Assembly (NCBI GenBank): GCA_903813345.2
Contig: CAIIXF020000009.1
Span: forward strand, 22,097,759 to 22,161,758
Reading direction: 5' to 3'
Source: Owenia fusiformis
Taxonomy: Eukaryota; Annelida; Polychaeta; Sabellida; Oweniidae
DNA length: 64,000 nucleotides
In this document: piece by piece, positions 1 to 64,000 of the stretch
How the letters are laid out: each line of letters begins with the position of its first letter
Numbering within the stretch: the stretch's first letter is position 1
Notes under the pieces: model-generated
What the model saw: only the letters and a program-made list of their open reading frames with translations
Database searches by the model: none
Told to the model about the DNA's origin: nothing
Program-made: the position numbers and the translations under genes

Positions 1-1880
1 AAAAATAGATTTACCACAAGATGCACTCAACTGGATTCTATAAATGTATGTATTTGTTGTAGTTAAGAAAGTGTACAGTGTATTTGTTAATAAAACCGGA
101 TATGTTTATGTGGCCGTCTCCCTTTTCAGGGTCGGTAGTGAGCTGAGGCCCGGTGTAAAAGGGTCGGAGGTCCTATCAAATTATGGTCCTACTTTCCATT
201 GATTTATATGGTGACCTAAATACAACTCTTTTCCTTATTATCGTATCCACAATCAGGGCCAGTAAGAGCCTTTAAGAAAGGGGACCATAATCCCCAGGGG
301 ACCATTATTTCTTTTACACCGGGTATACAGTCATTAATAAAAAATATTCTTATTCTTATTCAATGTAAGTAATATAAGTTAATAGTAATATTAATATACA
401 TGTATACACCACGCATTACCAACTCAGTACACTAGGGGACTTTTTAAAAAAATTTAACGTATTCCTGGGCCTCAAGTAGTGAGCTAAATATTCTGGATCA
501 AATCGTCATTAGTGATACCCACAGTGCGCCGATTCATAATAAATTCCAATAGAATACTCAAAATATATGAGTAATGGTGAAGGCCAACGTAGTTTAGATG
601 CATCTTATTAGATTGATCAAGTTCTAGCTTTGGAGTGTTTTTTATAATAATGCGTGCACGGTGATAAAGCATACATAATTTCAGATTAGTCAATTACGTC
701 AATATTTCATTATCAAAAGCAAGAAAACATTTTGACCCCCGCCGTTTGGGCATACGAGAAAATGGTATTGCGATGTGCATTATCTCCAAAACGGACACAC
801 AATTTCTTCATTTTTTATATTGTTATTGTCTTTTTTGTGGACGCTGTTCGACGGAGGTCGGCGTCTGTAACAAAGTGAAGGTGTCATTTTGTTAATGAGG
901 AAATAGACTAGGAGTTCACATCTATATCTGTCCTTTGGTAACTGACCTTCCATTGACTTTCAGAAAATGCCTTGGGCCCTAGAGAGATTGCTTGCATTAA
1001 TGATTATCTAGAGTTTATTCAAATTATTTGTCAAAGGAATGGTATCGATATGGTGTACTGAATTCAACAATGTTTTCCTCTGAAACCTATTATTGAAAAC
1101 ATAATGTAAAAACACGGACCTTTATGTAATTTTGACTGATTGACAACAATTGAATGTGAAAATTATTGATACATATTTTCTATAAGTGATTTTGTTAACA
1201 TTCTCTTTGTTTTTTTAGTGCGATTGTTTATTGTTCCTTTTTATCAATTCTTGATAATGAAATAAAATATCTTTCTGAAGCTTGTTTGAACAAAATAGCA
1301 TATATAACATTTTCTCAGACCGCTCAATATTGCAGTTATACAACGGAAATTTTGGTTGATTTTATAAAAAACGTATTCAAAAATTAAAACAAAAAAAACA
1401 AAAATAGATAAAAAAAATTAAGATAAAACCTTTTATTTCAATACTAAGATACTTTTTAAAATCAACCAAACTTTCTTTTGTACAATTACAATATCGAGAG
1501 ACCTATACACGTAGTGTTTATGTCATTTTGTTCCAAGCAATGAGGTTTGGATAGATATTTCATTTCATTCCGAACATATGATACCAAGAACAAAAGACGT
1601 GTCTGATGTGTTTTCTAAAACAATATAGAGAAGAGTAAATATATTAATTTCAAATCATATTGTTACCACGCAAAAGATGACCATTAAATTGACAATGTGT
1701 AGAATTTTCAGAACTTTTTGATTAACTTTTTGAACGTGTGTTCAAAAAGTGCACCATATCGACACCCATCCTTTCGAGACATGTAATTCTCATACAAGTG
1801 TGGGAGCAAAAGTCCAAATAAGAGGTCCCGTTTCCTTTTTAGAGGCGAGCTAAGCGACATATGTTTTCATGAACTAGAAG

Positions 1881-4182
1881 TGATACTTATCAAGAAAAAT
1901 GATGTTGTCAATTCTGATTCCGCGACGGCGTTGCTATGGTAACCAAGTAAATATGCCACACCCACTTTTAGATGCTCTTTTCAGTGTTTGGCCTCTATTT
2001 CCGCCATTATTGCTCAGATTTTGATGAAATTTACACAAAATGGAAGGTAATAGATAATGCAATGAGGAGATATTAAGTTGGCAATTCTGAATCCGTAACA
2101 GCGTTGCTTTGGTAACAAAGAAAATATCCCACACCCACTTTTAGGGGCTCTTTTCAGTGTTTGGTCCCTATCTTCGTCAATATTGCTCAGATTTAGGAAA
2201 TTTGTACCAAATGGAAATAGGAATTAAACATGTTATAAAATATGCAAATAAGGTGATTTGCATATTAATTATGACGTCATAACCGTTTGTTCTTGCATAT
2301 TTTATTTTAATCATGATGTATAAATCTGGGAAGTTATTGTCTTTAAAATGGTCAGTAATGCTTTTAAGTAGTTAATTATAGTTTATTTCGTTGAGTTGAG
2401 TTTATTAGTAAATTTCATGCATACATGTATGGTCATAAAAAATTGAAAAATGTAATGAAAATATCCAAATCAAGCTGTTGCTATGGTAACAGTATGTTGC
2501 AAAACTATCTGCTGTAAAGATAATTCTTTGGGAAATGTTACATTTTGACCAGTTGACTGGCATGTATTCCTTCTAAAATTTGATGGCAGAAAATAACCGA
2601 ATAACGATAGAAAATTACCTAATTTGGATTGTGTTATATTATGATGTCATTATGGCAATTATTGATCAGGGGCACAGCCAGCTTTCAATCAGGGGGTGGC
2701 GATCTCGGCATAAGCAACTCAAAAAATGTTAAATTTGTCTTGAATTTTACAAAAATTCCTTCAAAACTGAGCTGGAAGCTTCGAGTCAAAAGCATTTTAC
2801 AGCTTCTTCTCTCCAATGGTTCTATTTTTATTGGTTAATGGTTGCCCACCTCACACCCCTGGATATGTCTGTGTTAGTTATGGTATTCAGGTGAACATGC
2901 CGTCCCCACTTTTCAGGTCTTTTCCAAAGTTTTGATTCTATCAGTTGTCATGATGATAGCTCTGGTGTGTATGAACTTTTCATCATATGGAAACTAAAGA
3001 ATCAGACGACAATGTATGGGGAATGTAGATTGACAGACTGGCATACCTGTTATGGTATGACTATCATAGCTGTTTTCGTGATTATTTTCTTGAAATAAGG
3101 TAGAATTGCTCAAGATGATTCCAAATTGGTACCTTGTCCTTTGACATTCACCATAAAAGTAGGTCAAAGCTGAAAACTATGATTGATTTTCATTCTAATT
3201 CTTTACACGTATAAAGTATGATCAAGAAATATTATCGGCAATTCTGAATCTGTGAGGCCGTTGCTATGGTAACCAAGTAGATATGCCACGCCCATTTTTA
3301 GGGGCTCTTCTCAGTGTTTGGCCCCAATCACCAACATTAATATTATTATTGCTTAGATTTTGATGAAATAATATGCCATCCCAACTGTTCAGGGCTTTTC
3401 CCAAATTTTGCTTCTATCTTTGTCACGATTACAGCTTGAGTGTATATGAAATGTTACGCGGTAAACAAAATACAAAAATATGTCATATTCCACAACGAAT
3501 ATGGCATATTCACTTGCGGTGTATGACAGATTCACCTGCGGTATATGGCATACACACTAACCAATGAGAACGTGATACGGAAGTACGCAATTGTCAATTG
3601 CATCGATTGAATGAGCAAGTAAAACGTTATTAATTATTATAATGATTTCAAAACCAAAAGCATATCTGAAATCAGGGGCTTCCATACTTCATACTTGTAA
3701 AGAAATGGAATCAATCATAGTTTTCAGCTTTGACCTCATTTTATGGTGAATGTCAAAGGACAAGGTACCAATTTGGAATCATTTTGAGCAATTTTACCTT
3801 ATTTCAAGAGATAATCACAAAAAGCAGCTATGATACCATAACAGGTACTGTACTCCTGGTATTTTACACCTGCGATTTAGTTTCGTGCTTGGTAAAATCG
3901 CGAAAATTAATCTTTGCGAAATTGTCAATTAAATCCCAGGGATTTGTGAAATTTATTATTACATTTTGTGTTTTGTAAAATGTTTGTCAAGTGTTTTATT
4001 TTATTTTATCCATTACCTTCCATTTGGTGAGAATTTCATCTAAATCTGAGCAATAATTACAGAGATAGGGGCCATACACTGAAAAGAGCCCCTAAAAGTG
4101 GGCGTGGCATATTTACTTGGTTACCATAGCAACGCCGTCGCGGATTCAGAATTGCCAACATAATTTTTCTTGGTAAGTATCA
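1881..4182. mobile_element. Foldback element in intron 1 of gene A
   Basis: The two ends are inverted copies of about 180 bases, starting TGATACTTA and ending TAAGTATCA. A second inverted pair lies inside (about 3046-3195 against 3698-3848). The end sequence, with its motif GTTGCTATGGTAACCAAGTA, recurs in direct orientation near 2085 and 3245. No transposase is visible, so it is probably a non-autonomous foldback transposon. The same element sits at the matching place in gene B, so it predates the duplication. Confidence 0.75.
3476..3556. repeat. Short repeats of a TGCGG / ATATGGCATA motif
   Basis: About 20-base units alternate CATATTCACCTGCGG-type and ATATGGCATA-type sequence. The same family appears at 46618-46698, 53253-53335 and, longest, at 54500-54700. 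It is not coding. Confidence 0.6.
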
Positions 4183-4625
4183 GGTCCCATACTACCGGGC
4201 GTTTCGTTTGAACAAACATTTTGAAAGACTAGAAAACTAGAAAGTGTTTTATGACTGGTTTAAAAGAAACCATGGTATTCTATAAAGTTTTTTGTGTTAT
4301 ATTGCCTGAACAGACAAATAAAGTTCATGTTGACAAAAATAAGTTAAATAGGTTTTAGAATAAACATTTCTTTCAATTGAGACCCCGTGGTACAAATATT
4401 ATGTTTACGTAAAATAAAATGCAAAACAAGTGAACGAGCAACACATTTTGGATAAATTTCAAACAATATTTTCCCAGGTCATCTTTGTTTCCATTTTCTG
4501 TCATATTTTTTCTGAATATTCTGAAATCAATGTATCCAACTTGATGGGGCAGGGAATAATTGGTATTTATATGTATACAAATGGCTACTTCAAAAGACAC
4601 ATGATCTTATTGTAGTCTTGCCTAC

Positions 4626-4800
4626 CTGTCATTGTAAAGATTCCCACGACCACCCCGATGTCCCTTTTAGCCACAATGACATCCTCGCTGTTAGCCTCTT
4701 TGCCAAACTGTTTGGCTTTGCGTCCCGCTATCAGCCCGATCACCAGTATGATGAGATAGAAGATAATGATGGCGGCCACTCCCCACCAGTTGATCACCAT
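4626..4800 (-). CDS. SLC5A7-like choline transporter gene A, coding exon 1 (partial gene)
   Basis: The exon encodes 58 residues plus one base: a start MVINWWG, one hydrophobic membrane segment (about residues 7-25), a GRKAK turn, and the [13 protein letters not shown] motif typical of the N-terminus of SLC5A7/CHT1 sodium-coupled choline transporters. It ends ACAG then GT (intron phase 1), the same boundary as in gene B. The remaining exons would lie to the left, outside the window, because the gene runs on the minus strand. It differs from gene B's exon 1 by only two residues (Ala versus Val near residue 25, Met versus Ile near residue 57). Exon 2 at 36 kb cannot belong to it, because that would be upstream on this strand. 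Confidence 0.85.
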
Positions 4801-5137
4801 CTTGAAAATTATTTCTTCAGATTATATCGTTAAACACGGTCCATGATGATACGCTAAAATATGCAGAATCATAATTAATGATCGGGTAATTATGTTGTGA
4901 TTAATTAGTCACTTTGTGAATTATTTAAACTTTTAGTAACTTACATTCGAATACACAACTGCTGCCGTGAACAATTTCAGAAAAGGTAACGTTTATTTTG
5001 TTAATCCAGACTATAAAGAAAAATTCTATCAGTCATTCGTTGCCTCTTTTTCTTCCAACATGCAAACAACAATCAAATGTTTGTCAGTGACTCTCTTTGA
5101 ACTCTTTTTGAGCGTCCCGATGTGAACCTAGTTATCG
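4801..5137 (-). promoter_or_regulatory. Upstream region of gene A, possible 5' UTR exon
   Basis: The reverse strand has a good donor (GTAAGT, first base at 4944) and a possible acceptor TTTTCAAG directly before the ATG. A 5' UTR exon ending near 4945 and a short leader intron of about 140 bases are therefore possible. The donor is conserved in gene B near 48040. No clear TATA box is seen. Confidence 0.3.
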
Positions 5138-8038
5138 CACTGTGGCTAGTCGAACTATGTGGATGCAGTCATTTATATGTAATGTATCTTGGGTGCTAGC
5201 GTACATTATAGGGAATGGGATCATGCAAAAATATGACAGCAAATCGAGGTAAGTGATCTCAGAGTTTCTACTTAACAATGTGACTTGAAATCGTGCATAC
5301 ATATTCAATATACATAGTATGACAATGTGTGAAAGTTTCAGCTACCATATTCCTGTTATAGGGAAGATATTTGAAAAACATTTCGTAAACGTCAACATAT
5401 ATGTATAAAATGGATGCACCTATGTATCATTTGGATTCAGAACGGTAACAAATGGAAAATGCCATTACAGATGAAATAAAGGACCCACGGTCCTGTGCTC
5501 ACACAATGTAGAACCTTCAGAGGAATGTATATCCTGATTTTCAAACAAAAGTATTGGTAAATATGAGATCAATAAAAGATGAGTCCTTTGTTGTTGGTTC
5601 AGATATGATTTGTTGTAGTCAAAGGAAAAACTATGAATTTGACCTAGATTTTGACCTTTTTTTGACTTTTAGTGTCCAAATTTTGAAGGAAAGTAGATTT
5701 TGAGGACGGCTTCTATTGTAGATTCTTATTACGTTGGCTGCATCAAAGCTGTATCTAGTGTTGTGTTGTTACAATTGATAATTTTCTCAAGCCCCATTGA
5801 CTTAACATGGGATACCAAAATAGCGATTTTTGAGATTTCAAAATGCCATAACTTCCGAACCGGAAGTCGAATCAAAATCTGGTTTGCAGACTCGGATTCC
5901 TTGGACAATTCTTCACATATTCCATAACTCATACATTGAATTCCAAGAACATTTTTATTGTGACCTACTTTTCGGATGCCATATCTCAAAAACGGTAAGA
6001 GTGATCAAAAACAACTTGCCTGTAGGGATTAGCTTTTTTCCAAGGAACATGATTAAAAAACGGAGCAAAAATATTAAAGGACGACTGAGAAAATTGAAAA
6101 ATTGACAAAGTACTGAATTTGACCTAGTTCTTGACCTTTGACCTAGATTAAACCTGATTAGACCTAGATCTGGACTTGGACCTGAACTGGACCTTGACTT
6201 GGACCTGGACCTGGACCTGGACTTGGACCTGGAAATGGACTGGACTGGTATTTTTTCAATCTTTTCTTCACTTCTCTTGACTTTCTATAAGGCTATCATC
6301 AGATCGATTTTTCTCGAAATTTAAAAATCCGCAATTTCTCGGAAACCGGCCGAACTTGGGAAATGGCGATGATAGGTCAAATAGACATTATGGATATGCA
6401 TAAAATGAATGAGGAAATGACTCAATCCGAATAGCAGTTTTAATTTGTGCAGCCAATGTTAACAGACGGACGGACCAACGGACGGACGGACGGACTGACC
6501 AACGGACGGACGCCTGGTCGATCCCATAGGTTCAAAAACTATGGTTTTATCGCTAATACTGTTAATTTGAAAAACGGGTCCATAACATGTAATGATGACA
6601 ATGAAAATTTTGAAATTAGGTACGCCAATGAAGTGAATTCAGAGCAAATGACCCATCGACCCACTGGAATACCCACAAATCAAGTTTCATAGCATTGCCC
6701 AAGTCGGTCTCTTTTACTTATCTTGATTTCTATTATGACCGTCTTGTACCCAAGAGAAAGCCACGTGCTTTACCGACCCAATGTTTTTGTCTGTAAAATT
6801 TGACAAATCAAAAATGGTTCTACATTGTCGGACTAGGTCTTCGTGCATTTCCATCGCGAATTCAGTTTTGATTTTGAATCAACATTGAATTGCATGATTT
6901 CATTTAGATGAGTATTAATGACTGCTTACATTCCAATGTACATTTGATAACATAATATATTGTAACTCTCAAGAAACACTCGATCAGATCATTTAATTTC
7001 AAGTCCTAGATGGGTAGTTTGCTTTTTTTATGCAGGTCAACCTGATAACGTTTTGATTGGTCAATCAGCCTGAAGTCACACGTTGTGTCCATGTCCATAT
7101 TGTCAATCAATATGGTTTTGCGATACCCAATTAGGTAGCCTAGGTATTATGGGAATCTCGGAACCGCTGAATAACTTAGCATAATATCAGCGATGATGCA
7201 TTGGATTGTACAAGGTGGTAATGATTCAAGATCAGATAAGTAAATAAATACCAACTTGGGCAAGGCTACACGTTTCAGAGCCATTAACATTCCTTGAAAG
7301 TGACAATGAGCAGCCAACAGATGGACCATCCATAAATCTTGATGATTTTGTCAGCTCAGCTGAACGAGCCTCCAGATTCCTTGAAACAAATGACCATAAT
7401 TCAAGAATAATATTATCTATTTACAATTTTTTGAAATCGTGGTAAGTGGAATCTTTCCAATTACCAATATAGCATTATTATTGTTTTTGGACACTGTGGA
7501 TTAAAATATTAAAAATACACACATTCAAAATGATTCAATTGAAACCTAGCCAGTCTGTTCAATGAATCCAATCAGAACGTCTACTAATCCACATGATACA
7601 TCATAATTAAATTGCTTTTTTAAAGCGGATATTTCATACCATAACCCCAAAAATATTATAGAACGCATTGTATTTGTATTTTACTTCACACAGACATATT
7701 TGTGTATGTGAAATAATTATATTACTTGAATTTTTTATTCCCCATTACAAGGTAAACCATGGCAAATTATACATACCTTCTCACAGCTATGAGCGAGATG
7801 ATAAAACTGGTCGAGTGAACTCGTTTGAGTTATCTATTCTCCGTAAAAATATCAGAGAATGTGTGTTTATAGCGTAGCTTTGGTTTTGTAAATCAATGAA
7901 GTATGATATACACGGATGAGTAAATATAGATTATTTAAACAGAAGTGCAAAATTCTTCCATTGAAAAGTACAGAGGCGGGCACTCACGAAACATTACATG
8001 TGCCTGACTGCATCCACATAGATCGACTAGCCACAGTG
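5138..8038. mobile_element. Inverted-repeat element upstream of gene A
   Basis: The terminal inverted repeats begin CACTGTGGCTAGTCGA and extend about 70 bases (to about 5205, and from about 7970). No transposase frame is seen and no clear target duplication was found. In the gene B copy only the left part remains (48231-49031). It ends at the deletion junction and its right end is absent. Confidence 0.55.
6115..6512. repeat. GGACCT-type and GGAC-type microsatellites
   Basis: Positions 6115-6245 are built from variants of GACCTGGACTTGGACCTG. Positions 6464-6511 are GGAC repeats with AACGGAC interruptions. An open frame across the second tract is only a product of the repeat. Confidence 0.8.
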
Positions 8039-8110
8039 TAATATTTGTCGAGTCAATGTCACTATATTATCACATTGTGATCGTAGCACTTGTCACCACA
8101 AAACTGGTCT
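6513..8110. other. Non-coding spacer with no recognised gene
   Basis: AT-rich sequence containing only short, unsupported open frames. The part up to 8038 is the interior and right end of the CACTGTGG element. I see no exon, RNA gene or further repeat here. Confidence 0.5.
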
Positions 8111-8431
8111 AAAGGACGATTCTCGGTTTGGAGAACAGTCTCCTGGGCTAATAATTTTTTCAGGAAAAATATAGAAATATTACCCAAATTAAACTATGAA
8201 TATTCAAATGAGGACATTTAAATCTACAAGATGTAAAAATAACAAATTGGTCTGAAGCAGGGATAACGCTCAATTAGACCGATTCAATAAAATACCAGTC
8301 TCGATTTGATATGACTATTCAAATGAAGACATTCAAATCTATATTATGTAAAAAAATCAAATTTGTCCGAAACAGGGATAATGCTCATTTAGATTGATGA
8401 ACTTCGTTCTCCAAACCGAGAATCGTCCTTT
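8111..8431. mobile_element. MITE-like element with 26-bp inverted ends
   Basis: The ends are perfect inverted copies of about 26 bases beginning AAAGGACGATTCTCGGTTTG. Inside, a stretch of about 80 bases (ATTCAAATGA followed by the GCAGGGATAA motif) is repeated once in direct orientation. It is 321 bases long and has no coding capacity. Confidence 0.8.
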
Positions 8432-8603
8432 TATCTAAATGACACACAATAAAAACACAACTCTATATAACATTCTCTAATCCAAACACTATCCACAATG
8501 GAGTACCTCGGGATTCTACAGGGCGTATAAAAACTCAACAAACAAATAAATAGTAAAGCTACAAAACCAGTTTACCATGAAGCCACGTTTCTTCTCTTTT
8601 TCA

Positions 8604-8740
8604 TGATATGTCATTCCTATATCAGGCCTCCTCATATCGCGAATGTGAAATCTTATGTCGCGCACCACCATTTCCTTGTCTCCGAACATATTTCTTGTAC
8701 CGCGCACAGAGATCCGTTACCGCGAACCACGCATCTGATC
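8604..8740. repeat. Dispersed CG-rich repeat, copy 1
   Basis: The motif is built around TCGCGG/CCGCGA words. A close inverted copy lies near 25250-25440, sharing for example GCGCGACATAAGATTTCAC. It is probably a small non-autonomous repeat. The open frames across both copies are incidental. Confidence 0.6.
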
Positions 8741-9835
8741 GAAAAAAGTCCGTAATTTTGTTCGTATTATTACGCATAAGTAAAATTCCAACGAGGTGTT
8801 TTCTTATGGAATTCGGAAGAAATATTTTCCCAGTTTTTCATGCATGTGAATGAATATCCACTCATTGACGAAAACAGTATTTTCAAGCTCTAGGAAACAC
8901 AAAATATTGGGACTTACTTGCAATCACGCGCATTGACATTTTCAGTGAAAGGGCTGGGTAATAACAACAAAAACAAAAACCTGACTTTTGAGTAACCACG
9001 CATGGCCAAATTAGTGACAGCTTATTCCAATTTTGTCCATTTGAGCCGATGATTGCATCATAATAAGAAATGATGTTACCCTATGTACAATATTCCTGAT
9101 TTTATAGAATACTTGATGTGCTATATCTGTAGCTCCAGCTACTGATGCTACCCGTTGCCTGTAAAACGTTTTAGATGAAAACTGAACTTAAATGTTGCCC
9201 CCCCCCCATTACGGCTTGTGGGATTAGCTGTTTACATACAGGAAAATAACAATCTATCATCCTGATAAAGATTTCAACACTTGGTGTTTCAAATCATATC
9301 AAATGACCACTAAATCGTAATTTTAGGGAAATGGCTAAGACTACTTTATCTGTCTAATCTGTGACCGTCTGAGATAAATGTGTGTTGACGAGTCCTGTAG
9401 TTAATCAATCTTGGTTTTAAAACCGAAGCTCTCATTGTGGGCTGTTCTGCCCCACCCATGTGCCATTTTGCCCTGCTCTCAACATCATTTTCGAACACTC
9501 TGAAAAATCACAGAAAATGTGAAATATAATCCCTTCATAAGATGGAACATCAAAGTTCGCGCTGATTGACAGATTAGAAAAACCTCTGCACGGATCAAAT
9601 TATTATGAGGGCCGTTTTGCCCCATGTTCCCCAAAAATTCATGACTTCAGCAACCAGGACGATATCTGACCCAAGACGTGTGGAGCGCTAAAATGTCGGA
9701 CCCATTTTTTCTGGGCCCATCTCAGAGAGAGGGGGCGGGTCAGTGCATCTACACCGAATACAGCCATAACTGATTACTACAATGTAGGTGTACTGTATAA
9801 AAGTAAACCTTGTAGTTTAAGGTCGCATGATGCTA
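8741..9835. other. Spacer with no recognised gene
   Basis: There is a poly-C run near 9200 and otherwise AT-rich unique-looking sequence. No exon or RNA gene is supported. Confidence 0.5.
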
Positions 9836-11048
9836 AACAGGAAATGACAAAACAGGAAGTAACAAAACCATGCTTAATTTCAAACATTTTTTGAACCAAG
9901 ATATCAGAGTTCTGTTTTAACCTCCAGTCAGTTTAACTAGTTCCACATACTATTTACATGACCAGGATCACACTGACCATGGTCAGAATGACCCTAGATG
10001 AAATAACTTTTTCAGCCCTCTGAAAAGGTCACTGTAAATAGCTTTAAATAGGAGCATAGGAAAGGTCAATGAACAGAATCTTTTGAATTTTTCAGAAAAT
10101 GTGCCCAATATATTGCTCTAACACCCCAGTCACATTTCCTACGGCGACCTTGCGGTCTATCATTTCTGCGGCCAGTAACATTTCTACGCTCGCCGTGTAA
10201 TTTCTGCGCTCTCATACTTTTGCAGTCACATTTCCCACGGCAGCCGCACGGTGAATTTTAAATTTCTGTTGATAAATAATACTTTTTTCATTTTATTTAC
10301 ATCGGGACAACTTATAAATGTTATTCATAGTGCTAGGATGTAATATCAAATGAAAAGTGATCGTGAAACATTGACAAATAATTATTCAATCTTGTTGAGC
10401 CAGTTGATTTCTACGGCGACATCAGAAATGAACAAAAATTATAACTCCGAGTTATAATTTCTACGCCTTCCCTGCGGCCTGTAAAAATCTGCATACGCCG
10501 TACGGAGGCCGCAAGGCGAGCGTAGTTTTTCTACGCTCGCCGCAGAAATTCACCGATTTAATAGATCTGCGGTCGACTTGCGGCCGCCGTGCGACAAATG
10601 TGACTGGGGTGTTAATGATACAATCTTTGAAATTTTAGAAACTTGTCTGAAAAAATGGCGGTCATTAAAAGGAAAAAAGATCGCTTTTCAATTCAGTTTT
10701 TTTTCATTTTTTTCTTTTTCAACGAATGATATCAAATTTCCAAAGATTGTATCACTGAGAGCAATATATTGGGCACATTTTCTGAAAAATGCAAGAAATT
10801 CTTCTCAGTGACCTTTCCTAAGCTCCTACTTTTATCTATTTTTCAGTCACAAATTTCAGAGGGCTGAAAAAGTAATTGCATCATGTCTAGGGTCATTCTG
10901 ACCATGGTCATTGTGATCCTGGTCATGTAAATGGTATGTGGAACTAGTTAAACTGACTGGAGGTCGAAACAGAACTCGGATATCTTGGTTCAAAAAATGT
11001 TTGAAATCCAGCATGGTTTTGTCACTTCCTGTTTTGTCATTTCCTGTT
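9836..11048. mobile_element. Foldback element with about 280-bp arms
   Basis: It starts AACAGGAAATGACAAAACAG and ends in the inverted counterpart. The left arm (to about 10119) pairs with the right arm (from about 10759), including a CTGACCATGGTCA palindrome in each. A second element (10120-10613) interrupts the left arm: the sequence GATACAATCTTTG just after it still pairs with CAAAGATTGTATC in the right arm. No transposase is present. Confidence 0.75.
10120..10613. mobile_element. GC-richer MITE nested in the foldback element
   Basis: The ends are inverted copies AACACCCCAGTCACATTT. The interior has many CGCCG/TGCGG words (for example TACGCTCGCCG near 10500), unlike the AT-rich surroundings. 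It has no coding capacity. Confidence 0.7.
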
Positions 11049-11109
11049 AACTACCATGGCACCTAAAACCAGTTTAAGAAAAAAGATTAACTATACAAAA
11101 ACGGTAGAT

Positions 11110-11370
11110 CTACCTGAAATCAGCTGAGTCTCTCTGCCATCCACATGAGTCACAAAAATGGATGTCGGGGACATGATCATCGGTGCAAGCGTGTGAAATA
11201 CTAGTGTCAAGACAGTTTCTGGTCCAACCACAGCTATCAAACACCTCTACACTTTCGTTATGGTTCTTACAAATGACATCTCCTATTACAATTAAAACAC
11301 CACACCGTGCGCAGATACTGTCTGATCCCAAAAATGAATGACTGTGGGACGCAGTGCTGTCCTTTGACAT
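11110..11370 (-). other. Cysteine-rich open frame, possible exon of unknown function
   Basis: The 86-residue frame has paired cysteines (CARCG, then FDSCGW and FCDSCGW spaced like a repeated zinc-ribbon half-site). It runs into a reasonable splice donor (TTTCAG then GTAGAT) at its end. I do not recognise the family. It could be an exon of a gene or old transposon whose other parts I cannot find, or a chance frame. Confidence 0.25.
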
Positions 11371-11439
11371 ATCATTTATTTTTAAAGCCCTGCCAACACG
11401 GGGCGTGGATGATAATCTTGCATGCCTTTCAAAGGAACG

Positions 11440-11600
11440 AAAGTCCGGTGTAACAGGAGTATAAGTCCCCTTGGAAAATAAGTCCGTAGGACTTGGATTC
11501 CTAGGAACGTAGGTCCTACGGACCTACGTTTCTAGGACCGGAGGTCCTACGGACCTCCGTTCCTAGTATACGATGTCCTAGTCGGACATATATTCCAAGC
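11440..11600. repeat. CCTAGG / TCCTACGGAC palindromic repeats
   Basis: Units such as TCCTACGGACCTACGTT, TAGGACCGGAGG and AAAATAAGTCC are near-palindromes in quick succession. Related sequence continues after the LTR element (21860-21930) and recurs at 24940-25115. The LTR element appears to have landed within or beside such a block. Confidence 0.6.
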
Positions 11601-12042
11601 TATTGTAACAAAATTTTGAATTTTTGATTTTTGATTTGGTGCTGTAAACTCGTTTTTATACATTTATTACACTTGATTTGTGGTTTACATGTGAGATCAT
11701 TAGGATGGTAATGTGTAGCAATGTTTGCAGCACTTAGGTTGTACTTACAGAGGTGAAATAGTTCGCATGTTTTATTTATTTGATCACGATTTTGTTTATG
11801 TTGATCGGGCAGTCTTATCTGGCAGTCTAATTTGTAGTTGATCGGTAGTCTAACATGGCAGCTTTATTATTTTACTTCCTGCTTTTGATTCTATCAAACC
11901 GAAGTAAAACTAGAGTAAGTAGCGATCAATTACTGTTATATTTCTTGAGTCAATATTAAAATCTTGTTGTATGCGTAATATTAAAGCTGGATATGGCGTC
12001 AATAACTTGTTATTCAACTTTGAAATCTTGTTCGAAAAGTGA

Positions 12043-12064
12043 TGACGTCACCAGGCCTATATAA
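12043..12064 (+). promoter_or_regulatory. LTR promoter: CRE-like site and TATA box
   Basis: A perfect TGACGTCA (12043-12050, a CREB/ATF-type site) is followed eight bases later by TATATAA (12058-12064). Initiation would be expected about 30 bases downstream, near 12090. That would place the whole 91-bp array inside the transcript leader. The site is present unchanged in the other LTR (18552-18573). Confidence 0.65.
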
Positions 12065-12190
12065 GTATTTCGCCGATGTAAACTCGGCAGATTACAGCTA
12101 GCTTTCGTTCGGGACAGAGCTCCGTTCAATTTCATATTTTTATGTGAAGTTGGACTTAGTCGTTTTTCAAGGAAATATTTTTGGACTTTG

Positions 12191-12480
12191 ACAACTTTCA
12201 GTAGAAAGTTGTTGGGACTTTGAATATTTCTCGAGGCAGATAGGAGATACATAGCTGCACTTCAGTTCAGTGGATGATAACTTGGACATCTACTTGTGAT
12301 GAAGGATACCTGAGAGGGAAGACTGCTACACCGTGATTCTGTAGATGATAACTTGGCCATCTATCCGTGTATTTGTGTAGAGGATACCTCAAGAGGGAAT
12401 ATTCAGTACCGTGTTTGGAGGCAGCATCAAGCCTATATTTCTGAGCTCTGTCAGTTCAATTTCATGAACACATGAAATTG
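12191..12480 (+). other. Hairpins in the predicted LTR RNA leader
   Basis: There are two perfect hairpins: 12191-12212 (9-bp stem ACAACTTTC, loop AGTA) and 12457-12480 (10-bp stem CAATTTCATG, loop AACA). A third, imperfect one lies near 12125-12150. Each is followed closely by GGACTT. They could be packaging or dimerisation signals, but that is inference. Confidence 0.5.
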
Positions 12481-12799
12481 GACTTTGCGTATTTTTGAGA
12501 TAGAAATTATTGAACTTAGTCAATATTTGGAGAAACATTATTTTGGACTTTGTTTTTTTTTGGAGGATAAATATTGAACTTAGAATATTTCAATATCAGT
12601 ATAACTCAACATTAACTGAACTTAGTTATTTTCAAGGGCAAATATTTTGATTTGTAATATTTTTGCCTATGCTGTTGTTCGCATGCTATATTTGTAGGTA
12701 GACTGATTACTTAATTGTGAAGGAAGTAGGCTACTTAGCAGTTGATGCCATGTATTAGACGTTTTTGGACTTAGTAGTTGGAAGATTGTGATAGTTTAA

Positions 12800-14645
12800 C
12801 TACAACACATTGAGGAGGATCCAGGAGATAGTCGTTTCCAGACTTTATAATTTGACTTAGATTATTTCACATAATCAAAGTTGAATTATACTACAACACA
12901 GTGAGGAGGATCCAGGAGATAGCCATTTACAGAGCCGATAGTTTGACTTAGATTATTTCGCATAATCAAAGTTGAATTATCCTACAACACAGTGAGGAGG
13001 ATCCAGGAGATAGTCGTTTCCAGACTTGATAATTTGACTTAGATTATTTCACATAATCAAAGTTGAATTATACTATAACACAGTGAGGAGGATCCAAGAG
13101 ATAGCCATTTACAGAGCCGATAGTTTGACTTAGATTTTTTTGCATAATCAAAGTTGAATTATCCTACAACACAGTGAGGAGGATCCAGGAGATAGTCGTT
13201 TCCAGACTTGATAATTTGACTTAGATTATTTTACATAGTCAAAGTCGAATTATACTACAACACATTGAGGAGGATCCAGGAGATAGCCGTTTACTGAGCA
13301 ATAGTTTGACTTAGATTATTTCACATAATCAAAGTTGAATTATACTACAACACATAGAGGAGGATCCAGGAGATAGTCGTTTCCAGACTTGATAATTTGA
13401 CTTAGATTATTTTACATAGTCAAAGTCGAATTATACTACAACACATTGAGGAGGATCCAGGAGATAGTCGTTTCCAGACTTTATAATTTGACTTAGATTA
13501 TTTCACATAATCAAAGTTGAATTATACTACAACACATTGAGGAGGATCCAGGAGATAGTCGTTTCCAGACTTGATAATTTGACTTAGATTATTTCACATA
13601 ATCAAAGTTGAATTATACTACAACACATTGAGGAGGATCCAGGAGATAGTCGTTTCCAGACTCTATAATTTGACTTAGATTATTTCACATAATCAAAGTT
13701 GAATTATACTACAACACATTGAGGAGGATCCAGGAGATAGTCGTTTCCAGACTTGATAATTTGACTTAGATTATTTTACATAATCAAAGTTGAATTATAC
13801 TACAACACATTGAGGAGGATCCAGGAGATAGTCGTTTCCAGACTTGATAATTTGACTTAGATTATTTCACATAATCAAAGTTGAATTATACTACAACACA
13901 TTGAGGAGGATCCAGGAGATAGTCGTTTCCAGACTTGATAATTTGACTTAGATTATTTTACAGAGTCAAAGTCGAATTATACTACAACACATTGAGGAGG
14001 ATCCAGGAGATAGCCATTTACAGAGCCGATAGTTTGACTTGGATTATTTTGCATAATCAAAGTTGAATTATTTTACAAACAGTGAGGAGGATCCAAGAGA
14101 TAGCCATTTACAGAGCCGATAGTTTGACTTAGATTATTTCGCATAATCAAAGTTGAATTATACTACAACAGTGAGGAGGATCCAGGAGATAGCCATTTAC
14201 AGAGCCGATAGTTTGACTTAGATTATTTTGCATAATCAAAGTTGAATTATACTACAACACATTGAGGAGGATCCAGGAGATAGCCATTTACAGAGTCGAT
14301 AGTTTGACTTAGATTATTTCACATAATCAAAGTTGAATTATACTACAACACAGAGAAGAGGATCCAGGAGATAGCCGTTTACAGAGAGATAGTTTGACTT
14401 AGATTATTTCACATAATCAAAGTTGAATTATACTACAACACATAGAGGAGGATCCAGGAGATAGCCGTTTACGGAGCAATAGTTTGACTTAGATTATTTT
14501 ACATCATCGAAGTTGAATTATACTACAGCACATTGAAGAGGATCCAGGAGATAGACATTTGCAGAGCCGATAGTTGACTTAGGTGATTTCATTTCAAACT
14601 TGAATCATACTACACTACATTGAAGAGGATCCAGGAGATTACTAT
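12800..14645 (+). repeat. 91-bp tandem array in the 5' LTR
   Basis: About 21 units are present. Each carries GAGGAGGATCCAGGAGATAG (a BamHI-type site), a variable middle (CGTTTCCAGACTTGATAA or CATTTACAGAGCCGATAG), and TTGACTTAGATTATTT facing ATAATCAAAGTTGAA, which can fold on itself. Two main unit types are interspersed. The last units are more diverged. Confidence 0.95.
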
Positions 14646-15074
14646 TTCAGGTTCAAGTTACAAGTACAATCCAAGACTTACAAGTATTACAACATATATG
14701 GACTTAATATTGGAGATACAGCAGTGTATATAGTGATCATCAAATTAGTTTAAATGGACTCTGGATATTGTTTTATTAGTGATAAACATTAGGTTATATG
14801 GACTTTTGAGATGTGAGTTTTGAGAGAAATAATAACACCGTAATATTCTTACATTACATTTGAAATTGCATGTACATCTTATTTGGGCTTATAAACGCCA
14901 CAATATATTGTTTTATATTATATATATAAAATTGTATATTTTGTTTAATTCTTTAGGGACAAAGCACATTTAACGTGTGCCGTGCAATCCACAAGTAAAC
15001 ACCGTTTACTAAACAGTGGTCTTTTTATTAGCCACACTACCACATATCCACAAAAAAGGCCAAACTGTTACACT

Positions 15075-15091
15075 GGTGGCAGTGGTGGGAT
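15075..15091 (+). other. Primer-binding-like site
   Basis: TGGTGGCAGTGGTGGGA begins two bases after the 5' LTR. It has the TGG start expected for pairing with a tRNA 3' CCA end. The tRNA identity is not determined. Confidence 0.6.
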
Positions 15092-15139
15092 TGATTGTTC
15101 CAGTAGATTTAAACCAGAGGTACATTATACAGTTTCAAG

Positions 15140-17866
15140 ATGGATCCAGAGCCCAGTCTCCCATATCCGAAGCGTGGAGATTATGTAGATATTGAAGGGG
15201 AGACTTCTGTATATGTGAAGACATATTCTGGGGAACTAAGGAATCCTGGAGCTAAGGATTCAATGAGAGAAGCTGAGGAGAGAGGATTTCCTAGTAGTTT
15301 AGGTACAGGCTATTGGTCTAGAGGAGGACTGACCAATTTAGAGACTCAAGCGAATCCCTTCAATAAGGATAAGATGAATCCTACTGTGAGAAGACAGAGT
15401 CCAATGACTTCTACCATGATTGATCAGCCTTTGAATAAGGGACAATCAGAGGATATAGTGAAACAAGATTTAACTATGGTGGAAGGTCAGCTTCGAGATC
15501 AGATGTCTGTTTTTGGGAATATTGCAGAGGCACGACAGAAACATGATATTAGAGAGACCCAACAAAGACAGACTCATAGTATGACTCGAATATCAGAGCA
15601 AATGACAGGGAGTAGAAGTACACAACAAATTAGAGATGATATGGATCGGTTGCAGGCGATCCTCGAAAGATTAGAGAGTAATACGAAAACAGCTAGTACA
15701 GAGACCAAATCCACTGGTGTTTTGTATGCAGGGAAGGCTATTGATAATGACTTGTATGTCACTCCAAGTGGAGTTCGAAGGGGAGCACAAAGGTCGCCTC
15801 CTTTGCCCATGAGGCAGTTTCAGCAGAACACAGATTGTTTTATTCCTGAACTCCCTACTCCAGAAAGGAGGCCATGGAAGTTGGAGAGACAAGACAGAAT
15901 TTACACAACTCCAACACACCAGCCTGCTGGTAGAGACCAGCGAGATCCTGCCGAGATACACTGTAAACATGAGGAAGTTTGTGCTTCAGAGAGCCAGTAT
16001 GCTGCACAGGAAATGGAAATTGTAGGCCCAAGGAAGGGGCATATTCATAGGAATCATGATTCTGAGAAACAATTTCCTCTTGATGAACATGAATTTGAAA
16101 CCAGAGTTCCATGTGGTGATTCTGCGAATGAGAAGAGTGGAAAATTTTATCCCAGTTGCCCCAGTGAGTCTACGGACTTAATGAGGATGTTAAGTCAGAT
16201 GTCCAAGTCTAGGAACCGGATCAAGCCTGAGACTTACAATGGAACAACTCCTTGGCAAGAGTACCGAGCTCATTTTGAGATATGTGCTAAAGCTAACAGC
16301 TGGACCACAGAAGAGAAAAATGAATACTTAGCTACCAGTCTACGAGGTACCGCCCAACAGATTGTGTTGGAAATGGAAGCTGAATATACATATGACCAGT
16401 TAGTTTTGGCCTTGGAGAAGAGATATGGGCCAGAAGGAAAAGCTGAGATATATGAGGCTGAATTACTTGGGCGAGTGAGGAAGCCAAAGGAATCATTACA
16501 AACTTTAGGACAGGATATCAGGCGACTTACAGCATTGGCATATCCTGAGATGAGTAGGTCAGAACAGGACCGATTAGCAAGGCGTAGTTTTGAGCAGGCG
16601 ATTGCAGAGGATGACATACGCCGAGCAATACATGTTAATGAATGTACTTCATTGGATAAGGCGATTGAAATAGCCCTAAGAGAAGAGTCTTATCTGGAAT
16701 CAGAAAGAATACGGAAAGGATCGCAGCCTCGATATAGTTATGTAAATGTTTTGGAAGAAAAAGAAGACCAATTAAAGAACATCACCCGGCTGTTAGAAGA
16801 TTTATGTAAAAAGCAGGAGGAAGATCGGAAAAATATGGAACAAGATCGCAAAAACTTCGAGAAAGATCGAGAAAATTTCGAGATAAGGATCAAGCTACTC
16901 GAGCAACAAATCCAGTCAAATGAATCCAGAAGAAAGGACTATAAACGATTGGAGTGCTTTTATTGTCACAAAACCGGACATCTTATTGCAGACTGTTACA
17001 CTAGAAAACGTGCAGAAGAAATCAAGGAAGCCAAAGAGAGGCAGAGTCAAGTCGCAACAGTAAGGTTCCAATCGCTACAAGGGAAGGATGTCAAATCTTC
17101 CAGAGATACTAAGAAGATTGTGGCTTCTGGAAAAGTTTGTGACATGAATGTTGATTTCCTTGTAGACTCGGGTGCAGCTAGTAGTATTTTGAGTTTAAAG
17201 ATCTACAGAGAGATCCCTGAAGACATAAGACCCGAGCTTGAGCCACAAAAGAGGATAATTTTGCAAGCTGGCGGAGAACCTTTAGCTGTTGCAGGTATTA
17301 TGCACGTTGACCTACACATAGATGATCATAAACAAAATTTAGAAGTATTTGTGGCAGACATTGAGTTCGAAGGAATTCTGGGTAGCGACTATTTAGCAGC
17401 TTCAAGGGCAATATTGGACTATGGCAAATGTTCCATGACTTTTGGACCAGAGAGTTTTAGTGCTGCTCAGATAGGAGTCGGAGATACAAAACCGTCAACC
17501 AGCTTGCAGGGTGAAACCAAGAACAAACGGATTCTTGGAAAAAGAACAGCCAAACCTTCAGGGAAAGTGACTCATCCACCAATAGTGTCCAAGAGGAGGA
17601 CCTTGGATTTAACAGATGGTCACCCGTTTCATGAGCAGAGACATGGCAGGGACAGAGGATTGAACAAAGTTCCTGGACACCGAGGTAACGACCGAAGTAC
17701 TTCGAGTCACGTAGGCATGCCAAGTAATCCAGTGAAGGTTCCTTTGGCTAGAGTATATCGAGGAAGATATCAGAGGCCTCGGCAGAGGAGTGATATAGAT
17801 GATAACTGGAGGGTTCCTCGAACCAAACAGCAACTTAACAGGAGTTGTGAGTTAGATATTTTATAG
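15140..17866 (+). CDS. Gag polyprotein with CCHC zinc knuckle and retropepsin-like protease
   Basis: This 908-residue protein is the only product of the LTR element. The start lies 65 bases after the primer-binding site in a good context (AAGATGG). Residues 1-350 are low-complexity and polar. About 355-520 resemble a retrotransposon Gag capsid domain (PETYNG, WQEYRAHFE, ATSLRGTAQ, LEKRYGP). About 535-600 is a charged coiled coil with repeated EDRKN-like units. Residues 606-619 form a CX2CX4HX4C zinc knuckle. An aspartic protease follows, with active-site DSGA (Asp676) and the partner ILGSD near 746. The tail is basic. The frame ends with no frameshift into pol, and the 246 bases before the 3' LTR encode nothing recognisable. 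The reading frame is intact, so the product may still be functional. Confidence 0.9.
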   Translation: MDPEPSLPYPKRGDYVDIEGETSVYVKTYSGELRNPGAKDSMREAEERGFPSSLGTGYWSRGGLTNLETQANPFNKDKMNPTVRRQSPMTSTMIDQPLNKGQSEDIVKQDLTMVEGQLRDQMSVFGNIAEARQKHDIRETQQRQTHSMTRISEQMTGSRSTQQIRDDMDRLQAILERLESNTKTASTETKSTGVLYAGKAIDNDLYVTPSGVRRGAQRSPPLPMRQFQQNTDCFIPELPTPERRPWKLERQDRIYTTPTHQPAGRDQRDPAEIHCKHEEVCASESQYAAQEMEIVGPRKGHIHRNHDSEKQFPLDEHEFETRVPCGDSANEKSGKFYPSCPSESTDLMRMLSQMSKSRNRIKPETYNGTTPWQEYRAHFEICAKANSWTTEEKNEYLATSLRGTAQQIVLEMEAEYTYDQLVLALEKRYGPEGKAEIYEAELLGRVRKPKESLQTLGQDIRRLTALAYPEMSRSEQDRLARRSFEQAIAEDDIRRAIHVNECTSLDKAIEIALREESYLESERIRKGSQPRYSYVNVLEEKEDQLKNITRLLEDLCKKQEEDRKNMEQDRKNFEKDRENFEIRIKLLEQQIQSNESRRKDYKRLECFYCHKTGHLIADCYTRKRAEEIKEAKERQSQVATVRFQSLQGKDVKSSRDTKKIVASGKVCDMNVDFLVDSGAASSILSLKIYREIPEDIRPELEPQKRIILQAGGEPLAVAGIMHVDLHIDDHKQNLEVFVADIEFEGILGSDYLAASRAILDYGKCSMTFGPESFSAAQIGVGDTKPSTSLQGETKNKRILGKRTAKPSGKVTHPPIVSKRRTLDLTDGHPFHEQRHGRDRGLNKVPGHRGNDRSTSSHVGMPSNPVKVPLARVYRGRYQRPRQRSDIDDNWRVPRTKQQLNRSCELDIL

Positions 17867-18112
17867 CTAACTTGTTTGTTAGAGACTTGTGGTGTTGCGT
17901 CATCACTTAGTGAAAGTTGTAGTTACTTTTGTGAATACTGTAAATAGTAGTTAGCTTTAGATGTAGATATTTTTGTGTAGGATTGTAGTAGCAACTAGTT
18001 GAACACCATTGTACAGTCGTATTTTGTTAAGGTAGCTAAGTTAGCAAAATTTTGTTATTTTTTTTTGTACTTTAAGCTTGGTGTAAACACCAAAATCATT
18101 GGATTGGAGGAG
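17867..18112 (+). other. Internal 3' non-coding region with purine tract
   Basis: This is the place where pol would lie in an autonomous element. It contains only stop-rich AT sequence and a purine-rich GGATTGGAGGAG directly before the 3' LTR, the likely plus-strand primer. Confidence 0.6.
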
Positions 18113-21100
18113 TGTAACAAAATTTTGAATTTTTGATTTTTGATTTGGTGCTGTAAACTCGTTTTTATACATTTATTACACTTGATTTGTGGTTTACATG
18201 TGAGATCATTAGGATGGTAATGTGTAGCAATGTTTGCAGCACTTAGGTTGTACTTACAGAGGTGAAATAGTTCGCATGTTTTATTTATTTGATCACGATT
18301 TTGTTTATGTTGATCGGGCAGTCTTATCTGGCAGTCTAATTTGTAGTTGATCGGTAGTCTAACATGGTAGCTTTATTATTTTACTTCCTGCTTTTGATTC
18401 TATCAAACCGAAGTAAAACTAGAGTAAGTAGCGATCAATTACTGTTATATTTCTTGAGTCAATATTAAAATCTTGTTGTATGCGTTATATTAAAGCTGGA
18501 TATGGCGTCAATAACTTGTTATTCAACTTTGAAATCTTGTTCGAAAAGTGATGACGTCACCAGGCCTATATAAGTATTTCGCCGATGTAAACTCGGCAGA
18601 TTACAGCTAGCTTTCGTTCGGGACAGAGCTCCGTTCAATTTCATATTTTTATGTGAAGTTGGACTTAGTCGTTTTTCAAGGAAATATTTTTGGACTTTGA
18701 CAACTTTCAGTAGAAAGTTGTTGGGACTTTGAATATTTCTCGAGGCAGATAGGAGATACATAGCTGCACTTCAGTTCAGTGGATGATAACTTGGACATCT
18801 ACTTGTGATGAAGGATACCTGAGAGGGAAGACTGCTACACCGTGATTCTGTAGATGATAACTTGGCCATCTATCCGTGTATTTGTGTAGAGGATACCTCA
18901 AGAGGGAATATTCAGTACCGTGTTTGGAGGCAGCATCAAGCCTATATTTCTGAGCTCTGTCAGTTCAATTTCATGAACACATGAAATTGGACTTTGCGTA
19001 TTTTTGAGATAGAAATTATTGAACTTAGTCAATATTTGGAGAAACATTATTTTGGACTTTGTTTTTTTTTGGAGGATAAATATTGAACTTAGAATATTTC
19101 AATATCAGTATAACTCAACATTAACTGAACTTAGTTATTTTCAAGGGCAAATATTTTGATTTGTAATATTTTTGCCTATGCTGTTGTTCGCATGCTATAT
19201 TTGTAGGTAGACTGATTACTTAATTGTGAAGGAAGTAGGCTACTTAGCAGTTGATGCCATGTATTAGACGTTTTTGGACTTAGTAGTTGGAAGATTGTGA
19301 TAGTTTAACTACAACACATTGAGGAGGATCCAGGAGATAGTCGTTTCCAGACTTTATAATTTGACTTAGATTATTTCACATAATCAAAGTTGAATTATAC
19401 TACAACACATTGAGGAGGATCCAGGAGATAGCCATTTACAGAGCTGATAGTTTGACTTAGATTATTTCGCATAATCAAAGTTGAATTATCCTACAACACA
19501 GTGAGGAGGATCCAGGAGATAGCCATTTACAGAGCCGATAGTTTGACTTAGATTATTTCGCATAATCAAAGTTGAATTATCCTACAACACAGTGAGGAGG
19601 ATCCAGGAGATAGTCGTTTCCAGACTTGATAATTTGACTTAGATTATTTCACATAATCAAAGTTGAATTATACTATAACACAGTGAGGAGGATCCAAGAG
19701 ATAGCCATTTACAGAGCCGATAGTTTGACTTAGATTATTTTGCATAATCAAAGTTGAATTATCCTACAACACAGTGAGGAGGATCCAGGAGATAGTCGTT
19801 TCCAGACTTGATAATTTGACTTAGATTATTTTACATAGTCAAAGTCGAATTATACTACAACACATTGAGGAGGATCCAGGAGATAGCCGTTTACTGAGCA
19901 ATAGTTTGACTTAGATTATTTCACATAATCAAAGTTGAATTATACTACAACACATAGAGGAGGATCCAGGAGATAGTCGTTTCCAGACTTGATAATCTGA
20001 CTTAGATTATTTTACATAGTCAAAGTCGAATTATACTACAACACATTGAGGAGGATCCAGGAGATAGCCGTTTACAGAGCAATAGTTTGACTTAGATTAT
20101 TTCACATAATCAAAGTTGAATTATACTACAACACATTGAGGAGGATCCAGGAGATAGTCGTTTCCAGACTTTATAATTTGACTTAGATTATTTCACATAA
20201 TCAAAGTTGAATTATAGTACAACACATTGAGGAGGATCCAGGAGATAGTCGTTTCCAGACTTGATAATTTGACTTAGATTATTTCACATAATCAAAGTTG
20301 AATTATACTACAACACATTGAGGAGGATCCAGGAGATAGTCGTTTCCAGACTTTATAATTTGACTTAGATTATTTCACATAATCAAAGTTGAATTATACT
20401 ACAACACATTGAGGAGGATCCAGGAGATAGTCGTTTCCAGACTTGATAATTTGACTTAGATTATTTCACATAATCAAAGTTGAATTATACTACAACACAT
20501 TGAGGAGGATCCAGGAGATAGTCGTTTCCAGACTTGATAATTTGACTTAGATTATTTCACATAATCAAAGTTGAATTATACTACAACACATTGAGGAGGA
20601 TCCAGGAGATAGTCGTTTCCAGACTTGATAATTTGACTTAGATTATTTTACAGAGTCAAAGTCGAATTATACTACAACACATTGAGGAGGATCCAGGAGA
20701 TAGCCATTTACAGAGCCGATAGTTTGACTTGGATTATTTTGCATAATCAAAGTTGAATTATTTTACAAACAGTGAGGAGGATCCAAGAGATAGCCATTTA
20801 CAGAGCCGATAGTTTGACTTAGATTATTTCGCATAATCAAAGTTGAATTATACTACAACAGTGAGGAGGATCCAGGAGATAGCCATTTACAGAGCCGATA
20901 GTTTGACTTAGATTATTTTGCATAATCAAAGTTGAATTATACTACAACACATTGAGGAGGATCCAGGAGATAGCCATTTACAGAGTCGATAGTTTGACTT
21001 AGATTATTTCACATAATCAAAGTTGAATACTAATACAACACAGTGAAGAGGATCCAGGAGATAGCCGTTTACAGAGTAATAGTTTGACTTAGATTATTTC

Positions 21101-21852
21101 ACATAATCAAAGTTGAATTATACTACAACACAGAGAAGAGGATCCAGGAGATAGCCGTTTACAGAGCGATAGTTTGACTTAGATTATTTCACATAATCAA
21201 AGTTGAATTATACTACAACACATAGAGGAGGATCCAGGAGATAGCCGTTTACGGAGCAATAGTTTGACTTAGATTATTTTACATCATCGAAGTTGAATTA
21301 TACTACAGCACATTGAAGAGGATCCAGGAGATAGACATTTGCAGAGCCGATAGTTGACTTAGGTGATTTCATATCAAACTTGAATCATACTACACTACAT
21401 TGAAGAGGATCCAGGAGATTACTATTTCAGGTTCAAGTTACAAGTACAATCCAAGACTTACAAGTATTACAACATATATGGACTTAATATTGGAGATACA
21501 GCAGTGTATATAGTGATCATCAAATTAGTTTAAATGGACTCTGGATATTGTTTTATTAGTGATAAACATTAGGTTATATGGACTTTTGAGATGTGAGTTT
21601 TGAGAGAAATAATAACACCGTAATATTCTTACATTACATTTGAAATTGCATGTACATCTTATTTGGGCTTATAAACGCCACAATATATTGTTTTATATTA
21701 TATATATAAAATTGTATATTTTGTTTAATTCTTTAGGGACAAAGCACATTTAACGTGTGCCGTGCAATCCACAAGTAAACACCGTTTACTAAACAGTGGT
21801 CTTTTTATTAGCCACACTACCACATATCCACAAAAAAGGCCAAACTGTTACA
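18113..21852 (+). repeat. 3' LTR (3740 bp)
   Basis: It has the same ends and promoter block as the 5' LTR. It is 272 bases longer, which equals three 91-bp units. Substitutions elsewhere are few (for example near 18367 and 18486). Confidence 0.93.
19308..21425 (+). repeat. 91-bp tandem array in the 3' LTR
   Basis: About 24 units of the same repeat as in the 5' LTR. One diverged unit near 21030-21110 has no counterpart in the other LTR. Unit order is otherwise largely collinear. Confidence 0.95.
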
Positions 21853-21989
21853 CTATGATATATATGAAAAATAACTACGGACGTATTTTCCTGACGGACT
21901 TGGATTCCTGCTGGAATTTAGGTCCATGAAACCCTATATTGATCATGTAATTAGTCTGTAGATAAATATACAAAGAAAAACGTATTTGA

Positions 21990-22091
21990 CCAGCCATTCA
22001 TGATAGCTCACTAAGTAGAGCGTTTGGTAGTAATATATATTTATAATTTAGTCAGAACTAGAACCCTGGTTCGACTCCCCTTGGCTCCCAA
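21990..22091 (+). other. tRNA-like sequence with Pol III A and B boxes
   Basis: TAGCTCACTAAGTAGAGCG resembles an A box and D arm. GGTTCGACTCC is a good B box and T arm. An AT-rich insertion separates them, the acceptor stem does not pair well, and a T-rich tract follows. It is more likely a tRNA pseudogene or a SINE head than a working tRNA. Confidence 0.4.
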
Positions 22092-22147
22092 TTTTATTTT
22101 TTATGTTTTTTTCATTTTATTTTGGGAAGGTCGGACTTATTCTAAGC

Positions 22148-24692
22148 TTTGACATTCACGCAATGACATTGACAACGTACAGTGACAAAATATACCGTCG
22201 TGCACTTTGGATGTACGGTGTCACTATCAACTGATTTGAAGCAAAACCTATCATGTAGATTTGATGTACGTTATTAAAAAAATTAATCTGAGGAAAACAA
22301 AATGATTTATTTTTAATTTCGTGCGTATTCGCTTCAAAAGACTTTTAGCTTTCTGATTACGTTGAAAGATATTCGACCAGTGCTTATTTTTTTCGTAGTA
22401 AATCTACAACACAAAATTTATCGGCTAGAAAATGTTTGTTTTTTCACATTTCCTTCGATAATTTTTTCCCGTGTCGCCTAAAAGTGTCGATTATTTTTAT
22501 GAGAATATGTTTTTCTAAACTACACAATTTAGGATGGTCGAAGACTTAATAAATATTATGTATTGGGTATATGTACGTTGTCAATTCCACTGTACGGTGT
22601 CAGTCTAATTGAAATTCATAAGATGTAATATTAAACAATGTTATAATGTTATTATCCCATCGAAGTTCGGAAGGATATAGGGAACGCCTCCGTCCTTTCG
22701 TCCATCCGTCCGTCGGGTTTTGCTTCAAATCAGTAAATAGTGACACCGTACATCTAAAGTGCAATAACTCAAATGCCGTTGGCCCGATTTTGTTGATATT
22801 TTGTACACAAATACCCTATGGGGGTAGTAATTCTGCTCGAAAGCCAATTTTCAAAATGACCGCTCATTTTGAAATGGGGGCCATTTTAGTGCCGATCTAA
22901 CAGTAACTTAGGTGCAACATGTAAAACTGTTATAGCAATATGTTTTAAATTAAAAAAAATATATAGGATATTAATAAAGATAGAAATGTAGATATCAAAG
23001 AAGCACATGGCAGCCATCTTGAAAAATGGCAGCCTTTACACGCTATTCATATTTGATATGTGGATACTATAAGCATGGTAAACTGTCTAATGACACTTTT
23101 AATTGGTAGAAGGTCGCCTTTTTGAAAAATGGCCGCCATTTTAACGTTTTTTTGCTCTAACCTTAAGTAGTGGAGCAATTTTCTTTATATTTGGTATTTG
23201 AATTCTATAAGCATGGTACACTGTTTAACGACAATTTTGGTAGAAGGCGGCCATTTTTGAAAATGGCCGCCATTTTAACGTTCGAAAAGTAGTGGAGCAA
23301 TTTTGTTCATATTTGATATGTGAATACTATAAGCATGACACACTGTCTAATGACACGTTGGAGAGTAGGCGACCATTTTGAAAAATGGCCACAATTTTTA
23401 GGTGTGTTATTATACCCTTTTCACTATAACTCAAAAGGTAATAGAGCAATTTTGAAAAACTAACTACCTTGGAGGATTAATGAAATGATCATGGTGTGAT
23501 CCAATATATTTGGCTTATATCGTGTGAAGAAATAACTAAGAAAGGATAAAAAATGGCAGAAAGAGCCAAAGGTCCTGAAAATCTTGATCACACCTCGCAC
23601 GTGTGTGCAATTTTGTTGAAAGTTTTGTATATGTGTCTTCTTAGAAGCATACATCACTTTCTGATGACAATTTGGCTATAGTGAGCAACCATTTTGAAAA
23701 TGGTAGCCATTTTGTGTGTTATTTTACGATTGGCTATTCGATTAGATTTGCCAATTTTTTGGCGTTGCTGTTGTCTAGTTTCTAATCCATTCAGGTTTTT
23801 AATCATTAACAAGTGATGTTGAACGAACATGTTCAAGTATCCCCAATACAGATGTTGTTAGAGATAAGGTAAATGTGATTTTTGACCTCTTGTTGAGTGC
23901 TATTTTATTTAATGAAATAGTTGGTTCTTAGATTCAACATCGTGATCATTTGGCGTTTGTACGTTTACGTTCTGTTAAGATTATAATTTTATGAATTTCA
24001 ATAATCTTAAGAAGTTGATAGAGAGATCACAATGCTAGGTACAGCTAGTCGAAGATGACTTTTAAAATCCCGTTCATGCGTTTGTATATCTGGAAAGTGC
24101 ATAGGTTCAATAGTGCAACAAGTAATTGTTCAGCTTCAGTTCTAATGCATCTGACCCCTGTCGATTAGTGTTATAAAAAATACGTTGTCTGCAATAAGGT
24201 TAACTGTGAATTGAGATGTGTAACTTCAATGGGACAACGTACACTGAATTGACAACGTTCACTTGTGATTTTTTAAATTGTAGCCAAAAACGTAAATACT
24301 TGTTAAATCTTCAACCGACCTAAATTGTGTAAGTTCGAGAAACATATTCTCATAAAAACAATCGACACTCTCAGGCGTCACAGTGGCAGGGGAACATTTA
24401 TCAAAGGAAATGTGAAAAAACAATATCTTCCCACCGATAAATTTTGTGGGTAGATTTACTAGGAAAAAGAGAATCTTTTAACGTAATCAGAAAGCTAAAA
24501 GTCTTTCGAAGCGAATGCACACCAGATTAAACATGAAATCCTTTATATATAATTCAGATTAGATATTTAAGACGTACATCAAACCTACATCATAGTTTTT
24601 TTTGTTTCAAATCACAATATAGTGACACAGTTCATCTGAAGTGTACGACGATATATTTTGTCACTTTTCGCTGTCTATGGCTAGGCGTGAAC
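22148..24692. mobile_element. Diverged foldback element with about 450-500-bp arms
   Basis: The left arm (about 22148-22610) and right arm (about 24190-24692) are imperfect inverted copies. They share for example GTGACAAAATATA, TTGATGTACG and AGACTTTTAGCTTTCTGATTACG. Roughly one base in five or six differs, so it is old. The middle holds degenerate direct repeats and no transposase. Confidence 0.65.
22940..23410. repeat. Degenerate 120-140-bp direct repeats with AATGGCCGCCATTTT
   Basis: Three to four units share ATAAGCATG, CTGTCTAATGACAC and the palindromic AAAATGGCCGCCATTTT. Unit starts are 138 and 122 bases apart. It is non-coding. Confidence 0.6.
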
Positions 24693-24939
24693 AATAAACC
24701 AACACATATTTGATTTGGTAAGTATGGTGAGTAATTATAGGAATTCAGAGATATTTTCAGACATTTTATACATGAAGATAACCAATTCAAATTGTATTGT
24801 CATATTTTGCCCGTGAAAAAAATGACATGCAATATTTATGTGTTGGATGTTTTATTGTTGATTTTATGAAAACTTGAATTGACAGGTTGACATATTAAGG
24901 TAAAATAGTTTACATGGACTTAAATTTCTGACAGGCATC

Positions 24940-25115
24940 CAGGAATACAAGTCCGCCTCGGACGACTCATCCTAGGCATAGGACATACAGTCCTAAGGAA
25001 AATATGTCCGATGGACTTATTTTCCTAGGTATGCAAGTCCCTAGACTTATTTTCCTAGGACTTAGTGTCCGACGGACCTGCATTCCTAGGAAAATAAGTC
25101 CATCGGACATAATTT
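24940..25115. repeat. CCTAGGAAAATAAGTCC repeat block
   Basis: Short near-palindromic units, such as GGACTTATTTTCCTAGG in both orientations. This is the same family as 11440-11600. Confidence 0.6.
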
Positions 25116-25249
25116 AGCATGGACATGTGAAACTGTCACACCGGCGAGGAGAAACTGAATTTCGTTTCCTTGTTTCACTCCGTTGCATACTAATTGGTAT
25201 ATACATGTAACTTGAAATCCCAAACACCCGGATGTATTATGTACAAATT

Positions 25250-25440
25250 GTTCGCGGTAACGGATCTCTGTGCGCGGTATAAGAAATATGTTCGGAAACA
25301 AAGAAATGGTGGTGCGCGACATAAGATTTCACGTTCGCGATATGAGATTCGTGGTTCGAGTGCAAGGAACGTAGTTCGCGGTATCAGAACTGATGTTCGC
25401 GTTGTTGGAAGTCTAGGAGGCCTGTATATAGAGGATCATG
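25250..25440. repeat. Dispersed CG-rich repeat, copy 2
   Basis: An inverted copy of the repeat at 8604-8740, with extra TTCGCGGTATCAG-type units. The 121-residue open frame here follows from repeat composition and is not treated as a gene. Confidence 0.55.
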
Positions 25441-26124
25441 GTTGGCTGAATTATCATCGTTTTTTTCAGTGGGAAAAAATCGATCTTGGAACGAGTCTTA
25501 TGTCTTGGTCATGCCTAGGTCACATAGTCGCCGGGCGCCGGCCGATGACCGATTTCTAAATCGACCGGGCGACGGTGACTTTTCACCGATGTCTTGATCT
25601 AATCGTGAGTATGTTCACATAAGTACAGGCATCGTACGGCGCCCGCAATCAATTGAATCTGAAAGACATCGCACGCGTATCGCAAGGCTATCTGCCGATG
25701 GCCATACGGCACCCGCCACGACATCAGTCGATCTACAGGCCTCTAGATTTATACTAAATTTTTGTATGACCCAGTATGACTGTTCCACATGGCGTGAATG
25801 CAAGATTTGAAATCGAAATACTTCGATAGACAGGACTTCCATGATAATAATGTTTTCATGCAATAAAAATCAGAAAAAGAAGATCCTCTTTTGAGTAAAT
25901 AGGTTCAATATTTAGAAAAAAAATGCTGACATAGAGTCCCTATTCACTATCATGGGTACTTCAATTGAAAGAAAACATGATGATTGTTTTAATAAAAACA
26001 CTGGATTTATGCCCAGAAAGTACTCATGGTGAAAGATATGACTGTCTAAAATCACTTGCCATACTGCACGTGGTCTTTTTATCAAGGTGCACCCTGACCT
26101 TAATTCATTTTTAGATCTTTCATA
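25441..26124. other. Spacer with no recognised gene
   Basis: Mixed-composition sequence with a short CG-rich part (25510-25700). No exon, RNA gene or clear repeat is seen. Confidence 0.45.
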
Positions 26125-26379
26125 TCAACAAATACTATGTCTAACTGTCCATCCGATGCTATTAGCAAAATTCCATATTTCTGTATCTTTCTTTTGTCTG
26201 TTCTCGTAAAGAGAATTTGTTTGGTCATAAAAATATGGCCTATCTTCAAAGAAATTGGCAATTTTTTCTTCTATTTCAAGTGGAATACCCTCTTCCCTAG
26301 ACACATCTAAACCTTCATCATCCACCAGCTCACTAGCATTGTAGCATTGTCTTTTTCCACCTGTCTTTCCGAGGCCCAT
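26125..26379 (-). CDS. Possible exon with MADF-like DNA-binding domain fragment
   Basis: The 84-residue frame contains PLEIEEKIANFFEDRPYFYD, then Y-x-N-R-x-K-K-D and IWNFANSIGW. This is the spacing of a MADF (Myb/SANT-like) domain: RP-x-x-YD, a Y-x-N-R pair and a final IG. Such domains occur in insect and invertebrate regulators and in Harbinger-type transposon accessory proteins. No neighbouring exons were found, so it may be an orphan exon or a transposon remnant. The start codon is not certain. Confidence 0.4.
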   Translation of the reverse strand: MGLGKTGGKRQCYNASELVDDEGLDVSREEGIPLEIEEKIANFFEDRPYFYDQTNSLYENRQKKDTEIWNFANSIGWTVRHSIC

Positions 26380-28099
26380 TGGCCTTATCCCCTCTATCCT
26401 TTACCCTGCGTGCAGAGTCTAGTGAAGACGAAGCTCGCTTTTAAGAAGTGAAATCAAACGAATGCAAAGGGTATCTATCCTTAGCCTTTGGCATATTAAA
26501 TGTAATTGAGACAGTGAACTTTCTTATTAAAATTGTGACCCTTGAAAATACTGTAATCACAAAAGCATTCAGAAGATTTTTAAATAAATGATTTGTAATG
26601 GTATATACATGAGTGAATATACGCATAAAAATGTATCACTCTATTCAATGTGTATGACAGACATACACGACTAATGTCAATATAAGAACGACTAGATCAA
26701 CCCACCCACCACCCAGCCATTCAAATGTGTGTCATTGTTTTACAGTAAGCCTAATCGTTCCATTTATGTTTTATAGAAAATCTCTGACAGTGTGTAGTAA
26801 TTATAATTCCTTACCTCATTAGTTTAAAAACCTTTATGTCACTTTATAAGTAATCATTATTAAGATTTATCAAACAAATCAGCACGCAATATTTGTATGA
26901 TTGATAGTAAATGGGTTAACTGCATTTTAGGGGGTCTGGACTTCAATCTATGATGCAAACGTTTCCTTTGACATGAGACGATCGAGTACCTTAGGACCAT
27001 AGAAACAAATTTATCCAAAGACACACGCCAGATGGCGCTTTATATTGGAAATATTCACATTTTTCAAAATGGCCGCCAAAAATACAACAGGGACAATTTA
27101 TTTTCTTCTATGCATACTATAATGATACGATTGGTGCCTAAATATACATTTTGTGGGTGAAGAATCAATTTAGTGTGGGTTTGAGTCTTGAAAATGAGAA
27201 ACTTCCTCTTTATATTAAAAATATGGCTGCAAAATGGCTGCCAGAGATGTGACAAAGATGATAACTTAACTTGCATGCATGCTACAATAGTAAGATTGAT
27301 GTCCAAGTATACATTAATGGGTGGTAGATAAGGTTTATAGTCTTTATTTTCCCAACGAAGAAAGTTCAGTGGGAATATAGTGAAGCCCTCCGTCCGTCAG
27401 TCTGTCAGTGCATCACCTGTCTTATGTATGATTTTGCAATTATTTTCAGATTCCTTCAAAGTATGGCCATATGTACTCAGTTTAATTGAAGATGGTGTTA
27501 ATTTTATGATTAATGCCTCAAAAAATTCAAAATGTCCCAGAGAAGGAGTTCATTAGCTATTACTTACTAGATATGTCGTCAAGGTATGGTTATATTATAT
27601 TAAGTTAGATCTCAATTTTTGTCTAAATATGATTTTTAGCATTGACTAAATGGTCACCAAAATGTTATAATCAGCGGAAATTCTGATATTGTACTGTCTG
27701 TCTATTAGTTAACAAACATTTTCACTTTTTATTGAAAATGTATGCCCTTTTCTCAATGGCTGTGGAAAATATTACAACAAATTATATCTTACAAGGGCTC
27801 TTAACAAAAGTAGAAGAGTTTGAAAGTGTAGTTTTGAATATCAATTTGCGGTGGAAACTATGCTTAAAACTATGGATAGCATGGGAGATGTGGTTTTCAA
27901 CTTCAGCGCATTTCAAATGTCGTCCCCTTTTAAGTAATTGTTGATATAAAGTGAAGAAACTTTTGATATGTTTTAATTGAGAAAAAGAGGAGATGAAGAG
28001 GGTTCTGCAATACTGTCATAATATGCAGCCCTTGAAATCTATTCCGATCTTCAATATTTTCTCTCGCCAGAAGGTTTCTGTCCCTTTCTAACTATAGGT

Positions 28100-28324
28100 A
28101 CATACATGACATATGTCTGTCTGTCCTGCGTGGTTTCTATCTATCACATTTCTCTCTTTTGATGGCACAAATTTTATATATATAATATTATTTAGGGCAT
28201 GCAATGGCAGATCCCCGCCACTCTAACATACTTTGTAAATTTACTCCATCTTTGTGTCACCCATTCATTGTATATGTATATTGTATGTCTTTAGTGAAAT
28301 AAACAAATTGAATTGAATTGAATT
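28100..28324 (+). mobile_element. LINE 3' tail
   Basis: TGAAATAAACAAA-type sequence ends in repeated TTGAA units, the common 3' end of invertebrate non-LTR retrotransposons. No reverse transcriptase is attached. The matching place in the gene C copy (about 57460) lacks some 70 bases of it. Confidence 0.5.
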
Positions 28325-28517
28325 TTGTATGTTGCATTGCAACAACTAAAGTTGCACTACCATTGCAGATGCATGTTTATTGTAAGTTACTAAAGAGACT
28401 CTGGTCTTTCTGGTGGATTTAAGTAAAAGGAACATTGAAAAATAAATACACATTTGCTGTGTTAAGGCGAAAACGATTATTTTTAAGGCTCATAATCCAA
28501 TTAGCTAGATGTGAGTA

Positions 28518-30372
28518 CAGTAAAACCTGTCCGATGGAATACCTCTCTGTAGGGAAAATCTATGAACAAGGAAGCCTTTTCAAAAGAACCGAATATTTTT
28601 CTATTGACTTACATGTTAACGGAACCTCTCTGTAGGGAAAACCTGTGAACAGGGAACAAGGAACACTTTTTGGGGCAAATTATGAAAATTCACCTGTGAA
28701 CAAGGAATATGGAATATTGGTGACACTGTATATTCTATTATTTTTCAGAGGTGTGAAAGTCTTAAGCCAATATCTGATTCTAAAAAGCTTGGGTTAATAT
28801 GATTGAGATTAAGATAAGCCAATTGTTTACAAGATGTAGCATCCCACCCACTGTTAATTAACCTGATATATTTTTAAGGCTCATAATCCAATTAGCTAGA
28901 TGTGAGTACAATAAAACCTGTCCGATGGAATACCTCTCTTACTTATTATCATGACACTAATTCTTCCTTTCAACAAACCTTATTACTTCTCATCAGTTGT
29001 GATAATCTAGGGACTGACACAATTGTTTTATGGATATGACAGAAGTCCATGTGTCATGTTGAGCCAAATCTCTTTCAATCTTTTACTGACCCAAAATTCT
29101 AAATTATCAAATATGATATAAAATGGGGTTGATGAAACTTGAAATTCAGTTCTTAGAAACATATCTCTACACATTACGCCAATAATTATATCAACTAGAC
29201 ATCATCAGATGTCAGCATCAGCAGCTAAAATCAACATAGGGAGAACGCTCTTTACCCTCAGCCAACGAAGGCAGGTTGGAGACCTTCATACATCTTTCAA
29301 GATGTTACAACAAGGTCTAGCTGCAGTCGAAATGTTGAGGCATGCGCAGACCTCTATTTAGTGATATTTTCATTTCAAATATGGCGGCCAATCCGATGTC
29401 TGACGACCCTTACAAGGAATCTAGGCAGTTTGCATTTTTACCTCCTGTGAAATAACAAGTGGAATTTAGTAGTTGTTTTGTGTTTTATTATCATTCTGCA
29501 TTGTAATTCTATGTGATGTGGTGTTGAAATGTCAGCAGAAATACATATCCATACGATAATCGAGTGAATCAGATAACAGATTTTTTTACGAAAACCCGTC
29601 TCGTGTGAAGAGTGTAAAAACTTGTATTAACATGCTCAAAAGTGCCAATGTGCACATCAATGTCAAGCTAAATCAATGTTGTGTCTAAAACAGGTACCCG
29701 ATCTACTCAAAACAGCTTGTCATTCACGTATACACGCTTAGCAAACACGGCGAAATGACCTCAATCTTGGAATTTCGTTCGAGACCTAGTAATGTTTGCT
29801 CCGGTCTTCGTCATAAGTGTTCATCAGACTTCACGCATGCGCAGGAGAAAAATCACCAACCAATAAGGTTTGTAAATCAATTTTGCGCATGCGCCTTACA
29901 ACGGTAAAGAAATTCGTATTTATAAACGAACCAGTTTGAGATAACCCGATATCAGTCGGAGAAATCTGACGATCTACGAAACTCACTTCAAAAAATCAAA
30001 TGCGGACTGACAGCGTATTCTACTATGTTTGGATCTACGATTTTCAGTATAGATAAAGTCTTTTATGATCTTTCGAATAAGGTAAGTCTCTAGTTGGAAA
30101 GATAATCGTATCAACTTGAACAAAAGTCGAGTTTTGACGAAAAATTTTAACATGCGCAGAAGTCCCATTTTCGTTGTACCATATTGACTGGCTGTAGCAA
30201 CCAAGTATGGAGTCGGCATTGGTAAAATCAATCAATGTCCAAATATATACAAATATGCTTATTCAGCAACTTTGAGTTTGCTGAAAGTGTGGCCCCTCTC
30301 TATAGGGAAAACCTCTGAACAAGGAAACTTTCCTCCAGTCCCTAGAGCATTCCCTGTTCGCAGGTTTTACAG
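28518..30372. mobile_element. Pogo-like non-autonomous DNA element
   Basis: The ends are C(A/T)GTAAAACCTG in inverted orientation, flanked by TA on both sides (28516-28517 and 30373-30374). These ends and the following CTCTCTGTAGGGAA-type repeats resemble pogo/Tigger elements. No transposase is seen. The paralogous site near 57667 lacks the element and reads TA-CAGTG-TA. About 70 bases of flank plus left end (28478-28547) are repeated inside at 28868-28938. Confidence 0.65.
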
Positions 30373-30789
30373 TAGTAATAATCTTTATTTTTGTCATTAA
30401 AAATTCAAAATCCAGTATAACTGGTGTTGAATTTGGAATCGTCATGAAAAAATACATCAAGGAATGTGGTTTTTAAATGAGTCCATCAACTTTAAAATTG
30501 AATTTTCTTCGAAAATGTGACATTTAGGTCAGGGAGATGCCCCATAGTCCCCATGTTGTAAAACACAAAAAGTGTAATATCTTTTCTTGTGTTGCGCAGA
30601 TAATATTTTCTTTGACTGGAGTTATTTTAATTTGCACAACTATCAGATACAAAAGAGTAATATGAAATGTGAACTACTAAAAGTAAAGAATAATCAAGTG
30701 TAAGGGAACTTTGTTATATCCTGCAATGTTATTTCACCCGAATTAATCACCCGGTGGGGAAAATGGTAACTACCTACTTGCATCTGAGT

Positions 30790-31925
30790 AATTAAATAGA
30801 TTTTTCATTCCAAAAAATGTAGATTTTGAAGCCAATTTTATGAAATATTATGCCCAGAAGCAAAGAAACCTTTAGCAAAGATACACTTTTTGTTAGCAAA
30901 GATACAATCTTTGTTATCAAAGGTACAATCTTTGTTAGCAAATATACAATCTTTGTTATATTTTCAGCTGCATATATTTTCAATGTGAAGTGAAAACTAT
31001 AATCTCAAAAGACTTAATGAAATTGATTCTCGTACCCCATAAACATTAAATTTTGACACCAATCGTATCAGTGTAGCATGCACTGATGTGAAGATATCAT
31101 CATTGTTATATTTCTGGTGGCCATTTTTAGAAACACATAATTTCCAATAAAGTGAAAATACTTATTATGAAAGACCTATTTAAATGGATTCTACAACACA
31201 ATATTAATGTATACTTTGACACCACTCTTATCATTGTAGCATGCTTAGAAGCAAAGATATCAGCTTTGTTATATTTCTGGCAGCCATTTTGAAAAATGCA
31301 TTTATTTTGAATATAAAGTGCAAGTGCTGAATTTACAAGACTCAAAACCTAATTAAATAGATTCTACAACTACATTAATGTAGTTTTTGACACCACTCTT
31401 ATAATTGTAGCATGCAGAGAAGCAAAACTATTGTCTCTGATGTATTTTTGGAGGCCATTTTGAAAAATGTGTATATTTTCAATACAAAGCGCCATCTAGC
31501 TTGTGTCTTTGGATAAATTTGTTTCTATTGCCCTAAGGTATTTTCATGCCAGAGGGGACATTTTGTAAGGTAAGATATCTTAATTTGTAAGTATTCGTAA
31601 GGTAATATATCTTCTTTGTTATATTTTTTGGCAGTCATTTTGAAAATGCGTATATTTTGAATATAAAGTCGAAGTTCTTAATTTTCAAGACTCGAGATGT
31701 AATAAAATAGATTCTATGACTACATCACTGTATTTTTTGACACCAATCTTATAATTGTAGCATGCACAGAAGCAAAGATATTGTCGCTGATGTATTTTTG
31801 GTGGCCATTTTGAAAAATATAAATATTTCCAATATAAAGCGCCATCTAGCTTGTGTCTTTGGATAAGTTTATTTCTATTTCCCAAAGGTACTTCCATGCC
31901 AAATGGGACATTTGCATCATACAAT
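30790..31925. repeat. Degenerate tandem repeats of about 175 bp
   Basis: About five units each contain GGCCATTTTGAAAAATG, GTAGCATGCA, an AGATTCTA(C/T)-type word and GACACC. Related units lie inverted at 26990-27310. The whole array is duplicated at 58092-59227. Confidence 0.7.
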
Positions 31926-32044
31926 GAAGTCCAAATGTAGTTAACCCATCTACTATGATGTTAATTTACAATTGTAAGTTAATTTAAAAGGAAAATAAAT
32001 GTTATTTAAAAAAAAAAAACGCTCACCACTCGAGCTCTATGTTA

Positions 32045-32345
32045 CATAAGTACAAAAACAAAAAAAACAATGTCGGAACGATATGTCACATAATATGAAA
32101 CACTGCAGCAATATGTTATGTGACATAGGTATATTTAAGAACAATATTACAACAGTATGTCACATTAGTATAATAACAATGTTACTACGCTATGACACAT
32201 TAATATAAGAACATAATGTCACAACAAAATGTCACATTAGTGTAAGAACAATGTCAAATGATATGTCACATTAGTGTAAGAACAATGTCACAATGATATG
32301 TCACATTGGTAAAACAACAATGTCACACAAGTTACATTGGTATAA
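32045..32345. repeat. Minisatellite of ATGTCACATTAGTATAAGAACA units
   Basis: About eight degenerate units of 30-40 bases. It is duplicated at 59345-59645. Confidence 0.75.
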
Positions 32346-33200
32346 AATAATCATTGATGTAAAAATCTCAGAAAAAGTGTTACTAAAATATTATTACAGA
32401 TACTTCTGTAATTCATCATCGAATCAAACAATGTCCATGATTACTGAACGTGTACGTACGTATATACAGCATTTATCTGCAGTCCCTTGTCCATACTTAA
32501 ATATCATAAAAATGTACAACATATATGATGTGCAATTATATTCATATAGTAATGATAAATCCATTACACACATTTTAAAACGTACAGTAATGAGCACAAT
32601 TTCACAGGTACTAATCAAACAGCACTCTCTTGCAAGATCCGCTTGTATTTGTAGATTTCACCGTATGATCTAGCAGAAAATCGCACTCTCTAGCAAGATT
32701 CACGCACAGGTAGGTCATAAAACTGCATCTAAATCAAAATTTACAATAATCCTCCGATCTCTTTATGGTATATTAATTTGTATCACATATTTACCTACCC
32801 AATGCACCCATGGCTAACGCCAGCTTATCTCAAAATCTTTCTTTCTTTCTTTCTTTCTGGCACAAAGTTGAAAATAATCATAAAAATATCTCTCATGGCT
32901 AGCCGTTTTTGTCAAAATCTGGTTTGTATTACTTCCCTCATATACCATATCTGATTAAAAAGGTTCTATGAATGCTAAAGATAATATCCTTGTTTTTGTT
33001 GCCATGATATGCCTAGTCCATTTGAAGATAAACACAACTTGACGCTAGACGCTTTTGCTAGATCGTGCGGTGAAATATACGAAAAACCGTGGATCTTGAG
33101 GGTGCTGTTTGATTATTACCTGTTAATTAGGTTAAATGTTCTCAATGTTAAAATATCATTTTCCTGTCAATCTCCTACTAAAAATAGCAACTAATCAGTA
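32346..33200 (-). other. Region 3' of gene B, including probable 3' UTR
   Basis: No gene is seen. A CTTT microsatellite lies at 32838-32858. Open frames here are preserved in both duplicate copies only because the copies are young. Confidence 0.5.
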
Positions 33201-33764
33201 TTACAATTTAGTTGCCTCATATTTCTCTTTATCAAGATCATCTGTACTTGCGGCAACTAAGCCCGGATTTGAAATCCCATTTTTTGTATTAGTTTTTTGA
33301 CAGGGGCTGGATACCTCTGCTGTATCATCTGATGATTTGTATATACTTCTGTCGTACAGAACTGCCTTGAAAATGTCCGCACTTTTAGGGAGAATTCCAT
33401 TAAGGAAGAGCATGTTTGTGAATAGAGACACGCATATAATCGTCACCAGGCTGCATAACATTGACACCGCCCTGAACGGCATCTCATATGGGTATGGTAT
33501 CACTTGTGGAAGCGACAATAATGGCTCGCCTCCTCCTAGTCTCAAGACAAGCCCGACGATATATCCACACACCGATCCGTAGGTATTTGATGGTGACCAA
33601 TGAACAACCAAGAGAAGTTGTGGAAACAAGATCACGAAAACAAGGTCAGAACAGAGAGAAAATAAATCATATACTGACTTCACTGTTATGCCCATCACTG
33701 TTGCCAAAGCACCAACAACAAATATACCAACCCTAAGAATCCAAAGGATTTCCTTCTGGGATGC
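33201..33764 (-). CDS. Gene B coding exon 7 (last)
   Basis: 187 residues plus stop: the last membrane segments ([38 protein letters not shown]) and a hydrophilic tail ending KYEATKL. The 5' half differs strongly from gene C and the 3' half hardly at all. Confidence 0.92.
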   Translation of the reverse strand, partial: ASQKEILWILRVGIFVVGALATVMGITVKSVYDLFSLCSDLVFVILFPQLLLVVHWSPSNTYGSVCGYIVGLVLRLGGGEPLLSLPQVIPYPYEMPFRAVSMLCSLVTIICVSLFTNMLFLNGILPKSADIFKAVLYDRSIYKSSDDTAEVSSPCQKTNTKNGISNPGLVAASTDDLDKEKYEATKL

Positions 33765-36700
33765 CTGAAAATGAAGACGCCAGTGTATGAACGAAGAGTA
33801 TATAAAAATGATGACAAACTGGTTTATCTCTTGAGATAAGATGCAGTCTATTTAGTGATGTCTGATGCACCATATTCAATTATACTATTTAGTATTTATT
33901 AAGTGACATATGATGCAACAATGCTTACCCTCCTCCTAAATATCATTTTGTAGACATTGTTGGCGAACATTGAGCTAGCAGAGAGAACGCTTGAATCCGC
34001 AGACGACATAACGGCTGCTGACACAGCACCCAAACCAACAAATGACACCCACGTGGGGCATAAGTATTGCAACACCAGGGGCAGGATCAGCTTGTTATCA
34101 TCTTCTGGGATACTTCCGTTGGTCAAGGACCAATTGCGACCATCGGTAAAGTAATCTGTTTTATTCCAGTCTAAAATGCGAGATTACATACTTTAAACTA
34201 TCAGAACCATGTACTTTTGTTCAGCTTAATTTTTGTGATACATGACTAAAGGAATTCGTATTTTCTAATTATGCACGGATGGATGGCCATAGTAGTCAAT
34301 CCGAGTTCATAAACATTTAGTTATGCATGATGGATCGTTCATTGTTGAGTAATAATGAACAGCACATATGTACTAGGCGATCTCGGTTTTGGAGAATTTA
34401 GCCATGATTGAATCTATCTCAAAGCACATCTGCAATTTTCACTCACACTGCTAATAAACCCATGATATCCCAAACTACGACATTCCCGGATGTGCATAAT
34501 GCACGGCCGTTCATTTTTGAAGAATTAAAGAACGGATATGCTGCACTCTGATTGGTTGAGAAACTCAATTAGAGTACGGTCATGTTTGAAGCGAATACAA
34601 ATAACCTGTAGAGTAGCCTACTGCTCCAATGAGTATTGCGGGGATCGTCATTATAAAACACCCGAAAGCTCCAACAAATGAAAGCATCTGTGCCCGGCCT
34701 GCCGATCTTGATGACAGAACCCTTTGGAAATATGCCTGAAAGCATTATATGAAGTCTCAATGCATCATAATTACAATATCAGTGAACGTTTAACCGTGAC
34801 CACGATCTCATTTACTGAAACTGTAAAGACTTACACTTTAGTAATATTCCTACCTGCCACGGTATCCCACCAAATATAAGCAATAGGGCGTAGTCTAGCC
34901 ATGTTCCAATGTCTTTCACCGCTATCGTTCCTACCCATCCTGCTGTGACTTCGCCTGGTAAAGCCGTTTGTGCAATAGGTGTCACTGCTTCGTGGGTCAT
35001 GGCAAATGGAACAGAAAGCCACTGAAAATCATTAAATCGACGTTTGATGTATTGAACTGGATCGGGTAGATTAATATGATTAAATTGGATTTATAATGAA
35101 TCAGTATTCACTCTGTATCTTCTTTTTCTTTGACTTAAAATGATCGTTTTTAATATTTTGTTTTTTTCTTCCAAGGTCAAAATAATTCGACTTGAACGCC
35201 TACTGGATATATAAAGCCATTTGTCTTTTTTTTTTATCTCAGCTTTTACGGAATACTTATTAAATTAAAAAATGAAACATTGTTCTCAGTTTGATTTTGT
35301 TACAAGTATGCACTAACCAGTCCGACAAATATACAAATGAGTTGTACAATATCTGTATACGCCACTGAATATAGTCCTCCAAGTAGTGTGTAGAAAACGG
35401 CTATACAAGCAGATACAATGATAGCTATCAGGTTATCAATGCCCATGACCACGGATAATGTTGCACCTAAAATATCACAAAGTCCATGGAAATGTATTAT
35501 TATTGATTGGATTTGGTAAATTGTTTATCACTTTAATGCCTGAGGTAATGTCATTTTCTGCATGCGACAGAGAGATGGATAAAAAATAATTGTAGCACTT
35601 TAGGGCAAAAATTCTATTTTGATGGAAATTTTTAAATTATATTCTTATTCCATTGACCAGTTCCCCTTTCTACTGTTCATTCTAACCCTGGGACAAATAA
35701 CATCATTCCTTGTTGCTCAGCTCTAAGGGTCCTTGTTTCTTAGCGCCCAGATCGATCATGTTAAAGTTTTTTTAGCCAAACTTAATGTCATGCATGTAAA
35801 TGCGATTAGAGGATGTCTGTCAATTTAACAAAGGTGTGATAGTTACCCAATGCTGATAGAATTGAAGCAGAGTAGAAAACCTCTGCCATTAGTGCAGGGA
35901 TGAAAAGAAATCCACCCATGACGTCACCATATTTCCTGGTAAATGGGTCAAGCATTGTGATATATCCTTGTTCCCTCATTGGTTTAGCGAAAAAGAAACC
36001 TCCAAGGGCGAGACTGATAGCATATCCAAATGGTGCTTGGGTCCATGCTAACCCGTTGAAGCATGTTGCTTCTGCTGTTCCATTGATATAACCCCCTCCT
36101 ACCCATGTAGCTGAAAATGACATCGTATGTTTCATAATGTTGTTGATTGTCGAAGAATGAGGTCCAAGAATAACTTATCATGTTAAAATTATGTTGTTAT
36201 TGCAATCTAGTATTTTCAGCGTAATTTGTATATTTTGAGAAGTCTACGCACTTTTTTCACCCGATTACTATTATTTACAGTTTTACATGTCCGAAAATCA
36301 GATGGAGGCGACCCAAACGAATTCATAAAACACGTTCTTATCGCTCGAATCAGATTTACTGACCACAGATGGAATATTTGACGATTCGGGACCTTCAACA
36401 AATATTTTGCGTTTTAGCATTAAACACTTACACTGACTTCATGACAATGTATCAATAGGGAGTTTAAGCTTGCAATGTTTTTTACAACCGTGAACGTGAA
36501 CGGAAAATTTTTAAGCGATGCATTTGTATGAGCGATCGGTAAATCCTTATTGGTTGGCGTTTCGATTATATGGAAGCTTAAACTCCCTAGTGTCGTCCCC
36601 AAAATGTGCAAACTAAAAACCGACTATTCTACTGTATAATCATATAATAGCAGAGGCTAAACGGCGCTACATGACCGAACCTTTAGAATTTAATATCGTC

Positions 36701-39700
36701 AATGTGACATTTGGAGTAGTTGATTTTATTCAATTTGATTCAAATACAGAATGACACACATTTTTCTTTGAGGGTCTATGAATGAAATTATGAAGTCTGA
36801 TAAATTCAATACATATTCAATTGATCAGCCTCTGGTATCACAGGCAGGAATCGAAACAATTGTCCGCTGTGACGGAGCATGCTATTTTTCATGAAAACAC
36901 TTTAGTAAACTCTCAATTTGTTTTTTAACTCATATGTTTCGTTATACTTAAGAAAATTACTTACTCCATGCAATGGATATACCATTTGTGGGTAACCTAC
37001 ACTTCTGTTTGATAGACTGTGGACTACTCTGATAATTGCAACTTCTACTTTTCATGGAAGGTCACACATTCCACATATTTCAAACAGTCTGTATGGTTAT
37101 GCTTGGCACTTTCTGGGTAGTTGGACTTCATGTAGGGGTGGCAGACGGCCCTCAGGCCAATTCATACCCCCACCCCAAGAAAACCTTGGGGGTACTTTAA
37201 TACCACCTGATAAAAAGAATACTAATGCATGTTATACATTCATAGTTTTATAGTAGGCAGGGCATACTATGGTTAGTCAGTGCCAAGAACGTCGAATCTC
37301 TAACTTATATGGTTACCATGGAAACAGTATTTATATCTCAAATCTTCTCAATTTGACCTCCTACAAAATATGTCCCTTAGCCCTCAAAGTGAAATATTTC
37401 CAAATTTGTTTGGATTTTGTGGCTATCACATTGTCAAAAGTTGTATAAATATGTACATATTCACACTAAAGCACTAAAAGTTGATATAATGCTCTAATAA
37501 ATCAATAATATTTATCAGATATAGTCACACACAACTACTTTAAAGGGAAAAGCGGGCGTGGCACTTTTTGGTACTTTTTGGTAGCGAAAAATACATATTA
37601 CACTAACAATAATTGACATTTATTATATATATTTATTATTATCGATATATTAAAAGAGGCTCACTTGGTTAGATCGGAGAATTAGCTGCATGTTAAAGCT
37701 GCCGCTTTGTTCAGTTTATAACAAAATTGATATTAAGCCCGAAACAGTAAGAAATATTAAGCAAATATTTCATTCTATGGAGGGCAATACCTGTTCATCT
37801 TTCAATGATTTTTGCAATATGCATTGCCCGTAGGGCAATGGTAATACATGTTGCAAAAATCATTGAAAGTGCAGTTGTCAGAATCCCCAGGCTGGCAATA
37901 CGCTGGGCAATACGTCTTTTAAATATGCCAATAATTCAGGGAGCTGTGAAATACGCTATGGTTTTTAGTCACATGGTACTGAATTAGCCAATCAAATCAC
38001 ACGATTTATAGCACTGATGTAATAATTAGTGCTACTTCCATGAACACCCATTTTGTAGAATAAGATTCTGATTCTCGTATTTGGTATATATATGAATTAG
38101 ATAAAAAAATCCAGTCGAACATATTGTTGAGCATCAAACAAAGGTACAAGCTATATATCATTTCTCAAAATGGCCACTTTACTGAAGAAATTGTCAAAAT
38201 ATTATATTTATCAAGTTTTAATGTATTTACATTTAAATATAGCTGTCTTAATAAGTACACATGATGAAAATACAGGCACAAACAAAACGCATACTTTCTG
38301 AAACCCTGCGTTTGGATATTGATAAATTGAATGATATTGGCTAAAAACTTCTGTCAGAATTGAAACAATATTTCCCCAAGAAAAGTCAACATTTCAAAAC
38401 AACAGCAATAGCTAGAACCATCCTATTTAGATGCTTACTTGACAGTATTAGAGAATTGCGGAAGCCTGACAGAGAATCATCGCAGAGGTAGAAAGATTTG
38501 ATAAAGAAAATGGAGTTTTAGTGTGGGAGGGGGTTGGGCGTGTAATTGTATACTTGTTTATAAAATTGATAAACTTGATAAAATGACATATTTTAGACAA
38601 GGATAGGCATTTGCCATCATAAAATATGAGAGATAATGACTCATAAACTTAAACTATGGAGATTTGGGGTAGTAATATGGAACATACAGTATATGGAAAC
38701 TGTAACCTTATAAGATCTTGTCCAATTGCTCAGATGCGAGTAGGTAGTTACCAGTTTCGCCACCAGGTGGCTGATTCGGGGGAAATGGCAGGGTATTACA
38801 AAATTCCCTTGAACTTGAATATTCATCAGTTTTAGTGATTCACTTTTCATATTACCCATATGTATGTGATAGTTATACAAATTAAAATATGTCCAGTAAA
38901 AGAAAATATTATCTGCCCAACACAAGAAAAGATATTTCACTTTTTGTGGTTTTACAACAAGGGGTCTATGGGGAATCTCCCCGACCTAGAAGTCACATTT
39001 TCAAAGAAAATTAAATTTTCAAAGTTGATGAACTCTTTTCAAAACCACATTTCTAGATGTAACTTTACATGTAGATTCCAAATATGACATCGGGTTGACT
39101 AAATTTTTAATGACGTAAATCAAGATTATTTCTACTCACATCTAGGATATTTCAGTCATACCTGATTATAAAGGACCATTGATGTTACAGCATCAGGGCA
39201 TATTACGTATAATATTAAATCATGACCATCATTTCTACTGTGCCAAAATCATTCAACCAATTTTAAAATGGAATACGAGAACAAGATTTCTTATTTTAGG
39301 TTACAGTGCTGGTATATATTAATTGATCAGTCGTTTAACTGGCATATTTTCTTGAATTTTAACATTTAATGTCCCAAACTCCCACAAACTGCAGAAAAGT
39401 ATACCCCATAAATCATATTTACCAAAATTAGTGTCTCCAAGGCTTCACACCAGCGTGCATAATGCATTTGTCACGAGTTTGAGCTGAAATTTCGCCAAAA
39501 TGAAGTAGGCTAAGGGTAGTCTCTGCCAGGTTTGTTTATTGTGGTAAGCTTGTGAGTGCTCAGAAGCAAATAATTCATGTGCGCAAAATAATCAAATAAT
39601 CTGATTGGTCTAAACTTTGCTGCACATGCGCACAATGTGTGCCATGTTTTTTCTAGTGATTTCGTTTCGTTTCATGCAGTTTGCGTTTCAGTGTAACTTC

Positions 39701-42700
39701 CGCAAAAATGGCGGACCATGGACAGAATTAAGAGATAAAATCACTTCGAAATTTCAAGAGAACTTTTTACCTATATAGCAAAACTTTTGTTTTATTTGTG
39801 CATTCTATCTATCAGATAAGAGTTTCAGGGGTATGTAGGCAAATTCATTTTGGTAAGAACACTCTGTTTAGTTTGAAAACGCACCCTTTATTATTATATA
39901 TCAGCACTGTATATTCATGTGTCTAATACATAATATTTGATATTAAACATATTTTCTTTTATTGTTTTACCCTTAGGAAAAATGTTATGGGTATTACCCA
40001 TAGTGTTATCCATAATAATGGTAATTCATTAGGTCATTTATGGTTTATATGAACATAACCCATAATGTTACCCATAGTGTTACCCATAACCAATAGTTAT
40101 GGTTAAAACTTACATGTTATAACAATGATATACTCATAATTTAATATAAGTAGATGTTATGGGCTAAGCATGTGTAGGTTATTGGCAAATTATGTGTCCC
40201 CATAACATACACATAAATTCCAAATAAAACACACATAACTTGCACATTACCAATACATAATGGCATAATGTAAATCATTATTTACCCATTATTACCCATT
40301 ATACGTCATAACCAAAAACTTAGGTTGGATACAGCATCAATTACACTTAAGTCATGGGTACTTGGGGGCTATGGGTAACAATATGGGCAGTTATGTGAAA
40401 CCTATGAGTTACCCATAACATTTTTCCTAAGGGTATACACTAAACAGATTTGTCTAGATATTATTTTAAGTTTTAACATAACAAAACACTTTCCATGTTG
40501 AAGGAATCACTGAAGGTACATCATTTCAGAAATGTGTAAATTGCTTATATTTCTTTATTTTGTGAAATACTAAAAGGAGTTATACCCGAACCTTGTTAAC
40601 CATGAGTCAATGAATGCATCATATAATATCTGCAAAATGATGCACTATGCAATTCATACATGGAATAATATATTTTGCCATATTGGAATCAAGTATTATC
40701 TTTAATCCATTGGATAGATCATGCATTACCTGATGTTGATGTATTGATAATAGAATCAGTTAGTCAATTGTAAGACACCATTTATCCGAGAAAATAAGAA
40801 ATCTTAGTTAATATGTATTAAGGCAGGGCATAACATTTCACCTATCATTTATTCATGTTTAAATACTACATCTATAGTTCCAGTGTCATTTAAGCCTGAT
40901 TTGGTGCAAATGTCAAAGCATAACGTCAACTCTAAAGTAGTTTAATTCAATGAAAATTAAAAATATCAAAATCGACAATTACTGTCCGCCATTTTAGATG
41001 CGAAGGTTACGACCGTTACCTTCGCTCTGTTACAAATTTTCATTGCCCTCTGTTTGTAACCCCTCCCTCCTTCTCTATTAAGGCAATGAATATGAAGATG
41101 ATTCAGAGGTAATATGAGAGATACTAGTGAAGGGTTGTTTTATGATAAATGAGTTCAAATAACTTAATACAAGTCATAACTGTTACTAGTATGCAAATCA
41201 CACCAGCATGAGATAACATCATACTCAAAGGATGGAAAGGTCCATTACTTTTCAATTGCATGAAATGGCTCTAACCCTGACAAATATATTAATCAATTTT
41301 AACTCTTGATCAATGAAACTATTCATATTCTAGGTATAAGTCAATGAATACGACTTTGACAAACTAAAAAGACTAAGGATCTCTAGGACTTAAAAGTTAA
41401 TTTGACCATTGATGACCTATGATAGGGAAGAGTCATGATAACACTTATATAAAATATCTAAAGTATCTAATAATGATAATGAACATACTACAATGTTACA
41501 AAATGTTAGTAGATGCTAATTGAATGTCAATTGTTGTTAGTGTAATATGTGTTTTTCATTTAATACTGCAACAATTACACAAGTACCAAAAAGTGCCACG
41601 CCCATTTTCCCCTAAAAGCAGTTGTGTGTGACTACATTTGATAAATATTATTAATTTATGAGATCATTATATAACGATTTTAGTGCTTTAGTGTGAATAC
41701 ATACAAAGTAGCAGCCACAAAATCCAAACAGATTTGCAAATATTTCACTTTGAGAACTTAAGGACACATTTGGGACGGGGTCAAATTGAGAAGATTGTGA
41801 GATAAAAATACTGTTTCCATGGTAACCATTTAAGTCAGAGATTGGAAGTTTCTGTCACTGACTAACCATGGCATGCCCTACCCACTATAAAACGATGAAT
41901 ATCTGATATGCATTAGTATTCTTTTTATTGGGTGGTATTAAAGTACCCCCAAGGTTTTGTTGGGGTAGGGGTATAAATTGGCCTAAGGGCCTTCTGCCAC
42001 TCCTACATAAAGTCCAACTACCCAGAGAGTGTCCAGCATAATCATACAGATTGTTTGAAATATGTTGGAATGTGTGACCTTCCATGAAAAGTAGGATGCA
42101 TTTCTAGAGCACTTCTACAGAATAGTCCACAGTCTATGAAGTCCAATAACGATCGGAGTAAATGCTATTGAAAACGACGTCAGAGTATGATACGCTAAAA
42201 TGAACCATTTCTTTTTAATGGTATGATAAAGTGTCATGGATATATTTACACATGTTTTCAGCATAACACTGACGGTACTCATGAGATCTGGATGTATTTG
42301 GTATTTTTAATTTTTTCAAAAATATAATGTTTAATTTTCTTGTCCGCTGCAACGGAGCAGCTTCAAATCTGATATACATTGATTTATAAAATATATTTTA
42401 CAACAACACTCTAGAGGAATACTAAGGAAAGAGGTTTGACACGTTTTCTCATCTAAAGTGTAGTTCAAGATAAATAATGAAACCTCAATTCTGAATTTCT
42501 TAACGTAGTTCACATTTGAAACTGCTCCGTCAAGGCGGACAAAAAAATTAAACATTAATTTTTATGAAAAAATAAAATTAAAAAAGAACCACTACATCCA
42601 GATCTTATTAATACCTTATCTTTTCCAATTTAACATGGGTTCCTTTGATTGTAATGTGCTTTCCAAAAATGGATGAAGACTTTTAAAAAGAATTGGCGGA

Positions 42701-45700
42701 CTTGAAGTGTCGATTTTCATCGAATTAGACTACTTTATAGTTGACCTAATGCTTTGATATTTGAACTAAATCCGACTTATATGACATGGAAACTCTGGAG
42801 TATAATCATTTGTTCATATATCATGCGTGTGCGCCACAGTTCGACGTTATCTTTCATCGCTTAAGGGGCGGTAACTTGGATTTTGGTTTTACAGATGATA
42901 AGACAACTGATAATCGGTGATGCGGTTACGTTATGAGAGTTTATTATGGAGAGCTAAACATGTCCAGTTACCGCGTATTGAAATCTAACATGACCGTTAC
43001 CGCATCTTACATTTCCAATTTCCAAGATATCGTTGAACTGTGGCCTTTTCGCATGTTATATGAACAAATTATCATACTCCAGTGTTTCCATGTCATATAA
43101 GTAGGATTTAGATCAAATATCAAAGCATTACGTCAACTATAAAGTAGTTTAATTCGATGGAAACTGAAAATATCGAAATCGGCACTTCCCGTGCGCCATC
43201 TTTGATGCGAAGGTGACGGCCGTTACCTTCGCTTGATACTGACCAGTGAAACATTCATTGAATTAAAAATAGATTTACCACAAGATGCACTCAACTGGAT
43301 TCTATAAATGTATGTATTTGTTGTAGTTAAGAAAGTGTACAGTGTATTTGTTAATAAAACCGGATATGTTTATGTGGCCGTCTCCCTTTTCAGGGTCGGT
43401 AGTGAGCTGAGGCCAGGTGAAAAAGGGTCGGAGGTCCTATCAAATTATGGTCCTACTTTCCATTGATTTATATGGTGACCTAAATACAACTCTTTCCCTT
43501 ATTATCGTATCCACAATCAGGGCCAGTAAGAGCCTTTAAGAAAGGGGACCATAATCCCCAGGGGACCATTATTTCTTTTACACCGGGTATACAGTCATTA
43601 ATAAAAAATCAGTCTTATTCTTATTCAATGTAAGTAATATAAGTTAATAGTAATATTAATATACATGTATACACCACGCATTACCAACTCAGTACACTAG
43701 GGGACTTTTTAAAAAATTTTAACGTATTCCTGGGCCTCAAGTAGTGAGCTAAATATTCTGGATCAAATCGTCATTAGTGATACCCACAGTGCGCCGATTC
43801 ATAATAAATTCCAATATAATACTCAAAATATATGAGTAATGGTGAAGGCCAACGTAGTTTAGATGCATCTTATTAGATTGATCAAGTTCTAGCTTTGGAG
43901 TGTTTTTTATAATAATGCGTGCACGGTGATAAAGCATACATAATTTCAGATTAGTCAATTACGTCAATATTTCATTATCAAAAGCAAGAAAACATTTTGA
44001 CCCCCGCCGTTTGGGCATACGAGAAAATGGTATTGCGATGTGCATTATCTCCAAAACGGACACACAATTTCTTCATTTTTTATATTGTTATTGTCTTTTT
44101 TTGTGGACGCTGTTCGACGGAGGTCGGCGTCTGTAACAAAGTGAAGGTGTCATTTTGTTAGTGAGGAAATAGACTAGGAGTTCACATCTATATCTGTCCT
44201 TTGGTAACTGACCTTCCATTGACTTTCAGAAAATTCCTTGGGCCCTAGAGAGATTGCTTGCATTAATGATTATCTAGAGTTTATTCAAATTATTTGTCAA
44301 AGGAATGGTATCGATATGGTGTACTGAATTCAACAATGTTTTCCTCTTAAACCTATTATTGAAAACATAATGTAAAAACACGGACCTTTATGTAATTTTG
44401 ACTGATTGACAACAATTGAATGTGAAAATTATTGATACATATTTTCTATAAGTGATTTTGTTAACATTCTCTTTGTTTTTTTAGTGCGATTGTTTTTTGT
44501 TCCTTTTTATCAATTCTTGATAATGAAATAAAATATCTTTCTGAAGCTTGTTTGAACAAAATAGCATATATAACATTTTCTCAGACCGCTCAATATTGCA
44601 GTTATACAACGGAAATTTTGGTTGATTTTATAAAAAAACGTATTCAAAAATTAAAACAAAAAAAAACAAAAATAGATAAAAAAAATTAAGATAAAACCTT
44701 TTATTTCAATACTAAGATACTTTTTAAAATCAACCAAACTTTCTTTTGTACAATTACAATATCGAGAGACCTATACACGTAGTGTTTATGTCATTTTGTT
44801 CCAAGCAATGAGGTTTGGATAGATATTTCATTTCATTCCGAACATATGATACCAAGAACAAAAGACGTGTCTGATGTGTTTTCTAAAACAATATAGAGAA
44901 GAGTAAATATATTAATTTCAAATCATATTGTTACCATGCAAAAGATGACCATTAAATTGACAATGTGTAGAATTTTCAGAACTTTTTGATTAACCTTTTG
45001 AACGTGTGTTCAAAAAGTGCACCATATCGACACCCATCCTTTCGAGACATGTAATTCTCATACAAGTGTGGGAGCAAAAGTCCAAATAAGAGGTCCCGTT
45101 TCCTTTTTAGAGGCGAGCTAAGCGACATATGTTTTCATGAACTAAAATTGATACTTATCAAGAAAAATGATGTTGTCAATTCTGATTCCGCGACGGCGTT
45201 GCTATGGTAACCAAGTAGATATGCCACACCCACTTTTAGATGCTCTTTTCAGTGTTTGGCCTCTATTTCCGCCATTATTGCTCAGATTTTGATGAAATTT
45301 ACACAAAATGGAAGGTAATAGATAATGCAATCAGGAGATATTAAGTTGGCAATTCTGAATCCGTAACAGCGTTGCTTTGGTAACAAAGAAAATATCCCAC
45401 ACCCACTTTTAGGGGCTCTTTTCAGTGTTTGGTCCCTATCTTCGTCAATATTGCTCAGATTTAGGAAATTTGTACCAAATGGAAATAGGAATCAAACAAG
45501 TTATAAAATATGCAAATAAGGTGATTTGCATATTAATTATGACGTCATAACCGTTTGTTCTTGCATATTTTATTTTAATCATGATGTATAAATCTGGGAA
45601 GTCATTGTCTTTAAAATGGTCAGTAATGCTTTTAAGTAGTTAATTAATTATAGTTTATTTCGTTGAGTTGAGTTTATTAGTAAATTTCATGCATACATGT

Positions 45701-47889
45701 ATGGTCATAAAAAATTGAAAAATGTAATGAATATATCCAAATCAAGCTGTTGCTATGGTAACAGTATGTTGCAAAACTATCTGCTGTAAAGATAATTCTT
45801 TGGGAAATGTTACATTTTGACCAGTTGACTGGCATGTATTCCTTCTAAAATTTGATGGCAGAAAATATCTGAATAACGATAGAAAATTACCTAATTTGGA
45901 TTGTGTTATATTATGATGTCATAATGGCAATTATTGATCAGGGGCACAGCCAGCTTTCAATCAGGGGGTGGCGATCTCGGCATAAGCAACTCAAAAAATG
46001 TTAAATTTGTCTTGAATTTTACAAAAATTCCTTCAAAACTGAGCTGGAAGCTTCGAGTCAAAAGCATTTTACAGCTTCTTCTCTCCAATGGTTCTATTTT
46101 TATCTGGTGTGTATGAACTTTTCATCATATGGAAACTAAAGAATCAGACGACAATGCATGGGGAATGTAGATTGACAGACTGGCATACCTGTTATGGTAT
46201 GACTATCATAGCTGTTTTCGTGATTATTTTCTTGAAATAAGGTAGAATTGCTCAAGATGATTCCAAATTGGTACCTTGTCCTTTGACATTCACCATAAAA
46301 GTAGGTCAAAGCTGAAAACTATGATTGATTTTCATTCTAATTCTTTACACATATAAAGTATGATCAAGAAATATTATCGGCAATTCTGAATCTGTGAGGC
46401 CGTTGCTATGGTAACCAAGTAGATATGCCACGCCCATTTTTAGGGGCTCTTCTCAGTGTTTGGCCCCAATCACCAACATTAATATTATTATTGCTTAGAT
46501 TTTGATGAAATAATATGCCATCCCAACTGTTCAGGGCTTTTCCCAAATTTTGCTTCTATCTTTGTCACGATTACAGCTTGAGTGTATATGAAATGTTACG
46601 CGGTAAACAAAATACAAAAATATGTCATATTCCACAACGAATATGGCATATTCACCTGCGGTGTATGACAGATTCACCTGCGGTATATGGCATACACACT
46701 AACCAATGAGAACGTGATACGGAAGTACGCAATTGCCAATTGCATCGATTGAATGAGCAAGTAAAACGTTATTAATTATTATAATGATTTCAAAACCAAA
46801 AGCATATCTGAAATCAGGGGCTTCCATACTTCATACTTGTAAAGAAATGGAATCAATCATAGTTTTCAGCTTTGACCTCATTTTATGGTGAATGTCAAAG
46901 GACAAGGTTCCAATTTGGAATCATTTTGAGCAATTTTACCTTATTTCAAGAGATAATCACAAGAAGCAGCTATGATACCATAACAGGTACTGTACTCCTG
47001 GTATTTTACACCTGCGATTTAGTTTCGTGCTTGGTAAAATCGCGAAAATTAATCTTTGCGAAATTGTCAATTAAATCCCAGAGATTTGTGAAATTTATTA
47101 TTACATTTTGTGTTTTGTAAAATGTTTGTCAAGTGTTTTATTTTATTTTATCCATTACCTTCCATTTGGTGAGAATTTCATCTAAATCTGAGCAATAATT
47201 ACAGAGATAGGGGCCATACACTGAAAAGAGCCCCTAAAAGTGGGCGTGGCATATTTACTTGGTTACCATAGCAACGCCGTCGCGGATTCAGAATTTTTCT
47301 TGGTAAGTATCAGGTCCCATACTACCGGGCGTTTCGTTTGAACAAACATTTTGAAAGACTAGAAAACTAGAAAGTGTTTTTTGTGTTATATTGCCTGAAC
47401 AGACAAATAAAGTTCAAGTTGACAAAAATAAGTTAAATAGGTTTTAGAATAAACATTTCTTTCAATTGAGACCCCGTGGTACAAATATTATGTTTACGTA
47501 AAATAAAATGCAAAACAAGTGAACGAGCAACACATTTTGGATAAATTTCAAACAATATTTTCCCAGGTCATCTTTGTTTCCATTTTCTGTCATATTTTTT
47601 CTGAATATTCTGAAATCAATGTATCCAATTTGATGGGGCAGGGAATAATTGGTATTTATATGTATACAAATGGCTACTTCAAAAGACACATGATCTTATT
47701 GTAGTCTTGCCTACCTGTTATTGTAAAGATTCCCACGACCACCCCGATGTCCCTTTTAGCCACAATGACATCCTCGCTGTTAGCCTCTTTGCCAAACTGT
47801 TTGGCTTTGCGTCCCACTATTAGCCCGATCACCAGTATGATGAGATAGAAAATAATGATGGCGGCCACTCCCCACCAGTTGATCACCAT
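33201..47889 (-). CDS. SLC5A7-like high-affinity choline transporter, gene B (complete, 7 coding exons)
   Basis: Sodium-coupled plasma-membrane transporter of the SLC5 family. The closest recognisable member is CHT1 (SLC5A7), which takes up choline for acetylcholine synthesis. The exons are 47715-47889, 35847-36110, 35318-35466, 34854-35021, 34606-34735, 33929-34170 and 33201-33764. They join at GT-AG sites in consistent phase to 564 codons (563 residues plus stop), close to the usual length of about 580. Family signatures include [67 protein letters not shown] and FPQLL. Sequons at N298, N308 and N313 lie where CHT1 has a glycosylated loop. One oddity is YDLFSL near residues 408-413, where gene C and the family have YGLW. 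The substrate could differ from choline. Confidence 0.92.
33929..34170 (-). CDS. Gene B coding exon 6
   Basis: Encodes DWNKTDYF to MIFRRR. It has three N-glycosylation sequons, then the highly conserved [21 protein letters not shown] segment that contributes to sodium binding in SLC5 proteins. Donor GTAAGC. Confidence 0.93.
34606..34735 (-). CDS. Gene B coding exon 5
   Basis: 43 codons plus one base, from AYFQRVLSS to [10 protein letters not shown]. The 3' end CTACTCTACAG followed by the donor GTTATT is nearly the same as the sequence repeated in the minisatellite of gene C. Confidence 0.9.
34854..35021 (-). CDS. Gene B coding exon 4
   Basis: 56 codons in phase 0, from [13 protein letters not shown] to [10 protein letters not shown]. 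The variable middle is an extracellular loop in relatives. Donor GTAGGA, acceptor TTTTCAG. Confidence 0.9.
35318..35466 (-). CDS. Gene B coding exon 3
   Basis: Starts after ATTTTAG. It encodes about 50 residues ending [13 protein letters not shown], with the family's [11 protein letters not shown]. It ends in phase 0 before GTTAGT. Confidence 0.9.
35847..36110 (-). CDS. Gene B coding exon 2
   Basis: Follows TTTTCAG. It encodes the second and third membrane segments with [42 protein letters not shown] and [14 protein letters not shown]. It ends in phase 1 before GTAACT. Confidence 0.92.
38640..39075. repeat. Dispersed repeat, inverted relative of 30360-30800
   Basis: Shares diverged sequence such as ACACAAGAAAAGATAT, GTAGGTAGTTACCA and TTTTCAAAG-type words in opposite orientation with the region 3' of genes B and C. 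The family is unknown. Confidence 0.5.
39970..40433. mobile_element. MITE with ends CCCTTAGGAAAAATGTTATG
   Basis: Inverted ends of about 25 bases are flanked by TA (39968-39969 and 40434-40435), giving a 464-bp element. The interior is rich in TTACCCATAA and its reverse. A TA target fits a Tc1/mariner-type or pogo-type MITE. Confidence 0.8.
40895..41035. repeat. Partial copy of the 42696-43196 foldback
   Basis: Contains TAAAGTAGTTTAATTC and the hairpin GCGAAGGT...ACCTTCGC as at 43110-43235, in direct orientation. Confidence 0.55.
42326..42556. mobile_element. Small MITE with TGTCCGC...ACGGAGCAG ends
   Basis: Inverted ends share GTTTAATTTT, TTGTCCGC and CGGAGCAG. It is about 230 bases long and has no coding capacity. 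Confidence 0.65.
42696..43196. mobile_element. Foldback element with about 125-bp arms
   Basis: The left arm (42696-42820) and right arm (about 43065-43196) are inverted copies sharing ACTACTTTATAGTTGAC and CCATGTCATATAAG-like sequence. The right arm is followed by a hairpin GCGAAGGT...ACCTTCGC (43207-43232). Confidence 0.65.
45149..47312. mobile_element. Foldback element in intron 1 of gene B
   Basis: Paralogous copy of the element at 1881-4182, with the same ends. It is shorter by one internal deletion and a trimmed right arm. Confidence 0.7.
47715..47889 (-). CDS. Gene B coding exon 1
   Basis: Encodes residues 1-58 plus one base. It has the start MVINWWG, a first membrane segment and the RDIG motif, and ends ACAG then GTAGGC (phase 1). 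Intron 1 is about 11.6 kb. Confidence 0.9.
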
Positions 47890-50620
47890 CTTGAAAATTA
47901 TTTCTTCAGATTATATCGTTAAACACGGTCCTTGATGATACGCTAAAAATATGCAGAATCATAATTAATGATCGGGTAATTATGTTGTGATTAATTAGTC
48001 ACTTTGTGAATTATTTGAACTTTTAGTCCAACTTACATTCGAATACACAACTGCTGCCGTGAACAATTTCAGAAAAGGTAACGTTTATTTTGTTAATCCA
48101 GACTATAAAGAAAAATTCTATCAGTCATTCGTTGCCTCTTTTTCTTCCAACATGCAAACAACAATCAAATGTTTGTCAGTGACTCTCTTTGAACTCTTTT
48201 TGAGCGTCCCGATGTGAACCTAGTTATCGCACTGTGGCTAGTCGAACTATGTGGATGCAGTCATTTATATGTAATGTATCTTGGGTGCTAGCGTACATTA
48301 TAGGGAATGGGATCATGCAAAAATATGACAGCAAATCGAGGTAAGTGATCTCAGAGTTTCTACTTAACAATGTGACTTGAAATCGTGCATACATATTCAA
48401 TATACATAGTATGACAATGTGTGAAAGTTGCAGCTACCATATTCCTGTTATAGGGAAGATATTTGAAAAACATTTCGTAAACGTCAACATATATGTATAA
48501 AATGGATGCACCTATGTATCATTTGGATTCAGAACGGTAACAAATGGAAAATGCCATTACAGATGAAATAAAGGACCCACGGTCCTGTGCTCACACAATG
48601 TAGAACCTTCAGAGGAATGTATATCCTGATTTTCAAACAAAAGTATTGGTAAATATGAGATCAATAAAAGATGAGTCATTTGTTGTTGGTTCAGATATGA
48701 TTTGTTGTAGTCAAAGGAAAAACTATGAATTTGACCTAGATTTTGACCTTTTTTGACTTTTAGTGTCCAAATTTTGAAGGAAAGTAGATTTTGAGGACGG
48801 CTTCTATTGTAGATTCTTATTAAGTTGGCTGCATCAAAGCTGTATCTAGTGTTGTGTTGTTACAATTGATAATTTTCTCAAGCCCCATTGACTTAACATG
48901 GGATACCAAAATAGCGATTTTTGAGATTTCAAAATGCCATAACTTCCGAACCGGAAGTCGAATCAAAATCTGGTTTGCAGACTCGGATTCCTTGGACAAT
49001 TCTTCACATATTCCATAACTCATACATTGAACAATTGGGACAATTTATTTTCTTCTATGCATACTATAATGATACGATTGGTGTCTAAATATACATTTTG
49101 TGGGTGAAGAATCAATTTAGTGTGGGTTTGAGTCTTGAAAATGAGAAACTTCCTCTTTATATTAAAAATATGCCTTTTTCAAAATGGCTGCCAGAGATGT
49201 GACAAAGATGATAGCTTAACTTGTATGCATGCTACAATAGTAAGATTGATGTCCAAGTATACATTAATGGGTGGTAGAATCCATTTGATATAAGGTTTAT
49301 AGTCTTTATTTTCCCAACGAAGAAAGTTCAGTGGGAGTATAGTGAAGCCCTCCGTCCGTCAGTCTGTCAGTGCATCACCTGTCTTATGTATGATTTTGCA
49401 ATTATTTTCAGATTCCTTCAAAGTATGGCCATATGTACTCATAGTGCTACGGCCAAGGCGATTTGTGTCCAAAACACCTAGATTCAATTTGACTTTAGAT
49501 TCTTGTAGGGGACCCCAAGGCATGTAAAAAAAAGTTTGTGAACCCTTGCAAAGCAGGCTCAAACGTGCTGAGTCAGCAACTTTTATCATTTTTGAGTCGG
49601 AATTTGACCATATGCTTGAAACTATTTAATATCTCATTTCAGGATGTTGCAATTGTAATGAAACATTGTCAATATATCAATAAGGCATGTATGAAGAATT
49701 CCTGAAAGTTTGGGTCTTAACCAACAAAATTTGGTTGAGATATGGGATAATTTGTCCCTAAAAGTACATAATTTCTCTTCAAAATTTGTTAATCAGTCGA
49801 TAGATAATCAGTCGTTTAAAAAACAGTAAGGGCCTATGGTGTATAAAACCTGATTTAAAACTACACTGATGATGTTAGCAAATATTTCTTGAATAAGTTT
49901 CAATAAAAAGTACAAGTATCTATTTTTTCTGATTTTTCTCTTTATCTTCCCCTAAAAATTCAAGAAAGGGGGCGTGGCACATAACACTTCAGTTGTTGAA
50001 CTTGTTGCTAGGGTCAAATAGAAAATGTGTATCATTATAGCAAAAAGTGTTATTCTAAATAAATTTTAACACTATATGTGACATCATGATATGCAAAACA
50101 TATTCATTATCTACCATTTTATTTTTTTACAGCTTATCATTGCCATATCCCATTAAACCGTTTAGGGTATGTGTGGTCAGCAATAGGAAATACATCTACA
50201 GGGTGATCCAGAAGTAACGTCAAAGACATTGTAATTTCAAAAGTATTCATCAGATCTTCATGAAATTTGGTATACATGTACCCACAACATTTCTGAGTTA
50301 CCATCTCAAAGATTGGAATTCAATCATTTCATTGGTTGAAATTATGGTTGCTATAGTAACCCGATATCGCGTAACCCGGGGCAAATTGAAGAGAAACCAT
50401 AACGTTTTTGTGAATTTCTCTAATTTAAAAAGTCAGTAACATTTGAAAATGTTCATTGTTTGTTTTCTATGATTTTTATATTTGTTGCCATGGTAACAAA
50501 TATGTAATAGTTGTGATGTCACAATAGGCATTCATAAAAAGCTTTCAATTTCTTTGAATTGCTTCCATCATCCATGACAAATACTAACATGACCAAGGAC
50601 ACTAACCCACCCAATTCAAG

Positions 50621-51316
50621 ATGGCGCCAAGTCAGAGTAAAATAGAGCAAAGAACAAACATTAAGTTCTGTGTAAAGTTGGGGAAAGGTGTAAAAGAGAC
50701 TATAAGACAGATAAAGAAGGCATATGGTAAAGCTGCCATTGCTGAGAGAAACATTTACAGGTGGTTTAACAAGTATTCCAGTGGATATGATGAAGTGGTA
50801 GACAAGCAGCGAGGAGGCAGGCCAGTGTCGTCATTCGATGATCAAACCATCAAAGCAATTGAAGCTGATGTTATGGACAATAGGCAAATTTCTATCAGAG
50901 AATTGGCTGAAAAACACGATCTGAGCTATGGGACTGTGCAACGGATACTGACAAAGAACTGTCTGTTAAAGAAGGTGTCTGCTAAATGGGTGCCGCATGA
51001 CTTGACACAGGAGCAGAAAGACCGGCGTGTTAAGGCTTCAAGGGACTTTCTTGCAAAATATCGGAGAGATGGAGATGACTTTCTTAACAAGATCATTACG
51101 AGTGACGAATCATTGCTATCATTCTACATCCCAGAGACCACGCAACAAAGTTCATTGTGGAAACATGACAACTCCCCAACACCAACCAAGCCTAAAATAG
51201 TACCAGGAATTCCACAAAAGAAACAAATGGTTGTGACATTCTTTGACATTAGAGGAATGGTGTTAACCCATTTTGTTCCCATTGGCCAGAGAATTAATGC
51301 CGTTTACATTGCAAAG
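50621..51316 (+). CDS. Mariner transposase, exon 1
   Basis: Encodes 232 residues. The N-terminal paired-like helix-turn-helix region includes GRPVSSFDDQ and ISIRELAEKHDLSYGTVQRIL. The catalytic domain begins near residue 155, with the first Asp in ITSDES (mariners usually have TGDE or TSDE). The exon ends IAK followed by GTAAGA. Joining to exon 2 gives 354 residues, the usual mariner size. The protein would bind the inverted repeats and cut and paste the element at TA sites. Without splicing, the frame stops within seven codons and the protein loses two catalytic residues. Confidence 0.9.
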
Positions 51317-51487
51317 GTAAGATATCATTTGTTCTAATAATACATCATACTGTGAATTTTATTTTTAAATTAAAGTATTTAAATGTTGTTCACTGTCAAT
51401 ATAATTATAACTCCATGGCCATGATTCAAATCCAAATCCAATCAATGAAACAACTGGTTTAACAACCATTAAACATTTGTTTTTCAG
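51317..51487 (+). other. Intron in the mariner transposase gene
   Basis: 171 bases, GTAAGA to TTTTTCAG, phase 0 and AT-rich. Removal restores the expected mariner sequence across YIAK-VLKRDLQ. Introns are uncommon in mariners, so this is a distinguishing trait. Confidence 0.8.
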
Positions 51488-51856
51488 GTTCTGAAGCGTG
51501 ATCTTCAACGTTCCCTGAGGAAAAAGCGTCCCGGACATCTGCAGCAGTTTATCTTGCATTGGGACAATGCCCCTACGCACACTGCAATCCTGACCAGCAA
51601 CACAGTCCAAACACTTGGATTTCAACAACTTGAACATGCCCCTTATTCACCTGATCTTGCCCCCAGTGACTTTTATTTGTATGGGGAACTAAAAAGAAAC
51701 CTTAGTGGAAATAATTTTCAATCCTGTGAGGAATTGAAAAATGCCGTAGTACTAGCCCTACAAGGAATGAGTTCTAATGGATTTAATTCTGTGTTCAAGG
51801 AATGGGTATCCAGACATGAGAAATGTGTTGCAAATGGTGGCAATTATGTAGAATGA
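51488..51856 (+). CDS. Mariner transposase, exon 2
   Basis: 122 residues carrying the second and third catalytic Asp: HWDNAPTHTA and YSPDLAPSDFYLY. Exactly 34 residues lie between the two, the D,D34D signature of mariner. A polyadenylation-like AATAAA follows near 51902. All three catalytic positions are present and no stop interrupts the frame. Confidence 0.9.
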   Translation, partial: VLKRDLQRSLRKKRPGHLQQFILHWDNAPTHTAILTSNTVQTLGFQQLEHAPYSPDLAPSDFYLYGELKRNLSGNNFQSCEELKNAVVLALQGMSSNGFNSVFKEWVSRHEKCVANGGNYVE

Positions 51857-52539
51857 ACTATTATTAGTAACTGTGCAATAGTATGATTTATATTGTTGTG
51901 AAATAAAATGTTGAGGATATAACAATTTCAGATCTTGTTGATATTTTGAGATTACGCATTACACGTTAAGTAATTTGCCCCGGGTTACGCGATATCGGGT
52001 TACTATAGCAACCATAATTTCAACCAATGAAATGATTGAATTCCAATCTTTGAGATGGTAACTCAGAAATGTTGTGGGTACATGTATACCAAATTTCATG
52101 AAGATCTGATGAATACTTTTGAAATTACAACATCTTTGACGTTACTTCTGGATCACCCTGTATGTGTACTTATAACATTTTTCAAAATTGTATTTCAGAT
52201 GCCATTCTATCCTAATGTTGTTCATGTAGTTATGGTTTGTTAAGATGATAATATGTTATATTTGAATCACTTATTAAAGCTTGTCATGCTGTTTGGCAAT
52301 TTTAAACAAGACATCAAGCTTTTGGAATAAAGCAATAAGGAACAAAATCAAGGTTCAAACATTGACAGACCTTAATATGTAATCATATGAAAACTTAATC
52401 ATAAATTGTCATAAATTGTTTAGTTGTAGAAACCTGAAGCCAAAGGAAATAATAGTGCTTTACATTCTCTCAAAGACGGTGATAAATTCCATGGCACTGG
52501 GTTTGTTGACATTACTTATATGATATGTGACATAACGCG

Positions 52540-52800
52540 AGTTTGGTCTTAAGGCCAACATATTCCAATGGTGCAGAATCAAAAGTCCTGCGATACCCAA
52601 TGGAAAGAATGAATAGGTTCATTCTCAGTGGGACTTCGCCAAATGATACCCCATCGAATCTCATGGGACTCAACGGGGCTTCATGGGGTAAATCCCAAGG
52701 AATCTCAAGGAGTTCCATCAGGCAAAGTTCAATGAAGTCCAACGGATTTCCATGAGGTCCCACCCAATGTTGAATCAATGGAGGTCCCACCATGCCGTAT
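52540..52800. repeat. Short degenerate repeats of GGTCCCAC / CAATGGA type
   Basis: CAATGG, TCCCA and GAAGTCC words recur every 15-30 bases within the long-TIR transposon. No function is assigned. Open frames on both strands are incidental. Confidence 0.4.
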
Positions 52801-53252
52801 TGGTGTATGTTAGGCTTTAGCGAAGTAACTTCCTTTGTTTACATTCATCAAATCGTTAAAAAGGAAAAGTTGTCAAAACGTTGTAAGAACGTGATTATTT
52901 GGACTGATTTCACTTGTCTGCTACGGATATTTTAGTTTTACACAAACTGAGCTGGCCAGTGCCATTCACAATATCTTCAAATAAACTTTTTCTCCTGCAT
53001 TCAATCCATGACCACATGTTACTCCAGAATCCATAGGATCTTCGGGGATGAGCCATTCCATTGTCACTTGGTCTTAGATTGAATGTCTTTAAATTCCAAA
53101 AGTCAATGGGTGTGACAAAACGTAAGTTAAAGCTTAATAAATGAGTGTGGATTGGTTGATCCCAAGATATTATCAGTCAGTAGCTTATTACGTACTATAA
53201 CAGTTAGCAGGGAACAAAAACTGGAACTTACTGTTATGCAGTAATCATGATA

Positions 53253-53335
53253 CAAAAATATGTCATATTCCACAATGAATATGGCATATTCACTTGCGGT
53301 GTATGACACATTCACCTGCGGTATATGGCATACAC
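53253..53335. repeat. ATATGGCATA / TGCGG motif repeats
   Basis: Nearly the same 80 bases as at 3476-3556 in intron 1 of gene A, here inside the transposon. Confidence 0.6.
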
Positions 53336-53550
53336 ATCAATCAATGAGAATGTGATATGGAAGTACGCAATTGTCAATTGCTTAGATTGAACGAGCAAGT
53401 TAAACATTATAAATTATTATAATGATTACTGAATCAACAGCACTGTGTATCAAATATATTAACTTAGCAGAAGTATCAGTCACCAATCTTGTGCAATAAA
53501 CTTACTCAATCAATCTTGGAATGATACATTAGTACTAGACGCACTAACTA

Positions 53551-54426
53551 CACTCCCCTCCATAAGTTTGGCAACCTTTTTTCCCCCATTGAACTACGTG
53601 TTAAAGCCTCTTTACCTTTGAATTTTTATTTACTTAACCTGCAATGAAAATAGTTAATTTATTGATGGGAACGTAATTTGACCTTAATTCCAATACCTCC
53701 AAATTTTCTCAATTTTTTTTCTCAATTATAATAGGTCGAAAATTGATGATAGATTTGATGAATTTTTGAAAATCAACAGTCCCATGTTAACCAATGGGAA
53801 ATGGTAGGTTTGCCGCAAGTCATATGACAGAATATCCATCCATCCGAGTCCTTGCAAAAAATACGAGTTAGGCAGGCAATTGAATTTGCTAACTTTATTT
53901 AACAAAAAATTGATATGTTTCTTCAGGTTCAACAAAGTTATAGGGCTTTAAAGTCAAAATTGTTTTTCAAAACACCTCTCCCATTGAAATAACACAGGAG
54001 GCGAAAAATTATTTTCAAAAATGACTTTGAAGCGCTGTAACTTTAATATTCATCAAATAAACTAAACACTTAGTGATCAAAAAAGTTAGACAATTCAATT
54101 TTCTATATAAAAATATTTTTTGCTGAATCTTTTACTGAAAATATATCCTGATTTTTGATTTGCCCCGAACCCTCCATTTCCCATTGGATTACATGGGAAT
54201 GACGATTTTCAAAAATTCATCAAATTTATCATCAATTTTCGACCTATTGTAATTCATGAAAAAAATTGAGAAAATTTGGAGGTATTGGAAAAAATGTCAA
54301 GTTACGTTTCCATCAATATTATAAGTTATTTCATCGCCGGTTAAGTAAATAAAAATTCAAACGTAAAGAGGCTTTAACACGTAGTTCAATGGGGAAAAAA
54401 GGTTGCCAAACTTATGGAGGGGAGTG
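53551..54426. mobile_element. Palindromic MITE with ends CACTCCCCTCCATAAGTTTG
   Basis: 876 bases with about 255-bp inverted arms and TA on each side (53549-53550 and 54427-54428). The middle also contains weaker inverted repeats. Related ends (CCCCCTCCATAAGTTTGGCAA and its inverse) appear at about 55648 and 55820, so another member is nearby. No transposase. Confidence 0.85.
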
Positions 54427-54499
54427 TATATTGGTAATCCAGTGTAGTTTTACATTTAGAGTCGATTCTCGCAACCAATCAAATCAAGGCTTTCTGTAT

Positions 54500-54700
54500 C
54501 ACGTTTTCACCTGCGATATATGTCATATTCACAGGCGGTATATGGCATATTCCGCAAGTGAGTATGACTTATTCCGCAGGTAAGTATGGGGTATTCACTG
54601 AAATCAATGTATCGCATATTCACTGCGGAATATCGCATACTCACCTGCAGAATATGTCATACACCGCAGATGAGTATGGCATATTCACCTGTATCACAAA
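54500..54700. repeat. Extended ATATGGCATATTC / CCTGCGG repeat array
   Basis: About ten alternating units in both orientations, such as GGTATATGGCATATTC, TTCCGCAGGTAAGTATG and CATACTCACCTGCAG. The array is self-complementary over long stretches. Confidence 0.65.
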
Positions 54701-55645
54701 TACTGCGCAACCATGAATTTATGCCATATACCACGTAACACTTACTGTCGATCATGCTGCTCCAGGAATAATGAGTCATCTGTACAAAGTATAATCAAGG
54801 TGGTAGAAGCAAATGAGAACCCATTTAGATTGAAAAAAATTCTGATAATAAGCCATCTTGATTCTCAAGGTTTCAATTGCTCCAACTGCATAATAACATG
54901 GAAGTCGAAGATGATAATAAGCTCCATTAAATACTTACTATGGAGGTGATGACTTATGACATCAGAAAGAGTTTATCATAAATATCAAGAATACTTGACT
55001 GGTTGAAAGAGATGCTAAAAGATAAAGTGAAAGTGAAATTGATTCCAATATTGAGATTTTAAAAATCTATTTCTCTGTTTTGGTGCATAAATACAAAGGA
55101 GGTTACTTTGCTGAGGCTTCTTAACTCTTAACAATTGTTTCCTGTACAAAGTACAATCAATTCCCTTGATACTATGTCAAGTATCGGCTGCTAGACTAGC
55201 AGTGAAACATTATCTCCAATTCCTTAGGGACAATAGGGGCGTAGCCAGGTTTGGTTCAGTGGGGGTTTGATCGCCAAAAGTTTACAAATCTTGATTCAAC
55301 TTCCTTCAAAATAAAACTAGAAGCTTAAATTAAAAAGCATTTTAAAACGCTTCTTCTATCTCATGGTTATATTTTTATTGGTTATGGGGGGGGGGGGTGG
55401 GGGTGCGATCCCATTGCACCCCCTGGCTAAGTATTTTGACATAAACAAAACATACACATCTTGTTATGTTCTACAGACTACAACTAAACAATTTATGACA
55501 TATATACAATACGAAGTGTGCAAACTGCAACCAGGCTCTGAGAAACTCTGGCTCTTAATCATTTGGTGTTACAATTTGTTATTGTATAGCTAATTATTTG
55601 CAGCAACAATAGGAGTCTTGTTGCAGTTTACATGGACCCTATACT
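54701..55645. other. Transposon interior with no recognised gene
   Basis: Contains a poly-G run near 55387 and a diverged piece similar to 2670-2860 (CAGCTTTCAATCAGGGGGTGG type). No transposase or other frame is supported. Confidence 0.5.
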
Positions 55646-56698
55646 ATAAAGCATGTACACCCCCTCCATAAGTTTGGCAACTGGAAGTTATTATATGATA
55701 GCACATGAAAGTCTGTCAATGTTTAAACCTTGATTATGTTCCTTATTACCATATTTTAGATATTTCGATTTCATATGCCAAAAATAAACAGGCTTTAATA
55801 AGTGATTCAAAGGGGTTTGAGTTGCCAAACTTATAATGGGAAGTGCTATCATTCATAAACATAAACTATAACTACATGAACAACATTAGGAAAGAATGGC
55901 ACCCAAAATACAGTTTTGAAAAATGTCATGAGTACACATACATGTATTTCCAATTGCTGACCACACATACCCTAAATGGTTTTATGGTTTATGGCAATGA
56001 TAAGCTTTAAAAAATATAAAATGATAGATAATGAATATGTTTAGCATATTATGATGTCACATATAGTGTTACGATTTATTTAGAATAACACTTTTTGCTA
56101 TAATGATACACATTTTCTATTTGACCCTAGCAAAAAGTTCAACAACTGAAGTGTAAGGTGCCACGCCCCCTTTCTTGAATTTTTAGGGGAAGGTAAAGAG
56201 AAAAATCAGAAAAATAGATGCATGCACTTTTTATTGAAACTTATGCAAGAAATATTTACTAACATCATCAGTGAAGTTTTTAATCAGGTTTTATACACCA
56301 TAGGCCCTTACTGTTTTTTAAATAACTGATTAACTATCGACTGATTAAGACATTTTGAGGAGAAATTATGTACTTTTAGGGACAAATTATCCCATATCTC
56401 TACCAAATTTTGTTGGATAAGACCCAAACTTTCAGGAATTCTTCATACATGTCTCATTGATATATTGACAATGTTTCACTACAATTGCATCATCCTCAAA
56501 TGAGATATTAAATAGTTTCAAGCATTTGGTCAAATTCTGACTCGAAAATTATAAAATTTGCTGACTCAGCACTTTTGAGCCTGCTTTGCAAGGGTTCACA
56601 AACTTTTTTTTACATGCCTTGGGGTCCCCTACAAGAATCTAAACTCAAATTGAATCTAGGTGTTTTGGACACAAATCGCCTTGGCCGTAGTACTATCA

Positions 56699-59600
56699 GT
56701 TTAATTGAAGATGGTGTTAATTTTATGATTAATGCCTCAAAAAATTCAAAATGTCCCAGAGAAGGAGTTCATTAGCTATTACTTACTAGATATGTCGTCA
56801 AGGTATGGTTATATTATATTAAGTTAGATCTCAATTTTTGTCTAAATATGATTTTTAGCATTGATTAAATGGTCACCAAAATGTTAAAATCAGCGGAAAT
56901 TCTGATATTGTACTGTCTGTCTATTAGTTAACAAACATTTTCACTTTTTATTGAAAATGTATGCCCTTTTCTCAATGGCTGTGGAAAATATTACAACAAA
57001 TTATATCGTACAAGGGCTCTTAAACTTCTTCAAAAGTAGAAGAGTTTGAAAGTGTAGTTTTGAATATCAATTTGCGATGGAAACTATGCTTAAAACTATG
57101 GATAGCATGGGAGATGTGGTTTTCAACTTCAGCGCATTTCAAATGTCGTCCCCTTTTAAGTAATTGTTGATATAAAGTGAAGAAACTTTTGATATGTTTT
57201 AATTGAAAAAAAGAGGAGATGAAGAGGGTTCTGCAATACTGTCATAATATGCAGCCCTTGAAATCTATTCCGATCTTCAATATTTTCTCTCGCCAGAAGG
57301 TTTCTGTCCCTTTCTAACTATAGGTACATACATGACATATGTCTGTCTGTCCTGCGTGGTTTCTATCTATCACATTTCTCTCTTTTAATGGCACAAATTT
57401 TATATATATATTATTATTATTTAGGGCATGCAATGGCAGATCCCCGCCACTCTAACATACTTTGTTAATTGAATTGAATTTTGTATGTTGCATTGCAACA
57501 ACTAAAGTTGCACTACCATTGCAGATGCAGGTTTATTGTAAGTTACTAAAGAGACTCTGGTCTTTCTGGTGAATTTAAGTAAAAGGAACATTGAAAAATA
57601 AATACACATTTGCTGTGTTAAGGCGAAAACGATTATTTTTAAGGCTCATAATCCAATTAGCTAGATGTACAGTGTAGTAATAATCTTTATTTTTGTCATT
57701 AAAAATTCAAAATCCAGTATAACTGGTGTTGAATTTGGAATCGTCATGAAAAAATACATCAAGGAATGTGGTTTTTAAATGAGTCCATCAACTTTAAAAT
57801 TGAATTTTCTTCGAAAATGTGACATTTAGGTCAGGGAGATGCCCCATAGTCCCCATGTTGTAAAACACAAAAAGTGTAATATCTTTTCTTGTGTTGCGCA
57901 GATAATATTTTCTTTGACTGGAGTTATTTTAATTTGCACAACTATCAGATACAAAAGAGTAATATGAAATGTGAACCACTAAAAGTAAAGAATAATCAAG
58001 TTTAAGGGAACTTTGTTATATCCTGCAATGTTATTTCACCCGAATTAATCACCCGTTTGGGAAAATGGTAACTACCTACTTGCATCTGAGTAATTAAATA
58101 GATTTTTCATTCAAAAAAATGTAGATTTTGAAGCCAATTTTATGAAATATTATGCCCAGAAGCAAAGAAACCTTTAGCAAAGATACACTTTTTGTTAGCA
58201 AAGATACAATCTTTGTTATCAAAGGTACAATCTTTGTTAGCAAATATACAATCTTTGTTATATTTTCAGCTGCATATATTTTCAATATGAAGTGAAAACT
58301 ATAATCTCAAAAGACTTAATGAAATTGATTCTCGTACCCCATAAATATTAAATTTTGACACCAATCGTATCAGTGTAGCATGCACTGATGTGAAGATATC
58401 ATCATTGTCATATTTCTGGTGGCCATTTTTAGAAACACATAATTTCCAATAAAGTGAAAATTCTTATTATGAAAGACCTATTTAAATGGATTCTACAACC
58501 CAATATTAATGTATACTTTGACACCACTCTTATCATTGTAGCATGCTTAGAAGCAAAGATATCAGCTTTGTTATATTTCTGGCAGCCATTTTGAAAAATG
58601 CATTTATTTTGAATATAAAGTGCAAGTGCTGAATTTACAAGACTCGAAACCTAATTAAATAGATTCTACAACTACATTAATGTAGTTTTTGACACCACTC
58701 TTATAATTGTAGCATGCAGAGAAGCAAAACTATTGTCTCTGATGTATTTTTGGAGGCCATTTTGAAAAATGTGTATATTTTCAATACAAAGCGCCATCTA
58801 GCTTGTGTCTTTGGATAAATTTGTTTCTATTGCCCTAAGGTATTTCCATGCCAGAGGGGACATTTTGTAAGGTAAGATATCTTAATTTGTAAGTATTCGT
58901 AAGGTAAGATATCTTCTTTGTTATATTTTTTGGCAGTCATTTTGAAAATGCGTATATTTTGAATATAAAGTCGAAGTTCTTAATTTTCAAGACTCGAGAT
59001 GTAATAAAATAGATTCTATGACTACATCACTGTATTTTTTGACACCAATCTTATAATTGTAGCATGCACAGAAGCAAAGATATTGTCGCTGATGTATTTT
59101 TGGTGGCCATTTTGAAAAATATAAATATTTCCAATATAAAGCGACATCTAGCTTGTGTCTTTGGATAAGTTTATTTCTATTTCCCAAAGGTACTTCCATG
59201 CCAAATGGGACATTTGCATCATACAATGAAGTCCAGATGTAGTTAACCCATCTACTATGATGTTAATTTAAAATTGTAAGTTAATTTAAAAGGAAAATAA
59301 ATGTTATTTAAAAAAAAAAACGCTCACCACTCGAGCTCTATGTTACATAAGTACAAAAACAAAAAAAAACAATGTCGGAACGATATGTCAGATAATATGA
59401 AACACTGCAGCAATATGTTATGTGACATAGGTATATTTAAGAACAATATTACAACAGTATGTCACATTAGTATAATAACAATGTTACTACGCTATGACAC
59501 ATTAATATAAGAACATAATGTCACAACGAAATGTCACATTGGTGTAAGAACAATGTCAAATGATATGTCACATTAGTGTAAGAACAATGTCACAATGATA

Positions 59601-60499
59601 TGTCACATTGGTAAAACAACAATGTCACACAAGTTACATTGGTATAAAATAATCATTGATGTAAAAATCTCAGAAAAAGTGTTACTAAAATATTATTACA
59701 GATACTTCTGTAATTCATCATCGAATCAAACAATGTCCATGATTACTGAACGTGTACGTACGTATATACAGCATTTATCTGCAGTCCCTTGTCCATACTT
59801 AAATATCATAAAAATGTACAACATATATGATGTGCAATTATATTCATATAGTAATGATAAATCCATTACACACATTTTAAAACGTACAGTAATGAGCACA
59901 ATTTCACAGGTACTAATCAAACAGCACTCTCTTGCAAGATCCGCTTGTATTTGTAGATTTCACCGTATGATCTAGCAGAAAATCGCACTCTCTAGCAAGA
60001 TTCACGCACAGGTAGGTCATAAAACTGCATCTAAATCAAAATTTACAATAATCCTCCGATCTGTATATGGTATATTAATTTGTATCACATATTTACCTAC
60101 CCAATGCACCCATGGCTAACGCCAGCTTATCTCAAAGATTTTCTTTCTTTCTTTCTGGCACAAAGTTGAAAATAATCATAAAAATATCTCTCATGGCTAG
60201 CCGTTTTTGTCAAAATCTGGTTTGTATTACTTCCCTCATATACCATATCTGATTAAAAAGGTTCTATGAATGCTAAAGATAATATCCTTGTTTTTGTTGC
60301 CATGATATGCCTAGTCCATTTGAAGATAAACACAACTTGACGCTAGACGCTTTTGCTAGATCGTGCGGTGAAATATACGAAAAACCGTGGATCTTGAGGG
60401 TGCTGTTTGATTATTACCTGTTAATTAGGATAAATGTTCTCAATGTTAAAATATCATTTTCCTGTCAATCCCCTACTAAAAAATAGCAACTAATCAGTA
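56699..60499. repeat. Segmental duplication, region 3' of gene C
   Basis: Continues the copy of the region 3' of gene B, equivalent to 27480-33200. It includes the 175-bp array (58092-59227), the minisatellite (59345-59645) and a CTTT tract (60141-60153). The pogo-like element is absent at about 57667. No gene is seen. Confidence 0.92.
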
Positions 60500-61063
60500 T
60501 TACAATTTAGTTAAGTCATATTTCTCTTTATCAAGATCATCTGTACTTGCGGCAACTAAGCCCGGATTTGAAATCCCATTTTTTGTATGAGTTTTTTGCC
60601 AGGGGGTGGATACCTCTTCTGTATCATCTGATGATTTGTATATACTTCTGTCGTACAGAACTGCCTTGAAAATATCCGCACTTTTAGGGAGAATTCCATT
60701 ATGGAAGAGCATGTTTGTGAATAGAGACACGCATATAATCGTCACCAGGCTGCATAACATTGACACCGCCCTGAACGGCATCTCATATGGGTATGGTATC
60801 ACTTGTGGAAGCGACAATAATGGCTCGCCTCCTCCTAGTCTCAAGACAAGCCCGACGATATATCCACACACCGATCCATATGTGTTCGACTTTGGCATAT
60901 GGACAACCAAGAGAAGTTGTGGAAACAAGATAACGAAGACAAAGTCCGAACAAAGATACCAGAGTCCATATATTGTATTTATTGTTATGCCCATCACAGT
61001 TGCTAGAGCACCAACGACAAATATAGCAATCCTAAGAACCCAGAGAATTTCATTTTGAGATGC
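60500..61063 (-). CDS. SLC5A7-like gene C, last coding exon (7)
   Basis: 187 residues plus stop, begun by the acceptor TTTTCAG. It has [18 protein letters not shown] and [11 protein letters not shown], and ends KYDLTKL. It is the same length as gene B's exon. The 3' 380 bases are almost identical to gene B, but the 5' 185 bases differ at many codons. The family-like YGLW is retained here. Confidence 0.9.
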   Translation of the reverse strand, partial: ASQNEILWVLRIAIFVVGALATVMGITINTIYGLWYLCSDFVFVILFPQLLLVVHMPKSNTYGSVCGYIVGLVLRLGGGEPLLSLPQVIPYPYEMPFRAVSMLCSLVTIICVSLFTNMLFHNGILPKSADIFKAVLYDRSIYKSSDDTEEVSTPWQKTHTKNGISNPGLVAASTDDLDKEKYDLTKL

Positions 61064-61186
61064 CTGAAAAGGAAAATGCAAACATGTTGAAATGGATAAA
61101 TGAAGACTAATACATGTCTGCACTATAATAAGATACATTTCCCCACTCTATCATAGCCCTATATTAAATACTAAAACCATTCTTAC

Positions 61187-61428
61187 CCTTCTCCTAAATA
61201 TCATTTTGTAGACATTATTGGCGAACATTGAGCTAGCAGAAAGAACGCTTGAATCCGCAGACGACATTACGGCTGCTGACACAGCACCCAAACCAACAAA
61301 CGACACCCAGGCGGGGCATAAGTATTGCATCACCAGGGGCAGGATCAGCTTGTTATCATCTTCTGGGATACTTCCGTTGGTCAAGGACCAATTGCGACCA
61401 TCGGTAAAGTAATCTGTTTTATTCCAGT
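61187..61428 (-). CDS. SLC5A7-like gene C, coding exon 6
   Basis: Encodes DWNKTDYF to MIFRRR with [16 protein letters not shown]. It differs from gene B at a few positions only, such as LVMQY and CPAWV. Donor GTAAGA, acceptor ATTTTAG. Exons 1-5 would lie to the right, mostly or wholly beyond the window. Confidence 0.9.
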
Positions 61429-61544
61429 CTAAAATGCGAAATTACAGGTTTTAACGTATGATAATTATAGGTAAACCTTTTCTATCGTACCTACATGTTC
61501 ATGTACATTGTACAGTAACAATGCATAAGATAATTTACCAGACA

Positions 61545-64000
61545 ATCACCTGTAGTGATCAATCACGTTGACGCAATGATATCTTATATAACATGAATCA
61601 CCTGTAGAGTAGCTTATGACATAAAACGTTGACGCAATGATATCTTATATAACATGAATCACCTGTAGAGAAGCCTATGACATAAAACGCTGACGCAATG
61701 CTATCTTATATAACATGAATCACCTATGTAGAGAAGCCTATAACATAAAACGTTGACGCAATGCTATCTTATATAACATGAATCACCTGTAGAGAAGCCT
61801 ATGACATAAAACGTTGACGCAATGCTATCTTATATAACAAGAATCACCTGTAGAGAAGCCTATGACATAAAACGTTGACGCAATGCTATCTTATATAACA
61901 AGAATCACCTGTAGAGTAGCTTATGACATAAAACGTTGACGCAATGCTATCTTATATAACATGAATCACCTGTAGAGTAGCTTATGACATAAAACGTTGA
62001 CGCAATGCTATCTTATATAACATGAATCACCTGTAGAGAAGCCTATGACATAAAACGTTGACGCAATGCTATCTTATATAACAAGAATCACCTGTAGAGA
62101 AGCCTATGACATAAATCGTAGACGCAATGCTATCTTATATAACATGAATCACCTGTAGAGAAGCTTATGACATAAAACGTTGACGCAATGCTATCTTATA
62201 TAACATGAATCACCTGTAGAGAAGCCTATGACATATAACGTTGACGCAATGCTATCTTATATAACATGAATCACCTGTAGAGAAGCCTATGACATAAACG
62301 TTGGCGCAATGCTATCTTATAGAACATGAATCACCTGTAGAGAAGCCTATGACATAAAACGTTGACGCAATGCTATCTTATATAACATGAATCACCTGTA
62401 GAGAAGCCTATGACATAAAACGTTGACGCAATGCTATCTTATATAACAAGAATCACCTGTAGAGAAGCCTATGACATAAAACGTTGACGCAATGCTATCT
62501 TATATAACATGAATCACCTGTAGAGAAGCTTATGACATAAAACGTTGACGCAATGCTATCTTATATAACATGAATCAACTGTTGAGTAGGGTATGACATA
62601 AAACGTTGACGCAATGCTATCGTATATAATGAGAATCACCTGTTGAGTAGCCTATGACATAAAACGTTGACGCAATGCTATCTTATATAACATGAATCAC
62701 CTGTAGAGAAGCCTATGACATAAAACGTTGACACAATGCTATCTTATATAACAAGAATCACCTGTAGAGAAGCCTATGACATAAATCGTAGACGCAATGC
62801 TATCTTATATAACATGAATCACCTGTAGAGAAGCCTATGACATAAAACGTTGACGCAATGCTATCTTATATAACATGAAACACCTGTAGAGAAGCCTATG
62901 ACATAAAACGTTGACGCAATGCTATCTTATATAACAAGAATCACCTGTATAGAAGCCTATGACATAAAACGTTGACGCAATGCTATCTTATATAACATGA
63001 ATCACCTGTAGAGAAGCCTATGACATAAAACGTTGACGCAATGCTATCTTATATAACAAGAATCACCTGTAGACATGATAGAGAAGCTTATGACATAAAA
63101 CGTTGACGCAATGCTATCTTATATAACAAGAATCACCTGTAGAGTAGCTTATGACATAAAACGTTGACGCAATGCTATCTTATATAACAAGAATCACCTG
63201 TAGAGTAGCTTATGACATAAAACGTTGACGCAATGCTATCTTATATAACAAGAATCACCTGTAGAGAAGCCTATGACATAAAACGTTGACGCAATGCTAT
63301 CTTATATAACAAGAATCACCTGTAGAGAAGCTTATGACATAAAACGTTGACGCAATGCTATCTTATATAACAAGAATCACCTGTAGAGAAGCCTATGACA
63401 TAAAACGTTGACGCAATGCTATCTTATATAACAAGAATCACCTGTAGAGTAGCTTATGACATAAAACGTTGACGCAATGCTATCTTATATAACAAGAATC
63501 ACCTGTAGAGAAGCCTATTACATAAAACGTTGACGCAATGCTATCTTATATAACAAGAATCACCTGTAGAGAAGCTTATGACATAAAACGTTGACGCAAT
63601 GCTATCTTATACAACAAGAATCACCTGTAGAGAAGCCTATGACATAAAACGTTGACGCAATGCTATCTTATATAACAAGAATCACCTGTAGAGAAGCTTA
63701 TGACATAAAACGTTGACGCAATGCTATCTTATATAACATGAATCACCTGTAGAGAAGCCTATGACATAAAACGCTGACGCAATGCTATCTTATATAACAT
63801 GAATCACCTGTAGAGAAGCCTATGACATAAAACGTTGACGCAATGCTATCTTATATAACATGAATCACCTGTAGAGAAGCCAATGACATAAAACGTTGAC
63901 GCAATGCTATCTTATATAACAAGAATCACCTGTAGAGAAGCCTATGACATAAAACGTTGACGCAATGCTATCTTATATAACAAGAATCACCTGTAGAGAA
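61545..64000. repeat. 61-bp minisatellite in intron 5 of gene C
   Basis: About 40 units, highly uniform, continuing past the window end. Each unit carries GACGCAATGCTATC, TTATATAACA(T/A)GAATC and CACCTGTAGAG(A/T)AGC. On the minus strand the last part reads GCT(T/A)CTCTACAG followed by GTGATTC, which closely matches the 3' end of exon 5 plus donor in gene B. Unit variants (GCCTATG, GCTTATG, AGTAGC) are interspersed. Confidence 0.95.

Follow-up and report, generated by a model that had tools for sequence, protein, structure and literature searches.

Introduction

In intron 7 of the human F7 gene, 37-bp repeats form an intronic minisatellite that starts at the exon 7 donor. Lancelet genes harbor "mirages," minisatellite-like tandem duplications of exon-intron boundaries, many of whose units carry AG/GT (PMC3087553). 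According to that report, mirage units measure 10 to 72 bp in Adh3 and 150 to 160 bp in globin genes, regular splicing is apparently undisturbed, and the Adh3 array shows length instability that can even be somatic (PMC3087553). In lancelet PGBD5, repeats of 60 bp and 108 bp lie beside 5′ splice sites (PMC3902484). The notation of the human 31-bp CBS VNTR, c.1444_1467+7(16_21), denotes 24 exonic and 7 intronic bases in 16 to 21 copies (PMC2630376), and internal tandem repeats in human segmental duplications, with a mean of four 30-bp units, alter gene structure (PMC2812944). Intron gain through tandem duplication of AGGT-containing segments has also been described (Rogers model; potato RdRp) (PMC4974935).

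Here we describe an array of more than 40 copies of a 61-base unit in an intron of an SLC5A7-like gene. Its probable anatomy is that of the lancelet mirages in Adh3, BflGb6, BflGb9, troponin C, and PGBD5, whose units span or abut the exon-intron boundary and measure 10 to 160 bases, including the 60-bp unit of PGBD5 (PMC3087553, PMC3902484). In contrast to the copy number here, the numbers reported for lancelets include 6 and 3 copies for BflGb6 (PMC3087553) and, for PGBD5, 2 or 7 copies of the 60-bp repeat and 3 or 6 of the 108-bp repeat (PMC3902484). The host gene also differs from the lancelet mirage genes, and the presumed parent exon here lies beyond the window, by which we mean the whole 64,000-nucleotide stretch of DNA analyzed. 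By its notation, the unit of the CBS VNTR spans an exon end plus donor, as the unit here probably does; however, both gene and unit are different, no homology is implied, and in CBS length polymorphism has been measured (PMC2630376). The Rogers model likewise places tandem copies with splice signals within a gene, but it makes a new intron, whereas here an existing one is enlarged (PMC4974935). Human segmental duplications share minisatellite expansion in recent paralogs, in part at exon-intron borders, but their arrays are short (PMC2812944). An array of this kind is already known, and what distinguishes this one is its copy number, which exceeds the lancelet figures given above. Neither this locus nor its unit appeared among the matches listed from the literature on splice-junction repeats and choline transporters. 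The array offers a natural test of how the spliceosome chooses one donor among about 40 near-identical ones, and it bears on the proposal that introns grow, and new ones arise, through amplification of splice junctions. If the host is not a lancelet, it would also extend mirages beyond cephalochordates among invertebrates.

Host genes and the tandem array

The window consists of animal-like DNA and contains two paralogous SLC5A7-like (high-affinity choline transporter) genes, B and C, on the minus strand. The traced part of gene B extends from 33204 to about 36108. Its joined exons, used as a 502-residue query, matched human CHT1 (8j74) with an E value of 1.5e-163, and likeness to the SLC5A7 family follows from these exons together with the identity of gene C to gene B. 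Three single exons matched the SSF family (PF00474) at 21.9, 17.6, and 17.6 bits, all under the cutoff of 22.8. Exon 5 of gene B (34606..34735) ends in GTAGGCTACTCTACAG and encodes the residues GYST, followed by D across the intron. The Asp codon is completed by exon 6 (33929..34170), giving GYST-D-WN versus GAST-D-WN in the human protein. The intervening intron 5 (34171..34605; 435 bases) is free of arrays.

Two exons of gene C were recognized: exon 6 (61187..61428), which follows the acceptor TTTTAG|ACTGG (the bar marks the exon-intron border here and below), and exon 7, the last coding exon (60503..61063), which is open and paralogous to exon 7 of gene B. No further gene C exons were found in the window, and upstream exons would fall to the right of position 64000. 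The two genes are 97.6% identical in exon 6 (83-residue query, the first three residues of which overlap the intron) and 88.2% identical in exon 7, and neither gene has a stop in translated exon 6 (80 codons) or exon 7 (187 codons). Between C and B, pN and pS were 0.011 and 0.112 in exon 6 and 0.129 and 0.408 over the first 68 exon 7 codons, a pattern as under constraint for these parts of gene C. The last 119 codons of exon 7 differ at 8 nonsynonymous sites and 1 synonymous site; these differences appear too few and too recent to interpret and give no sign of constraint. On these substitution patterns, the evidence as to whether gene C is alive appears mixed. Synonymous difference between the genes is a mosaic: exon 6 shows 0.11, and exon 7 has 0.41 over its first 68 codons and 0.012 over the other 119. 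Across the compared segments (33204-34170 and 60503-61428), this mosaic is suggestive of gene conversion, or else of a recent duplication whose border lies inside exon 7.

The array lies upstream of gene C exon 6, separated from it by 116 bases, in the counterpart of gene B intron 5, and it has the orientation of the gene (minus strand). The initial annotation had placed a 61-bp array in this intron, and its position was borne out. Tandem Repeats Finder reported a period of 61 with 39.8 copies and 95% matches at 61565-64000. When this interval was split at an anchor, 40 units resulted: 39 complete ones plus one truncated to 40 bases by the window edge, which the array reaches. On the side facing exon 6, a degenerate partial copy (61545..61571), counted on top for a total of 41, has an internal deletion and retains CACTACAG|GTGATT; such terminal copies are usual for array edges. 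In gene orientation the sequence of the unit is TCAACGTTTTATGTCATAGGCTTCTCTACAG|GTGATTCATGTTATATAAGATAGCATTGCG, and it includes TGACGCAAT, which may resemble a C/EBP-ATF site. Unit length is exactly 61 bases in 36 of the 39 complete units, with 60, 63, and 70 bases in the other three. The 36 units of 61 bases comprise 20 distinct sequences and differ pairwise by 2.6 bases on average (maximum, 9). Similarity between units showed no clear peak at lags of 1 to 19, as a higher-order repeat would produce. Two units together did not fold better than expected (z = −0.69; 53 of 200 shuffles folded equally well), and an RNA structure was rejected.

The AG|GT of the mirages is present in 40 of the 41 copies, so that the row of about 40 donor-like sites noted earlier does exist. 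The sites comprise 38 CAG|GTGATT, 1 TAG|GTGATT, and 1 CAG|GTGTTT; the remaining copy (62549-62609) has lost its donor (CAG|TT) and has several further consensus bases changed. Homogenization within the array suffices to account for this retention, and selection is not needed.

Relationship of the unit to the exon 5 splice junction

The initial annotation further held that the unit matches the end of gene B exon 5 across the exon-intron border, at the expected position and in the expected orientation. This was confirmed. Exon 5 ends as TAGGCTACTCTACAG|GTTATT (34620..34600), and the unit agrees with 19 of these 21 bases, 15 exonic and 6 intronic (34600..34620, minus strand), without gaps, in the same orientation, and in the matching intron. 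The boundary that the unit is seen to span is that of the matching exon in paralog B; mirage units span a boundary of the host gene itself. Read in the frame of exon 5, the unit gives V-I-G-F-S-T, compared with G-A-V-G-Y-S-T in gene B and G-A-I-G-A-S-T in human CHT1. In the copy at 62610, TAGGC and TAC are both present, as they are in gene B, but another change lies closer to its donor.

Among bases 1-61500 on both strands, the gene B junction was the top ungapped match of the unit, scoring 15 versus 11 for the next. By BLAST it reached 28.8 bits (E value, 0.014), and the next match reached 21.4 bits. When the unit was shuffled with dinucleotides preserved, none of 20,000 shuffles attained the junction score at the gene B junction, and 2 of 20,000 attained the score of the exonic part without the splice signal. 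On both strands of the remaining 61.5 kb, 6 of 300 shuffled units had an equally good match somewhere. A comparable match somewhere in the window is not very rare, but its occurrence at the corresponding junction in the correct orientation is. With loose gapped scoring, an 80-base piece holding the gene B junction scored 20.0, compared with a 99th percentile of 16.5 and a maximum of 20.0 for 3,000 random 80-base pieces. Because the sequence score alone is insufficient to establish origin, the argument is carried by the coincidence of intron, strand, and border.

The limits of the match are informative as well. It breaks off abruptly just upstream of TAGGC, within coding sequence shared with the human gene (IPAILIGA), as it would at a duplication breakpoint, and it fades inside the intron. 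Since the unit departs there from conserved gene B coding sequence, the parent segment can have no more than about 15 exonic bases. The introns of B and C align poorly except in the stretch adjoining exon 6. About 15 exonic bases plus 46 bases from a poorly alignable intron are what a tandem duplication with a breakpoint 15 bases inside the exon predicts.

We therefore consider it likely that the array is a mirage-type minisatellite derived from gene C's own exon 5/intron 5 junction and that the true donor is mostly used. Tandem duplication of a 61-base segment, comprising the last 15 or so bases of gene C exon 5 and 46 bases from the start of intron 5, would have been followed by slippage or unequal exchange that raised the copy number inside intron 5 above 40. 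The amplification proposed earlier is well supported by paralog B, which here stands proxy for the parent; that gene C has an exon 5 adjoining the array, beyond the window, is our inference. Under this origin, exon 5 of gene C would end as TAGGCT(T/A)CTCTACAG|GTGATT, directly adjoining the first unit. Weighing against this reading, the match takes in just 21 of the 61 bases in a unit, it was made to a paralog, and its CAG|GT part is generic donor consensus.

An ordinary intronic minisatellite or a dispersed satellite, with a unit resembling the exon 5 junction by chance and unrelated to splicing, is an unlikely explanation in our estimation. In its favor, only a third of the unit is matched, and 6 of 300 shuffled units, as noted above, do equally well somewhere else in the window. 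Dispersed 22-bp repeats with TCACCTG plus TATGACA-like words occur at four places. Under loose gapped scoring, three of these gave 12.0 with the unit, and the remaining one, a 201-base target at 54500-54700, gave 20.0, equal to the gene B junction piece. Against chance stand the agreement of position, strand, and border with the matching intron, the failure of all 20,000 shuffles at the junction, and the ungapped lead of the junction over the next site. Within the window, the extent over which the satellite test proposed in the initial annotation was applied, neither BLAST nor an ungapped scan (bases 1-61500, both strands) turned up the unit outside the array, which also counts against this rival. 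An TAGGCTTCTCTACAG|GTGATT end of gene C exon 5, or a similar one, beside the first unit would be expected from the junction origin and contrary to chance likeness. Derivation of the array from the dispersed 22-bp repeats was rejected, their similarity being of the loose gapped kind only. A degenerate 29-base pattern of the unit had 0 matches in viral_contigs and 0 in genome_contigs; because the former covers viral sequences and the latter bacterial and archaeal ones, these results carry little weight.

Possible consequences for splicing

If the array arose from the junction of gene C, the first, true donor of exon 5 would most likely be used and the array removed with the intron. The array copies would be by-products, although occasional use of downstream donors might yield some stop-containing transcripts. 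By analogy with the lancelet genes, splicing of gene C would be mostly normal and the effect of the array on the gene is probably small.

The initial annotation had raised altered splice site choice or silencing, which persists here as a possibility. In its strong form, in which competition between the decoys and the true donor of exon 5 greatly lowers or silences functional gene C output, we regard it as quite improbable; being an effect, it overlaps the readings of origin given above. The unit donor CAG|GTGATT scored 8.7 (99.4th percentile among the 6653 GT sites that lie outside the array) and the exon 5 donor of gene B 4.0, in a crude splice-site frequency matrix that is not a validated predictor; the comparison moreover uses the donor of B, that of C lying beyond the window. 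In the same crude matrix, the unit acceptor CTTCTCTACAG|G scored 7.5 (97.9th percentile among the 6277 AG sites that lie outside the array). Should the intron begin as the unit does, splicing from a downstream donor would add G-D-S-C-Y-I-R and then a stop, whatever the number of units retained. The end of exon 7, with its 8 nonsynonymous differences and 1 synonymous difference, gives no sign of purifying selection. In contrast, exon 6 and the start of exon 7 have low pN relative to pS and neither exon contains a stop. Arrays in lancelet Adh3 and globin genes (PMC3087553), and likewise in Adh and troponin C (PMC3902484), are reported not to interfere with regular splicing, so that silencing of gene C is the less likely outcome. 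The initial annotation had asked whether products differ by multiples of 61 bases; the predicted stop after seven residues would mean that proteins in such steps are not expected, but RNA products of this kind can occur.

The usual unit contains a composite acceptor-donor site, CTTCTCTACAG|GTGATT. The array might conceivably serve as a ladder of about 40 recursive-splicing points (zero-length exons), through which the intron would be removed in multiples of 61 bases and the mRNA left unchanged. We consider such a role highly improbable; if true, it would explain the tolerance of so many strong decoys. In the literature searched, no paper combined recursive splicing and a ratchet with tandem repeats in an intron.

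Additional features of the window

G+C content ranges from 0.30 to 0.42 per 2 kb across the window, below the level typical of Branchiostoma. No Rfam family reached its gathering threshold there, and ARAGORN, run with the bacterial code, found no tRNA. Direct repeats of about 3.5 kb (11604-15074) and 3.7 kb (18113-21854) each contain a 91-bp tandem array, with 20.3 and 23.3 copies, respectively. Between them, a 917-codon open frame (15113-17866) shows weak gag-protease matches (PF13650 and PF13975, both below cutoff). About 250 bases separate this frame from the second repeat, leaving no room for a polymerase gene, and the region as a whole (11604-21854) looks like a nonautonomous LTR element with minisatellites in its LTRs. 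A recent segmental duplication of nearly 6 kb relates 1-5940 to 43265-49031, with 98.5 to 99.1% identity in three pieces. The 22-bp repeats (TCACCTGCGGTATATGACA-like), loosely similar to part of the 61-bp unit, form short arrays at 3480-3560, 46620-46700, 53260-53340, and 54500-54700. A mariner (Mos1-like) transposase remnant occupies two frames at 50606-51856; the first matches HTH_48 and Transposase_1, and the second (51473-51856) was assigned by eye.
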